From: a virus
Virus record (IMG/VR): IMGVR_UViG_3300041407_000094
Location: 1 to 64,000 of that record
Strand: one strand, 5' to 3'
Length of the DNA stretch: 64,000 nucleotides
Positions 1 to 64,000 of the stretch are shown here, one piece after another. The translations under genes were made by a program, and so were the position numbers. Every line of letters starts with the position of its first letter. Position 1 is the first letter of the stretch. A model generated the notes under the pieces. The model saw only the letters and a program-made list of their open reading frames with translations. It ran no database searches and was not told where the DNA came from.

Positions 1-27
1 GGTGAAAGTTTCAGCAACGAAAGGCAT
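1..27 (-). CDS. Partial gene start, probably head protein
   Basis: An ATG at 27 follows an AAAGGAAT ribosome binding site on the minus strand and opens a frame (MPFVAETFT) that runs off the window. It lies directly after the protease-scaffold gene. In many phages that slot holds a decoration or major capsid protein, so the call rests on position only. Confidence 0.5.
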
Positions 28-39
28 ATTTGATTCCTT

Positions 40-68
40 TAAAAATAGAGAGATTAGCTAAGGCTAAT
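40..68 (-). terminator. Possible attenuating terminator hairpin
   Basis: Reading leftwards, ATTAGC-CTTA-GCTAAT (68 to 53) forms a 6-bp stem with a 4-nt loop, followed by CTCTCTATTTTT. It overlaps the stop codon of the protease gene and precedes the next ribosome binding site. It could reduce read-through into the capsid gene or act as an RNA processing signal. Confidence 0.4.
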
Positions 69-1423
69 TATTTCAAACCTAGTTTTTGTTTGATAAGGTC
101 TTCGGTAACATCTTTAGACTTAGAAGCTTTAGCTTCAGGAACTACTTCTGTACCTTGGTCGCCAAGTTCTGTAAACATATCAGATGCTTCAAGAGCTTGT
201 TTCTGTGCAGCAAAACCACTCAGAACAGTTTCAAATGCCGAGTCGTCAAGGCTGGACAAGGAGGTCGAAACAGCTTCAACTTTGTCAGCGGACATAACAG
301 CGGCAAGAGCAGTCTTGCGACTGGTCATTTTTACGGCTACAGCAGCTTCTTTCATTTGAGCTACGTCAGCCAAGGCTTGAGCCAGAGCTGCATCTTTCTC
401 AGTAATCGAAGTTTGCAGCAAAGTGAAAGCTTCTTTAACAGAGGAGAACTCTGCAAGTTGCTCGTTTGCAGCAGTGAGTTGCGATTGCAATTCAGCAAGT
501 TGGGACATGTCTAGAGTTTCCTCGGTATTGGTTTTACTAAATTTAAAGATACGATTACTCATCGAACTTCCTTCTTTATTGGTTTGGGCTTCGCCCGATA
601 GATAAGAATAAAACTCTTCCTGAGTCATAATCCGGTCAGCTAGGCCCAAGGCAATAGCATCATTCGCTAGGAAAGTGTTTGCTTGAGTATTCCGAACTGC
701 TTCCACAGACAAGTTACGATGTTCTGCAACATACTCTGCGAAGTCTGTGTAGAGAGTGTCTACTTTGTATTGCAAGTCATCCAAGAACTCTTTACGGAAA
801 GAACCGTCTTCCGAATATGGAATCTTCTGAGTGCCAGCACTAATAAAGGAACGTTGATAACCTTCCATCTCAAGAGCTTTGGAGTCATTCATCAAACGAA
901 TCAAGACACCGATAGAACCGATTTCGGAATTCTTATTAGAGATGATTTCATCAGAGATAGCAGTAAGACCATAGGCTGCCGAAGCACTGAGGCCATCAAC
1001 ATACGAGATGATACGAACACCATTTTCATCTGCCAATTTACGCAGGTAGTTACCAGTGTCCATCATGCCGTAGGCTTCACCGCCACCAGACTCAACCATA
1101 AAGGCTACGGTCTTAGTACCAGCTTCAAGCAACGCTTCAAAGTCTTCTTTAATACTTTCATACGATGTACCCCCACACAATGCTTCCCATCCAGTTGACT
1201 TGTTAGTCAAGGGGCCTGAGATGTGGATAACACCAAGATTTGATTCTGCATAATGCAAAGTGCTATACATTGAGAACTCATTACTAGCTTCTTTCTGTAC
1301 AACATCAACAGTCCCTTCACAACGCTTATCTACATAGTTAAGAATAGATTCAAAACTTTTAGAGTCCACTAGGAGGGGAGTATCGAACAGCTTGCTACGA
1401 AAGCGAGCTAATTCATGGGCCAT
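68..1423 (-). CDS. S49-family prohead protease fused to scaffold-like tail
   Basis: The 451-aa protein has a SppA/protein C-like serine protease domain at about residues 60-270. The nucleophile region reads DGLSASAAYGL near residue 143, and a candidate catalytic lysine lies in SAGTQK near residue 200. From about residue 305 it becomes a Gln/Ala-rich coiled coil and then an acidic-basic tail (SKSKDVTEDL), as expected of an internal scaffold. The arrangement resembles lambda C/Nu3. It is known for this family that such proteins assemble inside the prohead and then degrade the scaffold. It lies downstream of the portal and starts at an ATG behind AAAGGAG. A nested internal start producing scaffold alone, as in Nu3, is possible: an ATG follows GGAAG near residue 289. 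Confidence 0.9.
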   Translation of the reverse strand: MAHELARFRSKLFDTPLLVDSKSFESILNYVDKRCEGTVDVVQKEASNEFSMYSTLHYAESNLGVIHISGPLTNKSTGWEALCGGTSYESIKEDFEALLEAGTKTVAFMVESGGGEAYGMMDTGNYLRKLADENGVRIISYVDGLSASAAYGLTAISDEIISNKNSEIGSIGVLIRLMNDSKALEMEGYQRSFISAGTQKIPYSEDGSFRKEFLDDLQYKVDTLYTDFAEYVAEHRNLSVEAVRNTQANTFLANDAIALGLADRIMTQEEFYSYLSGEAQTNKEGSSMSNRIFKFSKTNTEETLDMSQLAELQSQLTAANEQLAEFSSVKEAFTLLQTSITEKDAALAQALADVAQMKEAAVAVKMTSRKTALAAVMSADKVEAVSTSLSSLDDSAFETVLSGFAAQKQALEASDMFTELGDQGTEVVPEAKASKSKDVTEDLIKQKLGLK

Positions 1424-1435
1424 AAATGGACTCCT

Positions 1436-2926
1436 TTATGTATTTTCTGTGTTGGATGTGGAAGAGTCGCCTGAGCTACCGTTAGATGATCCCGTACCGT
1501 TACCCATACCCTCAACCATTCCCTGACCACTGCTTGAAGTCTCAGGAGTAAGCTGCTTAGAAAGCTCTTCAACGGACAAGCTTTCATCTACTTTGTAAGG
1601 GATGTTTGCTTGATCCATAATCCAGTTAACTACTTTTGGTGCTTTAGGGATTAGGCCCACTGCTGCGGTCCGTTGAATGAACTTAGAGATTTCATCAAGA
1701 CTAACTTTACCAATCTCACCATAAGTCCACTCTGGCATAACTTCTGTTGACCAGCCATTTAACTGGAACAGTTGTTTGGCAAGGTCAAAGTTAAGTTGAG
1801 TTTTAATCTCATCTAGTTTAGATTGAATAGCCATCTCTACTACGCTGATTTTAGATTCGGCAAGAGAGAAGCTACCTGAACCATTACTACCAAGAGTCAA
1901 AAAGTCTGCAAACAAAGCAGTAAGAATCTCTGCTGTGTAACGCTGAATAATAAGGTTTGTATCATAAGACTTTTGTCCAGTTACAGACATAATCTCAAAC
2001 TCAAACATCTTCTTGCCATCTTGGTCAAGAATAAGAGGAAGAATCAAACCAGACTCTTTAGCTTGATGCATGTTCTTGATTACAGTTTTGTAATGCTCAA
2101 ACACCGCTTTATCTTCAACAGTTGCGGTTTCAGTCATATACTGAGGGGGCAAGTAAAGCACTTTAAACCCGTTCGAATCTTGAGCCACGGAGATAGCCTC
2201 CGACTCTTGATAAGCTGTCTTGTACTTCCAAGCTGTCCAACAACCAACCAAAGGAGATTGGCCTTCGGGGCTATCTTTTATGGGATTTGAGCGGAACAAC
2301 ATGAACTTTTTACGCGGGATGAACTTAATGTTATTATCGTTAAATTCGTCTACTTCTTGATAGGAATTTATAGCACGATTACTTGGGATATTAACGCACT
2401 GATTCAAACCAGCAAGGTCACGGCCTTTATTCTTGAATACCCAACTGTCAATTGAGTCTTGTGAACGCAAAGGAAGTTTACGAATACCAATTAGGCCGTC
2501 ATTATACATCGAGCCTTTTTCTTTGTATCTTTGACGATAAACCTTCTCTACCGGTGCAAAACCATAACGGTTGAAGCTCACAGCTTGCTTAATAAAGGAC
2601 TTAAAATCGTGTTCCATATCATTCATACATTGACGCATGAATATGGCTTTATCTTTCAACTCTTCTTCGTAGCCTTCTGGAATCTTTACTGTCCAGTCAA
2701 CACGAGAAATCATCATCTCAACATACGCAAGAGCTGGGGCAATAGCACCATCTTTTTCCATACGTTTAAAGGTCTTAATTGCTTGTGGCCAACGTAGTTC
2801 GCTAGCGCATTCCTCAAGAATTTCGCCACCTAAAACCCGGAGATTATTAAATCCAGTTTCACCAAGAGCAAGAGTTGGAATATCATTTTCCCCAGCCTCT
2901 AGGGAGATTTCAGCATCATCAGCCAT
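1436..2926 (-). CDS. Portal protein, DUF935/Mu gp29-like
   Basis: The 496-aa protein sits between terminase and protease, the standard portal slot. Its N-terminal half carries the DUF935-type layout: an alternation of short helices with MISRVDWTVKIPEG near residues 75-90, then KQAVSFNRYGFAPVEKVY near 125. The C-terminal tail is Ser/Gly/Asn-rich and low complexity. Portals form the dodecameric DNA gate at the head vertex and dock terminase. The start ATG at 2926 follows AGGAG that lies inside the last terL codons, so the two genes are translationally coupled. Family assignment at DUF level is from memory of motifs. Confidence 0.85.
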   Translation of the reverse strand: MADDAEISLEAGENDIPTLALGETGFNNLRVLGGEILEECASELRWPQAIKTFKRMEKDGAIAPALAYVEMMISRVDWTVKIPEGYEEELKDKAIFMRQCMNDMEHDFKSFIKQAVSFNRYGFAPVEKVYRQRYKEKGSMYNDGLIGIRKLPLRSQDSIDSWVFKNKGRDLAGLNQCVNIPSNRAINSYQEVDEFNDNNIKFIPRKKFMLFRSNPIKDSPEGQSPLVGCWTAWKYKTAYQESEAISVAQDSNGFKVLYLPPQYMTETATVEDKAVFEHYKTVIKNMHQAKESGLILPLILDQDGKKMFEFEIMSVTGQKSYDTNLIIQRYTAEILTALFADFLTLGSNGSGSFSLAESKISVVEMAIQSKLDEIKTQLNFDLAKQLFQLNGWSTEVMPEWTYGEIGKVSLDEISKFIQRTAAVGLIPKAPKVVNWIMDQANIPYKVDESLSVEELSKQLTPETSSSGQGMVEGMGNGTGSSNGSSGDSSTSNTENT

Positions 2927-4614
2927 TTAAGCTCCTGCATTAAGGAAGGGGTTAGATTGAGTTAGGTTTGCGGATAGTAGACCGGATGAGAAGTTTGGAA
3001 TGATTTGTCTTTGTGCTAAAGTTATGAAACTATCAGCTACGGCATCAACTTGGTCATCCTTCCGGGCACGGGAGCCGTCAAAAGCCTCACATTCAGAGAA
3101 GAAAGTATCATTCCACTCCCCGTGAACATATCGAACTAAGCCCGCTTCAGATGCTGATGCAAACGGCATAAATCTCAAGACTTTGGATTTATTTGTTGCC
3201 CTCATCCGGGCATAAAGACCTTCACTTAGGAATTCTTTAATCATCATTTGTCCAGCAGCTTTCCCAGCTTGGCCGGGCTCCTGCGGGATTATAATCTGAG
3301 TACCTTCAGGATCTTCTTTAGCAACTTCAATCATTCGTTGTATAACTTCGCCAAATCTGGCACGAAATCTAACAACGTCCATAATGATATATAAACCAGA
3401 CTTTGTTTTTCCTAGAAGGACTCCGGCTGTCCAGTCTGGGTTAGGAAGTGCTTCTGATGGCAATGAGCCAGCAATATCCCAAGCCCTGCAATATTGAACT
3501 ATATCAAGATCAAAAGGATTAACAGGTTCGCCCATCCAGTCTAATTTCCAAAAACCGCTGGAGTCCTCGCGGATGTCCCAATTCCCAAAAAGGTCGCGTT
3601 CTTTTTTTACACGTTTGAGACCTTGAAGGTTTGCAAGATATCCGGGGTTAGCTTTAATAAGTGGCGGATTGTCGTAGATCGTGGCTGAAATAAACTGTAG
3701 AGAAAGTGGAAGTACATCTTTACCGTAAGTCTCAAGAAGTTCTTCTCTGCTATCGCCCCAAATCATTTCATTGTTTTGACGGATAAACCAACGAACTTTA
3801 CCATCTCGTTCTGGATTAGGACGACCGGCGTTCTCTTCCCCTTTAGGGATGATCCACCAATCAATCCAACGACGTAAAAATGAGTCAGGAGAGGGGTTAC
3901 AAGTTAGAAATAAGTTAGGTTTCATCTTCGCTTTAGTACGAAGTCGAGACAATACAACTAGTGTGTGGTCCTCAGAAATCTGAGTGGCCTCATCTAGCAT
4001 TGCCCCAGAAATTTGTAACCCACGATATTTCTCTGCATCGTCATCTGTATCAAGGTGAGACATAGAAATCTCAGCGCCCGATGCAAATGTGAACTTCATT
4101 TCTTTTACGTTAACTTTTACTTTAGGGTCAAATGCCCTATATAGTTGGCGAGCCTCATCAAAGAGGCCACCAGATTTAGTCAGGGTATTTGAATTCTTTC
4201 GGATGATGAAACCGCGATATTGAGGATCATGCACCCAGCGGAGATGGCGAAGCAAGCCACAATAAGACTTACCTCCTCCCATAGCCTTTCTGTTATAAAG
4301 CTCGCTAAGCCTTTCTTAAGTTTCCCTAAGTGTCGGACCAACTCTTAATTCTAAGAATTCTCTCTGTTTCGGAATCGCTTGATCCCTACTCTACTCACTT
4401 CCACATTACTGTGTGTTTTCGATGGCCTCTACGCACTGTCTTTAAACATTGGCACGGGATTGGCATAGACCTAAGTCCTTAGCTTTCCCCGTTTAAGAGA
4501 GTTTTAAATGGAGGCGCTAAGTTCACCACCATATACAATTATGTCACTATCAGCCGACAAAAACCAACTTTGTTTCAAACTTGCCGGTGAGAATGAATAC
4601 TCAAAATCTGTCAT
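2927..4614 (-). CDS. terL: Terminase large subunit, split by group I intron
   Basis: The product is about 482 aa after removing an intron at 4286-4524. Exon 1 (4614-4525) encodes 30 aa ending SDIIVYGG, and exon 2 (4285-2927) begins AMGGGKSYCG. Joined, they restore the canonical Walker A YGGAMGGGKS, which neither exon has alone. Exon 2 also carries the Walker B region GAMLDEATQ, the coupling motif LTCNPS, and a RuvC-like nuclease domain (CRAWDIAG, IIIPQEPGQAG, DDQVDAVADSF). The enzyme packages genomic DNA through the portal using ATP and cuts concatemers. Without splicing, translation from exon 1 stops six codons into the intron (GGELSASI). An ATG at 4282 would give an N-truncated product lacking the upstream beta strand. 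The exon 1 ATG overlaps the stop of the upstream HNH gene (ATGA). Confidence 0.93.
4286..4524 (-). ncRNA. Group I intron (IA2-like) inside terL
   Basis: The 239-nt insertion interrupts the Walker A codons of terL. The 5' splice site follows a U (GGUGGU|GAAC). That U can wobble with G in an internal guide (GCCUCCAU) that pairs with exon AUGGUGGU to form P1. The core contains AAACGGGGAA and AAUCCCGUGCCAAUG (P3-P5 region, 4494 to 4447) and AGUAGGGAUCAAGCGAUUC followed by CGAAAC (P7 region, 4390 to 4366). These closely resemble the T4 td/nrdB intron cores as I remember them. The intron ends in G (AGAAAG|GCUAUG), as required for group I omega-G. It has no internal ORF. Confidence 0.9.
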
Positions 4615-5192
4615 CTTGAAATTTCTTTCCCATGATTTTCAGAATACCCGTACTCTACTTCCCATGCTTTTCGAGCATTAGCAGCGTCTTCCAACTCTTT
4701 AAAGATACCTAGATAATGCCTAACACGCTTTCCGTCAATTATTTCTTGACCCTCAGCTTGCCATTTACCTGTTTTCTTGTGGAAAGACACACCTACAACC
4801 CCGGAAGAGTTATTTGTATATTTAGCACGGTTTCTGTGGTTTAATTTATCAATACTAAGTTGTAAATTAGATATTGCATTATTTTGAGTGTTCAAATCAA
4901 TATGGTCAATATCCTCAGAAGGCCACTCACCATTTACATATAGCCAAGCAAGTCTGTGAGCCTTATACAACTTTCCACCCAACCCAATTACAACGTAAGG
5001 GGATGGATTCCTTTTTGTTGCTGGACTCAAATAACCAGCTTCAAGTGTAGGACTTATATTACTGAAGAATCCGTTTTTACCTCTCCAATCTTTGAAGTGG
5101 TAATCTGGTCTATCCAACTTCCAAGTAAACTTTCCAGTTTCTGGATTGTAGTCTATAGCTTCTTTTAGGTAATCTTGCGTAATTTCATTCAT
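4611..5192 (-). CDS. HNH homing endonuclease with AP2-like domain
   Basis: The 193-aa protein has an HNH core at about residues 75-120 (AHRLAWLYVNGEWP, DIDHIDLNTQNNAISNL). A C-terminal AP2-like DNA-binding repeat follows at 125-180 (GVVGVSFHKKTGKWQAEG, LGIFKELEDAANARKAWE). Such enzymes make site-specific breaks that promote copying of their own gene into related phages. It is free-standing: its TGA overlaps the terL start, and it is not inside the neighbouring intron. It may serve that intron in trans (inference). Confidence 0.85.
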   Translation of the reverse strand: MNEITQDYLKEAIDYNPETGKFTWKLDRPDYHFKDWRGKNGFFSNISPTLEAGYLSPATKRNPSPYVVIGLGGKLYKAHRLAWLYVNGEWPSEDIDHIDLNTQNNAISNLQLSIDKLNHRNRAKYTNNSSGVVGVSFHKKTGKWQAEGQEIIDGKRVRHYLGIFKELEDAANARKAWEVEYGYSENHGKEISR

Positions 5193-5248
5193 GCTTTAGT
5201 TCCTTTACATTAAAGGTAACTGCGTGTCTCCCGACAAGGCATGATTAT

Positions 5249-5464
5249 TTATTCAGGTTTGATAATTGCGTAGACAGCTTCAGTGACCCATTCAGGAATG
5301 AAGTCAAAATCTACATGTTCCTCAGTATCACCAACAAGCTTTACGCAAAAGCCCGGTGTATCAACTAGGTAACAATAAGTTTCTTCTTCACCATCAGGTT
5401 GGACCAAAGACACAATAAGCTGTCGTGAATTTGCAACCATTTCATCTACATCAACTTCTTTCAT
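5249..5464 (-). CDS. Small acidic protein, unknown
   Basis: The 71-aa acidic protein (MKEVDVDEMV start) has a ribosome binding site TAGGAGATTCAA. It lies in the packaging operon between the SAP-like gene and the HNH gene. I do not recognise its family. Position would allow a packaging accessory role, but nothing in the sequence proves it. Confidence 0.7.
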   Translation of the reverse strand: MKEVDVDEMVANSRQLIVSLVQPDGEEETYCYLVDTPGFCVKLVGDTEEHVDFDFIPEWVTEAVYAIIKPE

Positions 5465-5491
5465 TTGAATCTCCTATCAGATTGGTTCTGA

Positions 5492-5553
5492 GCGTCATCG
5501 CGACGAGTCGGAGTTCTTTGTAGCTAATTAGGTGAGGGCGTCATCCCGACGAG
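5492..5553. repeat. Two copies of a 16-nt hairpin-forming repeat
   Basis: GCGTCATCGCGACGAG (5492-5507) and GCGTCATCCCGACGAG (5538-5553) differ by one base. Each can fold through CGTC/GACG. They lie in the leader between two genes of the packaging operon. Possible roles are RNA processing or protein binding sites. Confidence 0.55.
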
Positions 5554-5578
5554 CCTCGATACAACTCTTTATAAATCT

Positions 5579-5941
5579 TTACTCAACTTCTTCCGAAGCT
5601 CTCTCACCACCCTCACATGTGGCAAGATATTGCCTGATCATCTTCGATTTATCGCGACCCTTAATGCCCCGACGGGCAAGGATTGGTCGGATATCCTCAA
5701 TAGGCATATCTTCAAGTTGTTCTTTCGTATAATTTTCTTGGATCACTTGATAACGAAAACCCGGACTGTCTTCCAGCATATCTTTGCTTTCAACATACAT
5801 CCAGCAACTATGTGGATAGCTCAGTCGTGGCACTTTATCTTCTTGAAGGATGGCGCCTTTATTAGAAGCTTCTACTACGTTTTTCATGAAGTTGTAGCCA
5901 AGGCTATCATTGCCTGTAATATACAGCATATATCGATTCAT
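5579..5941 (-). CDS. Protein with SAP-like C-terminal motif
   Basis: The 120-aa protein's second half (LEDMPIEDIRPILARRGIKG then RDKSKMIRQYL) has the helix-extension-helix pattern of SAP/Rho-N DNA-binding domains. The tail is acidic (GGERASEEVE). It is first in the terL-portal unit, behind its own promoter at 5977-6006. A small terminase or packaging-site role is conceivable but unproven. Confidence 0.65.
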   Translation of the reverse strand: MNRYMLYITGNDSLGYNFMKNVVEASNKGAILQEDKVPRLSYPHSCWMYVESKDMLEDSPGFRYQVIQENYTKEQLEDMPIEDIRPILARRGIKGRDKSKMIRQYLATCEGGERASEEVE

Positions 5942-5976
5942 TTAAATTCTCCTCTTGTTCTTAATCTTGAGGATGA

Positions 5977-6006
5977 ACTATATCAAACTGTAAGCCGTTC
6001 TGTCAA
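5977..6006 (-). promoter_or_regulatory. Sigma70-like promoter for packaging operon
   Basis: On the minus strand TTGACA (6006-6001) is followed after 18 nt by TATAGT (5982-5977). It lies directly downstream of the tail-operon terminator and upstream of the SAP-like gene. Confidence 0.7.
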
Positions 6007-6041
6007 GCTTATTACAAAATAAATATTAAATAATTATAACT

Positions 6042-6065
6042 GAAGACTTTTGAAAGAAAGTCTTC
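6042..6065 (-). terminator. Hairpin ending the tail-protein operon
   Basis: GAAGACTTT and AAAGTCTTC form a perfect 9-bp stem with a 6-nt loop. It sits just after the stop codon of the 272-aa tail gene. On the minus strand it is followed by AGTTATAATTATTTAAT rather than a clean U-run, so termination may be partial. Confidence 0.6.
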
Positions 6066-6076
6066 TATATATCTAC

Positions 6077-6895
6077 TTAATTTCGTTCTTCCCAGTACAA
6101 ACTATAAATAACAACAGGGGTGCTATTGGTAGCCTCTACTTTAATGTAGAACGTTGTAGCTGGAAGACCTCGCTCATCACCAGCGTTAGCCCCTACAGTA
6201 GACTGTTGGGCTGTTGCAGTGGCTGCTACGAGACGAATAGCTTCTACTTCAGTACCACCTGTAAACGTCCCACCAGTTTGAAACGTAACATTCGTCACAT
6301 AAGGAGGTTGAGGAATAGACGTCATTCTATTCTTACCAATCACAGGAATACTTGTCCAGACACCAGAAGGTGTGGCTCCTGTCCAGACTGAAAGTCTTAC
6401 ACTACCACCACTAATACTAAGTGATTGGTCAAATAGTACAAAGTCTGTAAGAGATGTAAACCGAAAGTATCTTACTTCTGCTGCTGCAAGAGAGAAGTCA
6501 TAGTAGCTTCTGAATTGCTTACCAAGGAAGAAGGATGTTTGTCCAAGGTCTACCCTAAGTCGTCTAAACCCTTCTTTAGTTTCAGTCCATACATCTGAAG
6601 GAAGGTCTACAGATGTGAATGGTTCAATAGAACTATCCAGAAGTAGGTCAGCATCAATCACGCCAAGGAAGGGTGCCCTAATCCAAGTCTGCAAAGAATT
6701 CTTTGTGAAGGAGTAGGTTTCTTTTGGAAAGATTTCAGCTCCTGTAAAGGAGTCTGCTGGGATAGTGGCTGAACGTGTGACGTATAATGCACCGTTACTT
6801 AGGTTTGTAAGCTTGATGCTGTTGAGTGTAAAGTCTAGAGATGTGAGGGTGGATAAATTAACCCAACCAGTTGTTTGTAGCCTATGTACACTCAT
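6077..6895 (-). CDS. Probable tail or receptor-complex protein
   Basis: The 272-aa, Ser/Thr-rich, predicted all-beta protein has short hydrophobic strands and few charged stretches, typical of virion appendage proteins. It is the last gene of a four-gene unit with the SGNH-bearing protein directly upstream. AAAGGA precedes the ATG. No catalytic motif is visible. A chaperone or baseplate/tail-fibre subunit is inferred from composition and context only. Confidence 0.6.
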   Translation of the reverse strand: MSVHRLQTTGWVNLSTLTSLDFTLNSIKLTNLSNGALYVTRSATIPADSFTGAEIFPKETYSFTKNSLQTWIRAPFLGVIDADLLLDSSIEPFTSVDLPSDVWTETKEGFRRLRVDLGQTSFFLGKQFRSYYDFSLAAAEVRYFRFTSLTDFVLFDQSLSISGGSVRLSVWTGATPSGVWTSIPVIGKNRMTSIPQPPYVTNVTFQTGGTFTGGTEVEAIRLVAATATAQQSTVGANAGDERGLPATTFYIKVEATNSTPVVIYSLYWEERN

Positions 6896-6957
6896 AGCAT
6901 TCCTTTATTATTTTGATTTGGAATGAATACTTATAAACTTACTTAGTAGAGGTTACC

Positions 6958-8346
6958 CTACAATCCTAAAGCAGCCGTATAAGCTGGGATAGCGTATCCA
7001 GCCAATGTTAGATAACCATTAGCCGTAGGGTGTGTATTATCCAATGTCTCAAAGCCTGTCCATGTGATGGTATCAATCCAAACAAGCTTAGGATTAGCTT
7101 TAGCATCCATCACAGCTTTCAATGTGACGTTTGCAGCATTAACCAACTCTGGAGCACCAGTGTTAGGCAGAATCCCACGACACAATACTTTGCCATATCC
7201 TTTAGCCAGCAACTTATCAATACACAATCCATAATCAGTTTGTTCTGTGCTATCAATACCACCAGAGCCGCTATTACCACCCAGTGCTAAGATTGCTACA
7301 TCATTAGCTGTCACAGTCTTCATAGCCAAGGCAGCATCAATCATTGCCTTGCCACCACCTGTAGTTTGACCACTAACACCATTCGTGCTACCAACAAACC
7401 CAAGGGCTGCTGCTACGTGCATTGTCTCAGTGTTTACTGAAGTAGCTCCGGGACCAGAACCGTAAGTGATGCTGTCACCAAATTGGTCAAGCTTTCTTCG
7501 GACACCAATGTCAAGCAGTGTGCTATTGCCGCTTACAGCAAAATGTCCACCAAGCTCTCTGAATGCACCACCATCCCACACATTGTATGTTGCTACAGAG
7601 CCATCACAAGGAATAACAATAGCCCGAGGAACACCATCAGCTTCAGGAGGGGCTGTGTAATAAGTGGGTGTACCACCATTCTTACTCACACCAACCCTAG
7701 AGGATGTAGCTACAATCTTAGTGAATGCCCCACGTATCTTCACAGAGCCTACGTTAGATCCACTGGTTACATTACTTGGTGCTTGGAGAGGCGGGGAATA
7801 TCCGGCAACGTTTGGTATGATCCCAGCAGAATACAAGCCTGTAGCTGAATCACTGCCTGCCTGAATCCAATTAGATGCTGTAACAAGGGATGGAGGTTGA
7901 CCTGTAACACTCAAGACATTTCCAGAGGATGCCACATAGGGAGCATCACCCATCTGCACAACCCACCTTACTTGAACAAAGTAGGTAGCGTGAGGAAGGC
8001 CTGTGAAGAGAGTGTATACAGATGCAGAGTTAGGGGCGCTAGTGAAGTCACCACCGTCTACGCTCACTTGCATAGACCCGGCATTATCACCATAATCTGA
8101 AGGAGATGTAAGCAACGCTTGCGTGCCTGTAATCCATCCACACCACAATGTCAAAGCACCGTAGGCATATACTCTTGCAGCATTCTTAGTTGTATTAAGA
8201 GAGCCTGCAAAGCCCGGAACGAACTGAGAGGATGTGAAGGGTGCAGTTGTGGGATCAGGAATTACAACGGAATGCTTTAGTTTAAAACTGTGAAGAGGTC
8301 TTGAAATAGAGCTGACAACTGGAGAGGTGATATCATGAGTCATCAT
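6958..8346 (-). CDS. Tail/receptor-binding protein with SGNH esterase domain
   Basis: The 462-aa protein has a beta-rich virion-like N-terminal half and a C-terminal SGNH/GDSL hydrolase domain from about residue 285. Block I reads FGDSITYG (nucleophile Ser). A Gly/Asn block reads LALGGNSGSGG. The catalytic Asp-His pair lies in DNTHPTANGY near residue 437. Such domains on phage spikes deacetylate or de-esterify surface polysaccharides, so a receptor-modifying function is likely. The ribosome binding site is weak (GAGACTTG), which suggests coupling to the upstream 100-aa gene ending 5 nt before. Tail-spike placement is an inference. Confidence 0.8.
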   Translation of the reverse strand: MMTHDITSPVVSSISRPLHSFKLKHSVVIPDPTTAPFTSSQFVPGFAGSLNTTKNAARVYAYGALTLWCGWITGTQALLTSPSDYGDNAGSMQVSVDGGDFTSAPNSASVYTLFTGLPHATYFVQVRWVVQMGDAPYVASSGNVLSVTGQPPSLVTASNWIQAGSDSATGLYSAGIIPNVAGYSPPLQAPSNVTSGSNVGSVKIRGAFTKIVATSSRVGVSKNGGTPTYYTAPPEADGVPRAIVIPCDGSVATYNVWDGGAFRELGGHFAVSGNSTLLDIGVRRKLDQFGDSITYGSGPGATSVNTETMHVAAALGFVGSTNGVSGQTTGGGKAMIDAALAMKTVTANDVAILALGGNSGSGGIDSTEQTDYGLCIDKLLAKGYGKVLCRGILPNTGAPELVNAANVTLKAVMDAKANPKLVWIDTITWTGFETLDNTHPTANGYLTLAGYAIPAYTAALGL

Positions 8347-8350
8347 AAAA

Positions 8351-8653
8351 TCAAGTCTCTAGAAATACACCAAAAGGTTTGCCAACATAAGCATAACGCT
8401 TCACACGATAAGTGCCGGGACCGGACAAGACAGTAGAGGGGTTGCCATAACTCAGTGCGACAAATACAGCATTGTCAGCACCGGGAGTGTCTTGGAGGAT
8501 TTTGAACTTAGGTGCGTTTTGTTCTTGGTAGGATAGAGGCTTATCAGCGTCTAGAAAGAACACACCAACCACCACTGAAGCACCTGCTGCAATAACGATA
8601 TCTGTTGAAGTCGCTTCTGTAATACCAGCAGCTAAAATTGTACTTTGTGCCAT
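8351..8653 (-). CDS. Small virion-like beta protein
   Basis: The 100-aa protein begins MAQSTILAAGITEATSTDIV and is rich in Ala, Gly, Val and Thr, resembling phage head-decoration or fibre-base proteins. It is co-transcribed ahead of the SGNH protein, with AAGG before the ATG. I do not recognise a named family. Confidence 0.6.
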   Translation of the reverse strand: MAQSTILAAGITEATSTDIVIAAGASVVVGVFFLDADKPLSYQEQNAPKFKILQDTPGADNAVFVALSYGNPSTVLSGPGTYRVKRYAYVGKPFGVFLET

Positions 8654-8855
8654 ATTAATACCTTGAGATTAGCTGCTGTTTATTGAATTAACGTATTAGC
8701 GTCTACCCTGCCTGACCTAATATCTCTACCTTCGCAAGATTCGAAAGTCTTCTCCACCTAACCGTCTTTCCGGTTTGTCATTTATTTCAACTGTCCGCCA
8801 GAACAGTTTGGGCTAGGACTAGGCGTCCTGATACCAGACCGAAGCCTGATTCTTT
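8654..8855 (-). other. Structured 200-nt intergenic spacer
   Basis: No ORF with a ribosome binding site is present. Reading leftwards there are consecutive small hairpins: CAGGC-UUCG-GUCUG right after the upstream stop codon, AGGAC-GCCUA-GUCCU, AACUGU...ACAGUU and AACCG...CGGUU. The UUCG tetraloop is characteristic of stable RNA. It could be a transcript stabiliser or processing region. I looked for a group I core and did not find one. Confidence 0.45.
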
Positions 8856-9269
8856 TTAGTCGTCTTCTTGTTCGTCAGGATCAACGTAAACTAGCGATAG
8901 ACGCGGTTTCAATTCTTTACTGATTTCAGCAGGAGTTTGTTCTTCTGGCTCATCATCACGCTTACCTTTCAGGCGAGCATTGAACGAACCCAACTCTTCA
9001 GCAGTACAAGCCTTACTTACCGAAACAATACTGTTCACCAACCACTGAGCTGTAGACTTTTGGTCTGCTGTACGATCACCCTTGTTAGCAAGAATATCAT
9101 CAATGATTTCAAATGCCAACTCTTTCCGTTCCATCAACTGTTCAAGGAGATTAGTAATCTTGGATTTATTAATCCTAACCTTACTGTTTCCCCGGACATT
9201 CCGGTTTGACTTCTCACCATCAAAACGATGAGCTTTCTGTGCATCAGTTTGGGGCTTCTTATTAGCCAT
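8856..9269 (-). CDS. Charged 137-aa protein, unknown
   Basis: It is a lysine-rich N-terminus (MANKKPQTDAQKAHRFDGEK), a helical middle and a strongly acidic tail (DPDEQEDD). This basic-helical-acidic layout is seen in some small terminase or scaffold-like proteins, but no motif is decisive. It is first in the tail-gene unit. The ribosome binding site is poor (ATAGG), and three TATAAT-like boxes precede it on the plus strand. Confidence 0.65.
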   Translation of the reverse strand: MANKKPQTDAQKAHRFDGEKSNRNVRGNSKVRINKSKITNLLEQLMERKELAFEIIDDILANKGDRTADQKSTAQWLVNSIVSVSKACTAEELGSFNARLKGKRDDEPEEQTPAEISKELKPRLSLVYVDPDEQEDD

Positions 9270-9304
9270 TCTATAATTTACCTATAATCGTCTATAATTG
9301 ATTA

Positions 9305-9525
9305 CTTTCTAAATAATCCTGACAAGATCACTTGCATTATAACTAAGGAGTTACAAGATTATTTAGAAAGCTCACTGAATGCATGAGGAGTGCATACACC
9401 AATGAGCGAAGACCATCTCGCAGGAGAGAGGGACGAGCGGTCTTAAGTTGCTGAAGGAAGAGGAGAGAAAAACTTCAGCAGGAGAAGATAAGACTCATGT
9501 AGAATTTAGTTCTTATTGTCTTATC
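9305..9525 (+). ncRNA. Candidate multi-hairpin RNA with GGA loops
   Basis: Five successive inverted repeats fill a 380-nt non-coding gap. H1 is a 14-bp perfect stem (9305-9318/9357-9370) whose loop holds AAGGAG. H2 is ATGCA/TGCAT (9379-9395) with loop TGAGGAG. H3 is AAGACC..CTCG/CGAG.GGTCTT (9409-9444) with CAGGAGAGAGGGA in its loop. H4 is TGCTGAAG/CTTCAGCA (9449-9480) with GAGGAG in its loop. An AGGAG linker follows, then H5 GATAAGAC/GTCTTATC (9487-9525). GGA in hairpin loops is the hallmark of CsrB/RsmY/RsmZ RNAs that titrate CsrA/RsmA. Strand of expression is not proven: minus-strand transcripts would instead show CUCCU loops. No strong promoter is visible; TATAAT boxes lie at 9272-9298. 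Confidence 0.5.
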
Positions 9526-9581
9526 GGGTGAAACTTAGAATTAATGATGTCTTTCCATCAGTCAAGCTATCATCACTAGAT

Positions 9582-9646
9582 GACTAGGTGGGAATCGCAC
9601 CCACATGTACCAACTCTCAGCTACCGAGCAGAATTGAACTGCATGC
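9582..9646 (-). pseudogene. tRNA debris next to tRNA-Asn
   Basis: Two T-arm-like hairpins without matching acceptor or anticodon arms lie directly 3' of tRNA-Asn. One is GTGGG-TGCGATT-CCCAC (9604-9588) and the other GCAG-TTCAATT-CTGC (9642-9628). A GTAGCTGAGAGTTGGTA stretch between them resembles a D-arm. They look like remnants of former tRNA genes in a decayed cluster. Confidence 0.4.
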
Positions 9647-9647
9647 T

Positions 9648-9723
9648 TGGCTGGCGATCCTGAATTCGAATCAGGGACAACTTGATTAACAGTCAAGCGC
9701 TCTACCAACTGAGCTAATCGCCA
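9648..9723 (-). tRNA. tRNA-Asn (GTT)
   Basis: The 76-nt gene folds as a full cloverleaf. The acceptor TGGCGAT pairs with ATCGCCA. The D-arm reads TAGCTCAGTTGGTAGAGC. The anticodon stem CTTGA/TCAAG encloses the loop CTGTTAA, whose anticodon is GTT. The T-arm has loop TTCGAAT. The 3' GCCA including CCA is encoded. It supports translation of AAC/AAT codons, which are common in this AT-leaning genome. Confidence 0.95.
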
Positions 9724-9800
9724 ATAATCTGTATAGGTACTAACAAAAGTAGTAGCTATACAACATTGTAACATTATTACATTCTATTTGCAACCACTTT

Positions 9801-9992
9801 CTATTCAGAATATGCCTCTGGAACATAGAAAGGGTCACACTGATCTTCAAATGTATAAGTGCGTGGTTCGAATTGATCAATATTATAAACTACGTTTAAG
9901 CAGTTAGCACAAAAATCTTCTTCAAGACCGTTCTCTTGTTTCATTTTAAAGTTCCTCCACGAAAGAGGCACATTGCAGCAACGACACCTCAT
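9801..9992 (-). CDS. Small zinc-ribbon-like protein
   Basis: The 63-aa protein has two CxxC pairs (CRCCNVP near residue 3 and CANCLN near 28), consistent with one zinc site, and an acidic aromatic C-terminus. Many phages carry similar short four-cysteine proteins of unknown role. A promoter lies at 10024-10052. Confidence 0.7.
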   Translation of the reverse strand: MRCRCCNVPLSWRNFKMKQENGLEEDFCANCLNVVYNIDQFEPRTYTFEDQCDPFYVPEAYSE

Positions 9993-10023
9993 CGGTGGAT
10001 TCCTTTATTTGGTTAATGAAGTA

Positions 10024-10052
10024 AGAGTATCAAATAAATATCTAAAAAGCAA
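10024..10052 (-). promoter_or_regulatory. Sigma70-like promoter
   Basis: On the minus strand TTGCTT (10052-10047), a 17-nt spacer and TACTCT (10029-10024) precede the zinc-ribbon gene and tRNA-Asn, which it may also express. Confidence 0.6.
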
Positions 10053-10070
10053 GTGTTTGTGAAAATATAA

Positions 10071-10331
10071 TTAATCTTCTATTTGTAAAACACCGGAATG
10101 CACATATTTGATAATTCCATTATTCTCCTCCCAGTATCGAATATAGTCTAGAATGCCTGTCTTACGTTCCGTGTCTTTCAATGGAATCCCGCACATGCAA
10201 GAACCTTTTACAAAATATATGTAATGACTTAAGAAATCACTATAGTCAGGGACAAAGCCTTCATAGAATAATTGTTCCGCTTCCTTAAAGCCGTACCACC
10301 AAGTGTTTACAGTTTTATGCTGCTTGCTCAT
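10071..10331 (-). CDS. 86-aa protein, unknown
   Basis: Aromatic-rich protein (WWYGFKEAEQLFYEGF) with a CMCG motif mid-sequence. Its ATG overlaps the stop of the polymerase-like gene (ATGA), so the two are translationally coupled. Function not recognised. Confidence 0.7.
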   Translation of the reverse strand: MSKQHKTVNTWWYGFKEAEQLFYEGFVPDYSDFLSHYIYFVKGSCMCGIPLKDTERKTGILDYIRYWEENNGIIKYVHSGVLQIED

Positions 10332-11647
10332 ACGCTCAATTTCTCCTCAATCGAAATACCATCTTCTTTCCAATTCAAACTGATTGGAACTAGATAATCT
10401 ACACCGAACATTTTACGAAAGCAATCACCCATAGTCTTTGATAGCAAGTCAGCATTCTTAGTCTGAACCAAAAATGAGTCGTGTACTGGCAAGCATGGGA
10501 TATTCTTTTCAATCATTACTTCTAGAATATCATTAGCCAAATGACTATCAGCGTTCTGTAAAATACGTCCCATGCTATCTGGGCAACAGAAGAAATCACC
10601 AAACTGTGGGTATTTATCATAGATAAGCAACATCACGGCTTTTGCACCGCCAAGGGAATACTTCTTTTTGTCTTCATCCTTAAGCAGATTAATCTCTTTA
10701 CGAATAGCACCCTCTGCATCGTCATCGTTATAGCAGTTGAACATGATATTTACTGCAAGCTTTACAATACGACGATCTACTGTGTTTGTTTCATCTTCAA
10801 GAATACCTGAGTAAACATCTAGTGGTAGGTATTCAACATCAATGTCTTTCAAAGCTGCTGCTACACGAAAATGAAGATTACAGAAATCAATCTCACAAAC
10901 TTCTTGACCTTCAATCTTAATATCAAGCCGTGCATCAGTGTCACGATTCTTAATTGCCAATACATCGGCCTTATAGAACCTACCACCATAAGCAAACGAC
11001 TCGTTGAAGATGCGACAGTAGAAGTTTGTTAGGGTCTTACCATTTCCATCCTCAATACGGAATGATTCATTCATGTGGTTGAGCTTACGAACAACCTCTT
11101 CCATCTTCTTAATGTCTTGCGTATTACGATAAGGGATTGAATTCTTGTCTTCATCTCGCAATTCAATAACCTTCACTGTGTCTTCATATGCTTTCATAGT
11201 TTCCTCAATCAATTCTTCCGTGTGCCAGACTTCAATGAACTTCTGGGTTGGAGTGATGTAGCTGACTTCTCTCTTCTCTTTAATCTTATGTGGCTTACCC
11301 TTAACATTAACCACATATCCATCGTGTACTAGATACTCAATACAACGAATAACCTTACGAGATGTAATATCTTTCTTACTACTTGTCTTTGTTCCTCCTG
11401 TATCTCTACTGTACACAAGCTTGCATTGTTTCTTCAGGCAAGCAATGAGGTTAGTGACAACCACACCTAGTGTAGTGATATCCTTATACCCATACACCCT
11501 AATAGCATTACTTACCTCTCTACTAACCTTAATATCATATGTTAGTAGCTTAGTATTCAAGACTACCTCTCCCATCCTCCTCCATACCTCCCTACTATCA
11601 TATAACGCAATTTTAGAGACAAAATGCTCTGTAGGCCACAGCCACAA
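10328..11647 (-). CDS. Winged-helix/single-subunit polymerase-like palm protein A
   Basis: This protein of up to 439 aa has an N-terminal winged-helix-like segment (about 90-125, ITSRKVIRCIEYLVHDGYVV). Its C-terminal half shows the signature order of the T7 RNAP/PolA palm superfamily. A GGRFY block (cf. T7 RNAP GRVY) comes near 215. Motif A is EIDFCNLHFRVAAAL near 255. A motif B-like RRIVKLAVNIMFN comes near 290. Motif C is PVHDSF near 395. It is about half the length of T7 RNAP. It is transcribed from the strong divergent promoter at 11717-11745. The listed start is TTG without a ribosome binding site; an ATG at 11575 behind GGAGG is a good alternative (415 aa). It could be an RNA polymerase, a primase-like enzyme or an inactive regulator. 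A paralogue lies at 43038-44414. Confidence 0.7.
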   Translation of the reverse strand: MWLWPTEHFVSKIALYDSREVWRRMGEVVLNTKLLTYDIKVSREVSNAIRVYGYKDITTLGVVVTNLIACLKKQCKLVYSRDTGGTKTSSKKDITSRKVIRCIEYLVHDGYVVNVKGKPHKIKEKREVSYITPTQKFIEVWHTEELIEETMKAYEDTVKVIELRDEDKNSIPYRNTQDIKKMEEVVRKLNHMNESFRIEDGNGKTLTNFYCRIFNESFAYGGRFYKADVLAIKNRDTDARLDIKIEGQEVCEIDFCNLHFRVAAALKDIDVEYLPLDVYSGILEDETNTVDRRIVKLAVNIMFNCYNDDDAEGAIRKEINLLKDEDKKKYSLGGAKAVMLLIYDKYPQFGDFFCCPDSMGRILQNADSHLANDILEVMIEKNIPCLPVHDSFLVQTKNADLLSKTMGDCFRKMFGVDYLVPISLNWKEDGISIEEKLSV

Positions 11648-11716
11648 AGGCTTGTAGCAAAAATCCCATAAATAAGTTTGCCTAAATTCGTCTGTACGCA
11701 GTCATTCCAAGCAACC

Positions 11717-11745
11717 ATAGTGACAGATAAAATATTTACTGTCAA
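11717..11745 (-). promoter_or_regulatory. Strong leftward sigma70-like promoter
   Basis: TTGACA (11745-11740), 17-nt spacer, CACTAT (11722-11717). It reads into the polymerase-like gene and is back-to-back with the rightward promoter 5 bp away, so the two may compete or share a regulator. Confidence 0.75.
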
Positions 11746-11749
11746 CCCC

Positions 11750-11778
11750 TTGCAATCAAAAATATTAGGGTGTACACT
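11750..11778 (+). promoter_or_regulatory. Rightward sigma70-like promoter
   Basis: TTGCAA, 17-nt spacer, TACACT with an extended TG immediately before the -10. It starts the rightward accessory operon at 11806. Confidence 0.7.
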
Positions 11779-11805
11779 TGAATCTCAAGCATAGGAGAAG
11801 CACAA

Positions 11806-11961
11806 ATGCCCATCATCCACCTGCACACCTACCGTCTCCTGAAACAAATCCTTGAACATGCAGATAAGGTTGTGATAGTGTCGGTGAACAGAGAGTATGG
11901 GGAGCAAATGACATACACGTATGTGAAACGTAAACAAACTGAGAAGGGAGAGAAGAGATGA
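11806..11961 (+). CDS. 51-aa protein, unknown
   Basis: First gene of the rightward operon, with ATAGGAGAAG before ATG. The peptide is basic at its end (KRKQTEKGEKR). Its TGA overlaps the next ATG. Function not recognised. Confidence 0.7.
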   Translation: MPIIHLHTYRLLKQILEHADKVVIVSVNREYGEQMTYTYVKRKQTEKGEKR

Positions 11962-12266
11962 CCAAGAAGATTATAGAAGATGAATCTACAGACATTGAGT
12001 TTGACTACCTAAAACCTACGTTGGATGAGGTAATCGCAAAGCTGCTAGAGATTCGTAAGACTGTACCGGGTGATGCCAAGGCTCGTGCATGGGTAGATGG
12101 TTACGATGGAGATGAAATTCATGTGTGTTTTGAATACAAACGCGAAGAAACTGATGAAGAGTATTTGAATCGAATCACAAAAGAAGGTTGGGAAAGGAAA
12201 CGTAAAGACGATGATGAGAAAGAAATCTATCGCCGCCTAAAGGCTAAGTTTGGAGATGAACAATGA
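11958..12266 (+). CDS. 102-aa charged protein, unknown
   Basis: It has mixed acidic and basic helices, with FDYLKPTLDEVIAKLLEIRK near the N-terminus. It is coupled to both neighbours by ATGA overlaps. No family recognised. Confidence 0.75.
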   Translation: MTKKIIEDESTDIEFDYLKPTLDEVIAKLLEIRKTVPGDAKARAWVDGYDGDEIHVCFEYKREETDEEYLNRITKEGWERKRKDDDEKEIYRRLKAKFGDEQ

Positions 12267-12481
12267 CTCGTGAAGAATATTTGATGGAGCACCATCACAT
12301 CACAGAAAGTATGATAGGGCTTATTTCTATCCAGTACAGTATGGAGGATGTGCAGAAGGTCTTAGCTGAATGGAAACCTAAGCTAAAAGAGATTCAGAAG
12401 AAACGTTATCTAGAGCTTTGTAAGGATCTTCCTGAAGAGGAAATTCAAAAGATGTTGGAGATTACGGGGCTGGACAAATGA
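12263..12481 (+). CDS. 72-aa helical protein, unknown
   Basis: It is predominantly helical with Glu/Lys heptad-like spacing. ATGA overlaps occur at both ends within the rightward operon. Function not recognised. Confidence 0.7.
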   Translation: MTREEYLMEHHHITESMIGLISIQYSMEDVQKVLAEWKPKLKEIQKKRYLELCKDLPEEEIQKMLEITGLDK

Positions 12482-12672
12482 CCACTTGGAATGAAGGGGT
12501 CGTGGAGGGCTTGATGATCGCTAGAGCGTTTACTCGTGGGCAACTAGAACTGGCTCTAGCAAAAGATAAGCGTGGTAGAAGTGAAAGTCTTGGCCATATT
12601 CTTAGAGAGATTGAAAAGGTGATCACGCTTGAGCGGAAAAGTATTGCTAAACAAAGAGAGAACGCTAAATGA
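12478..12672 (+). CDS. 64-aa helical protein, unknown
   Basis: Short helical protein with a basic C-terminus, coupled by ATGA overlaps on both sides. No motif recognised. Confidence 0.7.
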   Translation: MTTWNEGVVEGLMIARAFTRGQLELALAKDKRGRSESLGHILREIEKVITLERKSIAKQRENAK

Positions 12673-12854
12673 CCCGCACATTCCGTGACAAAGACATAGA
12701 CGAAATCTTCGTCATCTATTCACCAAAGAACACTCTCCTCCACATAAGCTATCTAGGCCCAACAGAGGAGACGTTTTATACGAGGGTTGATATAGTAAGG
12801 TTGTTAGATATTATTGATGGGAAAGAAGAGGGGAGGGTAGTAATTGGACGTTAA
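12669..12854 (+). CDS. 61-aa protein, unknown
   Basis: Small mixed alpha/beta peptide with DEIFVIYSPKNTLLHISYLG in its N-terminal half. It overlaps the next gene, which starts at a TTG inside its last codons. Confidence 0.65.
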   Translation: MTRTFRDKDIDEIFVIYSPKNTLLHISYLGPTEETFYTRVDIVRLLDIIDGKEEGRVVIGR

Positions 12855-13173
12855 TGCGATATTTGAACAGTACACACGAGAGCAGTTGATCCAGTTGGTA
12901 ATGAAGGACAACTCTGAAATTTGCAGGTTGGAGACGCTACTTACAACAGCCGGTGAAGAGCTTGTTCGGCTAGGTTCCAGTGCAGATGCGCTATTGGCCG
13001 AGATAGAAAGTCGAGAAAAGAAATGGTTGCCTAGTTATAGTATTGGTGGTTACAATCAAATGAGAATGTATATTCACGAGCTTGAGCAGATAGTCGGACC
13101 TGATGCTAGAAAGCTTCGCGATAACCGACAGAAGTATCTAACAGATTGGTTTAAGGAGACAGAGCCTAAATGA
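12844..13173 (+). CDS. 109-aa helical protein, unknown
   Basis: It starts at TTG behind GAGGGTAG. It is rich in Glu, Leu and Arg with coiled-coil-like spacing in residues 10-55. It overlaps the following membrane protein by ATGA. Function not recognised. Confidence 0.65.
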   Translation: MDVNAIFEQYTREQLIQLVMKDNSEICRLETLLTTAGEELVRLGSSADALLAEIESREKKWLPSYSIGGYNQMRMYIHELEQIVGPDARKLRDNRQKYLTDWFKETEPK

Positions 13174-13475
13174 CCTATATCATCCTCTGGCTAATTGCCG
13201 CTACATGCAGCTTTTATCTACTCAAAACCTACATCACCTCCAACCTGCGACAGATGGGTATCCCAGACGCTAGCATCGCTCAAGCTATGAGAAATGCCGC
13301 TAAGAAAGACGCTTCGATTGAAGAAATCTACAATGCTACGGACAATACAATCAACGCAGCATTTTGGACAGTGATATTAGTAGTTCATCTAGCTATTTGG
13401 CCTATTTGTTTGGTACAGTTGTTGGTGTGGCAGACAATAGATAAACAAGACTTTTCGGATTTTAGGGGTTTATGA
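13170..13475 (+). CDS. Small inner-membrane protein
   Basis: The 101-aa protein has two transmembrane segments, about residues 2-19 (IILWLIAATCSFYLL) and 65-90 (WTVILVVHLAIWPICLVQLL), separated by a soluble helical loop. It could modify the host membrane. No specific family recognised. Confidence 0.7.
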   Translation: MTYIILWLIAATCSFYLLKTYITSNLRQMGIPDASIAQAMRNAAKKDASIEEIYNATDNTINAAFWTVILVVHLAIWPICLVQLLVWQTIDKQDFSDFRGL

Positions 13476-13666
13476 AAATGAGTTATCGTCACGAAGTAAA
13501 TTGGAACCCTAAATTTATCAAATGGATTGAGTCGAGTGTTTATTCTAAGGAATTCAACAAAGACAAACTGAAGCCAACATATACACAAGACTTCGCTCAG
13601 TGGTCTATTGCTGAAGAAGCTTTCTGTGCAGGGATAAGATTGACTCTTGAGGATGAAAAAGAATGA
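13472..13666 (+). CDS. 64-aa protein, unknown
   Basis: It has aromatic and Lys-rich sequence (NWNPKFIKWIESSVYSKEFN). It is coupled by overlaps to the membrane-protein gene before and the next gene after. Confidence 0.7.
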   Translation: MKMSYRHEVNWNPKFIKWIESSVYSKEFNKDKLKPTYTQDFAQWSIAEEAFCAGIRLTLEDEKE

Positions 13667-13872
13667 AACGACTAATCATGTACCGCTACGATTCTTGGAC
13701 AGAAGGTTGTGGGTGTTGTTCAAATAGTGAATCTGTTTATGATGTATATGAAGATGGTGTTATGGTATCAGAAGCAAATTGGTGTGAGCTTGCACAGGAT
13801 GAAGCTGACTTACGGGGTATTCTGAAACACTTAGAACCTTTTGATGTTGATCCTGACAGTCGGTGGTTTTGA
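13663..13872 (+). CDS. 69-aa protein with CGCC cluster
   Basis: A CGCC motif near residue 16 suggests metal or redox chemistry. The rest is acidic (LEPFDVDPDSRWF tail). It ends in a TGATG overlap with the next gene. Confidence 0.7.
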   Translation: MKRLIMYRYDSWTEGCGCCSNSESVYDVYEDGVMVSEANWCELAQDEADLRGILKHLEPFDVDPDSRWF

Positions 13873-14084
13873 TGACTGAACAATGTGCTTGGTGTGGTGG
13901 TCAAGCAAAGGCTGAGTGCAAGAATATTAAGAGCTGTCACAAGGATAAACCCGGCCAAAGGTGGGGTTGTATGGATGACATTGACCTCCTAACAACCTGT
14001 GGAATATTCGACACAAACGATTGCATCAGTCACGAAGACATGCGACATTTATTTAAAGTGAAGGAGAAACAAATTGACAACTAA
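13872..14084 (+). CDS. Cysteine-rich zinc-binding-like protein
   Basis: The 70-aa protein begins MTEQCAWCGGQAKAEC and has seven cysteines, consistent with a small zinc finger. The chosen ATG overlaps the previous stop (TGATG); an in-frame GTG nine nucleotides upstream is less likely. Function unknown. Confidence 0.7.
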   Translation: MTEQCAWCGGQAKAECKNIKSCHKDKPGQRWGCMDDIDLLTTCGIFDTNDCISHEDMRHLFKVKEKQIDN

Positions 14085-14472
14085 GATCCAGTATGAAATG
14101 GTGATCACAGATGCAGACAGCACACTGACAAGTCTGCATACCCTTGAAGCATCAATTGACCTGACAGATTTGATACTGGATGGTCAAGTTACAATAGCTG
14201 AGAATGCTTTGCTGGCTATTATCAGTTCAGCTCAAGATAAACTTGATCTTATTGAACAGGAGGAAGTGATGCAAGGATTTCTTTCTGAATTGAAAGTTGT
14301 GTTTGATAAATATACTGCTAAGATTGAGTTGGGGAGTACTGAGACAGGGTACGGGCTGAGTTACGGGGAAGGTGAGACAGCGGTTGGTATTAAGCTGACG
14401 GCGACTTTTGAAGGGATAACAGCGACTAAAGAGATTAATAAATCTGTTATTGTTAGTGGAGACTTGGTGTAA
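14074..14472 (+). CDS. 132-aa protein, unknown
   Basis: It starts at TTG behind AAGGAGAAAC. The N-terminal half is mixed. The C-terminal half is Gly/Thr-rich beta (GYGLSYGEGETAVGIKL). No family recognised. Confidence 0.65.
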   Translation: MTTKIQYEMVITDADSTLTSLHTLEASIDLTDLILDGQVTIAENALLAIISSAQDKLDLIEQEEVMQGFLSELKVVFDKYTAKIELGSTETGYGLSYGEGETAVGIKLTATFEGITATKEINKSVIVSGDLV

Positions 14473-14473
14473 C

Positions 14474-14719
14474 ATGAAAGAGCAAGAGAAGCAGAAGCTA
14501 CGTCAATTGGACAATGAAGGCACTAACGGCACTATCCAAGCTTGTCTAATGGACCCTAATATCAACCAAGCCCATTATGCAGATGTTTTGTATTATCTTA
14601 TTCACAAAACACTTGACGAACGTGCATACTATGAGAAAATGTATCAGAAATTCTTTAATGTGATTACATCGGCTGGATTGATGACTAATGAATTGCTTGA
14701 ATTGGAGGAGAAGTTGTGA
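14474..14719 (+). CDS. 81-aa helical protein, unknown
   Basis: It starts at ATG 14474, immediately after the preceding TAA. It is helical with an acidic end (NELLELEEKL). The next gene starts at GTG overlapping its stop. Confidence 0.7.
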   Translation: MKEQEKQKLRQLDNEGTNGTIQACLMDPNINQAHYADVLYYLIHKTLDERAYYEKMYQKFFNVITSAGLMTNELLELEEKL

Positions 14720-15021
14720 GGATAATTATTGAAGATTGGAACAGTCCTTGCCCTGTTGGGTTGAATGAATATAAACAGTTCACGTTGAAAATTGGTGAGG
14801 AAGACTTTCATTTCCAGATACAAGACTACTATTGGGACTCAAAAATTGTAAGTAATATGTACAACATGAAGGACACATACTATAAAATCGTTGCTGAGAG
14901 AATTCCTGAGCTTACAGTGAAAACTGAGCAAGAGGAAGCAGCAGAAGAATCTGTAGTTAAAGCTAAGGAAGCCTTGAAGGCTGCTGAGAATGCTTTGAAG
15001 GTTGTAAAACAGTCTAAATAA
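14716..15021 (+). CDS. 101-aa protein, unknown
   Basis: GTG start in a GTGA overlap. A globular N-terminus is followed by an Ala/Glu/Lys helix (KAKEALKAAENALKVVKQ). About 100 nt separate it from phoH with no evident promoter. Confidence 0.7.
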   Translation: MRIIIEDWNSPCPVGLNEYKQFTLKIGEEDFHFQIQDYYWDSKIVSNMYNMKDTYYKIVAERIPELTVKTEQEEAAEESVVKAKEALKAAENALKVVKQSK

Positions 15022-15123
15022 AGCTTGCGTAATAGATTGAAGTGTGGGAAGCTAGAGATGTTGGGAAAGTGGTGAAGCAAAGAAAAGGTGTGGAAATTTA
15101 ATTACTGAGAAGGAAATACTAAT

Positions 15124-15927
15124 ATGGCGGGTAAAAGTCGGGCATATCTAACTGTAGTCGATGACCAAGAGGTTTTGGTCCCGAGGAAGAAAACACGGTC
15201 CACCAGAAATGGTGGTGTTAAGCCTGAGATTAAGGAAAAGTTTCTGGAGGAACGTAATAACCCGCCACCAGTTGTGGCTAAGACTGCAAAACAGAAAGAA
15301 TACTTCCGTCTTTTGGAAGATCCTGAAGTAAAAGCAATCGTATGCTTGGGTTTGCATGGTACGGGTAAGACTTTTTGTGCTGCTGTTGTGGCTGCTGATA
15401 AGTTCCGTAAGAACGAAATCAAACAAATTATCGTAGCTCGTGCATATGTTCAAACTGGTAAAACATCAGGTTTTAAGCCCGGCAGTTCCTTGCAGAAGTT
15501 GTATCCCTACGTTCGTAACGTTCTGGATACTATTAAGTCTCGTATTGGCGGCGGGGCATACGAAATTGCACTGAAAGACGGGGAGTCAGGTGAAATTCAG
15601 GTGCAGGAAGTTGAGAGTATTCGTGGCCGATCCTTCGATCTGCCCTCATTTCTGATCATCGACGAAAGCCAGCAAACAACCAAGGAAGAAATGCAAAGTA
15701 TTGTTACGCGGGTATCGGATAACTGCAAATTGGTGTTATGCGGGGATATTTTGCAGAAGGATATTCAAGGCGAATCTGGTCTTGAGTGGTTTATGTCTTT
15801 CTCAAAACGTCATAATTTGAAAGGTGTTGCAGTGATTGACTTTAATTCTCCAGATGAAATTGTTCGTGGTGGGTTGGTTAAGGATATTGCAATTGGGATG
15901 ATGAAAGACCGGGCAAATGATTTGTAA
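15124..15927 (+). CDS. phoH: PhoH-like ATPase
   Basis: The 267-aa protein has a PhoH-type P-loop ATPase. Walker A is GLHGTGKTF near residue 79. The Walker B region FLIIDESQQTT comes near 178, and the sensor region VLCGDILQKDIQG near 207. A basic N-terminal extension of about 50 residues precedes the domain. PhoH proteins are widespread in phages. Their proposed roles in RNA metabolism or phosphate-stress responses are not settled. GAGAAGGAAA precedes ATG. The stop is 8 nt before an inserted homing endonuclease gene. Confidence 0.9.
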   Translation: MAGKSRAYLTVVDDQEVLVPRKKTRSTRNGGVKPEIKEKFLEERNNPPPVVAKTAKQKEYFRLLEDPEVKAIVCLGLHGTGKTFCAAVVAADKFRKNEIKQIIVARAYVQTGKTSGFKPGSSLQKLYPYVRNVLDTIKSRIGGGAYEIALKDGESGEIQVQEVESIRGRSFDLPSFLIIDESQQTTKEEMQSIVTRVSDNCKLVLCGDILQKDIQGESGLEWFMSFSKRHNLKGVAVIDFNSPDEIVRGGLVKDIAIGMMKDRANDL

Positions 15928-15935
15928 GGAGAAGT

Positions 15936-16667
15936 ATGAAAGCTATTAATTTAACGGGGATGAAATATAATAGACTTCTTGTAGAAAGTTTCGCGGGTTC
16001 TCGTAAGACCGAAGGTGCTGGTCAGTCTATACGAACTTGGAATTGTTTGTGTGACTGCGGTAATAGGATTGTTGTAGATGGGCATGCCTTGAAGTGTGAC
16101 AATACGATGAGTTGTGGATGTTATAAACTTGAAGTCACAACAACACATGGTATGTGGAAGGATCGATTTTATCAAATATGGGGAGATATGAAAGTTCGCT
16201 GTGATTGTGAAACTAATCAGTCTTACTACAGATATGGAGGTCGTGGTATTAGCTATCAAGAATCTTGGGTATCGTTTGAAGCTTTTAAAGAAGACATGTA
16301 TTCCAGCTATGAAGATCACCTAACTCTAGAGAGGATTGACGTAAACGGTAATTACTCCAAAGAAAATTGCTGCTGGGCCACTAAAGCCGAACAAGCAAGG
16401 AATAGAGGTATGGATACACGTAATAAAACAGGAGTAACTGGTATTAGAACTTGGATTGATAAAGATACTCAGGTTCTATATTATGTAGCAGAGGCTCAAG
16501 GGTTAGATGGTAAAAGGGTGACTAAACACTTTTCAACTGTAAAGTATGGCGAAGAAGGGGCATTTAATTTGGCCGTCGCTAAACGAAAAGAGTTTATGAA
16601 TGTACTAAGTGAAAATGGAATTGAGTACGGCATTAATCACGGTATCCAAAAAGAGGAATTTGTATGA
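15936..16667 (+). CDS. HNH homing endonuclease with AP2-like tail
   Basis: The 243-aa protein has a cysteine-bearing N-terminus (CLCDCGNRIVVDGHAL, MSCGCYK). An HNH-type core follows (ERIDVNGNYSKENCCWATK, near residues 130-150), then a C-terminal AP2-like repeat (GVTGIRTW to AFNLAVAKRKEF). It lies between phoH and a ClpP-like gene, consistent with insertion beside conserved genes by homing. AAGGAG precedes ATG, and the stop overlaps the next start. Confidence 0.85.
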   Translation: MKAINLTGMKYNRLLVESFAGSRKTEGAGQSIRTWNCLCDCGNRIVVDGHALKCDNTMSCGCYKLEVTTTHGMWKDRFYQIWGDMKVRCDCETNQSYYRYGGRGISYQESWVSFEAFKEDMYSSYEDHLTLERIDVNGNYSKENCCWATKAEQARNRGMDTRNKTGVTGIRTWIDKDTQVLYYVAEAQGLDGKRVTKHFSTVKYGEEGAFNLAVAKRKEFMNVLSENGIEYGINHGIQKEEFV

Positions 16668-17434
16668 AACACGAAGAACTAATGCTGTTGCCACAAAAGT
16701 CGCGTATCTCCTCCAGTCATAATGGAGGTATGACCCACGTTATTCGGATTCACGAAGATATTTCTGAGCCAAGTAACTGGAGCGATGAACTTGATCTGAT
16801 TAATGGTGCTTCTGAACAAGATACAATTGTGCTTGATGTGTGCTCGCCGGGAGGTTATCTTGATACAGCAATGCTCTTTCATCGTTCATTGAATAATTGT
16901 GCAGCTCACACTGTTGCAATTATTGGCCCTGAGTGTGCAAGTGCTGCGTCGATCATTAGTCTTTCGGCTCGGGAGTGGATTCTAGATGACACTTCTAGTC
17001 TAATGATTCACACATCTAGCTATTCGCTTGGAGGAAAGGACACAGATATTCTGGAACATGCAAACTTCTCTCGTGGACAGTTGAAGCGTTTGTATGAAAA
17101 AGTTTATTCGGGTTTTCTAAGTTCCGATGACCTTAGCGATGTCATTAAAGGGACTCCGTTCTACTTTAGTGCAGAACAAATTGCTGATCGTCTGGATGCA
17201 CTTACAGAATATCGCGCAAGTCTTCCTTGCCAGTGTGGTGATCCGTTGTGTGGGGTAGGCACAACAGAAACTTCTGAAGAAAACGAAGAAGACTTTGACG
17301 AAATGCCTACATTGGAAGACATGATTTCTTCTGCGGTAGCTTCCGGTATTGAGCAGTACGAAAAGAAACGATTGGCTACTGAAAAGAAAGCAAGTCGTGC
17401 AAAACCAGTAAAAATTACCGAGAAATCCGAATAA
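16664..17434 (+). CDS. ClpP-like serine protease
   Basis: The 256-aa protein has a ClpP/enoyl-hydratase fold serine protease domain at about residues 25-170. VLDVCSPGGYLDTAML carries the Gly-rich oxyanion region. CASAASIISL holds the catalytic Ser. MIHTSSYSLGG holds the catalytic His. A downstream Asp is not pinned. The C-terminal quarter has cysteines (CQCGDPLCGVG) and an acidic-basic tail. It is separate from the S49 prohead protease, so a role in host or early phage protein turnover is possible. The ATG overlaps the upstream endonuclease stop. Confidence 0.85.
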   Translation: MKHEELMLLPQKSRISSSHNGGMTHVIRIHEDISEPSNWSDELDLINGASEQDTIVLDVCSPGGYLDTAMLFHRSLNNCAAHTVAIIGPECASAASIISLSAREWILDDTSSLMIHTSSYSLGGKDTDILEHANFSRGQLKRLYEKVYSGFLSSDDLSDVIKGTPFYFSAEQIADRLDALTEYRASLPCQCGDPLCGVGTTETSEENEEDFDEMPTLEDMISSAVASGIEQYEKKRLATEKKASRAKPVKITEKSE

Positions 17435-17439
17435 TTCGC

Positions 17440-17477
17440 TAGACAAACCAGTGGAGTGCATGTATTATGGCTCCACT
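17440..17477 (+). promoter_or_regulatory. Promoter with hairpin enclosing the -10
   Basis: TAGACA, 17-nt spacer, TATTAT with extended TG. An inverted repeat AGTGGAG (17450-17456) and CTCCACT (17471-17477) flanks the -10, suggesting an operator or leader hairpin. A CA-rich leader (CCCAAACACAAAGGAGAG) leads to the next ATG. Confidence 0.55.
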
Positions 17478-17503
17478 AACCCAAACACAAAGGAGAGAGT
17501 ATT

Positions 17504-17719
17504 ATGAAAACCACAGGTGAAATGTATTTTGATGAAAATGTAAGCCTTGAGCACCGTCAAGGATTTCGTTCAGGTCTTGAGAAAGCCTACGAAATTATTG
17601 AAGAATATAAGACAGCACTAAAGCAAGATGGTAGGGTCAATGAACTAAATTGGGTGAATGTTTGTAGTGAACACCTAGATGACGAACTTTCCATGTATCA
17701 AGTTGGAGATGAAGAATGA
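17504..17719 (+). CDS. 71-aa acidic protein, unknown
   Basis: It is helical (HRQGFRSGLEKAYEIIEEYK), with a strong AAAGGAGAG site. Its stop overlaps the next ATG. No family recognised. Confidence 0.75.
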   Translation: MKTTGEMYFDENVSLEHRQGFRSGLEKAYEIIEEYKTALKQDGRVNELNWVNVCSEHLDDELSMYQVGDEE

Positions 17720-17811
17720 TCAGCACACAGGAAATCGAGGAACTAATTGCAGAACAACAAGCTGACCTTGCTGCACAGGAAAAGTCAGAGAATTCTGAGG
17801 AGGAAGAATGA
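17716..17811 (+). CDS. 31-aa acidic peptide
   Basis: It consists almost entirely of Glu, Ala, Gln and Ser. It is held in a chain of overlapping starts and stops (ATGA at both ends) and carries its neighbour's ribosome binding site GAGGAGGAA within its last codons. It may serve mainly as a translational bridge. Confidence 0.55.
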   Translation: MISTQEIEELIAEQQADLAAQEKSENSEEEE

Positions 17812-17927
17812 AAGAGTTAGATTATGATGAACGGTATGAGGATTACTTAGCCATCGTTGAACACTGCTTTGATGTGGACCCTCAATGGAACTGGGAAGTT
17901 GATTTAGAATCTAATTGTATTGATTAA
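17808..17927 (+). CDS. 39-aa acidic peptide
   Basis: Acidic, Trp-containing peptide (FDVDPQWNWEVDL) translated in a coupled chain. Its TAA sits in the AAAGGAG region used by the next TTG start. Confidence 0.6.
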   Translation: MKELDYDERYEDYLAIVEHCFDVDPQWNWEVDLESNCID

Positions 17928-17938
17928 AGGAGAATACT

Positions 17939-18112
17939 TTGTCTGGATCAAATGCCAATAAGAGAAGTCAACACTTAGCAATCAGGTGTGCCCTACTCAG
18001 AGAAGAAGGTTTGACATTATCTGAGATTGCTAAGTTAGTTGGGATTGAGAAAGACAAAGTAAACACAAGAACTGAACTGGGTAAACGACTTTTAAGTTTA
18101 GGAGAAATGTAA
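17939..18112 (+). CDS. Small helix-turn-helix protein
   Basis: The 57-aa protein starts at TTG behind AAAGGAGAA. Residues 20-50 (LREEGLTLSEIAKLVGIEKD) fit a helix-turn-helix with a conserved Ser/Glu-Ile-Ala turn. It is small enough to be a dimeric repressor or anti-regulator. TAATG joins it to the next gene. Target unknown. Confidence 0.65.
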   Translation: MSGSNANKRSQHLAIRCALLREEGLTLSEIAKLVGIEKDKVNTRTELGKRLLSLGEM

Positions 18113-18423
18113 TGACTGTAGATATTCAAGAAGTGCTAGACTGCCCAATGCAAGAGAATGATTCAGAGGCAACTACAATTAAAGGCTATCTGAAAGCACT
18201 TCTCTTCACACTGTGGGACGAAGGTGAGGGATTCTCTGGTAAACGCCCGTTTGGTAATTCTAATTGGGAGGATGATGTAGCATTTGCACTTGTGAAAGGC
18301 AAGTTCATTAAAGGTCGAATCACATCTGAAATGGAAGACGGGGAGGTTGTCAACGAGTATTTGGAGGATGCTGATTACCCATTGATGAACAAATTGATTC
18401 AACGTGCTATTGAGGCTTTGTAA
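18112..18423 (+). CDS. 103-aa acidic protein, unknown
   Basis: It is acidic, with Trp/Phe-containing SNWEDDVAFALVKGKF in the middle. It starts in a TAATG overlap with the HTH gene. No family recognised. Confidence 0.75.
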   Translation: MTVDIQEVLDCPMQENDSEATTIKGYLKALLFTLWDEGEGFSGKRPFGNSNWEDDVAFALVKGKFIKGRITSEMEDGEVVNEYLEDADYPLMNKLIQRAIEAL

Positions 18424-18442
18424 TTATTATGCCACTATATAT

Positions 18443-18601
18443 ATGCTAGTTAAAGTTGACTTCGGACACCGTGAATATATTAGTCTATTCGACACGCAAG
18501 ACAAGGTTAAAGCTTACCAGTCAAGCCTAGAGATGGAGATGTTTGACTCCAACAATCTTTGCGGTATTACTTTTTACACTGAGGAGTTTCAAGTACGATG
18601 A
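18443..18601 (+). CDS. 52-aa protein, unknown
   Basis: Beta-leaning peptide (MLVKVDFGHREYISLFDTQD). ATG 18443 is chosen because the longer TTG-initiated frame overlaps the previous gene without a ribosome binding site. Its stop overlaps the next ATG. Confidence 0.6.
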   Translation: MLVKVDFGHREYISLFDTQDKVKAYQSSLEMEMFDSNNLCGITFYTEEFQVR

Positions 18602-18735
18602 GTTATACAGAAGTTGAATTGGAAGGTTTGGAAAGTTCACTTGAACATTGGATTCTGAGTGATGAGCAAGATATGCGTGAAACTTTTGGTGACGACCTTG
18701 TGTTTGCTGTGAAGGAGGCTCTAGTAGATGATTAG
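18598..18735 (+). CDS. 45-aa acidic peptide
   Basis: Acidic helical peptide (MSYTEVELEGLESSLEHWIL) in the coupled chain. It overlaps the start of the following homing endonuclease by 8 nt and provides its ribosome binding site (GAAGGAGG). Confidence 0.6.
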   Translation: MSYTEVELEGLESSLEHWILSDEQDMRETFGDDLVFAVKEALVDD

Positions 18736-19360
18736 GGAGAAGCATTACGGAATAGGGATTAATGATGCTGATTGGCCATTATATACTTATGAAATAGTGG
18801 GGAATAAAAAGAAAAGAATTGGGATTTGCCCGTTTTATATGCGATGGGTTACAGTTTTAAGTAGATGCTACTCACCAAAGGAGTTAAAAAGGAATCCATC
18901 ATATCTTGGCTGTGGTGTTTGCGACGAGTGGAGATACCTTTCAAATTTCAGGTCTTGGATGGAAACTCAGGATTGGGAAGGTAATCAATTAGATAAAGAC
19001 TTGCTTGTCAGGGGTAATAAAACTTATAGCCCTGAAACTTGTGTATTTGTATCACAAGACGTTAATAAATTTTTAACTGATCGTGCTAATGACAGAGGGG
19101 CTTTTCCGATTGGTGTTTATTTTGAAAAAGATTCTGGTAAATATAAAGCTCAAGGAAGCGGTGGTGTAGGGAAGCGTATAAATTTAGGCCGTTTTGGTAC
19201 TCCAGAAGAAGCTCATAAAGCATGGCTAACCTTTAAATTAGAACAAGCTTACGTGTTAGCCGAACGACAATCTGATGAGAGGGTCGCCAAGGCTTTGATT
19301 GATCGCTACGAAAATTATGTGATGGCTTTCTCAATTACTGAGGATACTGCAAATGACTGA
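18728..19360 (+). CDS. HNH/AP2-like putative homing endonuclease (subfamily 1)
   Basis: This is a 210-aa member of a family found three times here (also 26227 and 62447). Shared blocks are YGIGINDADWP at the N-terminus, CPFYMRWVTVLSRCYS, then LDKDLLVRGNKTYSPETCVF. An AP2-like strand block follows (PIGVYFEKDSGKYKAQG, LGRFGTPEEAHKAWL). In related phage proteins the DKD...N...SPETC segment replaces a classical HNH. It sits among tiny genes, so insertion may have split an operon. Nuclease activity is inferred. Confidence 0.75.
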   Translation: MIREKHYGIGINDADWPLYTYEIVGNKKKRIGICPFYMRWVTVLSRCYSPKELKRNPSYLGCGVCDEWRYLSNFRSWMETQDWEGNQLDKDLLVRGNKTYSPETCVFVSQDVNKFLTDRANDRGAFPIGVYFEKDSGKYKAQGSGGVGKRINLGRFGTPEEAHKAWLTFKLEQAYVLAERQSDERVAKALIDRYENYVMAFSITEDTAND

Positions 19361-19499
19361 ATATGATCGCTGGCTAGATGATGGCATGGAAGACTGGTAT
19401 TGTGACGGTGAAGAAGTACTAGAGGGTGTATATGATGAACCCGATGTAGAACCAAACACTGATTACGATAACTATGACGGCTGGGATGACATGCAATGA
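19353..19499 (+). CDS. 48-aa highly acidic peptide
   Basis: Asp/Glu/Tyr/Trp-rich peptide (DNYDGWDDMQ tail). Such polyanionic small phage proteins can mimic DNA, which is speculative here. ATGA overlap with the next gene. Confidence 0.6.
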   Translation: MTEYDRWLDDGMEDWYCDGEEVLEGVYDEPDVEPNTDYDNYDGWDDMQ

Positions 19500-19780
19500 C
19501 TAAAGAAAAAGAAATTGTATCGGTTGTAGTTTCTTATGAAGACTTCACTAGCTATGATCACATACCGATTGGGAATTTCTACTTCAAAACTGCTATGGGA
19601 GATATCATTTATTTGAAGACTTCTCAACGTGAGTTGGCCCAAGAATGGATTGATGACTACGCTGGTGTTAAAGGTAAATATGTAGCAATTCCTTCCAAGG
19701 TGTTTAAGACTAAATCTAGACAGGAGAATGGACTCAGTACTGCCACAGGAACTAGTACTAGACGCGGGCAATCTAAATGA
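19496..19780 (+). CDS. 94-aa protein, unknown
   Basis: Globular N-terminal part (SVVVSYEDFTSYDHIPIGNF) and a low-complexity Ser/Thr/Gly C-terminus. It overlaps the deaminase start. No family recognised. Confidence 0.7.
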   Translation: MTKEKEIVSVVVSYEDFTSYDHIPIGNFYFKTAMGDIIYLKTSQRELAQEWIDDYAGVKGKYVAIPSKVFKTKSRQENGLSTATGTSTRRGQSK

Positions 19781-20265
19781 AGCTTAAACATCAGCTCATG
19801 TATATGAGGATTGCAGAGGCCGCTGCTGAAACATCGTCTGCTGTCAGACTCAAGGTTGGTTGCTGTTTGGTTAAGAATAATGCAGTGATTGCAGTATCAT
19901 ATAATGGACTGCCAAGTTTTCTAGATGGACCTATTGAGGATAAAGTATATCTTGCGGGAGGCGGAGCTTGGCTAGATCCTGATGAGATACTTGAAACTTA
20001 TCCTTACAAAGATGATGTGGATAGATATAAATTAGTTACCAAAAAAGAATGTAGGCATGCGGAGAAGAATAGTCTTCTAGCTTTGTCTAAGAGTAACGAG
20101 AGTGCAACCGGGGCTTCGCTCTTCTGTACTCACGCATGTTGCGAACTTTGTTCGATTGATATCATTGACAGTGGAATCGTAAAGGTCTATTATCGTAACG
20201 AGTACCGAAGCACAGAAGGGTTGGAGTATCTTCGGGCAAACAATATTGAAGTAATTAAAATTTAA
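19777..20265 (+). CDS. dCMP/cytidine deaminase-family enzyme
   Basis: The 162-aa zinc deaminase fold has the first zinc ligand and catalytic Glu in CRHAEKNSLL near residue 89, and CELC near 118 as the second pair. The usual Pro before the first Cys of PCxxC is replaced (HACCELC), a small deviation. dCMP deaminases supply dUMP for thymidylate synthesis, which fits the ThyX and RNR genes at the right end. Substrate is inferred from the phage context. Confidence 0.85.
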   Translation: MKLKHQLMYMRIAEAAAETSSAVRLKVGCCLVKNNAVIAVSYNGLPSFLDGPIEDKVYLAGGGAWLDPDEILETYPYKDDVDRYKLVTKKECRHAEKNSLLALSKSNESATGASLFCTHACCELCSIDIIDSGIVKVYYRNEYRSTEGLEYLRANNIEVIKI

Positions 20266-20275
20266 GGAGAAGAAA

Positions 20276-20704
20276 ATGCATAGCAATGAATCGAGCTGGA
20301 ATCCCGACGAAATCGTAGACACTAAATCTTTACAACTATTCACCCTTCGTGAATTTATGAAGTGTCTTAATTATGAATTTGTTGAAGGAAATCTATGGTC
20401 CAACCCATTCTTTCACTCATCTCACCATTCTAATAAAGGTCGTAATATTATTGGTTTTGTTGGAGCCCTGAAACTTTATAACGGGAATAGTGTTAAGTGT
20501 GTATTCGGTAAGCCACCAGAAAAGCTCAGCTTGTGGTCATTCAATGATTATCAAATTGCTAAAGCTAAGGCTTCACGTATCCTTGTCCGGTTGAAGCTGC
20601 AACTGTGTAAGTCTACCAAAACTATTTTGGTTCAGGACCACCGAGTGGAATTTACTTTAAAAAGTTATTCTAGACTCTTTCTTTCGAATAAATATTTGGG
20701 GTGA
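20276..20704 (+). CDS. 142-aa protein, unknown
   Basis: It is basic in its C-terminal half (RLKLQLCKSTKTILVQDHR). AAGGAGAAG precedes ATG. No family recognised. It lies between the deaminase and a terminator-promoter junction. Confidence 0.7.
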   Translation: MHSNESSWNPDEIVDTKSLQLFTLREFMKCLNYEFVEGNLWSNPFFHSSHHSNKGRNIIGFVGALKLYNGNSVKCVFGKPPEKLSLWSFNDYQIAKAKASRILVRLKLQLCKSTKTILVQDHRVEFTLKSYSRLFLSNKYLG

Positions 20705-20707
20705 TGT

Positions 20708-20899
20708 ATGGAGCATCGTACTATCGCCTTGCTTTTTAGTAACTCACATTGGATGTGGTCTGAAGACTACCACTTTGGTAATCACAAAGACCTTGGGAAG
20801 TTCGTTGAAGTGTTCTTCACAAAAGGCTTCTCTGATCGTGAGGTTGATGAAGTCGTGAGGGATTACTATTCGGCAAACTGTGAGCATCTTTTTGACTAA
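20708..20899 (+). CDS. 63-aa protein, unknown
   Basis: Aromatic and His-rich N-terminus (SNSHWMWSEDYHFGNHKDLG). It is the last gene before the terminator at 20907. Function not recognised. Confidence 0.65.
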   Translation: MEHRTIALLFSNSHWMWSEDYHFGNHKDLGKFVEVFFTKGFSDREVDEVVRDYYSANCEHLFD

Positions 20900-20906
20900 T
20901 TCTAAG

Positions 20907-20939
20907 GCTCGGGACTTGACTGTCTCGGGCTTTTATTTT
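20907..20939 (+). terminator. Rho-independent terminator with -35 in its loop
   Basis: GCTCGGGAC and GTCTCGGGC form a 9-bp stem with two G-U pairs. The loop is TTGACT, and TTTTATTTT follows. The loop doubles as the -35 box of the next promoter. Confidence 0.85.
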
Positions 20940-20944
20940 ATCAT
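20916..20944 (+). promoter_or_regulatory. Promoter overlaid on terminator
   Basis: TTGACT (the terminator loop), a 17-nt spacer made of the 3' stem and U-tract, then TATCAT. It serves the metallophosphoesterase gene at 20974. Confidence 0.7.
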
Positions 20945-20973
20945 TGGTTTACTAATTTAAAGGAGCACAACAA

Positions 20974-21300
20974 TTGGCTAACGTTTGGTTTACATCAGAC
21001 CTACACCTAGGTCACAAGAATATTGCAAACTTCCGCACTCAGTTTGAATCTGAACTTCACCATAGGGAAGTAATTAAAGAGAATTACCACAAGGTCGTCA
21101 CTAAACGTGATAAAGTGTACTTTCTTGGTGATGTGGCGTTTACACAGGAAACTCTAAAAGATGTTGGTACTTGGGTTGCTGAGAAGAAAGTACTGATTGT
21201 AGGTAATCATTGTATTGACAACATCAAGATGTCAGAAGTATGCAAACACTTTGATGAAGTGTACAGCCTTAAAAAGTACAAAGAAACGGTTGAATATTGA
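20974..21300 (+). CDS. Truncated metallophosphoesterase
   Basis: The 108-aa protein keeps the N-terminal metal-binding blocks of calcineurin-like phosphoesterases: DLHLGH near residue 9, FLGDVAF near 50 and VGNH near 75. It stops before the C-terminal His motifs normally found about 60-70 residues further on. The next gene begins 16 nt later, so the loss is a true truncation and not a hidden frameshift, as far as I can see. It starts at TTG after AAAGGAGCAC. Activity is doubtful. Confidence 0.75.
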   Translation: MANVWFTSDLHLGHKNIANFRTQFESELHHREVIKENYHKVVTKRDKVYFLGDVAFTQETLKDVGTWVAEKKVLIVGNHCIDNIKMSEVCKHFDEVYSLKKYKETVEY

Positions 21301-21315
21301 AGAGAAGGTTTACAA

Positions 21316-21504
21316 ATGAATAAAGCAAAACTAAAGAAAGACCTAGAACTAATCCACCGCCACCTAACACGGGCAGAAGTTGTGATGGAAAAGATAGCCA
21401 CAAAGCTTGGCATTGACAGACACGAATACTTAGAGAAAACTCTATACGAAGTGGAAGAGTTGCTGAAAATGTTTGAAGACAACGGACCACCAAAGACCCA
21501 CTAG
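21316..21504 (+). CDS. 62-aa helical protein, unknown
   Basis: Lys/Glu/Leu-rich helices (KKDLELIHRHLTRAEVVMEK). GAGAAGG precedes ATG. Possibly a small coiled-coil protein. Confidence 0.7.
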   Translation: MNKAKLKKDLELIHRHLTRAEVVMEKIATKLGIDRHEYLEKTLYEVEELLKMFEDNGPPKTH

Positions 21505-21557
21505 GCCTTGTTTAGTTACTTAGTGGACATCATAAAGACTTTTAGAGAACATTTGCA

Positions 21558-21758
21558 ATGGTAGGATTAGTTAAACAACGTCTAGCTTGGGAAGCAGAAT
21601 TTGCATTAGGTGCTGAGACAGACTTCGTAGCTTTCAAAGAATATAAGGAAAAGAGATTGTCTGAAGATTTCAGACTGTCAAGTTATATGGAAAAGCATTT
21701 TGAATATGTGATTAACTTAGAACGACGGCTTAAATTGAAGGAGAAAGAAGATGAGTAA
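21558..21758 (+). CDS. 66-aa helical protein, unknown
   Basis: Charged helical protein ending in NLERRLKLKEKEDE. The ribosome binding site is weak. It overlaps the next gene. Confidence 0.65.
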   Translation: MVGLVKQRLAWEAEFALGAETDFVAFKEYKEKRLSEDFRLSSYMEKHFEYVINLERRLKLKEKEDE

Positions 21759-22131
21759 TCCAAACTTTACACCGATTACAGACGCTCAACGAGAGCAGGC
21801 TAAACAACAACGTCTAGCTGACCAAGAGTTTGCCCGTAATAACTTAAAAGTAACATACATGGACCAACCACACTGGGTGACATTGGCTTCAAAATATAAT
21901 TGCAAACTGCCGATGTGGTGGAAGCCCTCTAGTGATGTGAAATACCTTAGGCGAGTGGCCAAGAAAGCTAATTTTGATTTGAATGTGTTCGTAGAAAGTA
22001 CAGGCTGTTCTAATATCAAAGAATATGCTGACTTAAACTCAAATTGGAGCGTTCTTGGACTGGTTGGTACTCTACTTGAGTTTATTGATGAGCAAAAGAG
22101 CTTAGAATCAAGCGCATGTACTACAAGTTAA
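21751..22131 (+). CDS. 126-aa protein, unknown
   Basis: Gln/Arg-rich N-terminus (DAQREQAKQQRLADQEFARN) followed by a Trp/Lys-containing globular part. GAAGGAGAAAG precedes ATG. No family recognised. Confidence 0.7.
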   Translation: MSNPNFTPITDAQREQAKQQRLADQEFARNNLKVTYMDQPHWVTLASKYNCKLPMWWKPSSDVKYLRRVAKKANFDLNVFVESTGCSNIKEYADLNSNWSVLGLVGTLLEFIDEQKSLESSACTTS

Positions 22132-22186
22132 GGGAGTTTTAGGGGTATAAAACTATGATCTCTGTTTCAAAGCTGTGGGATCAGGG

Positions 22187-22215
22187 TTGTAAAGACACGA
22201 AGTTTCTGATATGAT
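22187..22215 (+). promoter_or_regulatory. Sigma70-like promoter
   Basis: TTGTAA, 17-nt spacer, TATGAT. It lies in the 110-nt gap before the membrane peptide and the phaZ unit, so it is the likely promoter for phaZ. Confidence 0.6.
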
Positions 22216-22241
22216 ATATTTCCAATGAAAGGAGTAATAAA

Positions 22242-22424
22242 ATGTTTATAATTCTATATCTCGCAATAACTTTAGTAATGCTGTATAGCGAAGCACTCGA
22301 TTGCTACAGAACTAAAGTGAAATTCAATATCCTCGGTAGTTTGTTGTTCTCCTTTGCTTGGATTATATCCCTACCTTGGTCTATTTATAGTATTTGGGCT
22401 GTTCAACAGAAAGATACAAACTGA
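22242..22424 (+). CDS. Small membrane protein
   Basis: The 60-aa protein has two hydrophobic segments (residues 1-14 and about 28-50, LLFSFAWIISLPWSIYSIWA). AAAGGAG precedes ATG. It is first gene of the phaZ unit. Role unknown. Confidence 0.7.
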   Translation: MFIILYLAITLVMLYSEALDCYRTKVKFNILGSLLFSFAWIISLPWSIYSIWAVQQKDTN

Positions 22425-22446
22425 GTAACTTGGTGGGGTGTAAATA

Positions 22447-22626
22447 ATGACCAAACAATATTCCCATGACAGAGAAGTGATCAAAGACTTCATCCGCTTC
22501 CTGTCAGATGAGCATAAGTGTGCAGTGGTGTGTTTTCCTGATGAATTTGCAGCCAACAGTTATGTGAACTATAAGTTTATTAACGTTTCAGATATCTTGG
22601 AAGAGTTTTTGGAGGGGAGAAAGTAG
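22447..22626 (+). CDS. 59-aa protein, unknown
   Basis: Mixed alpha/beta peptide (HDREVIKDFIRFLSDEHKCA). Its last codons supply GGAGGGGAG for the phaZ GTG start, which overlaps its stop by one base. Confidence 0.7.
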   Translation: MTKQYSHDREVIKDFIRFLSDEHKCAVVCFPDEFAANSYVNYKFINVSDILEEFLEGRK

Positions 22627-23459
22627 TGAGCATTCAAATGAATAACCAAACAATCGTGTTAGGGAATCAGTCCATGTACGTTTCAATTAAGCCGGGGAAG
22701 CTTGGGGCTGTCCCACTTTTGATAATGAATGGTATAGGAGCGAATACTGGTCTGCTGACTCCGTTTGTTGAAGCTATGCACGAATCAAATCCTGAACTTG
22801 AGATTATTACTTTTGATGTGCCGGGGTGTGGTGGATCTTCTGTTCCCTCTTTTCCATACCGATTCAGTGGTTTGGCTAAAACAGTAAGTCAGGTACTTGA
22901 CTATTTGAACTATGGGCAAGTTGATGTACTTGGCCTATCATGGGGTGGATTTTTGGCGTCGCAGTTCGCATACGATTACCCACAACGTTGTAAGAAACTA
23001 ATACTATGCGCGACGGCCACTGGCGTTACATCCGTTCCACCTAGTTTTAAGGTGTTGTCGCTGATGGCTTCGCCTAGACGCTACTCTGACTCAGCTTATA
23101 TGATCGAGATTGCTCCTCTAATCTACGGTGGAAAATTCCGCTCTGATCCTGAGCTAGCAATTAAGTATGCACGGAAGATGGAAGCTAATAGGTCTGAAAA
23201 TAAAGCTAACACCGCTGGATACAAGTTTCAACAGCTAGCAATTTGTTGGTGGAGCAGCATGTGGATGCTTCCTTGTATTAAACAACCTACACTTCTGATT
23301 GGTGGTAGCGATGATCCAATCATACCGTTAGTGAATATGAAGATTATGAAAGGACTTATTCCTAATTCAAAGCTTCATGTGGTGGACGATGGACACCTTT
23401 TCCTACTCTGTTCAACTGATGTGGTAACACCTATTATTAATGAATTCTTGGAGGGTTAG
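22626..23459 (+). CDS. phaZ: Intracellular polyhydroxyalkanoate depolymerase
   Basis: The 277-aa alpha/beta hydrolase matches, block by block from memory, the Pseudomonas medium-chain PhaZ. The blocks are MNGIGAN near 34, FDVPGCGGSS near 65, FPYRFSGLAK, and LDYLNYGQVDVLGLSWGG with the nucleophile Ser in GLSWG. Then come DYPQRCKKLIL, MASPRRY, IAPLIYGGKFRSDPEL, GGSDDPIIPL with catalytic Asp, and DDGHLFLL with catalytic His. Its length fits the family (about 280 aa). PhaZ hydrolyses stored PHA granules to hydroxyacids, so a phage copy would act as an auxiliary metabolic gene mobilising host carbon. The GTG start follows GGAGGGGAG. The next gene begins one base after the stop. Confidence 0.9.
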   Translation: MSIQMNNQTIVLGNQSMYVSIKPGKLGAVPLLIMNGIGANTGLLTPFVEAMHESNPELEIITFDVPGCGGSSVPSFPYRFSGLAKTVSQVLDYLNYGQVDVLGLSWGGFLASQFAYDYPQRCKKLILCATATGVTSVPPSFKVLSLMASPRRYSDSAYMIEIAPLIYGGKFRSDPELAIKYARKMEANRSENKANTAGYKFQQLAICWWSSMWMLPCIKQPTLLIGGSDDPIIPLVNMKIMKGLIPNSKLHVVDDGHLFLLCSTDVVTPIINEFLEG

Positions 23460-23846
23460 ATGATAATTGAATATGCTAGAATACTCTCACCTCCAATGTG
23501 CAGGCGATATCCAGAGAAGATATACATCTATGGTGATAACTTAAAAGCCTTCGGTAAAGGAGGGCAAGCTATCATCCGTGATGAGCCTAATGCTTTGGGT
23601 ATCCCAACTAAACGATACCCTTCTTGGGATGATTGGGCATTCTTTAGTGATAAACCAGATGAAATTGAAGCTGTAAAGATATCCCTACGTGAATTGTGGA
23701 AGGTTGCACAAGACAAAGTGATTGTATTCCCTGAAGATGGTATTGGAACAGGAAGGGCTAAGATGAAAGAGAAATCTCCTGTTGCTTATGAGATGATGTG
23801 TGGTATATTGTGGGAACATTTTGGTATTGTTAATGGAGGAAAATAA
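23460..23846 (+). CDS. Conserved phage protein, unknown role
   Basis: The 128-aa protein contains IYGDNLKAFGKGGQ, IRDEPNALGIPTKRYP and FPEDGIGTGRAKMKE. I recall this conserved phage/bacterial family as uncharacterised (a DUF). The glycine-rich loops could bind a nucleotide. It follows phaZ directly and is probably co-expressed. Confidence 0.75.
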   Translation: MIIEYARILSPPMCRRYPEKIYIYGDNLKAFGKGGQAIIRDEPNALGIPTKRYPSWDDWAFFSDKPDEIEAVKISLRELWKVAQDKVIVFPEDGIGTGRAKMKEKSPVAYEMMCGILWEHFGIVNGGK

Positions 23847-24091
23847 TGACAAACCCTGAACGCTGTTCATGTGGAGCTAGGGAGAAGAATAAGTGCAGTG
23901 AGGAGAGTGAACATGGAACTGGGAAGATGTGTTTGAAGGATGAAGATAAGGTCATAGTGAAGAAAGGTAGGATTAGGATTAAACAAGGTTGGGGAATCTA
24001 TATACTGTCGAATGTCGGCTTAGTTGGTGGCTGCCCTTTTGGTGGTACATGGGGTATACCAGCTATTTTGATGTTGCACAGAACCATATAA
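23846..24091 (+). CDS. 81-aa protein with Cys motif
   Basis: The N-terminal CSCGAREKNKC hints at metal binding. A Gly-rich hydrophobic C-terminus (GIYILSNVGLVGGCPFGG) could insert in a membrane. GGAGGAAAA precedes ATG. Family unknown. Confidence 0.6.
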   Translation: MTNPERCSCGAREKNKCSEESEHGTGKMCLKDEDKVIVKKGRIRIKQGWGIYILSNVGLVGGCPFGGTWGIPAILMLHRTI

Positions 24092-24113
24092 AGTGGATTG
24101 AGGAGAATATACT

Positions 24114-24422
24114 GTGAACCAAACAATTGAAGACAGGATGCAAGCTGTAGAAGATCAACTGAAAGAAATTCGTAAAGAATTGGAGGAGAGTTTGGCGAGG
24201 TATAAGGATAAAGAAGACCCTCTTGCAAACTACAATCTGCACACAGCAAACCCTAACCTCCCTGTGTGGGATGCATCTACTTACTATAGGGAAGGCTGTC
24301 TTGTAAAATGGCCTGATGGTGGTATAATGAAAGCTAAGATTAATACCATATCAAATATTGAAGATTGGTATGACCCTGCAAAATGTGATATACATGGAAA
24401 CATGGTTGAGAAGATCAAATGA
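24114..24422 (+). CDS. 102-aa protein with coiled-coil N-terminus
   Basis: It starts at GTG behind GAGGAGAA. Residues 5-40 form a charged heptad helix (EDRMQAVEDQLKEIRKELEE). The C-terminal half resembles carbohydrate-binding Trp-Asp modules (WDASTYYREGCLVKW), which is tentative. Confidence 0.65.
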   Translation: MNQTIEDRMQAVEDQLKEIRKELEESLARYKDKEDPLANYNLHTANPNLPVWDASTYYREGCLVKWPDGGIMKAKINTISNIEDWYDPAKCDIHGNMVEKIK

Positions 24423-24622
24423 AACCTAACGGCTGCAATGAAGATGGTTGGGACTTATTCGAACAGCAGACTAAAGAAGAGTTTGAACATTATGCTGTTC
24501 GTAGGGGATATGATATAACACGAGACAGTGAATACAGCTTCTTCTATGCTGATAAGCGTACAGCGGATGCTTGGGAGATGTATCATCAGGGTCATGTTAG
24601 CGGGAGGGTGTGGAATGATTGA
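24419..24622 (+). CDS. 67-aa protein, unknown
   Basis: Aromatic and acidic sequence (NEDGWDLFEQQTKEEFEHYA). ATGA overlap upstream and overlap with the next ATG. Function unknown. Confidence 0.7.
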   Translation: MKPNGCNEDGWDLFEQQTKEEFEHYAVRRGYDITRDSEYSFFYADKRTADAWEMYHQGHVSGRVWND

Positions 24623-24812
24623 ACATTACACAAAAGAGGGTGGACATTTCAAAGTAGGGTTGTCTGCCAATAGCAACCACATACTCTTGCAGATTCAGAA
24701 TAAGTATGGAGATCAAGCAAGAGAAGCACTCACTAGTACAGAGGCTGAACATGTTGCTTTGCTATTACTGGACTACGTAAAGGAATTAAAGAATGAAACC
24801 AATAATCCTTAA
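24615..24812 (+). CDS. 65-aa protein, unknown
   Basis: ATG 24615 lies behind GGGAGGG inside the previous gene and is preferred over a longer upstream frame. Helical C-terminus (TEAEHVALLLLDYVKELKNE). Function unknown. Confidence 0.65.
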   Translation: MIEHYTKEGGHFKVGLSANSNHILLQIQNKYGDQAREALTSTEAEHVALLLLDYVKELKNETNNP

Positions 24813-24984
24813 AACACCAGAAGGGCTATATGTCTGTGAAATACCAATTGAGAATGAACCAGAAGATGGGGCATCTGATAGAACGTGGTGGATATGGGCA
24901 GCAACAGGAGTTGGTAGTAGTCCAGTAGAGGCTTATGATAGGTGGGTACTTGACTATGAGTCACAATTGGAGGATAAGGTGTGA
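24793..24984 (+). CDS. 63-aa protein, unknown
   Basis: Trp-rich core (DRTWWIWAATGVG). It overlaps both neighbours. A DUF-like phage protein without known role. Confidence 0.65.
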   Translation: MKPIILKTPEGLYVCEIPIENEPEDGASDRTWWIWAATGVGSSPVEAYDRWVLDYESQLEDKV

Positions 24985-25169
24985 TGAACAAAGACACAAT
25001 TATGGATTTCATCGAATGGCTTGAAGATGAAAAGAATGTTTATCTTGTAGATATGTACTACCACAATAAAGAGGGTACAGGGATGTTTGATTCACTGGAT
25101 GAAGTGAGAAGTCTGGTGGATGAGTTTGCAAAGTTGCCGTCTGTCGGATACATAGACACAGCCTTGTAA
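24981..25169 (+). CDS. 62-aa acidic protein, unknown
   Basis: Either GTG 24981 or ATG 24984 can start it, behind GGAGGATAAGG. Acidic helical peptide (MDFIEWLEDEKNVYLVDMYY). Its TAA overlaps the -35 box of the next promoter. Confidence 0.65.
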   Translation: MMNKDTIMDFIEWLEDEKNVYLVDMYYHNKEGTGMFDSLDEVRSLVDEFAKLPSVGYIDTAL

Positions 25170-25192
25170 ACGCAGATTTAAGCTGATATAAT
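25164..25192 (+). promoter_or_regulatory. Sigma70-like promoter
   Basis: TTGTAA, 17-nt spacer, TATAAT. A small GGACAA/TTGTCC hairpin (about 25216-25229) lies in the leader before the next gene. Confidence 0.7.
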
Positions 25193-25254
25193 CATTTCAT
25201 AGCATCAAAGCTATACGGACAATCTTGTCCTGAATATTATTTGGAGATTTAAAT

Positions 25255-25764
25255 ATGACAACTTACCACGTAGAACTTACAGGCCATTGCGATGTGATTG
25301 TAGAGGCTAATAGTGAGCAAGAGGCATTTGATCGTGCTGTAGCTCGCATTCCTTCGTCTTCCTTGAGTATCGAGACAGCAGAAGTGAAGGGTGTGTTGGA
25401 AGGTGAAGCTTTGAAACAGGCTTATCGTTATTTTCCTGAGCATTTGGCTATGGTGGATACAGAAGTGTTTGAGAAGGAAGAGAATTTTGTATTGTACACC
25501 AAGGAAATGCAAGATGCTGATGCGCTTGATGCTGACAAGATTTATAAAGAGCTTTCTGCACGTAAATCCGCTGGTGAAACTCTTGATTGGATTGATGAAG
25601 AGTTCCTTGAGCAACATTCTTACATCAACGGTTTGGTAGAAGAACTTATTCCAAAGCAAGAGAGTTACAAAGATAAGATGATGGCTTGTTTTGATGAGGA
25701 TGATAATTTTGTTGGCTTGGTTGGTCAACAAGAGAATGGTACTTATAAGATTTTGAAGAAATGA
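25255..25764 (+). CDS. 169-aa acidic protein, unknown
   Basis: N-terminal beta-rich segment (TTYHVELTGHCDVIVEANSE) resembling a small ferredoxin-like domain, then acidic helices. It has its own promoter. Function unknown. Confidence 0.75.
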   Translation: MTTYHVELTGHCDVIVEANSEQEAFDRAVARIPSSSLSIETAEVKGVLEGEALKQAYRYFPEHLAMVDTEVFEKEENFVLYTKEMQDADALDADKIYKELSARKSAGETLDWIDEEFLEQHSYINGLVEELIPKQESYKDKMMACFDEDDNFVGLVGQQENGTYKILKK

Positions 25765-25976
25765 AACAGTCTCGTGAACAAGCAAAGCAACGATATGCTG
25801 AACGTTCAGTGGATGAGCAGATATCTGATGCTATCAACAGTATGGAGAGTATTTACGAGACAATGGTAAATCAACCTGAGTGGTTGAATAACCCAAGTGA
25901 AGAATATATTGAAGGATTTAAGTTTGCCATGAATATGATGAATAGTCGATTCTTTCCAGAGGATGTAATTAAATGA
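25761..25976 (+). CDS. 71-aa helical protein, unknown
   Basis: Gln/Glu/Met-rich helical protein (MKQSREQAKQRYAERSVDEQ). ATGA overlaps at both ends. No family recognised. Confidence 0.7.
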   Translation: MKQSREQAKQRYAERSVDEQISDAINSMESIYETMVNQPEWLNNPSEEYIEGFKFAMNMMNSRFFPEDVIK

Positions 25977-26167
25977 CTGTAAGTGAATATGAAGATTTCA
26001 AACCCACCGTAGAAGATTTGATGTTGGCTCAGAGAGTAATTATGGCATCTCACAAGCAACTTATGAGGGAGTGGTCAGATGGTGATCTTGGGCAAAACCA
26101 AGACCCTGAAATCTTCCGACTAAAAGAGTCTTTGCTTGTTGCCCATGCCACACTTATGTTGTTTTAA
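25973..26167 (+). CDS. 64-aa helical protein, unknown
   Basis: Mostly helical (DLMLAQRVIMASHKQLMREW). ATGA overlap upstream. About 60 nt of AT-rich spacer separates it from the next endonuclease gene. Confidence 0.7.
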   Translation: MTVSEYEDFKPTVEDLMLAQRVIMASHKQLMREWSDGDLGQNQDPEIFRLKESLLVAHATLMLF

Positions 26168-26226
26168 TTTATAATATCCTCACATTTCTTAATTGATTTG
26201 TGGGGTGCTTTTATTTTGGAGGGGTT

Positions 26227-26832
26227 ATGGCATATAGGATTATACAAGGTGTAGGCATTAATGATGCCGGCTATGTAGTTAATAAGACGGACAGTCTAGG
26301 TAGGAGGGTTAGGTGTCCATTCTATGTTAAGTGGGCAGCGATGCTAGAACGATGCTACTCTGAGTCTTTTCATAAAACCAATCCAAGCTACGTAGGGTGT
26401 TCTGTGCATCCCAACTGGCACAGGTTCAGTAACTTCAAAGCTTGGATGGAACAGCAAGATTGGGAAGGGAAACACTTGGACAAAGATCTACTAATTATTA
26501 ACAATAGAATATATTCCCCTGAAACTTGCGTTTTTGTTAGTGGTGCGGTTAATAACTTTACTCTTGATGGTGGCAACCAGAAAAGTGGACTACCGATGGG
26601 AGTATCACTAGACAAGAGCTATGTTCCGTTGATGTACAAGGCACAGTGCAGGAGTGTTATAAGTGGGAAGAATGAGACTGTGGGCCGTTCACCAAACCCA
26701 GATATTGCACACAAAGCATGGTTAGCAGCTAAGCTAGAACAAGCTTACATCCTTGCAGAACAACAAACAGATAAGCGTGTAGCTGAAGCTTTGATTGATA
26801 GGTATGAAAATTATAAGGAGTATTTTGGTTGA
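26227..26832 (+). CDS. HNH/AP2-like putative homing endonuclease (subfamily 1)
   Basis: The 201-aa protein is a sibling of 18728 and 62447: GVGINDAGYVV, CPFYVKWAAMLERCYS, LDKDLLIINNRIYSPETCVF, and a C-terminal AP2-like block ending AHKAWLAAKLEQAYILAEQQ. ATG 26227 with GGAGGGG 3 nt upstream is chosen over a GTG nine codons earlier. It overlaps the helicase gene start, again placing an endonuclease beside a conserved gene. Confidence 0.75.
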   Translation: MAYRIIQGVGINDAGYVVNKTDSLGRRVRCPFYVKWAAMLERCYSESFHKTNPSYVGCSVHPNWHRFSNFKAWMEQQDWEGKHLDKDLLIINNRIYSPETCVFVSGAVNNFTLDGGNQKSGLPMGVSLDKSYVPLMYKAQCRSVISGKNETVGRSPNPDIAHKAWLAAKLEQAYILAEQQTDKRVAEALIDRYENYKEYFG

Positions 26833-28067
26833 CAGACATACAAATCGTAGATGCAATATGTGGTGCAGGTAAAACAACTTGGGTGTTTGATCATATGCGC
26901 AGGCATCCAGATAAGAAGTGGATATTTGTAAGTCCATATCTAGACGAAGCTGGTGATGGTGAACACAAAGGTCGTATTCAAGAAGAGCTTCCTGAGTTTG
27001 GATTTAGATCACCATCTAGCACACCAAGTAAAACAAAAGACTTCTTACGCCTTGCACAGAAAGGAAAGAACATTGCTATTACCCACAAACTGTTCACAGG
27101 CTTTAGTCCTGAAGTGGCATTGGTTTTGAAGGAACAGAAATACCATCTTGTGATTGATGAAACTATAGACCTTGTTTCATTCTATGAAGACATCAGCCAC
27201 GAGGATGTTAAGTTTCTTATTCTTGCCGGAATGGTTAAGTGTGGTGATAAAGGACTCCTTACATGGAATAATGAGCTATGGCCTAATTATACAGGTAGGG
27301 ATATTAGAATCAAAGAACTCTGCGAACTAGGTTGTCTGTGGCTTTACGGAGAGAATGTATTGATTCAACGTATCCCACCAACTTGTATGAAAGCTTGTGA
27401 ATCTGTTATCATCCTTACCTATTTGTTTGAAGCCAGTCTTATGCACTGCTGGATGCAGCTCAATGAAATGGACTGGAGATACTTACAACCACAAGAGATG
27501 AGGTTAACATCAGACATAAAGAAGATAATCAGAAACAAGATACATCTGATTGAACCTCCTAAACTTGTAAAGGACTTGCAACGTACTGAATACGGAGCAC
27601 CAATACTCAATCCATTCAATGTCACTTGGTACAAGGATAATGAACCAATACTAGAAAGAGTTAAGAAGAGTATTGAAAGCACACTGAAAGATGATATGGA
27701 TAAGGGTAATGTCTTCTGGACAACCTTTAAAGAATGGGAGTCAGACCTTGCAGGTGTAGGTTATAAGAGATCTAGGAAAGTAGAAGGTAAACTTAGAAAA
27801 CCCTTTGTACCTAAGAATATGAGAGCTTCTAACGAATACAGAGATTGTACTAACTGTATTTACACAATCAATATCTATCCTCATGGTAGTTTAGAAAGCC
27901 ACTTGAGGGCATTTGGTATTGTGCTAGATAGAGATCTGTATGCATTGTCTGAAGTCGTTCAGTTTATCTTTAGGGGCAGTATTAGGGAACATAAAGACAT
28001 GTACCTCTATATCTTATCGGATAGAATGAGGACTTTAGTGAGTAATTGGTTACAAGAGGATTACTAA
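26829..28067 (+). CDS. SF2-like helicase/ATPase
   Basis: The 412-aa P-loop enzyme starts at TTG behind AAGGAG. It has Walker A CGAGKTT near residue 12, FVSPYLDEAG (motif Ia-like) near 34, the DExx-type Walker B VIDETIDL near 110, and motif VI-like QFIFRGSIRE near 380. This is consistent with a small superfamily 2 nucleic-acid helicase of the phage early class. Partner and polarity cannot be told. It closes the rightward operon and is followed by a terminator. Confidence 0.75.
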   Translation: MTDIQIVDAICGAGKTTWVFDHMRRHPDKKWIFVSPYLDEAGDGEHKGRIQEELPEFGFRSPSSTPSKTKDFLRLAQKGKNIAITHKLFTGFSPEVALVLKEQKYHLVIDETIDLVSFYEDISHEDVKFLILAGMVKCGDKGLLTWNNELWPNYTGRDIRIKELCELGCLWLYGENVLIQRIPPTCMKACESVIILTYLFEASLMHCWMQLNEMDWRYLQPQEMRLTSDIKKIIRNKIHLIEPPKLVKDLQRTEYGAPILNPFNVTWYKDNEPILERVKKSIESTLKDDMDKGNVFWTTFKEWESDLAGVGYKRSRKVEGKLRKPFVPKNMRASNEYRDCTNCIYTINIYPHGSLESHLRAFGIVLDRDLYALSEVVQFIFRGSIREHKDMYLYILSDRMRTLVSNWLQEDY

Positions 28068-28230
28068 TCTCATATCTAGTATTGGTGTTTACTCTAATTG
28101 GAATACGTTCGAGATGGAGTAAAATATCTACACCCCTTGTAAACAAAGGCTTTCACAGCAAAACCCCTTATAGATTTTATATTAACAAAATATAGGTTGG
28201 TAACTTAATATCACCAACTCCCCTCTGGAA

Positions 28231-28264
28231 TAGGACTAGCTTTCAACTAGTAGTCCTAATTTTC
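28231..28264 (+). terminator. Terminator after the helicase gene
   Basis: TAGGACTA and TAGTCCTA form an 8-bp stem, followed by ATTTTC. It ends the rightward transcription unit. Confidence 0.65.
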
Positions 28265-28769
28265 TGTATCTTAAATATGTGTAAGATCCTTATAAGCCTT
28301 TGAAATTACTAGATATTTAGACTAGGTGTTTAGCAAGGGTAACACACCCCGTTTTAACATGCAAGAGGAATTTAAAATATTGGAGACTTCGCCGACGAAC
28401 GGTCTACCTAGACTGCATGCACCTATCGTACCAACTAAACTACCACCTGTCGCCTAAACTAAATGTCTTGACAGGAGCACTGACCTATGGATGTAACAGC
28501 TTAGCTTGCTATGGGAACGTGTAACATGGATTATGTTCAAGTAATACTATAACACTACTGACCAGTCACCCTGAACAGACTACATATGTCAACCATAATA
28601 ATCTCCTCTGCACAACTAGCACACTTCACTAGCTTAAGTCAATGTATTGTGATGTTTGTGAGCAAGGATTGGCTAAGAGATGGGTGGAATGGAATCGTTA
28701 CAGGGGGAAGCAGCGACAAGAGCGTCTGTGCTTAACTACCAAAGGTAGTCTCGCATACTTACAGATGAC

Positions 28770-28863
28770 TATAAAGTGACTAAAACACTCTTATCAGTCA
28801 CATTGGAGACTAAGTAGAATAAAGCTTTGACAGGATTTGTTAGTGTTTATAAAGTGACTAAAA
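28770..28863. repeat. Direct repeat of TATAAAGTGACTAAAA
   Basis: The same 16-mer occurs at 28770-28785 and 28848-28863. The second copy lies where a -10 would fall downstream of TTGACA at 28827, so these may be promoter or protein-binding elements. Confidence 0.55.
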
Positions 28864-28895
28864 GAAGAGGTGTAGTCATATTTAAGACAACATAA

Positions 28896-28917
28896 AGCCG
28901 ACTCTTTAGTCGGCTTA
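28896..28917 (-). terminator. Stem-loop ending the leftward block
   Basis: AAGCCGACT-CTTT-AGTCGGCTT is a perfect 9-bp stem. Reading leftwards it is followed by TATGTTG, a weak U-tract, so it may work with Rho or from either side. Confidence 0.6.
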
Positions 28918-28936
28918 GAATTACCCTGCTAGAGTG

Positions 28937-29089
28937 TCAGACTACAACTTCCTTCACTAACCAGTCTTCAGGATCGTCTACAGACTGTTTGACTATCTCC
29001 ACAGCCTGCTGTGCAGTACTGGCTTGAACAGCCTGAGAGTGGGTGACAGAGCTGAACTGGTTGATTAGGGTGATTGTATAAGTAGTCAT
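28937..29089 (-). CDS. 50-aa protein, unknown
   Basis: Peptide MTTYTITLINQFSSVTHSQA followed by an acidic helix (DDPEDWLVKEVVV). It is last in the leftward block and read from the promoter at 29123-29151. Its N-terminus resembles the neighbouring 69-aa protein in style, both being short beta-helix proteins of unknown function. Confidence 0.65.
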   Translation of the reverse strand: MTTYTITLINQFSSVTHSQAVQASTAQQAVEIVKQSVDDPEDWLVKEVVV

Positions 29090-29122
29090 TTTGTTTAATC
29101 TCTGTTTGTCTTTGGTGTTTAG

Positions 29123-29151
29123 AGTGTAGCCCTCTTTCGAGGGCTTGTAAA
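29123..29151 (-). promoter_or_regulatory. Promoter whose spacer is a hairpin
   Basis: TTTACA (29151-29146), 17-nt spacer, TACACT (29128-29123). The spacer is the perfect hairpin GCCCTC-GAAA-GAGGGC with a GNRA loop, which also follows the upstream gene's stop and could terminate it. Confidence 0.65.
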
Positions 29152-29154
29152 CAC

Positions 29155-29364
29155 TTATCTTAGATCTTTAGCACCATTTACAACCTCTTGTGCAGCCTTT
29201 TTGTTGGTCATTTGAACTTTACGGCTTGCATTCAGGTGACTGTACTCTCCAGTTGCCCGTGCAGCATTGATTGCAGATGTAGGACCAATTGAGTCAATGA
29301 TGAATGCCACTTTAGAGGTCTCATATTCACCGGCTTTGTAGAGTTCAACGAAGTAGATGGTCAT
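29155..29364 (-). CDS. 69-aa protein, unknown
   Basis: MTIYFVELYKAGEYETSKVA then a Lys/Ala helix. AGGAATACG precedes ATG. It has its own promoter at 29406-29433. Function unknown. Confidence 0.7.
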   Translation of the reverse strand: MTIYFVELYKAGEYETSKVAFIIDSIGPTSAINAARATGEYSHLNASRKVQMTNKKAAQEVVNGAKDLR

Positions 29365-29405
29365 TTTCGTATTCCTTTCAGGAGGTTTTCTTTGTCTGTG
29401 TGGTT

Positions 29406-29433
29406 AGTATAACAGACTAGAGACCTCCGTCAA
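29406..29433 (-). promoter_or_regulatory. Sigma70-like promoter
   Basis: TTGACG (29433-29428), 16-nt spacer, TATACT (29411-29406), preceded by TGAAAATAGTTC. The same upstream AT-rich motif recurs before other leftward promoters. Confidence 0.65.
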
Positions 29434-29450
29434 GAACTATTTTCATGTTT

Positions 29451-29774
29451 TTACTCATTGGTTTGACACAACAATAACAGCTTCTCTAGCAGTTCATCGG
29501 GGTTACTGTCTTGATCAAAACACATAGGTACGACCTGTGATACCAATCTTTTTATCTCGTCAAGTTCGTTAGTCAGCGAGACGATCTTTTGGTCTATGTT
29601 ATCAGGGTTGTCTGAATAGGAACCGAAAGCAATGGGGTTTGCAGGAACTCCGTTTTGTAGTTTAAGGTGCTCAAAACTGGAGGAGTTGAGATTGCAAACT
29701 AATTCTCCGTTCACCCAGACTTCCCGGCACTTAGTTTTCCGGTTATCGAAAGTGCCTTCTAAGTATTCATTCAT
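29451..29774 (-). CDS. 107-aa protein, unknown
   Basis: Beta-rich N-terminus (TKCREVWVNGELVCNLNSSS), helical C-terminus (IVSLTNELDEIKRLVSQVV). Promoter at 29813-29841. Function unknown. Confidence 0.7.
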   Translation of the reverse strand: MNEYLEGTFDNRKTKCREVWVNGELVCNLNSSSFEHLKLQNGVPANPIAFGSYSDNPDNIDQKIVSLTNELDEIKRLVSQVVPMCFDQDSNPDELLEKLLLLCQTNE

Positions 29775-29812
29775 ATTTGATCTTCCTAATTAGTGTTTCG
29801 TTCTGATGCCTC

Positions 29813-29841
29813 ATTGTAAGAGAATTTATCTACCCTGTAAA
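29813..29841 (-). promoter_or_regulatory. Sigma70-like promoter
   Basis: TTTACA (29841-29836), 17-nt spacer, TACAAT (29818-29813), preceded by TGAAAATAGTTG. A GAGGCTC-TTT-GAGCCTC terminator-like stem lies just upstream at about 29879-29895. Confidence 0.7.
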
Positions 29842-30030
29842 CAACTATTTTCAATTTATTTTAAAGCTTTCAGAGGCTCAAAGAGCCTCAAACCTAATAG
29901 GATATTCAGGCTTTGCCTGTTCCATCCATTCTCACAAAGCTTCGAATCGGATTGGCGTGTATTCAGCATAGTCATTACTCATCATAGTGAATTGCTCATA
30001 CATCTCAGCACGTTCAACATGGAGGGACTT

Positions 30031-30177
30031 TTACCATTGTTTCAATACAGACCGTACACTAGACACATCATCAATGAGAGAATGCAGCTTCTCAACAGCT
30101 TCCCACTCACTAAATGCACAAACAAGAATCCACAAATGACCTTTGCAATAGCTAGTGTCGTAATTCAAGATAAACAT
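30031..30177 (-). CDS. 48-aa protein, unknown
   Basis: ATG 30177 behind GGAGC is chosen over a longer frame. Peptide MFILNYDTSYCKGHLWILVC then an acidic helix. The same frame continues past its TAA with 32 further codons, perhaps a truncated end. Function unknown. Confidence 0.55.
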   Translation of the reverse strand: MFILNYDTSYCKGHLWILVCAFSEWEAVEKLHSLIDDVSSVRSVLKQW

Positions 30178-30181
30178 GATA

Positions 30182-30310
30182 TTAGCTCCAGTATTGAACA
30201 GTGAAAGAATCAGCATTATTCTTAGTGAAGTAGGCTTTGTAGCCTTCACCTTTCAATTCAGCTACCAAGGAGATTGCTTGGGCTTCTGTGTAGCGTTCGA
30301 TGTAGGTCAT
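30182..30310 (-). CDS. 42-aa protein, unknown
   Basis: MTYIERYTEAQAISLVAELK with a short basic/aromatic end. The leader carries the CA-rich ACCAAACACAGAGTAAAG motif shared with neighbouring genes. Promoter at 30344-30372. Confidence 0.6.
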   Translation of the reverse strand: MTYIERYTEAQAISLVAELKGEGYKAYFTKNNADSFTVQYWS

Positions 30311-30343
30311 GATCTTTACTCTGTGTTTGGTTGGTATGTCTAG

Positions 30344-30372
30344 ATTGTAAGCCCCTTTCGAGGCTCTGTCAA
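30344..30372 (-). promoter_or_regulatory. Promoter whose spacer is a GAAA-loop hairpin
   Basis: TTGACA (30372-30367), 17-nt spacer, TACAAT (30349-30344). The spacer folds as AGCCTC-GAAA-GGGGCT, matching the design at 29123. Confidence 0.7.
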
Positions 30373-30378
30373 CCACTC

Positions 30379-30573
30379 TTACAAAACTAAATCATTCTCT
30401 GAGTCAGCACCACGGACATATTTGCCATCAAAAGTGTAGTAGGCGATACGATGAACCAAGCCATTGGTCTGCATAATCTTACCGAAGAAAGGGTAGAAAT
30501 CATCACCCTTATCGTGCTCGATGGTTACAGTCATACCAGATTTAGTTTTGTAGGTTTGGCCGATAGTGATCAT
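30379..30573 (-). CDS. 64-aa SH3-like beta protein, unknown
   Basis: MITIGQTYKTKSGMTVTIEH followed by strands to GKYVRGADSENDLVL suggests a small beta barrel. The leader has the CA-rich ACACAGAGTACAG motif. Function unknown. Confidence 0.65.
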   Translation of the reverse strand: MITIGQTYKTKSGMTVTIEHDKGDDFYPFFGKIMQTNGLVHRIAYYTFDGKYVRGADSENDLVL

Positions 30574-30622
30574 GTTCTGTACTCTGTGTTGGTTGGGTTG
30601 AGCTTTCTGCTCTGTATGGCTC

Positions 30623-30651
30623 ATTATGAAGCTATCCACCACACCAGTCAA
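30623..30651 (-). promoter_or_regulatory. Sigma70-like promoter
   Basis: TTGACT (30651-30646), 17-nt spacer, CATAAT (30628-30623), preceded by TTAAAATAATTG. Confidence 0.7.
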
Positions 30652-30674
30652 CAATTATTTTAAGAAGTTTATAT

Positions 30675-30893
30675 TTATTTGGGGTCTTCTGGTAAGGGCA
30701 TCCAGTGTGTAGGTGTGAAGCCAATAGGTCCATCACAAGGCAGCAATTCACCTGCACAGAAGTAGTGCCACTTGTCATCAATAAATTCACAATCTGTTAA
30801 GCGCATCTCAATTAAATCATACTGAATGTGCCCGAATAAATCAACAGATTCTAATGATAAATCTACAGTTTCAATTGGTAGCCAGTCACTCAT
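30675..30893 (-). CDS. DUF551-like protein
   Basis: The 72-aa protein starts MSDWLPIETVD and ends THWMPLPEDPK, the end motif of DUF551 family phage proteins. A relative lies at 40568. Function unknown. GGGGATTGAAT precedes ATG. Confidence 0.75.
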   Translation of the reverse strand: MSDWLPIETVDLSLESVDLFGHIQYDLIEMRLTDCEFIDDKWHYFCAGELLPCDGPIGFTPTHWMPLPEDPK

Positions 30894-30895
30894 AT

Positions 30896-31201
30896 TCAAT
30901 CCCCTTGCCCATTTATCCCACTATAATAATCCCCACCATGATTCCCTGTCCTTTTGCTCCATATGTCTTCAGCAGAATGTTCAGACAAGGTGTTTTCGAT
31001 ATTGTCCCAACTCATGTATTTACTATTCCACTTGTGAAGCTTCTTAGACTTGATGTCTAGCCTGTAATCAGAGCCTAAGCTTTGATCATCACTATCTAGC
31101 TTAAAGTAAACTGTTGTATATGTCACCCATGTGCAAGTGAGAAAACTTGATTCATAGTAGTCGGCTTGGAGCTTGTATTTGGTGCCCTCTTGATAGTTCA
31201 T
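30896..31201 (-). CDS. 101-aa protein, unknown
   Basis: Tyr/Trp-rich beta N-terminus (YKLQADYYESSFLTCTWVTY) and a Gly-rich end. AGGATTG precedes ATG. Function unknown. Confidence 0.7.
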   Translation of the reverse strand: MNYQEGTKYKLQADYYESSFLTCTWVTYTTVYFKLDSDDQSLGSDYRLDIKSKKLHKWNSKYMSWDNIENTLSEHSAEDIWSKRTGNHGGDYYSGINGQGD

Positions 31202-31210
31202 GATTCAATC

Positions 31211-31432
31211 CTAAGATAATTGATAGATCTTTTCTAGAACCAATTGTTTGATTGGTTGAGCATCAGGCTTGTAGTTTGTCTCCACTTGAACAGAGTAAAC
31301 GTATGCAAACTCTTCACTTAGTTTCTTGTGAAGTAATTCAGGAATTTCTGTGACAAACTCGTATTGTTCTAGATACAAGTAGTCATCACCAGATTCTGTC
31401 TTTAAGGCTACAGCAGCATATTTAATCTTCAT
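31211..31432 (-). CDS. 73-aa protein, unknown
   Basis: MKIKYAAVALKTESGDDYLY with a helical C-terminus. It overlaps the end of the interrupted small gene upstream. Function unknown. Confidence 0.7.
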   Translation of the reverse strand: MKIKYAAVALKTESGDDYLYLEQYEFVTEIPELLHKKLSEEFAYVYSVQVETNYKPDAQPIKQLVLEKIYQLS

Positions 31433-31556
31433 CTAAATTCTCCACTAGGTCAGGTATGATAGCGCGAAGCTTCCACATGTAGTACATACAGTTGTTTTCA
31501 TTGTGAACAGGAACCAGTCACTCGGGAATCCACGTCAGAAATTGTTTGTCGGTCAT
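31422..31556 (-). pseudogene. 44-codon gene with internal TGA
   Basis: A frame starts MTDKQFLTWIPE, meets TGA at 31520-31518, then continues without shift as LVPVHNENNCMYYMWKLRAI and onward to VENLDED and TAA. Start and end overlap the neighbouring genes by ATGA-type junctions as intact genes do here. It therefore looks like one gene broken by a nonsense change, or a case of stop read-through. Confidence 0.55.
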
Positions 31557-31765
31557 TTGTTTTTCTCTTCCTTGATACGCATTGCATAACCCAGCATCAT
31601 GTTGAAGTTGAAAGGAGTATAGCCATGGAATTCGCTAGTAGGCCATTCACCATCCATCTTAGTAATGCATTCTTCAATAGACATGGATTTCAAGTCTTCA
31701 CAAGCTGCTTCATAGCCTTTAGCTTGGATTGCATCTTTCTCTTCGCGGGTCAGTTGGGTAGTCAT
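31553..31765 (-). CDS. 70-aa helical protein, unknown
   Basis: Charged helical peptide MTTQLTREEKDAIQAKGYEA. Promoter at 31814-31841 and a CA-rich leader. Function unknown. Confidence 0.7.
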   Translation of the reverse strand: MTTQLTREEKDAIQAKGYEAACEDLKSMSIEECITKMDGEWPTSEFHGYTPFNFNMMLGYAMRIKEEKNK

Positions 31766-31813
31766 GTCTTTAGTCTCTTTGGTTGGTGAGAGCTTTTCTC
31801 TCTTCTTGTGTCC

Positions 31814-31841
31814 ATTCTACTCTATTGATGCGGACGTGCAA
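31814..31841 (-). promoter_or_regulatory. Sigma70-like promoter
   Basis: TTGCAC (31841-31836), 16-nt spacer, TAGAAT (31819-31814). Confidence 0.55.
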
Positions 31842-31882
31842 GCTTTATTTAAAAGAATTTCGATTTATTTGCGATGCAGTCA

Positions 31883-32017
31883 TTAGGACTTTTCAATGAG
31901 TTTTATGTCTTGCAGCGATAGACCAGTCTCTTCTAAAAAGTAATCTACCGCCTTTCTGACATCTGTATGCATGGATTTTACCCAAGTCCCGTTATATGCT
32001 GTAATCTTCCAGATCAT
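31883..32017 (-). CDS. 44-aa protein, unknown
   Basis: MIWKITAYNGTWVKSMHTDV followed by a helix. ATGA overlap with the upstream gene. Function unknown. Confidence 0.65.
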   Translation of the reverse strand: MIWKITAYNGTWVKSMHTDVRKAVDYFLEETGLSLQDIKLIEKS

Positions 32018-32169
32018 GCCTCTATCTCCCAATTCCGCTTAAGACTCCGCTCAGTACTATAGCTTCGCTTCTTGTCTTTACGATCTGTCTTATACTGGTC
32101 TGCACACTTGCGCTTAGAAGAATGCTTGCGTTCATATTTCTGGCATGATTCTTGTGTGTAGGTGTTCAT
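32014..32169 (-). CDS. 51-aa basic protein
   Basis: Lys/Arg/Ser-rich throughout (KYERKHSSKRKCADQYKTDR), suggesting nucleic-acid binding. TAATG and ATGA overlaps link it to both neighbours. Confidence 0.65.
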   Translation of the reverse strand: MNTYTQESCQKYERKHSSKRKCADQYKTDRKDKKRSYSTERSLKRNWEIEA

Positions 32170-32402
32170 TACATCCAATCCTCGTTTACATCACCAAAAG
32201 TAAAATGACCAACATCACGCAATTCCTTGAGTGCTTCAGCAATCACATAGGCCCGATAGCTTCCATTGTGATGATTCTCATCAAGAAGGAACAATTCAAT
32301 AGCTGAAGACTTCAAAGCTTCTGGAAGATTCATACTAGCCTCTTTCGCATAGGGTGTCAACTCAAGCACCTTAGACCAAACATACTCTCTTGACCATTTC
32401 AT
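32169..32402 (-). CDS. 77-aa protein, unknown
   Basis: MKWSREYVWSKVLELTPYAK then mixed helices and an acidic end (GDVNEDWM). Overlaps on both sides. Function unknown. Confidence 0.7.
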   Translation of the reverse strand: MKWSREYVWSKVLELTPYAKEASMNLPEALKSSAIELFLLDENHHNGSYRAYVIAEALKELRDVGHFTFGDVNEDWM

Positions 32403-32569
32403 TTCAACATCTCCGATTCAATCATCTGTTTTGTATTATACATTGGAACACATGGAGTGTCTGACGTAGGAAGACAGACCCATTGCCCATTGTCACGGAA
32501 TAATTTAGCACGTGTGCCTTGGGAAAGGAAGAGAAAAGCTTGTTGGAAGGTTGTTTGATAGTTTGTCAT
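32399..32569 (-). CDS. 56-aa protein, unknown
   Basis: MTNYQTTFQQAFLFLSQGTR with two cysteines. Overlaps by ATGA. An antisense frame here is a shadow. Function unknown. Confidence 0.65.
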   Translation of the reverse strand: MTNYQTTFQQAFLFLSQGTRAKLFRDNGQWVCLPTSDTPCVPMYNTKQMIESEMLK

Positions 32570-32766
32570 TATTGTTCTTCCAAGTGTACGCAGTTAGCAA
32601 GGTTTGTATAGTCTTGAGTGATAGTTGTGACAGCCGTAAGTTTAGGAGTTCCCATAGGACTACGAACTTCATCAAAACGCTTAAAAGCTTCTTGGACATC
32701 TGTAAACTCTTCCGACCAAGAATCGTGGATTTCTAATACATATTTGATTGTGGTTGTATTATCCAT
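32569..32766 (-). CDS. 65-aa protein, unknown
   Basis: MDNTTTIKYVLEIHDSWSEE with a beta-helix pattern. It directly follows the 206-aa gene behind AGAGGTG. Function unknown. Confidence 0.7.
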   Translation of the reverse strand: MDNTTTIKYVLEIHDSWSEEFTDVQEAFKRFDEVRSPMGTPKLTAVTTITQDYTNLANCVHLEEQ

Positions 32767-32767
32767 G

Positions 32768-33388
32768 TTACACCTCTTTAAGAGTCTTAATGTATCGTTT
32801 GGTTGCTTGGCTGTAGTGTATCAAAGCTTTAGTGGTCTTGCAAGCAATCTGTAAAATCTTTTTAAAACTATTTGTGTGGGGAAGATCCTCGATGAAATCG
32901 GACATCCAGCTCACTCCACAAGGTGTGGCTACCTCTGTGTGGGTGTACTCTACATCAGACGTTTCATAGGCACTTTCTACGCCAACTTCGTCTGTTTCCT
33001 CACGAATTGGACGGACACTTGTAGCTTTCTTAAGAAGCTCTTCAGCCCTATCACGTTTGACGATTAAAATGTCACGTAATTTTGAATAGGTGTGAATGTC
33101 CATCCCGGCTTTACGTTCGGCTTCAAGTTCGATGAGTTGTTCTGTCAACACACGAACCCGGCGTTGCTGAGGTAAGATGCGATCAACCAAAGGGATGGAA
33201 GTCTTACGTTTCTCTTTGTTAGCTTCAAGTGCAGCATCAGAGAAAGCTTCTACTCGGGCCCTCCCATTTTTATCAAATGTGCTGAAGTCAACCGAACGAT
33301 CACCGCGATACTGGTCATTTCCGCCGGACCAAAGTCCATGCTCTTCGCAGCTATTTAGAAAACTTGGTTGTATGTACATGCGAGTCAT
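32768..33388 (-). CDS. 206-aa coiled-coil protein, unknown
   Basis: ATG 33388 behind CAGGAG is preferred. Early Gly/Arg-rich segment (WSGGNDQYRGDRSVDFSTF), a Glu/Arg/Leu coiled coil at about 70-125, and a basic C-terminus (QATKRYIKTLKEV). No family recognised. Confidence 0.7.
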   Translation of the reverse strand: MTRMYIQPSFLNSCEEHGLWSGGNDQYRGDRSVDFSTFDKNGRARVEAFSDAALEANKEKRKTSIPLVDRILPQQRRVRVLTEQLIELEAERKAGMDIHTYSKLRDILIVKRDRAEELLKKATSVRPIREETDEVGVESAYETSDVEYTHTEVATPCGVSWMSDFIEDLPHTNSFKKILQIACKTTKALIHYSQATKRYIKTLKEV

Positions 33389-33427
33389 TATCATTCTCCT
33401 GAAGCTTTGTTTGTTCCTGTTGTGATG

Positions 33428-33463
33428 ATTGTATAACAACGCAGAAAGGAGCACAAGGCTCCT
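33428..33463 (-). promoter_or_regulatory. Promoter overlaid on terminator hairpin
   Basis: The stem AAGGAGC-CTTGT-GCTCCTT (about 33463-33445) follows the upstream gene. Its loop and 3' arm supply TTGTGC (33456-33451), with TACAAT (33433-33428) 17 nt further. Confidence 0.6.
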
Positions 33464-33475
33464 TTAAGGTTTATT

Positions 33476-34249
33476 TTAGTCATCTATTGAGATTTCCCAT
33501 GACAGTAAGGCTTGGTAAGCCCTTGGGTCAATTTGATCCTTATAGATTTCAGCCGCTTCCTTGATCACACGTTCTTTGTTCGTTTTGTAGAACATAAAAG
33601 CTTCGTTCACTGTCCAAAACCTTTTAAGTTTCTTTGACCCACTAAACTCATTGAATTGTGCTGTGAATTGGTTTCGGCCTTTACCTTTATGTACACCAAT
33701 AGGGTATTCACCCCGCCCACCAATTCGGGTAACAATTAGCATATTCAAATCGTGGGGTAGCATCACACAGGTGTCTGGCCCATAAACTTTATTACCTTTG
33801 AATAAAAGATCCTTGTCAATGTTCCACATGTTGTTGCCCCAACCTATGGCAGACTCTGACCAGTCTCCAAAATCTTGAAAGCACTCCCACTGTGAATCGA
33901 CAGAACAACCTCTGTATGTTGGTTTCTGAATTAGAAATTTCTCCGAATGACATCGATTATAAAGGCCCTTCCATGTAGAATACTCTAATGTGTGTACGCC
34001 AGAGGCTAGTGGTATGTGCTTACCAATGCCGACATAGCCCCTACCATATACGGACGGCTTGTATGGATTATAAAGCTTACCGTTACTAAGATTAGTCGTA
34101 TTAACAACCTGTTCATAGCCAACACCATCAAGCCACTTGACCAATACCCTTTGTTTGCCTAACCCTGACACTTCAAGTATCTGCACATCCACACCACAGT
34201 TTGTTGGATATACATCACCTATAAAATACTTTCTTACTGTCACAAACAT
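33476..34249 (-). CDS. HNH/AP2-like putative homing endonuclease (subfamily 2)
   Basis: The 257-aa protein shares a layout with 52715: an N-terminal beta domain, YGRGYVGIGK, TLEYSTWKGLYNRC, DKDLLFKGNKVYGPDTCVML, then a C-terminal AP2-like block (EYPIGVHKGKGRNQFTAQF, FWTVNEAFMFY). It is embedded in tiny genes on the minus strand. Nuclease function is inferred from family resemblance. Confidence 0.72.
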   Translation of the reverse strand: MFVTVRKYFIGDVYPTNCGVDVQILEVSGLGKQRVLVKWLDGVGYEQVVNTTNLSNGKLYNPYKPSVYGRGYVGIGKHIPLASGVHTLEYSTWKGLYNRCHSEKFLIQKPTYRGCSVDSQWECFQDFGDWSESAIGWGNNMWNIDKDLLFKGNKVYGPDTCVMLPHDLNMLIVTRIGGRGEYPIGVHKGKGRNQFTAQFNEFSGSKKLKRFWTVNEAFMFYKTNKERVIKEAAEIYKDQIDPRAYQALLSWEISIDD

Positions 34250-34252
34250 CTC

Positions 34253-34459
34253 CTATAATTTCTTAGATATATTTCCACACACTGAGCAACGCACGGAGCC
34301 ACTGCACAACATCATTAAAATGTAGACAGGTAATGCCAACAGACCGGTTAGTAGGGTCAAGACCAACCCTACAAAGTGCCCACCGCCGGATAACCCAGAC
34401 TTAATACCCACCCGGTTTGCCTTGCAAGACTTACAGAAACACATCACTTGACTGCTCAT
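34253..34459 (-). CDS. Small membrane protein with two zinc knuckles
   Basis: The 68-aa protein has CFCKSC near residue 7 and CSVC near 58, flanking a hydrophobic hairpin (VGLVLTLLTGLLALPVYILM). The layout recalls LITAF-like membrane zinc ribbons; that is only a structural analogy. Role unknown. Confidence 0.7.
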   Translation of the reverse strand: MSSQVMCFCKSCKANRVGIKSGLSGGGHFVGLVLTLLTGLLALPVYILMMLCSGSVRCSVCGNISKKL

Positions 34460-34460
34460 T

Positions 34461-34673
34461 CTATATCACCTCAATCAATTCAGTTGTATACCAATTCTGT
34501 AGCCACTGGCCCTTACCATCATCAAAAAGTATAGTGGCTGTTTCATTGTCCTGTCCTACGTTGTTAAAGGTTATCTCTTTAACCTCACAAGCGGATTTGA
34601 ATTTGCTGCCACCTACATGGGTGAACACCTTATCACCGGGTTGAAGCTCGCCTATAAGCTTTTTGATGATCAC
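34461..34673 (-). CDS. 70-aa KOW/SH3-like protein
   Basis: GTG start in a GTGA overlap. LQPGDKVFTHVGGSKF and later strands suggest a small SH3-like barrel, a type repeated in this block. Function unknown. Confidence 0.65.
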   Translation of the reverse strand: MIIKKLIGELQPGDKVFTHVGGSKFKSACEVKEITFNNVGQDNETATILFDDGKGQWLQNWYTTELIEVI

Positions 34674-34840
34674 ACTCCAAACCGATTAGTCAGCATGCGA
34701 TCACGAGTGGCGTTGCTTGCTGAAGCACCGTAGTGGGTCTTGGAAGACAAGGCTGCATAGGCGGCTACAGCTTGTTCGTTAGAAAGGATGCCAGCTTTGA
34801 GGGCTGCTTCTACACGGGCTTTGAGTTGGGACATGTTCAT
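34670..34840 (-). CDS. 56-aa Ala-rich protein
   Basis: MNMSQLKARVEAALKAGILS and a Ser/Thr/Arg C-terminus. Preceded by CCGGAGCAACAACC. Promoter at 34889-34917. Function unknown. Confidence 0.65.
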   Translation of the reverse strand: MNMSQLKARVEAALKAGILSNEQAVAAYAALSSKTHYGASASNATRDRMLTNRFGV

Positions 34841-34888
34841 GGTTGTTGCTCCGGTTGGTTTAGAAGCTTTCTGCTTCCTATGTCTTAG

Positions 34889-34917
34889 AGTTTAGGGTAT
34901 CTAGAAAGTCCTGTCAA
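34889..34917 (-). promoter_or_regulatory. Sigma70-like promoter
   Basis: TTGACA (34917-34912), 17-nt spacer, TAAACT (34894-34889), preceded by the recurrent TGAAAATAG. Confidence 0.7.
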
Positions 34918-34931
34918 CGCCTATTTTCATT

Positions 34932-35030
34932 TTATTTAACTCCTGCGAGTACCGAGGCAACCAGCACAGATGTCAGCGTAGCCACAATCATCCAGAAAAT
35001 CACTTCACATACAAAGTCAGTAATGTTCAT
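34932..35030 (-). CDS. 32-aa membrane peptide
   Basis: MNITDFVCEVIFWMIVATLT continues as one hydrophobic helix. A single-pass phage peptide with AAGGTGATTGAG before ATG. Role unknown. Confidence 0.6.
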   Translation of the reverse strand: MNITDFVCEVIFWMIVATLTSVLVASVLAGVK

Positions 35031-35073
35031 CTCAATCACCTTGGTTTGTTTGGTTTCTTACTCTATTGTGGTA

Positions 35074-35109
35074 ATTCTAGGTCAACAAAAAGCCCCAGTC
35101 AAGGGGCTT
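35074..35109 (-). promoter_or_regulatory. Terminator with embedded promoter
   Basis: AAGCCCC-TTGACT-GGGGCTT followed by TTTG (35109 to about 35086) is a clear terminator for the 128-aa gene. Its loop TTGACT plus 17 nt gives TAGAAT (35079-35074), the promoter of the membrane peptide. Confidence 0.75.
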
Positions 35110-35126
35110 GGTGTAAATCTTTTCAC

Positions 35127-35513
35127 TTATTCACTAGGTTTTAACACCTGTTTGCAACTCTCTGAGATAACAAGTAGCTTCGAACGATTCTCAATGCTAC
35201 TTTGACTAATCACTTCTGTCAGCTCAACGATCCCTTCCACCACTTCAACAAATTTCTCAAGCTGTTGTTTTAGCTGATCTATTTCCTGTTGCTGCAAGTC
35301 AAACAACTCATTCATCAGTTGCATGCGTTCGGCAGTGTCGTCTGTTTGCGGTTGGATTTCAATAACGTTTTCATAACATTTGTAGATGTCTACGGGGATC
35401 AGAGCGGTTACTGTGTATTCACTATCCTCCAACGCCCACGAAGCCTCGTTAATGTCTCGGATGAAGAGTGAACGATTATCCCTTTCTACTAAATAACCTT
35501 TGACATTAGTCAT
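35127..35513 (-). CDS. 128-aa protein with coiled coil, unknown
   Basis: ATG 35513 behind GAGGATC. Globular N-terminus (TNVKGYLVERDNRSLFIRDI) and a Leu/Gln/Glu coil at about 60-110. Function unknown. Confidence 0.7.
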   Translation of the reverse strand: MTNVKGYLVERDNRSLFIRDINEASWALEDSEYTVTALIPVDIYKCYENVIEIQPQTDDTAERMQLMNELFDLQQQEIDQLKQQLEKFVEVVEGIVELTEVISQSSIENRSKLLVISESCKQVLKPSE

Positions 35514-35523
35514 GGTCTGATCC

Positions 35524-35730
35524 TCAATTTTCGCGCCGGATAGTCTTGAATGCATCGGTCAAATACCGTTTGATTCTGCGCTTTCCATCTTTGAGACGGA
35601 ACACTGAGTAGCCTTGATTGTTGTCAAGCTTGGTAATCGTACCAAGAAACAATCCACTATCGTTAAACACACGGCGGACTTTGCCGGGGTTGATTGTGCT
35701 GAAAGTGCTTTTGATCTGTGTGACTGCCAT
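35524..35730 (-). CDS. 68-aa basic SH3-like protein
   Basis: PGKVRRVFNDSGLFLGTITK and a Lys/Arg-rich end (KDGKRRIKRYLTDAFKTIRR), suggesting RNA or DNA binding. Reached from the promoter at 35858 through a roughly 120-nt leader. Confidence 0.65.
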   Translation of the reverse strand: MAVTQIKSTFSTINPGKVRRVFNDSGLFLGTITKLDNNQGYSVFRLKDGKRRIKRYLTDAFKTIRREN

Positions 35731-35857
35731 GATTTTGTACTCTCTATTAAGGTTAGGTTAACAGACTAAAAGTTTTGCTCTACTTTTACTGCTGTGCCTC
35801 CCTGTTCGCCGAGACTTCTTTGTTACTCGGCTGCTTGCATCTCCCTTCTGTGACTTA

Positions 35858-35886
35858 ATAGTATGCGAGCCTGATCATGGCGTCAA
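35858..35886 (-). promoter_or_regulatory. Strong sigma70-like promoter
   Basis: TTGACG (35886-35881), 17-nt spacer, TACTAT (35863-35858). A TTTTGACAG box lies just upstream. Confidence 0.7.
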
Positions 35887-35924
35887 GCTCTTCTGTCAAA
35901 ATAAATCAAATTATTTCAAACCTA

Positions 35925-36194
35925 TCAATCGTTATAGATAAGTCCTTGATTTACCAGCACTTGCTCAATACTCCCAAGGCTGATAGCATAAGCTTTAGCC
36001 TCATCTGTAGGGTAAGCTGTATCGAAATCAATATCCTCAGCAAACCACAGGTTGCTGTCTAGGAATCCTTCCAGTGTGCTGATAGGAAGGTTTGAATAAG
36101 CGAGACAATCCATCAGTGCTTCATTGTGAACACCTTCTACTTTCAAGGATTCCAATACAGCTTTGATGGTAGAAACTTCGATTCTTGCGATCAT
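35925..36194 (-). CDS. 89-aa protein, unknown
   Basis: ATG 36194 behind GGAGC. MIARIEVSTIKAVLESLKVE then a helix-rich acidic sequence. Function unknown. Confidence 0.7.
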   Translation of the reverse strand: MIARIEVSTIKAVLESLKVEGVHNEALMDCLAYSNLPISTLEGFLDSNLWFAEDIDFDTAYPTDEAKAYAISLGSIEQVLVNQGLIYND

Positions 36195-36334
36195 TTTAAG
36201 CTCCATTAATGTTGTGTGTTGACTCGTTTGTGTTACAGATCTACAGAGTGTGTTGCTTTGGTGAATCACCCTGTAAGCGCCATGGTACAGCCTTTGGTTG
36301 CGAATACAAGATGTGATCCAATATATTTACACAT

Positions 36335-36841
36335 TTATTTTCCAATGATTCCTTGCAATTTCTCAGCTTGTTGCTGTAGATCCGTGATCTGTTGCATCAG
36401 AATGTCAAGCTGTTCTTGCTCAGCACTTTTACGACCAAAGATTTCAGCTTCAAATCCCTCTTGAACAGCACGGTAATCAATCAGATTAAATTTATCAGCA
36501 ATAAATTTATTGTATGCCACTCCATCAGGGTCAACAAATGACTTAAGGGTTTTGTAAAGGCTGTAGCCAACAGTCCCATTTGCTCGTGCGCTGATTGCAT
36601 AAAGCCAAGCTGCATCTTGTAAAGTCATCTCGATATTAATTTTGTCTTCACGTTTCATTTGTTTCTTCTCCTCAATAATTTCAAAATAAACATTAGGTAG
36701 AAAATAGCTGCCGTCAACCTTTAGCCCATCGTCGCACAATGCAACTACTTCATGAGTTTCTTTATTGTTCAAGAGGTAGTTGAACGCTGTCATACCCCTG
36801 TAGCCTTCTTTCACACGCACAGTATCACCAACGTTAAACAT
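36335..36841 (-). CDS. 168-aa KOW-like protein with coiled-coil tail
   Basis: The N-terminus MFNVGDTVRVKEGYRGMTAF resembles a KOW/SH3 fold, and the C-terminus (EQEQLDILMQQITDLQQQAE) is a coiled coil. AGGAGAGAAAC precedes ATG. Function unknown. Confidence 0.7.
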   Translation of the reverse strand: MFNVGDTVRVKEGYRGMTAFNYLLNNKETHEVVALCDDGLKVDGSYFLPNVYFEIIEEKKQMKREDKINIEMTLQDAAWLYAISARANGTVGYSLYKTLKSFVDPDGVAYNKFIADKFNLIDYRAVQEGFEAEIFGRKSAEQEQLDILMQQITDLQQQAEKLQGIIGK

Positions 36842-36889
36842 TTGTTTCTCTCCTAAAACATTAATTTAAATTATCAAAACACCAGCTCT

Positions 36890-37120
36890 TTAAAACATCC
36901 CAGTGATTGCATGCCACTGTTCTTCTACAAACCGAATCCCTTTGCAATATTCATAGTTATAAGGTCCGTTCAACCATTTCTCCATATGTTGCTCAAGGGC
37001 TGTCACACTGAGATTACAAGCGTAGTCACAATCAGAAAGAGCCTCTTGATAACAATCTGATTCTGTCGATTCATTTAAGGCAGTTTGCAAGCGTTCTTTT
37101 AGTTGTTGAAGAGGGTTCAT
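36890..37120 (-). CDS. 76-aa protein, unknown
   Basis: MNPLQQLKERLQTALNESTE with cysteines in the middle and an aromatic end. It overlaps the preceding 57-aa gene by about 50 nt in another frame; an ATG at 37141 is an alternative start. Confidence 0.6.
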   Translation of the reverse strand: MNPLQQLKERLQTALNESTESDCYQEALSDCDYACNLSVTALEQHMEKWLNGPYNYEYCKGIRFVEEQWHAITGMF

Positions 37121-37244
37121 TATCAATCCAAGCACCATCACACAGTTCGTTGTTGCCAGTTTTTATATCAAAGTCTTTAACTTTATATTCAGCACCATAC
37201 GTGAACCCACACGATGTTGGTGTGCCAAGTAACCTAACTTTCAT
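37071..37244 (-). CDS. 57-aa protein, unknown
   Basis: MKVRLLGTPTSCGFTYGAEY with a strong AGGAGAAATTT site. It overlaps the downstream gene, an unusually long overlap for this block. Function unknown. Confidence 0.65.
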   Translation of the reverse strand: MKVRLLGTPTSCGFTYGAEYKVKDFDIKTGNNELCDGAWIDNEPSSTTKRTLANCLK

Positions 37245-37357
37245 AAATTTCTCCTCTGGATATCTAAATTCCTATTTCAAGCTATTTCTCAACTGTGCTA
37301 ATTCCTCCCGCAATCTGTCCACCACTTCCACATTATTACTAGCAATGCAGTCAGATA

Positions 37358-37513
37358 TTACCCCTCTAGTTCGTCTATTGAATCTAGTATCTGCGCCTCA
37401 ATATCTATATCAAACTCAGGTTCATTTAGGTGGGTTGTAGGCTGAGATTTCAAGCCCTCTAGTCGCATGAGTTGTGTGAAAGTATCTACGGACATAAGAC
37501 CATATCTGACCAT
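37358..37513 (-). CDS. 51-aa acidic protein
   Basis: MVRYGLMSVDTFTQLMRLEG with an acidic C-terminus (DIDIEAQILDSIDELEG). GAGGAGAAATAAG precedes ATG. Promoter at 37578-37606. Confidence 0.65.
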   Translation of the reverse strand: MVRYGLMSVDTFTQLMRLEGLKSQPTTHLNEPEFDIDIEAQILDSIDELEG

Positions 37514-37577
37514 CTTATTTCTCCTCAATTTCTATCTGATTAATTATGTGAGATAAGCTCTACTTCTCACCACCCAA

Positions 37578-37606
37578 ACAATACCCCAATTTCCCTCACA
37601 AAACAA
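37578..37606 (-). promoter_or_regulatory. Sigma70-like promoter
   Basis: TTGTTT (37606-37601), 17-nt spacer, TATTGT (37583-37578). Confidence 0.55.
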
Positions 37607-37687
37607 CCCTTTCATGCGGCTTTTTGTATGTTTAAGCCACGTTAGGGATTAGTTGATACAAGGGCAAGCCAAAGCAATAATCCCTGT

Positions 37688-38002
37688 TTAATTCCACTCC
37701 AAAACACTATTCTTCAGTGTCTGCATCAACTCTTTATAATCCATCTCTCCCGGCTCTTGAAATTTCTTCAAAGATTCTTCCAGCCACAAAGCTTCCACAC
37801 CATCACATTCTATAAAATCCACAAGAGGAGTGTCTAGAATGTAGGCGTGTCCTTCATTTGTGTAAATTGTCTGCCCTGTAAGCCTACACACAAAATCTTC
37901 ATTAGCTTCGATAATGGCTTCGATAATGTAACACCCATTATGCTCTGATAGGAGTTTACTTTGGAGAATGACCTTTTCGCCTATGCTAAAGAGGTGGTTC
38001 AT
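37688..38002 (-). CDS. 104-aa SH3-like protein, unknown
   Basis: IGEKVILQSKLLSEHNGCYI and following strands suggest a beta barrel, with an acidic helix at the end. ATGA overlap with the membrane protein upstream. Function unknown. Confidence 0.7.
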   Translation of the reverse strand: MNHLFSIGEKVILQSKLLSEHNGCYIIEAIIEANEDFVCRLTGQTIYTNEGHAYILDTPLVDFIECDGVEALWLEESLKKFQEPGEMDYKELMQTLKNSVLEWN

Positions 38003-38184
38003 GATTTATCCTCTTTAGTGAGCACACGCTGGCTGACATTGCCCGCAACATACGCACTAATGATAACCATTGTCAGTGACTGAAACACATCTGGTGGGAG
38101 CGTACCACTCCATAAACACACGAAGAACAGGAGCTGTGTAATGGATATGAGAAGAAACTTACGAGATAGAAATTTATCAGACAT
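37999..38184 (-). CDS. Holin-like two-helix membrane protein
   Basis: The 61-aa protein has a basic N-terminus (MSDKFLSRKFLL), TM1 about 10-28 (LLFFVCLWSG) and TM2 about 36-54 (LTMVIISAYVAGNV), then a charged tail. Similar small two-helix proteins occur widely in phages and are sometimes called holin-like. No lysin lies nearby, so a lysis role is only a possibility. Confidence 0.6.
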   Translation of the reverse strand: MSDKFLSRKFLLISITQLLFFVCLWSGTLPPDVFQSLTMVIISAYVAGNVSQRVLTKEDKS

Positions 38185-38482
38185 TCTCTTCGTCCTCATC
38201 AGTTAGAATTTTACCATGTTTATACAATTCAGCACAGACATTCTGGTGAATACGAATAGTCCCTTGAATACCAGACTCCATATGCAAGATGCTCCCACGC
38301 TTTCTCTCGGAAGAATCCCACTCCCAAACGATTGTTTCAGCATAGCGACCTCCGTACATGGAGGAGCTTTCTCTATCGATTGTAGACACATAAAATGCCT
38401 TATCTTCTTTTGTTTCGTTTGAATAAAACACATAGGTTTGGATAAGGGTTTTGTTTGGTCCACGTTCTTCTGAATAACTCAT
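38177..38482 (-). CDS. 101-aa protein, unknown
   Basis: MSYSEERGPNKTLIQTYVFY followed by beta-rich sequence. ATG 38482 behind GGATGGAG. An overlapping minus-strand alternate frame is a shadow. Function unknown. Confidence 0.65.
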   Translation of the reverse strand: MSYSEERGPNKTLIQTYVFYSNETKEDKAFYVSTIDRESSSMYGGRYAETIVWEWDSSERKRGSILHMESGIQGTIRIHQNVCAELYKHGKILTDEDEENV

Positions 38483-38670
38483 GCTCCATCCTCGCAAAAT
38501 AATGTATCTTCCACATAATCCCTACAAGCCAAGGCATAATTATACCGGGCCTGTTTAAGCTCCTCCTTCGCCAGAATGTACTCTAAAGATCCGTCTAGAG
38601 AAGTCTTAGCTGTCTTATAGCTTTGTTCAGCTAACGTTAGGATTTTACGAAGCTCTGTTAGTTCGTTCAT
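38479..38670 (-). CDS. 63-aa helical protein, unknown
   Basis: MNELTELRKILTLAEQSYKT, a Lys/Glu/Leu helical hairpin likely. ATGA overlaps at both ends. Confidence 0.65.
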   Translation of the reverse strand: MNELTELRKILTLAEQSYKTAKTSLDGSLEYILAKEELKQARYNYALACRDYVEDTLFCEDGA

Positions 38671-38822
38671 TTCACCAATCCCTTCGCAAACATCATTGCA
38701 TCACTCACATTTCCAAATGTCTTAGCAATGTTGTTAAAGATTACAGTCCAAACATTATCTTTGTTTTTGAATGGGAGGATTCCCAATCCGTTAATGGTCA
38801 TTAGTTCTGCTGAATTACTCAT
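38667..38822 (-). CDS. 51-aa protein, unknown
   Basis: MSNSAELMTINGLGILPFKN, weakly amphipathic. TAGGAGAAACTA precedes ATG. Function unknown. Confidence 0.65.
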   Translation of the reverse strand: MSNSAELMTINGLGILPFKNKDNVWTVIFNNIAKTFGNVSDAMMFAKGLVK

Positions 38823-38914
38823 TTAGTTTCTCCTAGGATCGTGCCTATCATTCGTCGAGAACATTATGCACAGAATTATAAAAGGATAAAAGAGGAGGCA
38901 AAATACTAGGAACA

Positions 38915-39133
38915 TTATCCATTACCCCTCATAGCCAAATCGATTGCATTATTAATATCTTCTTCACTGGACTCTGTGCTCCCCATACTTGCAAAGAAGT
39001 CACGGGATTCTTCACTCAAACTGTCCCACTCAATAGCGCACTGAGACAGGAGGAAGGTCCACCGTTCGTGATTCAGAATCTGTTCAGCGGATGGACGCTT
39101 TGCTACTGTCACGCGCTTAGTTTTAACCGACAT
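38915..39133 (-). CDS. 72-aa protein, unknown
   Basis: Basic N-terminus (MSVKTKRVTVAKRPSAEQIL) and acidic C-terminal half. GGGAGAAAGG precedes ATG. Function unknown. Confidence 0.7.
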   Translation of the reverse strand: MSVKTKRVTVAKRPSAEQILNHERWTFLLSQCAIEWDSLSEESRDFFASMGSTESSEEDINNAIDLAMRGNG

Positions 39134-39145
39134 TACCTTTCTCCC

Positions 39146-39532
39146 TTACCAGTCAATATCAATTGTATAGTTACCAGCTTCAATCAAGCCTTTTGTATGT
39201 AGGTCATTTGCAATCATTTGAACATCTGGATAGAAGTTACGTTCCCACCAAAGACCAAGACTCCAACTACCATTCTCATTTGGAATTGATTTCTTTGGAT
39301 CACGCTCAAGCCAAGCTTTGAAACTAACTCCCATATCTTCATGGTTAACGACTTCTGGAACTGTGTCATTCTCATAGTCATAAGCTTCTTGAGGAATTGT
39401 AATCTGAACACGTTGACGTTCTTTACAACCATCTTGTTGCTGGAAACTGTAAGGCTTACCATAAGTGTCAATTACTAGTTGATCCCAATCACCAACATCA
39501 ATGACTTGTTCTGTTCGTGTACTGATCTTCAT
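39146..39532 (-). CDS. Conserved phage protein, unknown role
   Basis: The 128-aa protein contains FKAWLERDPKKS and LGLWWERNFYPDVQ, then LHTKGLIEAGNYTIDIDW at the end. I recall these blocks from an uncharacterised family in many tailed phages. ATG 39532 behind GGAGAGATGG. Promoter at 39612-39640. Confidence 0.75.
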   Translation of the reverse strand: MKISTRTEQVIDVGDWDQLVIDTYGKPYSFQQQDGCKERQRVQITIPQEAYDYENDTVPEVVNHEDMGVSFKAWLERDPKKSIPNENGSWSLGLWWERNFYPDVQMIANDLHTKGLIEAGNYTIDIDW

Positions 39533-39611
39533 AACCATCTCTCCTCTCTATCCTACATAACATATCTATTTCATTTATTTCAGCGCTTTTAACGCCATGT
39601 CTTGTGTGTTG

Positions 39612-39640
39612 ATTATGGTAGGTTTTGGTGGATGTGTCAA
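39612..39640 (-). promoter_or_regulatory. Sigma70-like promoter
   Basis: TTGACA (39640-39635), 17-nt spacer, CATAAT (39617-39612). Confidence 0.75.
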
Positions 39641-39816
39641 GTATAAATTATCCAGCTATCATACTCTTCTGACCAATGAGAGAACTCCTCCATCTCTGTA
39701 AACTCTCGTGAACCGGGGAGATAAATCACATCGTGATCAGCAGCTAGCCATTCATCACCAAAACCACGATCATCAAGAAATTGCAAGGCTTGAAGCAAAC
39801 TTTTCACTGTACTCAT
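39637..39816 (-). CDS. 59-aa acidic protein
   Basis: ATG 39816 is chosen over a longer frame without a ribosome binding site. MSTVKSLLQALQFLDDRGFG with an acidic aromatic end (EEYDSWIIYT). Its last codons overlap the next promoter's -35. Confidence 0.6.
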   Translation of the reverse strand: MSTVKSLLQALQFLDDRGFGDEWLAADHDVIYLPGSREFTEMEEFSHWSEEYDSWIIYT

Positions 39817-39982
39817 TCTGTTTTCTCTTTGTTGTTGATGAAAAAGATACATGCATTCACATCTTTGACACTCACTTCCATACACAACCACGGTTGATAA
39901 CGAGGAGCTGTCTCTACCAGATACCGATAGCAAAGCTCCTTTCGTGGGCAGTTTGTGCCAACGCATTTACTATAGGTTGACA

Positions 39983-40246
39983 CTAGACATACTCCACTTT
40001 TTCTGTCATCACTTGAGTAACTTTACGTGTCAAGCCTTCCTTCTCAACACTGATGTCAAACAAACCTTCACCAGAGCTGTGATAAGCTTTCACTTGTGCG
40101 TAAGTACCATTATCATTTGCAATATAGAACTGAATGATCTTTGAATAACTCTTTTCTAACAAAGTTTCCTTGTTCAACAGCTCGTCAGGCTCATAGTTGT
40201 GCAGGATACACCAATCTTCAAATTCTGAACGGTAGTTAAATCGCAT
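39983..40246 (-). CDS. 87-aa protein, unknown
   Basis: MRFNYRSEFEDWCILHNYEP with beta strands in the C-terminal half. ATG 40246 in a TAATG overlap. Function unknown. Confidence 0.7.
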   Translation of the reverse strand: MRFNYRSEFEDWCILHNYEPDELLNKETLLEKSYSKIIQFYIANDNGTYAQVKAYHSSGEGLFDISVEKEGLTRKVTQVMTEKVEYV

Positions 40247-40437
40247 TAGTTTTTCTTCTCCCAAGATATACAATGATTATAACCATCATGATGTCTTACA
40301 TATTTACAAGATAGATAATTCATTCGCCCTCCTACATCATTTGTGTATTTAGGGTGCGAGCAACGCCATTCAAGGAGTGTCATATACCGCAATTGTAGAG
40401 GGAAGCATTTGTATTTGCAATCTGTGCAGGTTTTCAT
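40246..40437 (-). CDS. Cysteine-rich 63-aa protein
   Basis: Cysteines at CTDCKYKC, WRCSH, LSCKY and HCISW suggest one zinc site. It overlaps both neighbours. Function unknown. Confidence 0.7.
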   Translation of the reverse strand: MKTCTDCKYKCFPLQLRYMTLLEWRCSHPKYTNDVGGRMNYLSCKYVRHHDGYNHCISWEKKN

Positions 40438-40571
40438 TTATTAATCCTTAGTAAATTTACCCTTACCCAGTAGCCAAGCTTGAAGGCTGTACGGTAGTCA
40501 GTATGTATTTTTGTAATAACTTCCCAGTCAGTTTTCTTGCATTTCACACCGCAAAGAAAGGCATAGATCAT
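40434..40571 (-). CDS. 45-aa protein, unknown
   Basis: MIYAFLCGVKCKKTDWEVIT with a basic end. ATGA overlaps at both ends in the leftward chain. Confidence 0.6.
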   Translation of the reverse strand: MIYAFLCGVKCKKTDWEVITKIHTDYRTAFKLGYWVRVNLLRINK

Positions 40572-40831
40572 TTAATAGCCTCCGGCTTGTCTGGTAAAGA
40601 CATCCAATGTGAAACAATAGGACGATTACAGAACCCCGGACCATCTGCAACAGTTTCCACAAACTCACAATGATCCTCAATTCCTAGCCAATAACCACCA
40701 TCATCATGGTTGCTGTCTGTTTGCCACCTGTCAATCTCAATAGAGAAGTCAGGATCACCCGCCCACTTGACACAGATCAAAGCGTCTGCTGATTTAGTTG
40801 GCGGAGATAGTTTAAAATTATTCCATGTCAT
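40568..40831 (-). CDS. DUF551-like protein
   Basis: The 87-aa protein ends VSHWMSLPDKPEAIK, the DUF551 end motif also present at 30675, so the two are distant paralogues. Function unknown. GGAGGTAATCAA precedes ATG. Confidence 0.75.
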   Translation of the reverse strand: MTWNNFKLSPPTKSADALICVKWAGDPDFSIEIDRWQTDSNHDDGGYWLGIEDHCEFVETVADGPGFCNRPIVSHWMSLPDKPEAIK

Positions 40832-40846
40832 TTGATTACCTCCAAT

Positions 40847-41038
40847 TCAGTTAATACCTTTAAGTTCTTTCAGTATGTCTGTGATCCAAAGCTGCTCTTT
40901 ACCAATTAACTTCTCAACTCTTGAGTCAAGCACTTTGACAAGAGTTTTATATTTACCAACCTCTAGAATTTCTACTTTAAAGCAGATGTTTCCGTCAGAT
41001 GTTTGTTGAGTGATTATATCACCTATTTTTAGTTTCAT
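40847..41038 (-). CDS. 63-aa SH3-like protein
   Basis: MKLKIGDIITQQTSDGNICF and a strand-rich pattern typical of KOW/SH3 barrels. ATGA overlap with the upstream gene. Function unknown. Confidence 0.65.
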   Translation of the reverse strand: MKLKIGDIITQQTSDGNICFKVEILEVGKYKTLVKVLDSRVEKLIGKEQLWITDILKELKGIN

Positions 41039-41235
41039 TCTCCAACCCTCCGCAATTCATTAACCAAAACATAACATCTACCGGTAGTTTTGTCCATCCC
41101 CATCACGCAGATATGTTCACCCTTACCTAGCTCATCAGGAGAGGTTCCAACACGAATTAGTAGCTCTTTTCCCGCCAACTCTTCCCATTTGAAGGTGGGG
41201 TTTGCTAGGGTGTCTTTAGTGAATAAGGGAGTCAT
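41035..41235 (-). CDS. 66-aa protein, unknown
   Basis: MTPLFTKDTLANPTFKWEEL and beta-rich C-terminus. Overlaps both neighbours. Function unknown. Confidence 0.65.
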   Translation of the reverse strand: MTPLFTKDTLANPTFKWEELAGKELLIRVGTSPDELGKGEHICVMGMDKTTGRCYVLVNELRRVGE

Positions 41236-41492
41236 CAGAAAACATCCTCTTCCTCATAAACCATGTTGATTCCTTTACCATACTCCTTGTAATAACCTTT
41301 TGGACATTTGGAATATGAATATTCTTTCCAGTCTGTAATAGTTAACACACGCTCAGGATACTGCTCAATTGTAAATTTGTCTCCTTCGCGGATACCATAC
41401 CAAGCTCCGTTGCAGACGTAATACTTACCTGTTGACTGCTCAATTATACACAACAGATTGGATTCCTTTGAAAACATATAGACATCTTTCAT
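41235..41492 (-). CDS. 85-aa protein, unknown
   Basis: Tyr/Cys-containing beta-rich protein (TGKYYVCNGAWYGIREGD). Stop and start overlap the neighbours. Function unknown. Confidence 0.65.
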   Translation of the reverse strand: MKDVYMFSKESNLLCIIEQSTGKYYVCNGAWYGIREGDKFTIEQYPERVLTITDWKEYSYSKCPKGYYKEYGKGINMVYEEEDVF

Positions 41493-41701
41493 TTAATCAT
41501 CTCCTTAGCAGCCCACACTATAATTTCCATTGCTATTTCTTGTCGGTCATCGAAAGCATACGAACCAAAATACTTATATTCCGTTTGTTCAATAGCCCAT
41601 TGTATCTCTTCCGTGCTGAAATGTATTGGAGCTTTTTGCTCAGCACTCCAAGATGTACGTTCCATGTAGAATTGATTGTATGTCCAGTGGTCGAAGATCA
41701 T
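41489..41701 (-). CDS. 70-aa protein, unknown
   Basis: MIFDHWTYNQFYMERTSWSA with aromatic residues and a helical end. ATGA overlaps. Function unknown. Confidence 0.65.
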   Translation of the reverse strand: MIFDHWTYNQFYMERTSWSAEQKAPIHFSTEEIQWAIEQTEYKYFGSYAFDDRQEIAMEIIVWAAKEMIK

Positions 41702-41907
41702 TTATATTTCTCCAGAAAATTACTAGCTTCCTCATTAAGATTCTCAAGAACTTCTGCATAAATCAAAGCTACACCTTCAAGCTCAGAGATAGCACCTTCA
41801 TATTCATAATGAGCATAAGCATTCTTGATATCGGAGATAACTTTATAGGCGTCACTCAACTCTTCTTTGAGTTTCAAGTTTTCTAGTACATAGTCAGAAA
41901 GGTTCAT
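41698..41907 (-). CDS. 69-aa helical acidic protein
   Basis: MNLSDYVLENLKLKEELSDA, continuous acidic helix. ATGA overlap with the next gene. Function unknown. Confidence 0.65.
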   Translation of the reverse strand: MNLSDYVLENLKLKEELSDAYKVISDIKNAYAHYEYEGAISELEGVALIYAEVLENLNEEASNFLEKYK

Positions 41908-41910
41908 TCT

Positions 41911-42021
41911 TCATCCTCCAAATTTATAAATAGAGTAACACGCCCAACCTAGAAATGCTGCCACCATTACTATACAAGTCAACATCGTTCCAAGCCAAAT
42001 ATTTAGTTCCTCACGGCTCAT
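41911..42021 (-). CDS. 36-aa membrane peptide
   Basis: MSREELNIWLGTMLTCIVMV then AAFLGWACYS form one transmembrane helix. Its ATG overlaps the endonuclease V stop, and its TGA sits in GGAGGATGAAG used by the next gene. Confidence 0.65.
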   Translation of the reverse strand: MSREELNIWLGTMLTCIVMVAAFLGWACYSIYKFGG

Positions 42022-42413
42022 TTCATCTCTCCCAAACGTTCATTAATACGCTGACGATTAATTTCAATAGCTTCTTGTGTAGGGATGTAGTCTCCAAACC
42101 ACCAGCTATTGATCCCTTCAATCAAACTGTCTTTCTCAATAGGATTTACTTTATATCCACGACTGACAGCTTCATTGCACAGAGAATAATACCGCTTGGT
42201 GATGAAGTCAAGCTTATCGTAAAAATGAAGCACATGGCCTGTACCCATTGTGTAAGCTGATGGTTGTTTGATCTTTTCTTTGAAATTGTATTTGTTAATT
42301 TTTCTATCTTGTGCCTTACGGACAAGACCAAAGACACGCGTTATCTCGTGGATTTCAGCGACCAAGTGTTTCGGGTGCAGTTCAGATGGGGCGATAACAT
42401 TGATTCGTGTCAT
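42018..42413 (-). CDS. denV: T4 endonuclease V-like pyrimidine dimer glycosylase
   Basis: The 131-aa protein matches T4 DenV along its length. The N-terminus MTRINVIAPSEL includes Thr2, whose amino group is the catalytic nucleophile once Met is removed. Then come HLVAEIHEITRVFG with the conserved Glu, TMGTGHVLHFYDKLDFITKR and GDYIPTQEAI. It cuts DNA at UV dimers by glycosylase and AP-lyase action, protecting phage DNA. It lacks the last few residues of T4 DenV. ATG 42413 is preferred over a longer frame. The promoter at 42446-42474 drives it. Confidence 0.9.
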   Translation of the reverse strand: MTRINVIAPSELHPKHLVAEIHEITRVFGLVRKAQDRKINKYNFKEKIKQPSAYTMGTGHVLHFYDKLDFITKRYYSLCNEAVSRGYKVNPIEKDSLIEGINSWWFGDYIPTQEAIEINRQRINERLGEMK

Positions 42414-42445
42414 GAGAGTCTTCTGTGAGAAGGGCTGATGTGAGA

Positions 42446-42481
42446 ACAATACAGACAAAAGAAAAGGCCGTCAAGCGGCCT
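42446..42481 (-). promoter_or_regulatory. Terminator with embedded denV promoter
   Basis: AGGCCG-CTTGA-CGGCCT then TTTCTTTTG (42481 to 42456) is a terminator for the 55-aa gene. TTGACG from its loop and stem (42474-42469) plus 17 nt gives TATTGT (42451-42446). Confidence 0.75.
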
Positions 42482-42488
42482 GTGAGGT

Positions 42489-42656
42489 TTATTTGTGTTT
42501 ATCTGCTTCAGCCATTAATTCCTTAGCAGTCTTCGCAATACGTTCTTTCCAAACCTTCTCAGCCTCTTGCCAAGTATTCCTGTTGTAATTGCAAGGACCA
42601 ACAAGATTGGCTGCTACAAGCATGTATTGGTCAAATCTTGACATTTCATTACCCAT
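42489..42656 (-). CDS. 55-aa helical protein, unknown
   Basis: MGNEMSRFDQYMLVAANLVG then a Lys/Glu/Ala helix. It follows the upstream stop by a few bases; ATG 42659 is an alternative. Function unknown. Confidence 0.65.
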   Translation of the reverse strand: MGNEMSRFDQYMLVAANLVGPCNYNRNTWQEAEKVWKERIAKTAKELMAEADKHK

Positions 42657-42661
42657 CATTC

Positions 42662-42856
42662 TTACTCGTATTTAGATTTATCACAAGACAATATCATTTC
42701 AGCTTGTCCTTTCCAGTTGAAATTAAGTTGCTCTTGCATATCTTTGTAAGAAAATCCTAGACGTTTCATAGCATGAAGTGCTTCCTTACGAGCTTCAAGG
42801 AAATCCCCCCACCATTTGTATGATTCGTCAAATTGTTTTAGTTCTTGTGTGTTCAT
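42662..42856 (-). CDS. 64-aa helical protein, unknown
   Basis: MNTQELKQFDESYKWWGDFL with a charged helical body. ATGA overlap upstream. Function unknown. Confidence 0.7.
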   Translation of the reverse strand: MNTQELKQFDESYKWWGDFLEARKEALHAMKRLGFSYKDMQEQLNFNWKGQAEMILSCDKSKYE

Positions 42857-43041
42857 ACCACTAGCTCCAATTCATGTTCCATGAAAGGCCATTGTGCATA
42901 AAGATCTTCATCACTGCCGACGTAAAATGGATCTATGATGTAGATTAGATCTTCATTAATAGAACTGATTGTGTGTTCAGAACCTACAGTAAAAGCTGTG
43001 TATACAGCCTCAACTATTTTAACTTTATCACCAGTTTTCAT
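42853..43041 (-). CDS. 62-aa SH3-like protein
   Basis: MKTGDKVKIVEAVYTAFTVG and acidic strands. It is coupled by ATGA to the polymerase-like gene, as is a short gene downstream of the first copy. Function unknown. Confidence 0.65.
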   Translation of the reverse strand: MKTGDKVKIVEAVYTAFTVGSEHTISSINEDLIYIIDPFYVGSDEDLYAQWPFMEHELELVV

Positions 43042-44414
43042 TTTTGATCCACCTTTACAAATTCTTTGGAGCCGATAACATCATTCCATGCTTCGACCAT
43101 TGCTGAATGTAACAATTCACCTGCACTTGCTCGGCACTGAAAACTGTCATGCCAACACAGAACAACTTCACCAGACTGTAGCATCAAATCAATCACTCGT
43201 AAAGCAATTTCGCTATCAAGATTTTGTAACCAAATACCCTTATCTTGAAAGAAATCCTTAGAAATCAAATGGTTGTGTGCACAAACTACCATTAACACCT
43301 GTTTAGTATCAGGTTTAATCAGCCCAACATACTCACGATCTGCTATGTTTTTCTTACCGTCGGTGAACAATTCATGGGATAGACTAGACCATGCACGATC
43401 AAAACTATCACAATTCAACGCCCTCATAACAGCATGTTTCATAAAGGATCGCGCGGGATTATATTTCTTAATACCAAACCGAAGTTTGTGTTCTTCCACT
43501 GCTACATGGTCCACACGAAGGCATGATTCATCAGCACCATACGGGTCTACATCTTTTGAAACCAAATCAAGAATTTGAGGCTCTTTTTGAGACAAAATTT
43601 CTAGAAGAATTCTTGGGTGGTTTGCTGAATAGTCCCACTCCTGAACAGATTCACCCTCAATTGTGATGGCAGACAAGCGTAATTCTTGAGGAACAAGCTG
43701 AATACTTCCTCCGTGTGCAAACAACCGACCACCACTATTGAAGTCACCACTGAAACTACGATGGTATTCTAGCAAAGGGACCTCTTTACCATTAAATCGG
43801 ATGTCAACACTTGACAAACTCTCATTGTAACGAGCCATTTCCTGAGCCATCTTGTCAATCATGCCTGTTTTCTCTACTTCGATCATCTCTTTTGTCTTCC
43901 TATCTTTCAAAATAATAGGGTAATCCATAGCAACGCTAGGGACGTGTAATTCTAATTGTTTCTTGTCAAACAAGTCAACCAGTTTTTGATTGAATCGGAC
44001 AACACTCATATAAGAAAAGTCTTCATTTCGATAGTCATGACTGCCTTTGAGAACATAAATGTATTCATTTTCGCTCATATAACCAAGAACAGAATTAATT
44101 CCACGAGCACTAATACCACAATCGTTACCTGTCCAGTAGGCAGATTGTAGCTTTACAGAGAAACCCATGTAGTTGTCTCTTAACGATCTTGCTGTATTAG
44201 TGAAGAACCATTGTACTGCTTCAAACTTCTTGTACTTTAATTCTTTGTTCACTTGATCAACAAGATGGTTATATGCTTTGTTTGGTGATCTGTAAGGCTT
44301 ACCTTTAGCTGTAGTGATGAGAACAGAATATAACTCTCTACCAACTAAATCTCTTACCTTATATACTACATCTTTCTTCTCTTTCTCATCTATTATATTA
44401 CTAATCTCACTCAT
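43038..44414 (-). CDS. Winged-helix/single-subunit polymerase-like palm protein B
   Basis: The 458-aa protein is a paralogue of 10328-11647. The winged-helix-like segment is GISARGINSVLGYMSENEYI, about 113-132. A GGRLF block follows near 228. Motif A is EWDYSANHPRILLEIL near 262. A motif B-like RSFMKHAVMRALN comes near 323. Motif C is LCWHDSF near 424. The order and spacing match the PolA/T7 RNAP palm, and both aspartates expected to hold metal ions are present. It is shorter than known single-subunit RNAPs (about 800 aa). Promoter recognition, priming or a non-catalytic role are all possible. A TATTATAGT box lies 36 nt before the ATG, and GAAGGAGATAGGT precedes it. Confidence 0.72.
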   Translation of the reverse strand: MSEISNIIDEKEKKDVVYKVRDLVGRELYSVLITTAKGKPYRSPNKAYNHLVDQVNKELKYKKFEAVQWFFTNTARSLRDNYMGFSVKLQSAYWTGNDCGISARGINSVLGYMSENEYIYVLKGSHDYRNEDFSYMSVVRFNQKLVDLFDKKQLELHVPSVAMDYPIILKDRKTKEMIEVEKTGMIDKMAQEMARYNESLSSVDIRFNGKEVPLLEYHRSFSGDFNSGGRLFAHGGSIQLVPQELRLSAITIEGESVQEWDYSANHPRILLEILSQKEPQILDLVSKDVDPYGADESCLRVDHVAVEEHKLRFGIKKYNPARSFMKHAVMRALNCDSFDRAWSSLSHELFTDGKKNIADREYVGLIKPDTKQVLMVVCAHNHLISKDFFQDKGIWLQNLDSEIALRVIDLMLQSGEVVLCWHDSFQCRASAGELLHSAMVEAWNDVIGSKEFVKVDQK

Positions 44415-44573
44415 ACATACCTATCTCCTTCCAAGCCACTATAATAGAAACGCTTTGGTTAAAAAATGATCAGCCCACTAATTAAGTGAAATCCAGACAA
44501 CCATAATCTCACACTCACCCTTCCAAATACAAGGTTGAATTCACTGTTTATTGAGTGGTTTCAGGAGATTTAC

Positions 44574-44858
44574 CTAATCCTCAATCCCATCATCAAAATG
44601 TCTACGGATCAAATACTGTCGCCACTCTTCACTTACTTCATAGTCTTTCTTCGTGTGGTTTTCAAAGAAATACATAGACCAACCACTACTACTAATGATA
44701 CCACCTTCTTGGATAGGCTTTCCCCAAGATTCCTCTACATTCAGCACTTCACCTTCAACGTACGTTGATGCAAGATAGCGTGATTTACTAAGGACAACTG
44801 AGGAATATTTCTTTCCTGAATGTAAATGTGTAACGTACCAAGCTTTAAGGTTGTTCAT
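44574..44858 (-). CDS. 94-aa protein, unknown
   Basis: MNNLKAWYVTHLHSGKKYSS, then acidic beta-rich sequence (VEGEVLNVEESWGKPIQEGG). ATGA overlap upstream. Function unknown. Confidence 0.7.
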   Translation of the reverse strand: MNNLKAWYVTHLHSGKKYSSVVLSKSRYLASTYVEGEVLNVEESWGKPIQEGGIISSSGWSMYFFENHTKKDYEVSEEWRQYLIRRHFDDGIED

Positions 44859-45004
44859 TCTTCATCCTCCCAATATTCAAGTTCTTCTTCAAACTCAAAG
44901 TCATCATAAGGACCATCAGCTTCCAGTTGAGCTTTACGTTCTGCACGTAGATCAGCTTGATGTCCTTCATCAGAATAGTATTCATCCCAATCTTGTTCGT
45001 TCAT
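44855..45004 (-). CDS. 49-aa highly acidic protein
   Basis: Asp/Glu-rich with Tyr and Trp (DFEFEEELEYWEDEE tail). ATGA overlap with the next gene. A DNA-mimic role is possible but untested. Confidence 0.65.
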   Translation of the reverse strand: MNEQDWDEYYSDEGHQADLRAERKAQLEADGPYDDFEFEEELEYWEDEE

Positions 45005-45005
45005 A

Positions 45006-45117
45006 TTATTGCCCCTTAAGCCCATAACGGCGTTTGAGTGTAGAGGACGCTAGTCCGTATCCCCTCACCAGTTTCTTTCTGGAGTAGACGTACATCTTCT
45101 ACTGTGATTTGTTTCAC
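45006..45117 (-). pseudogene. Small gene with probable +1 frameshift
   Basis: GTG 45117 behind GGGAGGACTTACA opens MKQITVEDVRLLQKETGEG. Frame 0 then reads IRTSVLYTQTPLWA and stops at 45016. The +1 frame reads GLASSTLKRRYGLKGQ and stops at 45006, right before the next ATG, which looks more natural. The shift maps to GGGG at 45064-45061. Confidence 0.45.
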
Positions 45118-45275
45118 TGTAAGTCCTCCCAAATCTTTTTAAGATGTTTCTTCTTGATATCAGGGAATGCTTCAACAATATCCTCAAAGAAAATTCTATG
45201 GAAAGACTTGAAGTACTTGTCAGCCATCCATTGTTCAATCTCTTCAACCAAGGCATCAAATTTCTCTTGTTTCAT
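45114..45275 (-). CDS. 53-aa helical protein, unknown
   Basis: MKQEKFDALVEEIEQWMADK, charged and helical with aromatic residues. GTGA overlap downstream and ATGA upstream. Another frame here is a shadow. Confidence 0.65.
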   Translation of the reverse strand: MKQEKFDALVEEIEQWMADKYFKSFHRIFFEDIVEAFPDIKKKHLKKIWEDLQ

Positions 45276-45538
45276 TTCACTCTCCGAACATTAGCCCAGT
45301 GTTCAACACCAAATTGATCACGTTTAAACTCTCCAGACACCTCACCTTCAAAGGTTACATCAAGCTTCATGTTTGTGCGAACATTCTTCTTATATACTGA
45401 CTGGAAGGTTGTACCTGTGGTTTCGTAGTCCGATACCCAAGGACTGGACTCTTCTGTGATTTCAGAGGCACTGATAGGAAACACTTCAAAATCTTCTGGC
45501 AAGCTCTCAATCCAACTGATAAATTCTTTCTTGTTCAT
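45272..45538 (-). CDS. 88-aa protein, unknown
   Basis: MNKKEFISWIESLPEDFEVF then beta-rich sequence. ATG 45538 in a TGATG overlap, behind GGGAGAAG. Function unknown. Confidence 0.7.
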   Translation of the reverse strand: MNKKEFISWIESLPEDFEVFPISASEITEESSPWVSDYETTGTTFQSVYKKNVRTNMKLDVTFEGEVSGEFKRDQFGVEHWANVRRVK

Positions 45539-45750
45539 CACTCTTCTCCCTTCCACACTACATCAAACCTCGGCTTACCCTCTAACGAGGGCTTACACAC
45601 ATCAGCTAGCTTCCTGACATACGTATCATAATCCATAAAATTCCCTACGAGGAAGAATATTCCCTGATCATTCATGACAAGCATCTCCTTCTCACGTAGC
45701 TTAAGCTTCTGTCCCGTAGATGTGTCGATTATTTTGAATTTCTTTTTCAT
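45538..45750 (-). CDS. 70-aa protein, unknown
   Basis: MKKKFKIIDTSTGQKLKLRE. Its first 30 nt are duplicated at 46349-46378, where they open a 16-codon remnant. Function unknown. Confidence 0.65.
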   Translation of the reverse strand: MKKKFKIIDTSTGQKLKLREKEMLVMNDQGIFFLVGNFMDYDTYVRKLADVCKPSLEGKPRFDVVWKGEE

Positions 45751-46324
45751 TTGTTATTGTCCAAGTGGTATGGAATTTTAAAGTCGCTCAGGTGGATACG
45801 TTCAACAGTGCCGTCTTCAAATATGACATCAACCTTAGACCATTCATCACAAGGCTCGTTGTAATCCATTTTACGCCGTTGTACTTTGACAGGAACACCA
45901 CCATACAAACCAACATCAGTTAGAAGCTCACTGTGATAACGTACAGTATAACTGCCCCATATTCATCATCAAGAGCTGCAATTGTAGGATAAAACTTCTC
46001 ATCTTCTTTTACCAAGCTTAGGATAAAATCCCTTACTTTCAAGGCTGCTTCTTCAGACACAAATCGAATGTAGACATCACTTTTACGTGCGGATTGGGTA
46101 GAGACAGCAATAGGCTCATCATCCATAAAATACACATTCATACCAACATGGGTATCTGTACACAACCACTGTGTAAGGGCATAACCTTTTACATGTTCAT
46201 CGAAACGTTCGTCCCAACCCAACCACTCATTAATATTCAGAGCTTGACAGAAAGCATCAATATCAGCACTGTCTTCGTTCTTCTCGGAACGGTCTACCTT
46301 GGCAATCAGTTCACGTAGCTTCAT
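45747..46324 (-). pseudogene. Frameshifted paralogue of the 47213 gene
   Basis: The first 105 residues (MKLRELIAKVDRSEKNEDSA, then LGWDERFDEHVKGYALTQWL and WLCTDTHVGMNVYFMD) match the intact 195-aa gene at 47213. After DDEYG the frame drifts and stops at 45920. The -1 frame continues YHSELLTDVGLYGGVPVKVQ to FEDGTVERIHLSDFK, clearly matching the paralogue's C-terminus, and ends at 45747. One G missing from the GGGG at 45958-45955 would explain it. It is either a mutation, a sequencing error or a frameshift signal. Confidence 0.7.
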
Positions 46325-46373
46325 TTTTATATCTCCGCATTGGTTGCTGTGTCGATTATTTTGAATTTCTTTT

Positions 46374-46586
46374 TCATTCTACAATCTCAGAAGGTTTGTC
46401 TGGCCTGAAGTTCTCACAGATAGCTTTCACCAAAGCATCCTCTTCTTCATCCATCTTAGCTGCATTCATAAATTTATAAGCCTCAACATCACCTACGAAC
46501 CTAGCTACAATCATCCTGCCTTTGTGTACGGCCCAACGGTAAGGCCTGTGCCACTCATGCAATTCTCTAACTTCCCAAGTGGCCAT
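46374..46586 (-). CDS. 70-aa protein, unknown
   Basis: ATG 46586 sits 7 nt after GGAGGG. MATWEVRELHEWHRPYRWAV with an acidic helical end. Its TGA overlaps the duplicated MKKKFKIIDT remnant. Function unknown. Confidence 0.65.
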   Translation of the reverse strand: MATWEVRELHEWHRPYRWAVHKGRMIVARFVGDVEAYKFMNAAKMDEEEDALVKAICENFRPDKPSEIVE

Positions 46587-46590
46587 GTGG

Positions 46591-46719
46591 CTACCCTCCA
46601 AAGCTTCTATACAGGGATAGGATTTCTTCCTCAGTGTTTCGTTGATAGTGCCGACCTTCAAAAGAAAAATAGAAATACTGACGGTTTGCACAAAAGCCTG
46701 TGGAAATTACACTTTTCAT
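46591..46719 (-). CDS. 42-aa protein, unknown
   Basis: MKSVISTGFCANRQYFYFSF followed by a charged helix. ATGA overlap upstream. Its end carries the GGAGGG used by the next gene. Function unknown. Confidence 0.6.
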   Translation of the reverse strand: MKSVISTGFCANRQYFYFSFEGRHYQRNTEEEILSLYRSFGG

Positions 46720-46913
46720 TTACTCAACTCCTTGATCTGCTTTTCGAGCTCGTAATTCAAGATATTCAATTGGTTACGAAGGGTTGTCAAGTGGTCTTGT
46801 AGAACCATGCACTCTTCACGATCTGATGCGCTATTAGCACAAGCTGCCCTTTCAAACTCTTTATAGCAGTAGCCGGTAGCCATCAATTCTTGGTTTACGT
46901 TTGCAATGCCCAT
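46716..46913 (-). CDS. 65-aa helical protein
   Basis: ATG 46913 behind GAGGGAGAT. MGIANVNQELMATGYCYKEF then a Leu/Glu/Asn coiled-coil (LNILNYELEKQIKELSK). It is first gene of the leftward block from the 47 kb hub. Function unknown. Confidence 0.7.
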   Translation of the reverse strand: MGIANVNQELMATGYCYKEFERAACANSASDREECMVLQDHLTTLRNQLNILNYELEKQIKELSK

Positions 46914-46954
46914 TTTGTATCTCCCTCTGTTGGGTTTGTCTTTCAGTAGGTGTA

Positions 46955-46983
46955 ATCTTAACCTCATCACCAACCCCTGTCAA
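46955..46983 (-). promoter_or_regulatory. Leftward hub promoter
   Basis: TTGACA (46983-46978), 17-nt spacer, TAAGAT (46960-46955). Confidence 0.75.
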
Positions 46984-47013
46984 CCCTTCCTTCGAAAAAT
47001 CTTCTGACAGAGT

Positions 47014-47149
47014 GTAGATAAATCTACCAAACAAATTTGCTGGGTAAATCTACTGAATAAATTTACCAAATGGGTTTACCAAAGGAGGGTTTCCCTGAAT
47101 TGAGAGCTTAGAGAATATTTTTAAATCAGTGCGTAATTTTACAAATTAC
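47014..47149. promoter_or_regulatory. Cluster of palindromic operator-like sites
   Basis: GTAGATAAATCTAC (47014-47027) is a perfect 14-bp palindrome. GGTAAAT...ATTTACC (47043-47067) and GTAATTT-TAC-AAATTAC (47133-47149) share related half-sites, and GGGTTTACC lies at 47072-47080. The last site ends 2 bp before the rightward -35. This suggests a dimeric repressor or activator regulating the divergent pair. Confidence 0.6.
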
Positions 47150-47151
47150 CC

Positions 47152-47179
47152 TTGACAGGTGTGTAGGAACATGTAAACT
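47152..47179 (+). promoter_or_regulatory. Rightward hub promoter
   Basis: TTGACA, 16-nt spacer, TAAACT, with a palindrome abutting the -35 on its upstream side. Confidence 0.7.
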
Positions 47180-47212
47180 GAGGCCAATCGAAAACCCTGA
47201 AGGAGCATAATC

Positions 47213-47800
47213 ATGAAACTTAAAGAAGCCATTCGGCTGGTGAATAAAGACAAGAGTAACACAACTGATGCCGACATTAACGACTTTGCCCGCGCAGTGA
47301 ATGCTGACATCTATATTGGCTGGAGTGACAAATGGAATGAGCGTGTCAAAGGTTACTGGCTTGTTCGTTGGCTGTGCACAGACACTTGGGTAGGTCGTCG
47401 GGTGTATTTCTTTGATGGCGAGCCTGTTGCTACCAGCTATCAGAGTGCCCGTAAAAATGATGAATATATTGAATTTGTCAGTAATGAAGCTGCCGAGAAA
47501 ATTCGTTCATTTATTTTTGAGCTTTATGGTCAAGAAGAAAAACCAGCATATGACATTGTCAATGTTGAAGAGGACATTGAAGATTTCTATCATTTCGACC
47601 TAACTGATTACTTTCTTGAGGATGAAGGTTTTGTGGATGGTAAGCCTGTTAAGATCATTCAGCGTCGCTGGTTCGATGATACGGAAGACAAGCGCTGGGT
47701 TTGCTACCACGCTAAAGTGAAATTTGAGGGTGGAGAAGAACGTGTTGTAAAGGCAGAAGAAATTCATTTTCCACTTCGTATTAGCAAAGATTTCTCTTGA
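47213..47800 (+). CDS. 195-aa protein, unknown (intact paralogue)
   Basis: MKLKEAIRLVNKDKSNTTDA, then VKGYWLVRWLCTDTWVG, YQSARKNDEYIEFVS and an acidic C-terminal domain ending VVKAEEIHFPL. It is the first gene rightward of the hub. A frameshifted relative lies at 45747-46324 on the other strand. The Trp/Cys-rich block may form a small structural domain. Function unknown. Confidence 0.75.
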   Translation: MKLKEAIRLVNKDKSNTTDADINDFARAVNADIYIGWSDKWNERVKGYWLVRWLCTDTWVGRRVYFFDGEPVATSYQSARKNDEYIEFVSNEAAEKIRSFIFELYGQEEKPAYDIVNVEEDIEDFYHFDLTDYFLEDEGFVDGKPVKIIQRRWFDDTEDKRWVCYHAKVKFEGGEERVVKAEEIHFPLRISKDFS

Positions 47801-47927
47801 CCTCTCACAAACAATGTGACAAGATGCTGTGACTTGTAGAAATGTAAGCAAATAAATTTGAATAATTATTAATGTAACACTATGCAGCGAAAGCTATTCG
47901 AAGAATGGTGGCTGTGGGAGAGATGGG

Positions 47928-48089
47928 ATGAACGCAGCACAAAAGCACATGCTTGAGTATATGCAAGAGGTGGTCAATCAGGAGGATGTTTATTTCTTTG
48001 AAGCATGGAAACAGGTGGAGAATTTTGTGATGGACGCTCTCTGTGATTCAACCGAACAACCAGCCTTGGAGAACCAATATGAAAATTAA
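47928..48089 (+). CDS. 53-aa acidic protein, unknown
   Basis: MNAAQKHMLEYMQEVVNQED, helical. GGGAGAGATGG precedes ATG. It overlaps the next gene start. A 24-codon Trp-rich frame (47883-47957) just before it is uncertain. Confidence 0.65.
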   Translation: MNAAQKHMLEYMQEVVNQEDVYFFEAWKQVENFVMDALCDSTEQPALENQYEN

Positions 48090-48303
48090 CAGATATACAT
48101 TTGACAACGGTAAATATGAAGTCCATTCTGCTGACGATGGAAGCTCTTTGGTAGCTTATCGTCACGGTGAGTTCTGGCAGAATATGATCGGTGATAATCT
48201 TACAGCGGCTATGTTGCATAGGATTGATGAGCTTGAAGCTAAGATCAAAGATGTGACTATTCAAGCCTATGAAGAAGGTTTAATGGATGGAGCTAATAAA
48301 TGA
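48079..48303 (+). CDS. 74-aa protein, unknown
   Basis: MKINRYTFDNGKYEVHSADD followed by a helical C-terminus. ATG 48079 behind TTGGAGAACC. Function unknown. Confidence 0.7.
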   Translation: MKINRYTFDNGKYEVHSADDGSSLVAYRHGEFWQNMIGDNLTAAMLHRIDELEAKIKDVTIQAYEEGLMDGANK

Positions 48304-48473
48304 GAGTATGTCAATCAATTCAAGAGCTTCTTGACGAAGAGATTAGTCAGATGTGGGAAGGCTTGGACTATGAAGGGCTGAATGTGGAAGCAACCAAAGA
48401 ATGGTTTGCAGGGACAGATATTTTTATTCAGCTTCTAGAGAAGCTTAAAGAGGAGAATAAGCACCTGTCATGA
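48300..48473 (+). CDS. 57-aa acidic helical protein
   Basis: MRVCQSIQELLDEEISQMWE. ATGA overlaps at both ends. Function unknown. Confidence 0.65.
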   Translation: MRVCQSIQELLDEEISQMWEGLDYEGLNVEATKEWFAGTDIFIQLLEKLKEENKHLS

Positions 48474-48568
48474 TTGATGAACGTATGCAGCAATTAAGTG
48501 AGATGGAAAATAAATTGAATGGGGAGCGAGACAAGCTCGCTTTCGTTCAGGCGCCATTGGGGCTTTAA
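48470..48568 (+). CDS. 32-aa helical peptide
   Basis: MIDERMQQLSEMENKLNGER, a short amphipathic helix just before the primase-helicase gene. It may be a coupling peptide. Confidence 0.5.
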   Translation: MIDERMQQLSEMENKLNGERDKLAFVQAPLGL

Positions 48569-48591
48569 AGGCAATTAGCTAGGAGAGAATT

Positions 48592-50451
48592 TTGAGTAAT
48601 ATCCGAGAGGTCATATCTCATTATCTTGATATCTCTGGAGATAAGTGTTGCTGCCCTTTTCACAAGGAACGCACACCATCTCTGAATATCTTTGACGATA
48701 CCAATTCATTTTATTGTTTTGGCTGTGGTCAGAGTGGGGATGAGATTGAGTTTGTGAAGGACTACAAAGGTTTGACATTTCCCAACGCTGTTAAGGAAGT
48801 GTGTTCAATTCTGAAATTAACCAAAGAGGAGCTTATGGAAAGTAAAGATAAAGAAAAGGTTGCTGAGAAAGTAGCTATTGAGAATGCTGAAGTTATGGAT
48901 GTTGAAGAAGTTAAATCTCTCATTCAATCCACAGGATATGTGAGTCATGGGTATCGCGGTATCCGAGATGACATTAACAAATTCTTTGGGCATTTGAGTA
49001 AACTGGATAGTCAAGGTAAAGTCCTTGCACGCTACTACCCAGAAACCAATAACAACGGTAAGTTGACAGGTTATAAATGCAGAAACACACCAAAGGACTT
49101 TAGTCACGGAAACCAAGGAATTACTGGCAGTAAGAGTCAACTTAGTGGTCAGGTGAAATTCAAATCCCCCGCTAAATATGTTCTCTATGTTGGTGGCGAG
49201 GAGGATAAAGCAGCAGCTTTTCAGATGCTCAAGGATAATCGTAAGGATCAGGAGTTCGATTCTATTCCTGTAGTAAGCTCAACGGTTGGTGAGTTGACAG
49301 CAGCCAAACAAGCTGCCCAACAATATGACTGGTTTGACATGTACGATATCATCGTAATTGGCATGGATAACGATGAAGCTGGTCGTGCTGCTGCAAAGAA
49401 GATTGCAGACGTTCTACCAAAAGAGAAAGTACGAATTGCTACATGGTCCGGCAAAGATCCAAATCAGATGTTGATTGATGGTAAAGAGAAACAATTTGTT
49501 CGTGATTTCTACAATGCAAAAGAATTCATTAGTAGTGGTATTTCCTCTTCTGGTGACGCTGAAGCTGGTTTGGCTGAGTTCCTGACAGCTCCAAAGATTG
49601 GTCTACCACCTCAACTGAGCAAGCTTGAGGCTGCAATGCGTGGTGGTATCAAATCTACTGGCTCCGTTGTGAACATTATTGGTGACACAAGTATTGGTAA
49701 GAGCTTTCTGTCTGACACTCTGATCTATCATTGGTTGTTCAACAGTCCTCGTGTACCAACAATTGTCAGTCTTGAGCGAACTAAGGAAGAGTTGACAATT
49801 GATTTGCTGTCAATGCATCTTAAGAAAAACCTGATGTGGTTCACAGATGGTCACGATGCTGTGGATTATCTGAATCAACCTGAAGTACAAGTATTGAAGA
49901 ATAATCTTCTTTACAACGAAGCTGGTGAGCCTCGATTCTTTATTATTGATGAGCGGGAAGGGGAGATTGAACTTCTCAAGCGTCAGATGGAGAAAAGTGG
50001 TAAAGTCAATGATTCACGACTGATGGTGATTGACCCACTCACTGACTTCTTGCGATCATTAGGGACAGAGGTTCAAGAAAACTTTATGATGTGGCAGAAG
50101 TTGCAAAAGAAGAATGGTTTTGTATTCATCAACATTCTTCACACCCGCAAGCCACCAACTGATAAAGATGGCAATGTTCGCAAGGTTACGGAATATGACG
50201 CACTTGGTTCTGGGACATTTATCCAGTCAGCAGACGTGAATATTGTGATCAATCGTGATAAGATGGCTTCAGATCCGATTGAGAAGAATACGACCTATGT
50301 TGACATGCCTAAGTGTCGTGGGGGTATCACTGGTGAGATTTGTGCGCTATACTATGACGCTGAAACTCGTCAGCAGTATGATCGTGATGAGTATTTTGAC
50401 CGTAAAGTAGAAGATCCACCGCAACATCATGCGGATGAGATTGATTTTTAA
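48592..50451 (+). CDS. T7-type primase-helicase
   Basis: The 619-aa fusion starts at TTG behind AGGAGAG. The N-terminal CHC2 zinc finger is CCCPFHKERTPS and FYCFGCGQSGD, about 19-45. The Toprim catalytic segment is IIVIGMDNDEAGRAAAKK near 255. A DnaB/gp4-type RecA domain has Walker A IIGDTSIGKSF near 365, the Walker B region MVIDPLTDFL near 480, and HTRKPPTDKDG near 520. The tail is acidic and ends ADEIDF, as in T7 gp4, where the tail docks the polymerase. It unwinds the fork and primes the lagging strand for the adjacent PolB. Confidence 0.95.
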   Translation: MSNIREVISHYLDISGDKCCCPFHKERTPSLNIFDDTNSFYCFGCGQSGDEIEFVKDYKGLTFPNAVKEVCSILKLTKEELMESKDKEKVAEKVAIENAEVMDVEEVKSLIQSTGYVSHGYRGIRDDINKFFGHLSKLDSQGKVLARYYPETNNNGKLTGYKCRNTPKDFSHGNQGITGSKSQLSGQVKFKSPAKYVLYVGGEEDKAAAFQMLKDNRKDQEFDSIPVVSSTVGELTAAKQAAQQYDWFDMYDIIVIGMDNDEAGRAAAKKIADVLPKEKVRIATWSGKDPNQMLIDGKEKQFVRDFYNAKEFISSGISSSGDAEAGLAEFLTAPKIGLPPQLSKLEAAMRGGIKSTGSVVNIIGDTSIGKSFLSDTLIYHWLFNSPRVPTIVSLERTKEELTIDLLSMHLKKNLMWFTDGHDAVDYLNQPEVQVLKNNLLYNEAGEPRFFIIDEREGEIELLKRQMEKSGKVNDSRLMVIDPLTDFLRSLGTEVQENFMMWQKLQKKNGFVFINILHTRKPPTDKDGNVRKVTEYDALGSGTFIQSADVNIVINRDKMASDPIEKNTTYVDMPKCRGGITGEICALYYDAETRQQYDRDEYFDRKVEDPPQHHADEIDF

Positions 50452-50461
50452 GGAGAAGGTT

Positions 50462-52684
50462 TTGGATAAGAAGTGGTATGAATCAGACTTTATTTACGAT
50501 TTGGAGTCGTACCCGAATGTTTTCTCTATGAGCATCATCCATGCTTCTGGTAAACACATGCGAGTTTTTGAGATTAGTGATCGTAAGAATGAAATTGAAG
50601 GGATTGCTAAATGCTTGCGATATCTGGTTCAGAATAAATGTCGTATGGTGGGATTTAACAATAACTCATACGACTACACTCTTATCCATGAAATCATTAA
50701 ATCTCTGAAGGAAGCAAAGCAAACTGGTAAAGCTCCAAATATTACAGCTCAGAAGCTTTACAAACTCACAACTCAAATCATTACAAAAATGCAGTCTGAA
50801 GATAAGTGGTACGGCATTAAAGAAGCTGACCACTTTATTCAACAGGTTGATTTGTATAAAATTCACCATATGGATAACATGGCGAAAGCTACATCTTTGA
50901 AGATGTTGGAAGTGAACATGCGATCTACCAACGTGGAGGATTTACCCTTTCCTGTTGGTAAGAAGCTGACAAGTGATGAAATTGATATCTTATTGCATTA
51001 TAACAAACACGATGTTAATGAAACTCTGAAGTTCTATTACTACTCTTATGAGGCGATTGAGCTTCGTAAGGAGTTGTCTGAGAAGTTTGGATTTGACTGC
51101 ACAAGTTTTAGTGATAGTAAGATTGGTGAAACCTTGTTTATCAACCGTCTAGAACAAGCTCAGAAGGGTTTGTGCTATGAGTACAGTAAACATGGTGGCC
51201 GTAAGATCAATCAGACCAAGCGTGACAATGTAAAGATTAAAGATTGTCTTTTTGACTATCTGAAATTTGATCGTCCTGAGTTTAGGGCTGTACATGATTG
51301 GTTGAGTAATCAGACAGTGCAAGAAACTAAGGGTGTCTTCAATGATTATGAAGAACATCAGATCGGTGATCTTGCTAAGTATGCTCAGATGAAAACCAAA
51401 AAGGTGTTGTTCAAGAATAGGTTGAATCTCGATAATAAAGATAAACCTAAAGCTGACTTTGATTTTACTGATCTAGATCACTTGGAAGAACTTCAACGTC
51501 TGAAAGATGAATTCTTGAAAGAACATCCTATGGGATATTTTGAAGAGAAGGAAACTAAAACGTCACGCTCTCATAAGCTTAAGGTAACTGCTTTCTATCG
51601 AGTGGTTGAGGCAATTAACACTGTAATTGATGATAAGGTGTACGTGTACGGTACTGGCGGTATTCACATGTCTATTGAAAGTGAGACTGTGAGAGCAGAT
51701 GACGAATGGACAATTATAGACGCCGACGTCACCAGTATGTACCCGTCGATTTCCATTGCCAACAACGTGTATCCTGAACATCTCGGTATTACATTCTGTA
51801 AAGTGTACAAGGATCTATTTATGGAGCGTGGTAGATATCCAAAAGGTAGTGGTCCAAATGGTGCAATTAAGCTAGCATTGAACTCTGTGTACGGTAAGTC
51901 CAACAGTGAGTTTAGTCCGCTTTATGACCCTAAATATACCTTAACTATCACCATTAACGGTCAACTGTGCCTGTCTATGCTGGCTGAAAAACTGATTGAT
52001 CTTGGTTGTAAGATGATTCAATGTAATACTGACGGTGTGACAGCTTTGGTTCCACGCAGTAAGGAAGCTGATTATTATGCAATCACAAAAGAATGGGAAA
52101 AAACTGTTGGACTTCGGTTGGAGTATGCTGTATATTCAATGATGGCTTTGGGAAACGTTAACAACTACATCGCCGTTTATGAAGATGGGAAGGTGAAGAG
52201 TAAAGGTCAGTATGAAGTTGCTCACTTTGAAAAGCTTGGATGGTCTAAAAACCATTCTGCGATGATCGTGCCAAAGGCTGCACTTGACTACATTGTTTAT
52301 GGTAAAGATATTGAAGAGACTATTCGTTCTCACAAGGATGAATTTGATTTTCTTTTGAGGGCGAAAGTACCACGTAGCTCAAAGCTTTATCTTTGTTATG
52401 AGGACGGTCGTGAGGTTCAGCAACAGAACATCTGCCGCTACTATCCATCTGAACAAGGTGGTAAATTGGTCAAGCTGATGCCAGCCTTGATTGATGGTGG
52501 TGAATGGCGTAGACTTGGATTGGACACTGAATGGACGGTTGAGACGTGCAACAACATTGCAGAGTTTGACTGGAATAAACTTAACTATGATTATTACATC
52601 AAGGAGGCTCAAAAGCTGATTGATGGTGTGGGGATGAAAGAAATTGAAAATAATGCTTTACAGGGCCATGAAAACGTGGAATAA
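50462..52684 (+). CDS. Family B DNA polymerase with proofreading
   Basis: About 740 aa from a TTG at 50462, chosen because AAGGAGAAGG precedes it; a longer frame from 50429 overlaps the primase gene. The exonuclease motifs are ExoI FIYDLESYPN, ExoII MVGFNNNSYDY and ExoIII YNKHDVNETL. The polymerase motifs are A DADVTSMYPSI, B KLALNSVYGKS and C CNTDGVT. The A to B distance is only about 45 residues, so the fingers are unusually compact. It replicates the phage genome with the T7-type helicase, an unusual pairing since T7 itself uses PolA. Confidence 0.93.
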   Translation: MDKKWYESDFIYDLESYPNVFSMSIIHASGKHMRVFEISDRKNEIEGIAKCLRYLVQNKCRMVGFNNNSYDYTLIHEIIKSLKEAKQTGKAPNITAQKLYKLTTQIITKMQSEDKWYGIKEADHFIQQVDLYKIHHMDNMAKATSLKMLEVNMRSTNVEDLPFPVGKKLTSDEIDILLHYNKHDVNETLKFYYYSYEAIELRKELSEKFGFDCTSFSDSKIGETLFINRLEQAQKGLCYEYSKHGGRKINQTKRDNVKIKDCLFDYLKFDRPEFRAVHDWLSNQTVQETKGVFNDYEEHQIGDLAKYAQMKTKKVLFKNRLNLDNKDKPKADFDFTDLDHLEELQRLKDEFLKEHPMGYFEEKETKTSRSHKLKVTAFYRVVEAINTVIDDKVYVYGTGGIHMSIESETVRADDEWTIIDADVTSMYPSISIANNVYPEHLGITFCKVYKDLFMERGRYPKGSGPNGAIKLALNSVYGKSNSEFSPLYDPKYTLTITINGQLCLSMLAEKLIDLGCKMIQCNTDGVTALVPRSKEADYYAITKEWEKTVGLRLEYAVYSMMALGNVNNYIAVYEDGKVKSKGQYEVAHFEKLGWSKNHSAMIVPKAALDYIVYGKDIEETIRSHKDEFDFLLRAKVPRSSKLYLCYEDGREVQQQNICRYYPSEQGGKLVKLMPALIDGGEWRRLGLDTEWTVETCNNIAEFDWNKLNYDYYIKEAQKLIDGVGMKEIENNALQGHENVE

Positions 52685-52714
52685 TAGATCTATTGAAAAT
52701 AATTGTGGACTCAT

Positions 52715-53458
52715 ATGAAGAAAGTAATCAAACCGTTAGACGAGGGTTCAATATACGAGACGATATACGGAGAGGGTTTCAAGGTTGTTTGGTATATAGG
52801 CAGGGATAAGATACTGATTGAATTCCTAGACGAAACAGCACACCTGCACTGGACATCAAAGTGCCAGATACTTAGAGGAGACTTTAGGAATCCTTATAGA
52901 AAAACAGTCTATGGTAGAGGATTCCTAGGTTTTGGTAAGTACAAAACTAAAGAGGGTAGGAAAGATACCTTAGAATATAAAACTTGGGCCGGTATATTTC
53001 GCAGATGTTATGAGCAGGACGATTGTGGTAATAATCTAGAGCCAACTTATCAAGGGTGTGAAGTTGATGAAAGATGGTATAATTTCCAAAACTTTGCATC
53101 TTGGTTCTGTAGTAGAAAACAATATGGAATGGGGTGGCACTTGGATAAGGATATTACTGTTTCGGGTAACAAGGTATATGGTCCAGATACTTGTACAATG
53201 TTACCTGTACAACTTAATGCCTTGATTGTTGGGGAAAGATTAAAGTCTAGAGAGTTACCTGTAGGAGTATACAAGGATCGTTATGGATATAAGGCGGGAA
53301 CTGGTAAAGTATATGCCGGATTTTATAGAAATGTAGAAGAAGCACACCAAGCGTATAAAGTTAGAAAAGGAGAGTACATAAGGGAGGTTGCTGAAGGTTT
53401 TAAAGAATTTCTTGATGCAGAAACGTTTGACAAACTAATGAACTTTGAAGTTAAATAA
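52715..53458 (+). CDS. HNH/AP2-like putative homing endonuclease (subfamily 2)
   Basis: The 247-aa protein is the closest relative here of 33476-34249: YGRGFLGFGKY, TLEYKTWAGIFRRC, PTYQGCEVDERWYNFQNF, DKDITVSGNKVYGPDTCTML, and a C-terminal ELPVGVYKDRYGYKAG repeat. It sits right after the polymerase gene, a common homing site. The ATG lacks a good ribosome binding site (TTG 52703 is an alternative), suggesting low expression. Confidence 0.72.
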   Translation: MKKVIKPLDEGSIYETIYGEGFKVVWYIGRDKILIEFLDETAHLHWTSKCQILRGDFRNPYRKTVYGRGFLGFGKYKTKEGRKDTLEYKTWAGIFRRCYEQDDCGNNLEPTYQGCEVDERWYNFQNFASWFCSRKQYGMGWHLDKDITVSGNKVYGPDTCTMLPVQLNALIVGERLKSRELPVGVYKDRYGYKAGTGKVYAGFYRNVEEAHQAYKVRKGEYIREVAEGFKEFLDAETFDKLMNFEVK

Positions 53459-53471
53459 CTGGAGAAATAAA

Positions 53472-53642
53472 ATGCAAACCAAATTTGAATACCTGATCAC
53501 AGATTACAAGAATCTTTTTGCAGTATGTAGCACAAGGGAAGAATCGAGAAAAGAATTGCGCGAGATTAAAGCATTGGGTTACAAAGATGCTAAGATTGTT
53601 CGCGAAGAGTTTGTAAAGATTTCGGAAAAGGTTGTTCGGTAA
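53472..53642 (+). CDS. 56-aa basic protein, unknown
   Basis: MQTKFEYLITDYKNLFAVCS with a Lys/Arg-rich C-terminus. CTGGAGAAATAAA precedes ATG. Function unknown. Confidence 0.65.
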   Translation: MQTKFEYLITDYKNLFAVCSTREESRKELREIKALGYKDAKIVREEFVKISEKVVR

Positions 53643-53881
53643 TGGGCAGCGTAACATTAAAAGATTCTGTAGAAAAAGTTGGTGATGCATCAATTTCCAC
53701 TGTAGAATATGTCTTCTCAGATATTCAGGACTTTCTGCTTTGGGAGTCAAGTAAACGAGATGCTATGAATCAGGCTGTAAAGAGCTTTGTTGATAGTCAG
53801 TTGTTTGGTGGATATGAAGAGCCTGTCGAAGAAACGGCTGTAGTGGATATTAATGTTAAAAAGAAAGAAACTAAACACTAA
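53642..53881 (+). CDS. 79-aa acidic protein, unknown
   Basis: MGSVTLKDSVEKVGDASIST with a helical core and a Val/Glu/Lys tail. It starts one base into the previous stop. Function unknown. Confidence 0.65.
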   Translation: MGSVTLKDSVEKVGDASISTVEYVFSDIQDFLLWESSKRDAMNQAVKSFVDSQLFGGYEEPVEETAVVDINVKKKETKH

Positions 53882-53895
53882 TTAAGGAGAAGTAA

Positions 53896-54114
53896 ATGAA
53901 AGTTGCATTTTTCGGTATCGTTGTTGTAATTGCTGCAATCTTGATGGCTCTAGCAGTTGTCTCGGGTATTGGTTATGGTCTATACTTGTTGGGTGTTGTT
54001 GGCCTGACATTTGGTCCAGCGGCTTGGGCAGGATTTGTACTGTGGGCTAAGATGTTTGGCGGCGGGTTTGTGTTGTACATCGCCGGCATTCTTGGTGTTA
54101 CACTTAGTAAGTAA
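53896..54114 (+). CDS. Small hydrophobic membrane protein
   Basis: The 72-aa protein is almost wholly hydrophobic with two or three Gly-rich helices (VVVIAAILMALAVVSGIGYG, GLTFGPAAWAGFVL, GGFVLYIAGILGVTL). AAGGAGAAG precedes ATG. A holin-like or superinfection role is possible. Confidence 0.7.
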   Translation: MKVAFFGIVVVIAAILMALAVVSGIGYGLYLLGVVGLTFGPAAWAGFVLWAKMFGGGFVLYIAGILGVTLSK

Positions 54115-54160
54115 AAAGAATTTACGGAAACGTAGATATCGATTCGTAAGAATCAATCCC

Positions 54161-54174
54161 TCACAATATTGTGA
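54161..54174. promoter_or_regulatory. Perfect 14-bp palindrome before ssb gene
   Basis: TCACAATATTGTGA lies 36 nt upstream of the SSB ATG in a 96-nt gap, after a GATTC-GTAA-GAATC hairpin. It is a plausible operator or autoregulatory site. Confidence 0.5.
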
Positions 54175-54210
54175 ACTAAATAAATACACACCAAATAGAG
54201 AAAATTAAAT

Positions 54211-54936
54211 ATGACTGCTTCTGTAATTGTAAAGCAACTTCCTAAGTCTGGCACTTTGGAAACTTTTAATGTATACGTGCTGAATGCTCCAGTGTTCTAT
54301 GCAGCGGTACACACTCCCAAGAGCAAATATCAGAGTACCGATAAAGAGTTCAGTCTGACAGCGTTTGTGGACGAGGCAACTAAAGACAAACTGCTGGACG
54401 AAGTGATGTTGAACAAAGGTTTTGCACTTGTAGGTAAGGACAAGACAACTAAGCCGCCACGTCGGATTAAATATCCTTTGTCCAAGGACGTTGAGGAAGG
54501 TAAGACCAACTATGATGTAGTGGAAGGTATGTACGGCTTTGGTCTTGCAAAGCCTGAGTTCAGCAAGAAAGGCAACCCGATGACTGTCAATGTTATTGAC
54601 AAAGAAGGTCAAGCGTTTACTCAGGACATTGGGAATGGCTCAGTTTGTACTTTGAAATTGTTCGGCTATCGTAATCCTGAAGGTCAACTCACTGTTACAT
54701 TGGACACTGTACAAGTAGTAGAACACATTCCTTATGAGGGTCGTACTTCCTCGGATGAAGTTGTTGATGATGTGATGGGTAGCTACAAGGTGAAGAAAGC
54801 TGAGGCTAAACCTGCTGAAGAGGAAACTCCTGCACCGAAAGCCAAGGCTGCTCCACAACCAGTACCGGACTTTGCAGCGCTCGACGATGACATTCCATTC
54901 ATGCGTATCAGTGATCGTCTGTTGATGATTATCTAA
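54211..54936 (+). CDS. Single-stranded DNA-binding protein
   Basis: The 241-aa protein has a beta-rich N-terminal two-thirds resembling DUF2815-type phage SSBs (LNAPVFYAAVHTPKSKYQ, then SLTAFVDEATKDKLLDEV). An Ala/Pro/Glu-rich linker leads to the SSB signature tip DDDIPF near residue 230. Unusually, the tip is not C-terminal: ten more residues (MRISDRLLMI...) follow. The tip normally binds partners such as polymerase or helicase. It lies between the replisome genes and the nucleases. Confidence 0.85.
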   Translation: MTASVIVKQLPKSGTLETFNVYVLNAPVFYAAVHTPKSKYQSTDKEFSLTAFVDEATKDKLLDEVMLNKGFALVGKDKTTKPPRRIKYPLSKDVEEGKTNYDVVEGMYGFGLAKPEFSKKGNPMTVNVIDKEGQAFTQDIGNGSVCTLKLFGYRNPEGQLTVTLDTVQVVEHIPYEGRTSSDEVVDDVMGSYKVKKAEAKPAEEETPAPKAKAAPQPVPDFAALDDDIPFMRISDRLLMII

Positions 54937-54997
54937 AGGAATTTAAGAGCAAGGATGCTCAACCATTTAAACAAATTAATTGCTAGGAGATTTAAAT

Positions 54998-55246
54998 ATG
55001 AAAGAACGTCAATCGCTGTACAGCCGTGCATATCAACTGGCTCAAGAAGCTATCACCAATAAAGAAGACATGAAAGAACTGGCGGGGGAATTTACTTACG
55101 ACAAAGAATACAACACCGATGGTTTTGATAAAGTTGAAGTGAAGAATATTGTTAAAGCAGCCCAAGCAAAAGCGAAGCAAGATAATCTTGCAGAGAAGGT
55201 TGAAGAGCTGAATAAGCTGCAACAGATTCAAGAAGCTTATAGCTGA
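54998..55246 (+). CDS. 82-aa charged helical protein
   Basis: MKERQSLYSRAYQLAQEAIT then Lys/Glu/Ala helices with coiled-coil spacing. TAGGAGATTTAAAT precedes ATG. It directly follows the SSB, so a recombination mediator role is conceivable but unsupported by motifs. Confidence 0.7.
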   Translation: MKERQSLYSRAYQLAQEAITNKEDMKELAGEFTYDKEYNTDGFDKVEVKNIVKAAQAKAKQDNLAEKVEELNKLQQIQEAYS

Positions 55247-55261
55247 GTAGTTAATTCAAAT

Positions 55262-55287
55262 AGCCGGTGAAATATCCGGCTTTCTTG
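55262..55287 (+). terminator. Terminator
   Basis: AGCCGG-TGAAATAT-CCGGCT followed by TTCTT. It closes the SSB unit. Confidence 0.7.
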
Positions 55288-55302
55288 TAAGAGGAGAATT
55301 AA

Positions 55303-55605
55303 ATGAATAATCTTTATAGTTTCTATGTTGATTGCGGTCGTCAAGGTAGTTTGGATGGTTTGTTCATCGCTACACAAGAACAAGTAGATAAAGCTATTGG
55401 TTGCGAGATGTACTTTGGCGAAGTTCTTGGTAAACACTCTGATGTACAAGGCACTCTTGAAGCTCATGAGATTAAGTTGGTTTCAAGTGACCAAGACAAA
55501 GTTGAGTGGCTTCTTGAACTTCTTGGTGAAAATGTAAGCGGTTTTAATCCTCTTGACTACATTCAAGAATCTGATGAAGAAGAGGAATATGAGGATGACG
55601 AGTAA
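55303..55605 (+). CDS. 100-aa acidic protein, unknown
   Basis: N-terminal FYVDCGRQGSLDGLFIATQE and a very acidic tail (ESDEEEEYEDDE) that overlaps the exonuclease start. Function unknown. Confidence 0.7.
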   Translation: MNNLYSFYVDCGRQGSLDGLFIATQEQVDKAIGCEMYFGEVLGKHSDVQGTLEAHEIKLVSSDQDKVEWLLELLGENVSGFNPLDYIQESDEEEEYEDDE

Positions 55606-56677
55606 ACAATACACCGCTATAGTAGACATCGACACTCTCATAATCCACGCTGCCCTTGCTGGACAAGAAACATCTGTAATTGTCACACACAAAGAAACTA
55701 ATTGGAGTAAGACTTTCAAGAATCAAACTGAATTCTTTGGTCACTTCAAAAAGAAAGAAGGGGGATGGCTTGCAGAAGTAAATGCAAAGAAAATTGAGAA
55801 AGGTCTTGAGCCTGTATCAGCGGATGCATTTGAAATTACTCCCGTTGTTGTAAAGATTGCTGATCAGTACACAGATGAAGGCGATGTAATTACTGCTGAG
55901 ACTGTTGTGAAAGGTCGATTCAAGAATAAGATCGAAGCTATTACTTCTCAAGCTTGGTGCAAAGACTTTAAGATTTGCTTTGGTACTGGTAAGAACTTCC
56001 GATACGATATTGCACAGACTCAACCTTATAAAAATGAACGTCCTGTAAAACCTTTGTTGTATGAAACTGTCAAAGAGTATATGCTTTGGAAATACAAAGA
56101 CAAAATGCTTATTGTTGACGGCGTTGAGACGGATGAGATTGTAACCCAAGAAGTTTGGAAAGCTTGGATCAAAGCAAAACGTAAACATGAGAACTTAGAT
56201 GCTGTGGCTTGTTACATTGACAAGGACATTTCGCAGTTCCCATGTCTTTGGTATAACTTCGATAAGCCTGAACTTGGTTTAGTGAAAATTGATGCACTTG
56301 AGGCCGTAAAGAACTTGGCTGTTCAGCATCTCAAGGGTGACACAATCGATTCGATTCCCGGTCTCCCGGCATTACCAGAAGATATGTATAAGCAGTATTC
56401 TCTGCGTAAAACTAAGGGTATTGGGGAGACTACGGCAAGAGGGCTGCTAGCGGACGCTAGCTCTCCTAAAGAGGTTTTTGAGCGGGTAGCCGCCGCATAC
56501 AAAGGGTATTACGGAGAGGAAAAACAACCATTCACTTCGTTCCGTGGTGATGAGTCTGAAAGGGATTGGTTGGATCATCTGAATGAGCAATTTAGACTTC
56601 TTAGGATGCGAACTGATGTGACTAAAGACGTTGGGCATGTTAGAGACTTTCTAAAGGCAATGGAGATTGAAGTGTGA
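55595..56677 (+). CDS. 5'-3' exonuclease, FEN/T5 exonuclease-like
   Basis: About 360 aa. The N-terminal AIVDIDTLIIHAAL carries the first metal Asp. The helical-arch region follows. VDGVETDEIVTQE and CYIDKDISQFP carry the acidic metal cluster near 180 and 213. A helix-3-turn-helix lies near 270 (HLKGDTIDSIPGLP, KTKGIGETTARGLL). FEN-type enzymes remove RNA primers and resect DNA ends. The start is ATG 55595; ATG 55589 is possible. It overlaps the acidic gene upstream. Confidence 0.88.
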   Translation: MTSKQYTAIVDIDTLIIHAALAGQETSVIVTHKETNWSKTFKNQTEFFGHFKKKEGGWLAEVNAKKIEKGLEPVSADAFEITPVVVKIADQYTDEGDVITAETVVKGRFKNKIEAITSQAWCKDFKICFGTGKNFRYDIAQTQPYKNERPVKPLLYETVKEYMLWKYKDKMLIVDGVETDEIVTQEVWKAWIKAKRKHENLDAVACYIDKDISQFPCLWYNFDKPELGLVKIDALEAVKNLAVQHLKGDTIDSIPGLPALPEDMYKQYSLRKTKGIGETTARGLLADASSPKEVFERVAAAYKGYYGEEKQPFTSFRGDESERDWLDHLNEQFRLLRMRTDVTKDVGHVRDFLKAMEIEV

Positions 56678-57213
56678 AAGAACCTTGGAAACAATCTCCA
56701 GATGTGTGGCCTACAAAGTCAAGCTTTTTCACATGGCTTAGGGGAGCACTCAGAAAGTCTATCTGGCAGTTTTACCCACCAAAGATGCAGTTTAAGAATG
56801 AAGGATGCTCTAAACCACCAGAAGACTACAAAGGGCGTGCAAAGTCTGGAGCCTACTGTGAGCTGACAGGAGAGTGGACAGGGAAGTCATTGCTGGAAGT
56901 GGACCATAAGATTGGTAACGTAAAGTTCACCGAGTGGGAAGATGTACTTCCATTCATTCTTCACTTATGTTGTGATAAAGATGAAATGGCCTTGGTGAAT
57001 AAGGAAGCGCATAAGGTGAAATCTTACGCTGAGAGGATGGGGATCAGTTTCGAGGACGCACTCATCCAGAAAGAGATTATTTCTATCTGTAAGGCAAAGA
57101 AAGATATTGCATGGCTGAAAGAACGTGGTATAGTGCCAGCAAGCAACGCCAAGAAAAGGCGTCAACAAATTGAGGAGGAAATGAAGAATGCTGATATTTC
57201 ACTTCAAACCTGA
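56674..57213 (+). CDS. HNH-type endonuclease
   Basis: The 179-aa protein starts at GTG in a GTGA overlap. YCELTGEWTG and LLEVDHKIGNVKF carry a Cys and the H of an HNH fold. LCCDKDEMALVNKEAHKVKS supplies the remaining N and H. The C-terminus is basic (SNAKKRRQQIEEE). Its place in the nuclease block suggests a recombination or DNA-processing enzyme, not a homing enzyme. Confidence 0.75.
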   Translation: MKEPWKQSPDVWPTKSSFFTWLRGALRKSIWQFYPPKMQFKNEGCSKPPEDYKGRAKSGAYCELTGEWTGKSLLEVDHKIGNVKFTEWEDVLPFILHLCCDKDEMALVNKEAHKVKSYAERMGISFEDALIQKEIISICKAKKDIAWLKERGIVPASNAKKRRQQIEEEMKNADISLQT

Positions 57214-57367
57214 AAACATGCTTGAACTCAACAAAGAAGATAACCGAAAGAAATTAATGGATACTCTCAGGAAGTTTCAAGAAGCTGATGAGGAGCTTGA
57301 GAGGATCTGTAGAGAACTTGGCATTGATAAACCTGAAATGGTTTGTAGGAGTATGGAAATTGACTGA
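57188..57367 (+). CDS. 59-aa charged helical protein
   Basis: MLIFHFKPENMLELNKEDNR followed by acidic helices. GAGGAGGAAATGAAG precedes ATG. It overlaps both neighbours. Function unknown. Confidence 0.65.
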   Translation: MLIFHFKPENMLELNKEDNRKKLMDTLRKFQEADEELERICRELGIDKPEMVCRSMEID

Positions 57368-57731
57368 ACCAAAACCAAATAAAACCTACATTATCCAACA
57401 CAAAGAAACAAAAGAGTTGTTCATTGCACGGTCTGGCAAGTCCTCTTGGAAACAGCCTGGACATGCCAAGAATGCTTGGAATCAAAGCTTCTATTCATCC
57501 AAACAAGTAGAGGCTCTTGGGATGAATATGATAGCTGATGCCAGTCGTTATAATCCTGAACGTACTCGTGTTCCGCTATTCTCAGAGCAAGATAACTTTG
57601 AAGTGGTAGAACTTAAACACGAAGCTCATAGTAAACTTGACGAGGCTGTTAATCTTCTTCGATCTGTCCTAGGTCGTTGTGATTATCAAGTACATAATGA
57701 AATCGTTAAATTTTTGGAGAGTGTAGAATGA
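57360..57731 (+). CDS. 123-aa protein, unknown
   Basis: It starts at TTG 57360, 8 nt after AGGAG. KTYIIQHKETKELFIARSGK and an Asn/Trp-rich middle, with a helical end. It overlaps the next ATG. Function unknown. Confidence 0.65.
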   Translation: MTEPKPNKTYIIQHKETKELFIARSGKSSWKQPGHAKNAWNQSFYSSKQVEALGMNMIADASRYNPERTRVPLFSEQDNFEVVELKHEAHSKLDEAVNLLRSVLGRCDYQVHNEIVKFLESVE

Positions 57732-57973
57732 CTGACAAAACTAAGATGTCCAACCTTGAATCCTATCAGGAATTAACTATTCAAATTTCTACGCTAAATC
57801 TAAAGCTTGATAAAATTCTAAGTTTGTTGAATAAGCCACAAGAAGAATATGTAATCAACCAACTAGTAACCCACACACACTTGGACGCTCGTGACCCTGA
57901 GATTACAAGGGTGGTTAACAAAGCTATTGCTCAGCTTTCTGACAACGAAAACTTTGAGGATTCTTTTAAATGA
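57728..57973 (+). CDS. 81-aa protein, unknown
   Basis: Helical N-terminus (YQELTIQISTLNLKLDKILS) and mixed C-terminus. ATGA overlaps at both ends. Function unknown. Confidence 0.65.
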   Translation: MTDKTKMSNLESYQELTIQISTLNLKLDKILSLLNKPQEEYVINQLVTHTHLDARDPEITRVVNKAIAQLSDNENFEDSFK

Positions 57974-58062
57974 TTAAAGATTATTGGACAGCAATCTTCT
58001 GGTGTGAATTTGTCCAGTTTAGTGTTTATTTCAATGTGTGGTGCTCACAATTGGGGATATGA
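57970..58062 (+). CDS. 30-aa aromatic peptide
   Basis: MIKDYWTAIFWCEFVQFSVY, rich in Trp/Phe/Tyr and possibly membrane-associated. ATGA overlap upstream. Its end carries the region before the next gene's GGAGG. Confidence 0.5.
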   Translation: MIKDYWTAIFWCEFVQFSVYFNVWCSQLGI

Positions 58063-58078
58063 TCCGGAGGATCTAGAT

Positions 58079-58294
58079 ATGTCAGTTATAGAGATGTTTC
58101 CAAAGAAACCAGACACAGATAAATCAGTTGATCACACTATCTCTAAGTTAGACTTCTGGCGCTGGCGGAATGAGATTATATCGAGGGATTTTCATACTTT
58201 CTCGATCTACCAAAAACAAGAGACGCTTGATACAATATTGAATATCAACAACCAGCTATATCAACTTATTTTAGAATTGAAGGGAGAGATTTAA
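58079..58294 (+). CDS. 71-aa protein, unknown
   Basis: ATG 58079, 8 nt after CCGGAGG, is preferred over a GTG 25 codons earlier that overlaps the previous gene. MSVIEMFPKKPDTDKSVDHT then Gln/Leu helices. Function unknown. Confidence 0.65.
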   Translation: MSVIEMFPKKPDTDKSVDHTISKLDFWRWRNEIISRDFHTFSIYQKQETLDTILNINNQLYQLILELKGEI

Positions 58295-58476
58295 TGAACA
58301 TTACGTTCTTCACATTGGAGGATGCTTTAGACTGTGTATGTGATATTGACGGGAAAGTGTTCAGTTATCTAGATGGTGAGCCAGAGAATGCAATCTACAA
58401 CCTTTTGAGATTTTGTGGGCACACTGTTAATCGGGTTGAACTTACAGAAGAAGAATATGAGGAGAAGTTTCAGTGA
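58294..58476 (+). CDS. 60-aa acidic protein, unknown
   Basis: MNITFFTLEDALDCVCDIDG and an acidic end (TEEEYEEKFQ). It overlaps both neighbours. Function unknown. Confidence 0.65.
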   Translation: MNITFFTLEDALDCVCDIDGKVFSYLDGEPENAIYNLLRFCGHTVNRVELTEEEYEEKFQ

Positions 58477-59399
58477 GTGAGTGGAATTGGAGAGATAAAG
58501 CACAACGACTAAAAGAACAAGGTTTGTCTAGTCGGGAAATTGGTAAAATTTTAGGTAAGGGGAAATCTACTATTAATGATTATCTATCTTTAGTGAAAAA
58601 GATGGCTGCAAATATTCCTCTAGAAACAAAAGGTCCAAAGATTCTATTTATCGATATTGAAACGAAGCCCATCCTTGCACATGTATGGCGACTATTTGAT
58701 CAGAACGTTGGATTGAACCAAATCCAAGAAGATTGGTCAATCTTGTCTTACTGTGCAAAATGGAAAGGGTCTGACGAAGTAATTTATGAAGACCTTCAAG
58801 GATCTGCTGATTTTGAAGATGATAGTAAACTTCTTGGTAATCTTTGGAAGTTGATGAATGAAGCCGATATTATTGTTGGTCAAAACAGTAAACGATTTGA
58901 TGTGAAGAAAATCAATGCGCGTTTGGTACTGAACGGCTACCCTAAGCCAAGTACATTCCGTCAGATTGACACACTCAACATTGCTAAAGCTCAGTTTGGT
59001 TTTACAAGTAATAAGCTTCAATACATGACAGATCAGCTTTGCACCAAGTATAAGAAACTTGAGCATGGCAAGTTTGCAGGCCACTTGCTTTGGTCAGAAT
59101 GTATGAAGAATAACCCAGAAGCTTGGGCTGAAATGAAACTGTATAATATCAATGATGTGTTGAGTCTAGAAGAACTCTACGACATTCTCAGTAGCTGGGA
59201 CAATACACTTCCTAACTTTGATGTCTATGTAGATGAAATTCTAGATATGTCTGTGTGGGAAGAAGATGGTTTCCATTACTCCAACGTGGGTAAATACAAA
59301 CGGTATCGCAATAAAGTTACTGGTGTTCAACGTAGGTCGCGTGTTAATCTATTAAACAAAGAAAAGCGTGATAGTTTGTTGTCTAATATTGCGGGGTAA
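58473..59399 (+). CDS. HTH-DnaQ-like 3'-5' exonuclease
   Basis: The 308-aa protein starts at GTG in a GTGA overlap. Residues 8-40 form a resolvase-type helix-turn-helix (LKEQGLSSREIGKILGKGKS). An RNase H-like DEDD exonuclease follows: ILFIDIETKP (ExoI), VGQNSKRFDVKKINARL (ExoII) and YNINDVLSLEELY (ExoIII). Fusing a site-reading HTH to a proofreading-type nuclease suggests a targeted DNA- or RNA-processing role. The family is similar to the phage RNase_H_2/DnaQ-like group. Confidence 0.82.
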   Translation: MSEWNWRDKAQRLKEQGLSSREIGKILGKGKSTINDYLSLVKKMAANIPLETKGPKILFIDIETKPILAHVWRLFDQNVGLNQIQEDWSILSYCAKWKGSDEVIYEDLQGSADFEDDSKLLGNLWKLMNEADIIVGQNSKRFDVKKINARLVLNGYPKPSTFRQIDTLNIAKAQFGFTSNKLQYMTDQLCTKYKKLEHGKFAGHLLWSECMKNNPEAWAEMKLYNINDVLSLEELYDILSSWDNTLPNFDVYVDEILDMSVWEEDGFHYSNVGKYKRYRNKVTGVQRRSRVNLLNKEKRDSLLSNIAG

Positions 59400-59403
59400 G
59401 TAA

Positions 59404-59718
59404 ATGAGCATTCACAACCGAGTACACGAAGCATATAAATACAAGCTACTAGCTGAATTTAAAGAAAACAAATATCTTCCACAAACCCCAGAAGGTCTGT
59501 TGGACTTCTTGTTTGACGATGACAGTGAATACCGTATTTACTATTACAGCGATCCGTGGGGTAGCAGTAAGCGTACTATTGGTACTCGTCTCAACACTAT
59601 TTGGATGATGCCTATTTGGGCTATATGTGCCCCATTCCTATGGTTGTTTACAGGTGAGACAGGAATTAATCAGCACAGTAAGCTTGGTAAGTGGATTGCT
59701 AAAGTAACGGGGCTTTAA
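59404..59718 (+). CDS. 104-aa protein with one membrane segment
   Basis: Soluble acidic N-terminal half (LLDFLFDDDSEYRIYYYSDP), then a hydrophobic stretch MMPIWAICAPFLWLFTG at about 73-89 and a basic end. Function unknown. Confidence 0.65.
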   Translation: MSIHNRVHEAYKYKLLAEFKENKYLPQTPEGLLDFLFDDDSEYRIYYYSDPWGSSKRTIGTRLNTIWMMPIWAICAPFLWLFTGETGINQHSKLGKWIAKVTGL

Positions 59719-59868
59719 GTGGAAGACTACAAACTAAAGAACACTGTCAATCGCTTGGAGAATTCGGTTGACAGCTTGACTAAAGAAATCTATAATCTTA
59801 AACAATAGCAAGCAGATATGATTGAGCAGATTAAACGACTGAAGGGAGAGAAAGATGATTGCAAATAG
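59719..59868 (+). pseudogene. Coiled-coil peptide split by in-frame TAG
   Basis: GTG 59719 opens 29 codons of heptad helix (NTVNRLENSVDSLTKEIYNL), then TAG at 59806-59808. The same frame continues QADMIEQIKRLKGEKDDCK to TAG at 59868. Both halves have coiled-coil character, so this looks like one small gene with a nonsense codon or amber read-through. It also contains a consensus promoter. Confidence 0.5.
59768..59796 (+). promoter_or_regulatory. Perfect-consensus sigma70 promoter
   Basis: TTGACA, exactly 17 nt, TATAAT, lying inside the coiled-coil reading frame. It would drive the DUF3310-ThyX-RNR unit. Confidence 0.75.
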
Positions 59869-60328
59869 TAGGTTTACAGATGGTGACCGTGTAATCTCTG
59901 TAAGGGACACGTCAGATGTGCCGGAAGGCTTTATTGGCACTTTACAGCACGCTCAAGGCGTGTTTGATTATGAAGTGACAGATGATAAGGGTAAAATGGA
60001 GTTATTTAATGATGATGAACTTGAGTTGTTGAGTGTCAGCAGTAAAGTTCATATCCCAAACGGCCTAGATCGTGATGATATTACACCACAAGAGATTCAA
60101 GGTATTCACCAGTCAGCACTAGACAAACAAGTCAGTGGTAATCACTATAAAGATTGTGGTATTCAACCAATTGAGTATATTCACGCGAATAACCTTAGCT
60201 ATCTTGAAGGGAATGTGATTAAATACACAACTCGACACAGCAAGAAGAACGGGAAACAAGATATTCTTAAAGCTATTCATTACCTTGAACTAATCTTGGA
60301 AATGGAGTATAAAGGTGAAACAGAGTAA
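59855..60328 (+). CDS. DUF3310 protein with KOW-like N-terminus
   Basis: The 157-aa protein has a KOW/SH3-like domain in residues 1-60 (GDRVISVRDTSDVPEGFIGT). Residues 90-155 are a DUF3310 domain (KQVSGNHYKDCGIQPIEYI, EGNVIKYTTRHSKKNGKQDI), the type found in T7 gp1.7, a nucleotide kinase. A dNMP-related role fits the flanking MazG-like, ThyX and RNR genes. Activity is inferred. Confidence 0.85.
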   Translation: MIANSRFTDGDRVISVRDTSDVPEGFIGTLQHAQGVFDYEVTDDKGKMELFNDDELELLSVSSKVHIPNGLDRDDITPQEIQGIHQSALDKQVSGNHYKDCGIQPIEYIHANNLSYLEGNVIKYTTRHSKKNGKQDILKAIHYLELILEMEYKGETE

Positions 60329-60533
60329 GCTTCAGTCTCTGACGGAGACACTGACAAATACTGGTGTAGGAATGGTAGGAAGTTGGTTACTAACAATGGC
60401 TTGCCTAATGTTCTTCACTACACCAGTTGGGATTGCAACATCGACCACCATTGCTTGCACTGTATGGTCGCTAGGAAGGGGTTATGTTGTAAGGCGTTAT
60501 TTTGATTCAAAGCTGCAAACACAAATTAATTAA
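60315..60533 (+). CDS. Small membrane protein
   Basis: The 72-aa protein starts at GTG. Two hydrophobic segments (GSWLLTMACLMFFTTPVGIA, TTIACTVWSLG) precede a basic C-terminus. This type of two-helix protein is often seen next to DUF3310 genes in phages. Function unknown. Confidence 0.7.
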   Translation: MKQSKLQSLTETLTNTGVGMVGSWLLTMACLMFFTTPVGIATSTTIACTVWSLGRGYVVRRYFDSKLQTQIN

Positions 60534-60544
60534 GGAGAGTTTTG

Positions 60545-61030
60545 GTGTCAAAGAAAGAATGTATAAAGTTTGGTTATGCAATCGGTAATCAACCTGCCAT
60601 GGGTGATCACTGGGAAGTTTGGAAACAAGTGAAAGCTCAGTCTAAACTTATCCTAGAAGAAGTGAATGAACTTGAGGATGCTTGTTCAGAGGAAGACCTT
60701 CTAGAAGTGCTGGACGCTGTAATGGACATCAAATACCTTAACACATATCTGGAACATCTGCTGGAAGCTTACGGCTGTAAGACAAAGCTTGCTTGGGAAA
60801 CAGTGTGCTCAAATAATGCACAGAAGATTACAACCAGCTACACCTACGCACAAAGCAGTAAAGAATACCTAGAGTCTCGTGAAGAGGGTGAATTCTATAT
60901 TGATGAAACTTTGTTTGAAGGTGAACGTCTATATACGGTAAAGCGCATGTCTGACAACAAAGTAATGAAGCTGAAGTCTCATGTACGTCCAGAACTTACC
61001 ACTTGTATTCCTGAAGAGTTTAAAGTATGA
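60545..61030 (+). CDS. MazG-like NTP pyrophosphohydrolase
   Basis: About 161 aa from GTG 60545 (TTG 60542 is also possible), behind AAGGAGAG. The all-alpha NTP-PPase signature appears as ILEEVNELEDACSEEDLLEV with a second acidic helix DAVMDIKYL, giving EExxE and ExxD metal sites. Such enzymes hydrolyse dNTPs or (p)ppGpp-related nucleotides. Here it fits dNTP pool control. Confidence 0.7.
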   Translation: MSKKECIKFGYAIGNQPAMGDHWEVWKQVKAQSKLILEEVNELEDACSEEDLLEVLDAVMDIKYLNTYLEHLLEAYGCKTKLAWETVCSNNAQKITTSYTYAQSSKEYLESREEGEFYIDETLFEGERLYTVKRMSDNKVMKLKSHVRPELTTCIPEEFKV

Positions 61031-61206
61031 TTCACGCAAGCACTCAAACAGCTAGACCTAAAGCAGACTGGAAAGATTATGTCTTCAACAAAGAAGACTA
61101 CAGTAAAGTGGTAGCTTCGGGGATGTGTTGGGTGGTTTTTCCAGACTGGCCTACACCACAAGAGTTTGAAGAGTATTTGAATAATAAGGAGAAAGAAGTT
61201 GTTTGA
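61027..61206 (+). CDS. 59-aa protein, unknown
   Basis: MIHASTQTARPKADWKDYVF with aromatic residues. Its end supplies AAGGAGAAAG for the ThyX TTG start. ATGA overlap upstream. Function unknown. Confidence 0.65.
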   Translation: MIHASTQTARPKADWKDYVFNKEDYSKVVASGMCWVVFPDWPTPQEFEEYLNNKEKEVV

Positions 61207-61876
61207 ATTTATCAAAGCGCAAGTAATCGGGGTAACAACACCGACTGTAGATTTCATCCCGACAGCAGAAGACCTTCCAGCCTTCTGCGCAAGGGTGAGT
61301 AACCCAGACAATCAAAAGAACTTTGATACAGCGGCAGGGCTTCTTAAATACTGCATGCGAGTTGGTCACTGGTCTGTATTTGATATGTCCAATATCGTTG
61401 TAGAGATTGAGGCTCCACGGGATATTGCAAGGCAAGTGTTGCGACATTCAAGTATTAAGTTTCAAGAATTCAGTCAGCGTTATGCAGTAGCCCAGAACTT
61501 TGTTATTCGTGAAGCTCGTCTACAAGACACAAAGAATCGTCAGAATAGTGTTGAGCTTGATAAGTTTAACGAAGAAGATTTTAACCTGATGCTTGCTTGG
61601 GAGAACAAGCAGCGAGAAGTGATTGAACTAGTTAAAAAGAATTATAACTGGGCACTAGATAACAATATCGCCAAAGAGTGTGCTCGTGTTATTCTTCCTG
61701 AAGGTAATACAATGAGCTACATGTATGCAAACGGTACAGTACGCCAGTGGATTACCTATCTGAAAGTTCGTGATGATCTAGGTGTTACACAGAAAGAACA
61801 CGTAGACCTTGCACGAAAGATTAAACCTGTTATCATTGAACACTTCCCGTTCCTTGAAGAGTTGATGGAGAAATAA
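61199..61876 (+). CDS. thyX: Flavin-dependent thymidylate synthase
   Basis: The 225-aa ThyX has the diagnostic motif as RHSSIKFQEFSQRYA near residue 80, close to the RHRxxSxNExSxRY consensus. C-terminal blocks include ECARVILPEGN and VRQWITYLKVR. It methylates dUMP to dTMP using methylene-tetrahydrofolate and FAD/NADPH. It starts at TTG after AAGGAGAAAG. dUMP could come from the phage deaminase at 19777, and dNDP/dNTP from the class II RNR at 63120. Confidence 0.93.
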   Translation: MFEFIKAQVIGVTTPTVDFIPTAEDLPAFCARVSNPDNQKNFDTAAGLLKYCMRVGHWSVFDMSNIVVEIEAPRDIARQVLRHSSIKFQEFSQRYAVAQNFVIREARLQDTKNRQNSVELDKFNEEDFNLMLAWENKQREVIELVKKNYNWALDNNIAKECARVILPEGNTMSYMYANGTVRQWITYLKVRDDLGVTQKEHVDLARKIKPVIIEHFPFLEELMEK

Positions 61877-61877
61877 A

Positions 61878-62075
61878 ATGATTAACGTAGATTACAAGTT
61901 CTCTGATTTCGTAAAAGAATATCAAAACCTATTAATGATTCGTTTGGGGATGAGTGTTAGTGAATCGTCACGTTACATTGTTGATGTTATAGAAGACATC
62001 GAGGCGGCAGTTATGCAAGACATTTCAGCATTTGAATTTTTCCAAGACGAACTTAAAGATGGGGTAGATGTATGA
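61878..62075 (+). CDS. 65-aa acidic protein, unknown
   Basis: MINVDYKFSDFVKEYQNLLM, helical and acidic. Its last codons overlap the next ATG. Function unknown. Confidence 0.7.
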   Translation: MINVDYKFSDFVKEYQNLLMIRLGMSVSESSRYIVDVIEDIEAAVMQDISAFEFFQDELKDGVDV

Positions 62076-62437
62076 GTGGTATCGGACATGTGTTGAGCAT
62101 TAGTGATTTGCTTCTAATTGATAATTTCAAAGCTGCTTTTGGTAGTGATGATAAAGTGGCCCTTGAAAAGATTCTTTTTGATAACGGCATTGATGTAGAA
62201 GAGCCATACACACTTGAGTATTCTAAGCATCGTAATTTGCGTGGTAATATTGTAAGTTGTGAACGATTTGTAGGAATTGAAAGGTCTGATATTAGCTGGC
62301 TGAAGTCTGGGGCGAGTAGTTGGGAAAATATCGTAGCTAATTGTGATCTAGACCTACGCATTCAATTGATGAATATGGGCAAGAATTACAGCAATACGGC
62401 ACACATTGTGTCTGAGCTTGAACGACACGCTAATTAA
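62072..62437 (+). CDS. 121-aa protein, unknown
   Basis: MSGIGHVLSISDLLLIDNFK with a mixed alpha/beta body. ATGA overlap upstream. Function unknown. Confidence 0.7.
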   Translation: MSGIGHVLSISDLLLIDNFKAAFGSDDKVALEKILFDNGIDVEEPYTLEYSKHRNLRGNIVSCERFVGIERSDISWLKSGASSWENIVANCDLDLRIQLMNMGKNYSNTAHIVSELERHAN

Positions 62438-62446
62438 GGAGTATTT

Positions 62447-63109
62447 GTGGGAAAGAAACTAGTTTATGGAGTAGGTATAAATGACTTAGGTTACCCTATA
62501 ACTAAGACAGAACAAGGTATTCGTGTATGGGAGTGTCCTTATTATAACAAGTGGATTGAGATGTTGAGGCGTGGATTCTCTGAAGCTGAGAAAGCAAGGC
62601 ATTCAACTTATAAAAATACAACCGTCTGTGATGAGTGGAGAACAGCAAGTGTGTTTAAAGCTTGGATGGAGCAACAAGACTGGAAAGGGTTGGACTTGGA
62701 TAAGGATATACTTTTAAAAGGTAATAATATTTATAGTCCAGAAACAACAGTATTTGTTCCATCCTATATCAACACCTTACTTGTAACGAGCAGCGCTATT
62801 AGAGGTAAGTGGCCTTTAGGAGTATCTTTTGTAAAACAGAATTTCTTAAAAGGTGTGAGTAAAGTATTTAGGGCATCTATTAAAGATAAGAGAAACCTTG
62901 AATGTATACAGAAGAATCTGGGACATTTTACAACACAAGATGAAGCTCATAGAACTTGGCAACAAGCTAAATATGAAGTATTCTTGCGGCGTCTAGATGA
63001 ATACTCAAAAGACCCTCAGTTCAATCAGAAAGCATATGATGCAATCAAGATTCGTGCAATTAATTTAAAACTAGACATAGCTCTAGGAAAAGAAACTTTT
63101 AATATCTAA
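62447..63109 (+). CDS. HNH/AP2-like putative homing endonuclease (subfamily 1)
   Basis: The 220-aa protein is a sibling of 18728 and 26227: YGVGINDLGYPI, CPYYNKWIEMLRRGFS, LDKDILLKGNNIYSPETTVF and a C-terminal AP2-like block (WPLGVSFVKQNFLKG, GHFTTQDEAHRTWQ). It starts at GTG behind AAGGAG. It is inserted between a small gene and the RNR gene. The Cys of SPETC is replaced by Thr, a difference from the siblings. Confidence 0.73.
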   Translation: MGKKLVYGVGINDLGYPITKTEQGIRVWECPYYNKWIEMLRRGFSEAEKARHSTYKNTTVCDEWRTASVFKAWMEQQDWKGLDLDKDILLKGNNIYSPETTVFVPSYINTLLVTSSAIRGKWPLGVSFVKQNFLKGVSKVFRASIKDKRNLECIQKNLGHFTTQDEAHRTWQQAKYEVFLRRLDEYSKDPQFNQKAYDAIKIRAINLKLDIALGKETFNI

Positions 63110-63119
63110 GGAGTAACAA

Positions 63120-64000
63120 TTGAATACCGCTGGCAAAAAGATGATGAGTTCTTCTAAGTTTCACATGGGTTATTCTCGTTGGGATGAAGTGAAAGGAGGT
63201 TACGAAAGCTGGGGAGAGTCTGTTGAACGTGTGATGAATATGCACCGTCAGAAATATGCTTCTGTAATGACACCAGAGCTTGAAGAGTATATTGTTTTTG
63301 CAGAACAAGCCTACAAAGATAAAATTGTACTGGGGGCACAACGAGCATTGCAGTTTGGTGGTGAACAGTTGTTCAAACATGAAGCTCGTATGTATAACTG
63401 TTCAGTATCTCACTGTGACCGTGCCACTTTCTTTCAAGAAGCTATGTACTTGTTGTTGTGTGGTTGTGGTGTTGGCTTCTCTGTTCAAAGTCATCATGTT
63501 GCAAAACTCCCGAAAGTTCATAAGCGTTATGAGAAGAAAGTAAAAGTATTCCAAGTTCCAGATACAATTGAAGGCTGGGCTGACGCATTTGGTGTATTGT
63601 TCAGCAGTTACTTTGTTGATGGTGGCAGCTTCCCTGAATATAAAGGTTGCCAAGTACACTTTGATTTCAATAAGATTCGACCTAAAGGTTCATTGATTTC
63701 TGGTGGTTTTAAAGCTCCCGGTCCAGATGGTTTGCGTAGTGCGTTGGTCAAGTGTGAAGCTCTACTAGAAGCATTAGTTGAGGGGAAAACAGAGGCTGTT
63801 AGCGTTCCAACCATAACAGCCTATGACTTTGTTATGCACATGTCTGACGCTGTTTTGAGTGGGGGTGTTCGCCGGTCTGCAACCATCTGTATGTTTGATA
63901 AAGATGATGAGTTGATGTTGAAGGCCAAGACGGGGGATTGGTTTGTTGACAACGCCCAACGTGGCCGCTCAAATAATTCTGTTATGCTAGTACGAGACGA
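63120..64000 (+). CDS. nrdJ: Class II ribonucleoside-triphosphate reductase (partial)
   Basis: The first 293 aa are present, and the gene runs off the window. It starts at TTG after AAGGAG. MYNCSVSHCDRATFF places an active-site Cys in the first conserved block. LLLCGCGVGFSVQ and GGVRRSATI match the B12-dependent Lactobacillus RTPR-type reductases. It makes dNTPs anaerobically or aerobically using adenosylcobalamin, which the host must supply. The C-terminal radical-site and redox cysteines lie beyond the window, so the class call rests on these N-terminal blocks. Confidence 0.85.
   Translation, partial: MNTAGKKMMSSSKFHMGYSRWDEVKGGYESWGESVERVMNMHRQKYASVMTPELEEYIVFAEQAYKDKIVLGAQRALQFGGEQLFKHEARMYNCSVSHCDRATFFQEAMYLLLCGCGVGFSVQSHHVAKLPKVHKRYEKKVKVFQVPDTIEGWADAFGVLFSSYFVDGGSFPEYKGCQVHFDFNKIRPKGSLISGGFKAPGPDGLRSALVKCEALLEALVEGKTEAVSVPTITAYDFVMHMSDAVLSGGVRRSATICMFDKDDELMLKAKTGDWFVDNAQRGRSNNSVMLVRD

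Follow-up and report, generated by a model that had tools for sequence, protein, structure and literature searches.

CsrB, RsmY and RsmZ are multivalent RNAs in which one loop motif recurs along a chain of hairpins; the loops carry GGA and bind CsrA/RsmA. Phages were already known in the 1970s to make stable RNAs next to their tRNA genes (bands C and D of T4), and these have so far remained without a function. The NfeR1/alpha-r14 ('cuckoo') RNAs of alphaproteobacteria/rhizobia are built of three hairpins, and the same unpaired anti-Shine-Dalgarno motif recurs in each. Their motifs are redundant and ultraconserved and their stems highly diverged, and tests have shown that they silence mRNAs by pairing with the region where translation starts (PMC10746234). 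In Pseudomonas phage PAK_P3, two small RNAs from the tRNA locus, sRNA1 and sRNA2, are abundant late in infection (PMC4933390).

We analyzed a 64,000-nucleotide stretch of DNA (the window) that is part of an 81,122-base virus record, and found on its minus strand an RNA element of about 229 nt, with its 5' end at 9534 and its 3' end at ~9306 (Table 1). Like the NfeR1/alpha-r14 RNAs, it is a chain of hairpins with repeated, unpaired loops of the anti-Shine-Dalgarno type and diverged stems. A sequence-only reading of 9305-9525 had described five consecutive plus-strand stems, four of them with AGGAG or AGGGA in the loop, and another AGGAG in a linker, and had proposed a CsrA/RsmA sponge with GGA loops. 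We could see the five stems, AGGAG in the loops of four of them and a further AGGAG in a linker, and the plus-strand fold of this range (-61 kcal/mol, z -3.5) exceeds chance. The element extends ~10 nt beyond that range, into the unpaired GUUUCACC at its 5' end.

Table 1. Positions in the window of the RNA element and of other features discussed in the text
Feature	Positions	Strand	Remarks
Whole RNA element	9306..9534	-	unpaired 5' tail and five hairpins; minus-strand fold z -8.2; model R1 match 9409-9534
Conserved unpaired 5' end	9527..9534	-	GUUUCACC; unpaired probability 0.98 in the window
Hairpin 1	9487..9525	-	stem of 8 bp with an internal loop and a small AGAA/UUCU helix; without a CU loop
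Hairpin 2	9449..9480	-	loop UUUUUCUCUCCUCUUC
Hairpin 3	9409..9444	-	loop CCCUCUCUCCU; conserved bulge in stem
Hairpin 4	9370..9407	-	loop CACUCCU
Hairpin 5	9306..9369	-	two small sub-hairpins enclosed by a terminal stem of 16 bp
tRNA-Asn (GTT)	9648..9723	-	upstream of the RNA, same orientation
Probable decayed tRNA	9565..9647	-	follows tRNA-Asn and precedes the RNA; T-arm-like GTGGGTGCGATTCCCAC, by eye; sub-threshold tRNA-like match only
Candidate sigma-70-type promoter TTGCAA-17-TACAAT	9765..9793	-	upstream of the tRNA; TG before second hexamer; consensus match only
Downstream gene, 137 aa	8856..9269	-	without Pfam or PHROG family; neighbor kept in many, not all, members
Terminase large subunit	2927..4282	-	same late (structural) strand as the RNA
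Homing-endonuclease-like ORFs	4611-5192, 15936-16667, 18728-19360, 26200-26832, 33476-34249, 52703-53458, 62447-63109		by eye

Several observations place the conserved RNA on the minus strand. The minus-strand fold (-70.5 kcal/mol, z -8.2) was much better than that of the plus strand, and energy was lower on the strand with the CU loops in 19/20 related loci (mean z -7.1 vs -3.2). On the minus-strand reading there were 23 G-U pairs versus 12 A-C mismatches (p=0.09). The tRNA and the structural genes run in the same direction as the element, and the RNA starts at the base right after the tRNA CCA in four members (L002, L006, L054 and L061) and 9 nt past it in L018. The co-directional genes, the 5' end abutting the CCA, the better fold and the excess of G-U pairs agree, and the assignment of the strand is well supported. 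The purine (AGGAG) loops are the complementary strand of loops of the CUCUCCU type, and we rejected the plus-strand CsrA sponge as the main reading on this evidence. The idea that the region encodes a real multi-hairpin phage RNA of a regulatory type survives on the other strand, where the fold of the window and the relatives described below bear it out.

The element belongs to a family. Relatives were gathered by searching with the protein encoded downstream, with the terminase and with DNA patterns, and the loci (designated L plus a number) come from other uncultured viruses. The same element is present in 20 loci, the window counted. In 19 members, single-sequence folding recovered all five hairpins in an unchanged order; L037 diverges past hairpin 2. 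The GUUUCACC 5' end was found in 20/20 members, with at most 1-2 changes in each. We built a covariance model (R1) of hairpins 1-3 with only L003, L055, L012 and L041 as seeds, leaving the window out. R1 matched the window with 95.4 bits (E=1.4e-20), and it matched 15 further distinct members beyond the seeds and the window with E<=9e-6 (L076 scored the same as L061 and was treated as a duplicate).

Pairing has been kept while the stem sequences have changed. In the R1 alignment, which was fitted to the structure so that pair counts are inflated, 28 of the 29 base pairs had two-sided changes (8/8 of the outer pairs of hairpin 1 and 11/11 of the pairs of hairpin 3) and 93.6% of cells were paired. 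The covariation score was 0.845, compared to 0.21 in shuffles and 0.09-0.15 when the structure was slid. In addition, when the stem arms were read from the individual fold of each member, the two arms of one member paired much better with each other than with the partner arms of other members, in all five hairpins. A MAFFT alignment of all members analyzed with RNAalifold returned zero pairs; the stems differ too much to be aligned by sequence, and the four-seed covariance model was used instead. The check for folding and covariation in relatives that the sequence-only reading had suggested thus came out in favor of conserved stems, on the minus strand. The structure is well supported, and both it and one loop motif (see below) are under strong selection.

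The family appears to be previously undescribed. No Rfam family except tRNA reached threshold at or near the element, and nothing similar was found even at E up to 10. A scan of six relatives against Rfam returned only tRNA and one group I intron. Among isolate phages there were no homologues by blastn, nor by covariance model in 11 isolates. One weak match, in Aeromonas phage 2L372D (E=0.03), was rejected; it is antisense within an annotated gene and without a like fold. A search covering part of the literature gave no description of a five-hairpin RNA family with GUUUCACC and CUCUCC. We suggest that the five-hairpin RNA is a strongly conserved family in a group of uncultured phages, known from sequence.

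The best reading of the likeness to NfeR1/alpha-r14 is that the two are architecturally similar, on paper, but are separate families. The bacterial RNAs have three hairpins and the motif CCUCCUCCC, whereas the phage RNA has five hairpins, CUCUCCU, the GUUUCACC 5' end and a link to tRNA; CCUCCUCCC is not what its loops carry, and CCUCC occurs in them at the level of shuffles. We did not file it with NfeR1/alpha-r14 because of the different motif, the number of hairpins, the tRNA-linked origin and the lack of an Rfam match. PAK_P3 sRNA1 and sRNA2 are similar in being small RNAs at a tRNA locus upstream of the terminase, and the terminases of PAK_P3 and the window are 45% identical. We rejected them as homologues, as their folds and loops differ and there is no chain of CUCUCC loops; the PAK_P3 genome had no match to covariance models R1 or R2. 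Bands C and D of T4 are likewise stable phage RNAs encoded with tRNAs, and we compared them with the phage RNA by description only. The hairpin chain with a repeated loop motif is shared with CsrB/RsmY/RsmZ, but their loops have GGA and the inferred transcribed strand of the phage RNA has the complement, UCC.

We found that the loops of three of the five hairpins (hairpins 2-4) are made of pyrimidines built around CUCUCCU. Purines accounted for only 11/263, 2/163 and 2/68 letters in the loops of hairpins 2, 3 and 4, respectively. CUCUCC was present in 15/19, 11/15 and 5/7 of the distinct loops of these hairpins, compared to 1.9, 1.8 and 0.5 expected from shuffles that preserve composition. That is, the order CUCUCC is 6-10 times more frequent than in shuffled loops, indicating that the order of the letters is selected, and the motif is well supported. 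In contrast, CCUCC, which is the core of the 16S anti-Shine-Dalgarno sequence, was not enriched over shuffled loops in hairpins 2-4. The linker between hairpins 1 and 2 also has UCUCC (CUCC from 9484). In the window, the CUCC cores of this first linker and of hairpins 2-4 had an unpaired probability of 0.99-1.00, whereas the CUCC in hairpin 5 is only about half unpaired. The enrichment of CUCUCC lends support to the other suggestion of the sequence-only reading, that CUCCU loops on the opposite strand could mask ribosome binding sites, as a predicted function.

The complement of the CUCUCC-type motif is GGAGAG, and GGAGA sites are unevenly distributed among the genes of these phages. In the window's genome, GGAGA was found within 20 nt of the gene start at 33/85 conserved early genes versus 0/25 late genes (p=4e-5), where the early and late classes rest on position and on homology to the structural block rather than on expression, and gene starts were picked by a simple rule that favors good ribosome sites. 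In nine RNA-bearing genomes the counts were 125/418 early versus 11/178 late (p=9e-4 per gene family), and in a separate analysis of whole early arcs of RNA-bearing phages they were 292/1026 versus 9/176. Isolates that lack the RNA showed the asymmetry too (163/780 early versus 5/77 late; p=0.001), indicating that it is a background property of the phage group. We therefore rejected it as proof of co-evolution with the RNA; the RNA could exploit such a background. Across the whole group, with or without the RNA, GGAGA occurs at about 5-9% of late genes and about 20-30% of early genes. The best predicted pairings between loops and start regions in the window's genome were with early genes (e.g., those with starts at 11958, 17504 and 39532). 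Pairing of the real loops with early start regions was modestly better than that of shuffled loops in most genomes; the difference was clear in a few and absent in others.

On balance, we lean toward a tRNA-linked phage RNA, made from the minus strand, that would act in trans as an anti-Shine-Dalgarno RNA and block the ribosome sites of early genes. The RNA would be freed from a tRNA precursor by tRNA 3' processing, and several of its CUCUCC loops would pair with Shine-Dalgarno sites of the AGGAGA type, so that ribosome binding is blocked. The main targets would be early phage genes and perhaps host mRNAs, and late structural genes would escape, as GGAGA sites are almost absent there. Early phage genes and host genes would thus probably be translated less. 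We infer the release by tRNA processing, the action in trans, the targets and the timing. A free RNA is suggested by the different genes that lie downstream in different members. In PAK_P3, the small RNAs from the tRNA locus are abundant late in infection, which supports expression from a locus of this type, and a precedent for such an architecture has been tested in NfeR1/alpha-r14. A fuller version, which we offer only tentatively and consider less likely than not, is a late switch in which a multivalent anti-Shine-Dalgarno RNA, processed from tRNA and with hairpins that evolve as cassettes, would shut off the translation of early phage and host genes with AGGAGA and spare the structural genes.

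The loops could instead bind protein. CU-rich loops might sequester a host protein that binds pyrimidines, such as Rho, whose sites are YC-rich, the ribosomal protein S1 or a cold-shock protein, and so relieve termination or change translation; the loops of hairpins 2-4 are nearly free of purines and fully exposed, and many binding sites per RNA are the usual design of a protein sponge. However, the letter order described above exceeds what composition gives and, to our knowledge, none of these proteins needs the order CUCUCC. We regard such a decoy as unlikely. Just as doubtful, or slightly more so, is a leader that acts in cis on the structural operon, through antitermination, the stability of the RNA or the translation of the gene that follows. 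The RNA does lie within that operon, in the direction of the structural genes, and a start codon follows 24-52 nt beyond it in most members. Against a leader, the gene that follows is of at least two unrelated kinds (the 137-aa family or a MILSG... gene), a tRNA-like stretch intervenes between the RNA and the next gene in L006 and L012, and repeated exposed CUCUCC loops would not be needed.

Two further explanations seem very improbable. A CsrA/RsmA sponge with GGA loops would have to come from the plus strand, where AGGAG is displayed in four loops and a linker, and antisense RNAs are annotated at the equivalent tRNA locus of PAK_P3; an antisense transcript of the plus strand alongside the minus-strand RNA is conceivable. 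Fold, G-U excess, 5' boundary and the direction of tRNAs and downstream genes all point to the minus strand, however, and the loops of that strand have UCUCC. We give even less weight to an element that acts in packaging or at the level of DNA (a pac-like site or a pRNA-like RNA). It would fit the proximity to the terminase gene and the single copy in each RNA-bearing record (model R2). In contrast, the stems diverge in sequence while pairing persists, which argues for an element that works as RNA rather than DNA; moreover, the position relative to the terminase gene differs among members, and relatives with a similar terminase but without the RNA exist.

The selection on structure and on the loop motif suggests that the RNA has a definite task that can be put to the test, namely to mask ribosome sites directly. 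If this is true, a phage could use RNA alone to shift translation from its early genes to its late ones. The idea is testable in a simple two-plasmid reporter, because every hairpin and every loop can be mutated on its own.

The nearest isolate by terminase large subunit is Pseudomonas phage UAVern (46% identical; PAK_P3 is about 45% identical), and a host search with the terminase across bacterial genomes and assemblies gave no match. Matches of the candidate promoter type (Table 1) were not above chance in number. A group I intron (Rfam RF00028, 71.5 bits) is present in L018 at 9744-9970 (+), just upstream of the match to the terminase large subunit. The window has two paralogues of PHROG 4756 in one genome, at 10328-11647 (-) and 43038-44414 (-), whose C-terminal 'PVHDSFLV'/'CWHDSFQ' look polymerase-like by eye. 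Seven ORFs look like homing endonucleases of the HNH/AP2 type, by eye from the translations.

Single hairpins seem to have been swapped as cassettes between members, because some members have hairpins in common while their remaining hairpins differ. The window and L067 have hairpin 1 in common at 96% and the other hairpins at 45-73%; the window and L006 have hairpin 5 in common at 90%. L018 and L020 are alike in hairpins 1-4 (90-100%) but not in hairpin 5 (62%), and L061 and L009 in hairpins 2-4 (93-95%) but not in hairpins 1 and 5 (70%). L002 and L003 have hairpin 4 in common at 96%.

Two-hairpin versions with loops of the UCUCC type were found in L021 (7940-8150), L022 (5060-5240) and L023 (6600-6800). 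Those in L021 and in L022/L023 are without the GUUUCACC 5' end and directly follow strong promoter-like TTGACA...TATA sequences. They may represent the same idea in a reduced or an independent form.

Hairpin 4 has two forms in the relatives, a simple one and a longer GACCUUG...CAGGGUC form with the loop CCUCUCCU. The longer form (GACCUUGAUAGCGUG...GCUUAGCACAGGGUC) was found in L002, L003, L011, L041, L055 and L067. Its sequence is near-invariant in several members, in contrast to the other stems, which suggests a further tertiary or protein-binding role for this hairpin.

Follow-up and report, generated by a model that had tools for sequence, protein, structure and literature searches.

The window analysed here is a stretch of 64,000 nucleotides, positions 1 to 64,000 of the 81,122-bp IMG/VR virus contig IMGVR_UViG_3300041407_000094. 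An earlier note on this DNA had proposed that it carries a full-length gene for a poly(3-hydroxyalkanoate) (PHA) depolymerase, phaZ, and an intact ORF of 277 aa was found exactly at 22626-23459 of the plus strand. The features of the locus, together with three hallmark genes of the phage that carries it, are the following.

1436-2926, minus strand: portal protein (PF06074, 66.7 bits)
2927-4282, minus strand: terminase large subunit (phrog_979, E 1.9e-163)
22187-22215, plus strand: promoter-like site of the sigma70 extended -10 type, TTGTAA-N17-TATGAT with the TG present, upstream of the phaZ cistron
22242-22424, plus strand: small hydrophobic ORF, 60 aa, probably a membrane protein, in the same presumed transcription unit as phaZ
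22447-22626, plus strand: 59-aa ORF directly upstream of phaZ, its stop codon overlapping the phaZ GTG by 1 nt
22611-22617, plus strand: strong Shine-Dalgarno sequence of phaZ, GGAGGGG
22626-23459, plus strand: phaZ, predicted intracellular mcl-PHA depolymerase, 277 aa, GTG start (TIGR02240 score, four trees and AlphaFold2 model)
22728-22730, plus strand: Asn35 codon, NGIG loop, aligned with Asn35 of P. putida PhaZ
22938-22940, plus strand: codon of the nucleophile Ser105 (GLSWGG), equivalent to Ser102 of strain KT2440 and invariant across 29 aligned rows
23031-23228, plus strand: lid region with helices in the AlphaFold2 model, corresponding to residues 133-192 of the KT2440 enzyme
23181-23213, plus strand: lid-hinge segment with an insertion that adds a net 6 residues compared with chromosomal PhaZ (alignments)
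23313-23315, plus strand: codon of the triad residue Asp230, equivalent to KT2440 Asp221
23394-23396, plus strand: codon of the triad residue His257, equivalent to KT2440 His248
23460-23846, plus strand: DUF7831 protein, 128 aa, downstream neighbour of phaZ (PF25176, 103.6 bits)
50429-52684, plus strand: phage DNA polymerase (phrog_1252, E 1e-176)

The suggestion that phaZ sits behind its own promoter region was borne out in part: a promoter-like site does lie upstream, but it precedes two small ORFs that read into phaZ and not phaZ directly. DNA resembling the 59-aa ORF was found directly 5' of phaZ in contigs L008, L010 and L011, with a homologue just upstream of the gene in L014, and no family match was obtained for the 60-aa hydrophobic ORF in Pfam or PHROGs. 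Strong extended -10 sites occurred only three times on the plus strand of the window, all of them within 22-25 kb (TTGTAA-N16/17-TATRAT at 22187-22215, 24301-24328 and 25164-25192), and shuffling gave an expectation of 0.73 such sites on average with both strands counted. These sites are likely to be early phage promoters, and their enrichment at 22-25 kb fits early transcription by the host polymerase. The site preceding the phaZ cistron was not conserved among relatives.

The earlier note had also set phaZ together with its neighbours, and a functional link of this kind was not supported. The DUF7831 protein was present in only 6 of the 32 PhaZ-bearing viral records, which rules it out as a functional partner of PhaZ. 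No recurrent neighbour of phage phaZ was seen, the flanking genes varying between phages, and none of the 32 records held a PHA synthase (PF07167), suggesting that the phage enzyme would depend on the beta-oxidation of the host. In one relative a reverse transcriptase gene (phrog_1423) was located directly 5' of phaZ (L123:6762-7922). Homing-endonuclease-like ORFs of the HNH/AP2 type were found in the window at 4611-5192 (minus), 18728-19360 (plus) and 26200-26832 (plus); the last two are mutually similar and flank the phaZ region on both sides.

By its terminase, portal, DNA polymerase and primase genes, the replicon is a tailed phage. Further hallmarks in the window were a primase/helicase (phrog_239) and an exonuclease (phrog_403), recognised with PHROGs, and an S49 peptidase recognised with Pfam. 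The nearest isolates for the terminase were the Pseudomonas phages UAVern, ventosus, Bitten and PAK_P3, the nearest isolate for the DNA polymerase infects Pseudomonas plecoglossicida, and vB_PpS_SYP was among the nearest Pseudomonas phages for terminase/polymerase; a Pseudomonas-type host is therefore likely, not proven. A non-exhaustive scan of the window ORFs showed no integrase. Other genes of the window included one in the virion region (6958-8346, minus) whose 462-aa product has a GDSL lipase/acylhydrolase domain at its C terminus and is perhaps a tail esterase, a run at 15124-17434 (plus) encoding a PhoH-like ATPase, a 243-aa unknown protein and a ClpP/NfeD-like protease, and ORFs for a MazG-like (PRA-PH) protein (60542-61030) and the flavin-dependent thymidylate synthase ThyX (61199-61876, plus).

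The PhaZ identity was examined with family profiles, structure prediction and trees. Against NCBIfam TIGR02240 (PHA_depoly_arom), an equivalog model for poly(3-hydroxyalkanoate) depolymerase, the window protein scored 330.8 bits, 80 above the cut-off of 250.6, and non-PhaZ hydrolases reached at most 141 bits in the six Pseudomonas genomes scanned. All 29 aligned members, including the window protein and 23 other viral ones, matched this model at E<=1e-74. Two other identities were rejected on their scores, namely the 3-oxoadipate enol-lactonase PcaD (87.6 bits, curated cut-off 255.85) and the short-chain intracellular PHA depolymerase (NF050089, 52.1 bits, cut-off 300). The PHROG and Pfam searches matched a generic hydrolase and nothing finer. 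The AlphaFold2 model obtained with 29 homologues (pLDDT 89.9, pTM 0.90) had a helical lid over an alpha/beta-hydrolase core; in Foldseek searches it matched general hydrolases and a Bacillus PHB depolymerase in the PDB (TM 0.74), and among viral models only distant esterases of giant viruses and phages. By family, the window ORF is an intact intracellular mcl-PHA depolymerase, and from these data we infer enzymatic activity on mcl-PHA.

As the first reading of the sequence had held, the catalytic triad was intact and collinear with that of Pseudomonas PhaZ: in the alignment to the P. putida KT2440 enzyme, whose residue assignments were taken from PMC12504323, Ser102, Asp221 and His248 corresponded to Ser105, Asp230 and His257. 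Asn35, the mutation of which abolishes the activity of KT2440 PhaZ (PMC12504323), was kept in the window protein, as it was in 48 of 51 phage copies. The three exceptions (L014, L103 and L144), all in one subclade, have Thr at this position (TGIGA versus NGIGA), so that these enzymes may be altered in activity or substrate. The lid was identical to that of P. putida at 34 of 60 residues. Its hinge loop measured 25 residues in the window clade, against 19 in chromosomal PhaZ and 19-21 in the majority of the other phage copies, and the inserted segment had the lowest pLDDT of the model. In KT2440 PhaZ a single mutation at the lid hinge, S184F, nearly abolishes PHA hydrolysis and raises esterase activity (PMC12504323).

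The hinge insertion of the window clade, the change of Asn35 in three relatives and the generic hydrolase matches in PHROGs and Pfam would be compatible with a PhaZ-derived esterase whose present substrate is a different ester, for instance a membrane lipid or a molecule of signalling or defence. We regard this as unlikely, since all aligned members fall within TIGR02240, the lid is largely that of P. putida, Asn35 is retained in nearly all phage copies, and the hosts of related phages belong to a PHA-making genus. Strong purifying selection also speaks against it: dN/dS in the window clade was 0.09-0.16, with dS of 0.4-2.8. Retention of the depolymerase function is the reading followed below.

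A phylogeny against bacterial PhaZ, which the earlier note had named as a check, was run as four trees. Their rows were PhaZ-like proteins only, other hydrolase families having been excluded through the profile scores, and in all of them the window protein grouped with PhaZ orthologues, beside the Pseudomonadaceae and apart from the Burkholderiales and other outgroup PhaZ. The refuting outcome named in the note, a placement among other alpha/beta hydrolases, did not occur. One chromosomal PhaZ was found in 258 of the 398 Pseudomonadaceae genomes sampled, and also in 24 of 25 genomes of the genus of PA7; phaZ copies of the P. putida type lay between long ORFs of the PhaC type. The phage copies fell outside the tight chromosomal clade of the Pseudomonadaceae, and identity to the window protein reached at most 58% among the Pseudomonadaceae matches listed. 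This identity and the phage-like GC of the gene rule out a recent capture from a Pseudomonas host.

With wide bacterial sampling, two of the four trees placed the phage copies in a single clade together with two bacterial strays (support 98/99 and 98/100), the second of them setting L326 apart. When only Burkholderiales served as outgroup, the chromosomal clade was recovered at 100/100 and the phage set was not joined, although a single clade was not rejected (p-AU 0.47). Several independent captures, as drawn from the first tree (4 changes), are disfavoured because better bacterial sampling gave one supported phage clade with the two strays. A single origin of the phage copies is thus favoured, not proven; the PhaZ of L326, with 42% identity and a score just under the family cut-off, is a separate acquisition. 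One stray was a second PhaZ of phage type in P. lini CC269 (L022:3004-3816), on a contig without pha genes nearby, the normal PhaZ of this strain being L052. The other was a phage-type PhaZ on the 1.17-Mb megaplasmid of P. silesiensis G3 (L016:3989-4882), outside any pha operon. Strain G3 came from a landfill for plastics.

Relatives of the gene were numerous in IMG/VR, where at least 59 further contigs of 5-307 kb carried it; the 51 found in a first pass came from 23 metagenomes. Even with 10% shared proteins sufficing to join contigs, gene content divided 23 representative contigs, most of them sampled in part, into at least nine groups that otherwise share few genes or none; with full sequences some of these groups may merge. 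Among them were the window type (40% GC, 80-104 kb), three jumbo phage contigs (228-307 kb), phages near 48 kb in size, with genes for a phrog_771 capsid and a tape measure, and phages of about 90 kb with a baseplate protein related to that of Pseudomonas phages Dolphis and Jeremy. Phage hallmark genes adjoined phaZ in the relatives examined, and the nearest isolates of several of these phages infect Pseudomonas. In the L110/L142 type, the genes on either side of phaZ are virion genes read from the other strand, as is typical of morons. Over a range of 0.39-0.60, the GC of phaZ departed from that of the surrounding phage DNA by no more than about 5 points, and this tracking suggests that the gene has long resided in phages. 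Four phaZ matches with a flagged in-frame TGA proved to end in normal terminators, which ruled out recoding.

No PhaZ was found in isolate phages by tblastn over 50,697 phage GenBank records, where the listed matches were other hydrolases with less than 40% identity. Two contigs deposited as 'Acinetobacter phage MD-2021a' (CAKLQH020000010.1 and CAKLQF020000014.1) had a match near a streptothricin acetyltransferase gene, and the sister contigs CAKLQH020000027.1 and CAKLQH020000062.1 hold pcaD and pcaB; these deposits look like bacterial contigs mislabelled as phage.

An example of phaZ as discrete cargo came from L104 (283 kb), a relative of the jumbo isolate Noxifer, with a DNA polymerase identical at 529 of 633 residues. 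At L104:7652-9669, phaZ occupied the place of Noxifer gp081, a single gene slot with both flanks conserved: the gp082 homologue (76 of 98 residues identical) and the homologue of the gp080 NTP-pyrophosphohydrolase (197 of 282). Five near-complete relatives of the window phage (84-92 kb, DNA polymerase 89-97% identical) were without phaZ, so that the gene is accessory and dispensable in this group.

We read these results as the trace of an old phage-borne PhaZ lineage that would have been passed between phages and only rarely back to bacteria. In its full form, to which we give an even chance, a phage-specific lineage would have had a single origin in Pseudomonadaceae PhaZ, and horizontal transfer would have carried it into unrelated Pseudomonas phages, ranging from 48 kb in size to the jumbo phages of the nucleus type. 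It would serve them generally to burn host polyester and replicate in nutrient-limited, granule-loaded cells, and would have made an occasional return to bacteria (the second copy of P. lini and the megaplasmid of P. silesiensis).

For the gene itself, we consider it probable that phaZ is an auxiliary metabolic gene of the phage, encoding a working mcl-PHA depolymerase that would hydrolyse the granules of the host and fuel beta-oxidation and ATP formation during infection. The sequence shows the phage location, the family, an active site and a lid that are both intact, purifying selection and the recurrence in unrelated phages; activity, timing, flux and benefit are what the proposal adds to them. 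When a Pseudomonas-type host with PHA granules is infected, phage PhaZ would be made, probably early and from a promoter for the host RNA polymerase, and would bind the granule surface, where the Ser-Asp-His triad beneath the hydrophobic lid would free (R)-3-hydroxyalkanoic acids. These could be activated by the host acyl-CoA synthetase (FadD1; PMC8764540) and converted by host beta-oxidation to acetyl-CoA, NADH and ATP, which would supply phage replication with energy and carbon when external nutrients, nitrogen especially, are poor. In P. putida with raised PhaZ, PHA accumulation stopped and ATP was about tenfold higher in stationary phase, and the wild-type level of the enzyme is below detection by Western blot (PMC8764540), so that a phage-supplied PhaZ could change the state of the host.

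In PHA-accumulating P. putida, cells that had elevated PhaZ and carried no granules measured roughly half of the wild-type size (PMC8764540). This observation, and the fact that three PhaZ contigs are jumbo-sized, one of them the Noxifer relative, would also suit a phage that removes granules for the space and the proteins they hold, in aid of virion assembly, the phage nucleus or lysis, the monomers being a by-product. We hold such a role to be quite improbable, since phaZ was also carried by phages of about 48 kb whose capsid and tail genes are ordinary and in which space matters less, and no recurring phasin-targeting gene was seen beside it. Stationary P. putida stays metabolically active when its PhaZ level is high (PMC8764540), and together with the moron-like layout of the L110/L142 type this could mean that phaZ tunes the PHA cycle and starvation survival of a host that lives on through chronic, pseudolysogenic or lysogenic infection, and does not serve lytic growth. 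That would be a very improbable main function, given the likeness of the window phage and of the jumbo types to lytic phages, and given that no integrase appeared in the non-exhaustive ORF scan. A neutral passenger or an assembly artefact, to which the confinement of phaZ to metagenomic contigs might point, is effectively refuted by its recurrence on 59 contigs, a dN/dS of about 0.1, a GC matched to each phage, the placement outside the chromosomal clade and the clean synteny of the Noxifer slot.

If phaZ does mobilise host granules, a phage enzyme aimed at a storage polymer would explain how phages might multiply in starved soil bacteria that are rich in carbon and poor in nitrogen, and would link phage infection to bioplastic turnover. 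The metabolic genes known from phages concern mostly photosynthesis, nucleotides or central carbon flow; the recurrence of phaZ suggests that phages widely raid the carbon store of the host, a strategy not described so far. A testable system is at hand in L104, given its close relation to Noxifer, a phage of the laboratory strain P. fluorescens SBW25. In industrial PHA production with Pseudomonas, such phages could destroy the product before lysis, and the phage copies, with hinge loops of 19-26 residues, offer diverse natural lid-hinge variants of an enzyme studied for plastic recycling. The view that a phage-borne function of this kind is not well described held for both isolate phages and the literature: no report of a phage PHA depolymerase was found in 5.39 million open-access publications, subscription journals and preprints lying outside this search, so that priority is not certain.

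The closest known system is the chromosomal PhaZ of Pseudomonas (KT2440), with which the window protein shares the equivalog family, triad, Asn35 loop, lid and length, at 56-58% identity. Relative to the P. putida enzyme it has three additional residues ahead of the nucleophile, six more in the hinge of the lid and no C-terminal tail, and its phage lineage lies outside the chromosomal clade (100/100). The chromosomal gene is located between phaC1 and phaC2, whereas the window gene is on a phage without phaC; location is, however, a matter of context and not a property of the enzyme. The PHB depolymerase PhaZ of Bacillus thuringiensis (PDB 8ynv and 8ynw) likewise folds as an alpha/beta-hydrolase (TM-score against the model about 0.74) but is a short-chain PHB enzyme with 19-21% identity and not an orthologue. 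The capsule 'depolymerases' of phages are unrelated and share the name alone, PhaZ being a predicted cytosolic serine esterase on intracellular polyester. Those virion-borne capsule or exopolysaccharide enzymes are tailspike glycan lyases or hydrolases that work outside the cell.

Phages of PHA-producing mixed cultures carry phaC, phbB, fadJ and other auxiliary metabolic genes, with no depolymerase mentioned (PMC12013262). Those genes also touch the PHA cycle, but on the side of synthesis and precursor supply, whereas PhaZ would act in PHA breakdown and its phage copies make up a separate lineage. Auxiliary metabolic genes of phages are exemplified by the photosynthesis and pentose-phosphate genes of cyanophages. 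Phage phaZ resembles such genes generally in being a host-derived metabolic gene under selection, and differs from them in its predicted target, a storage polyester.
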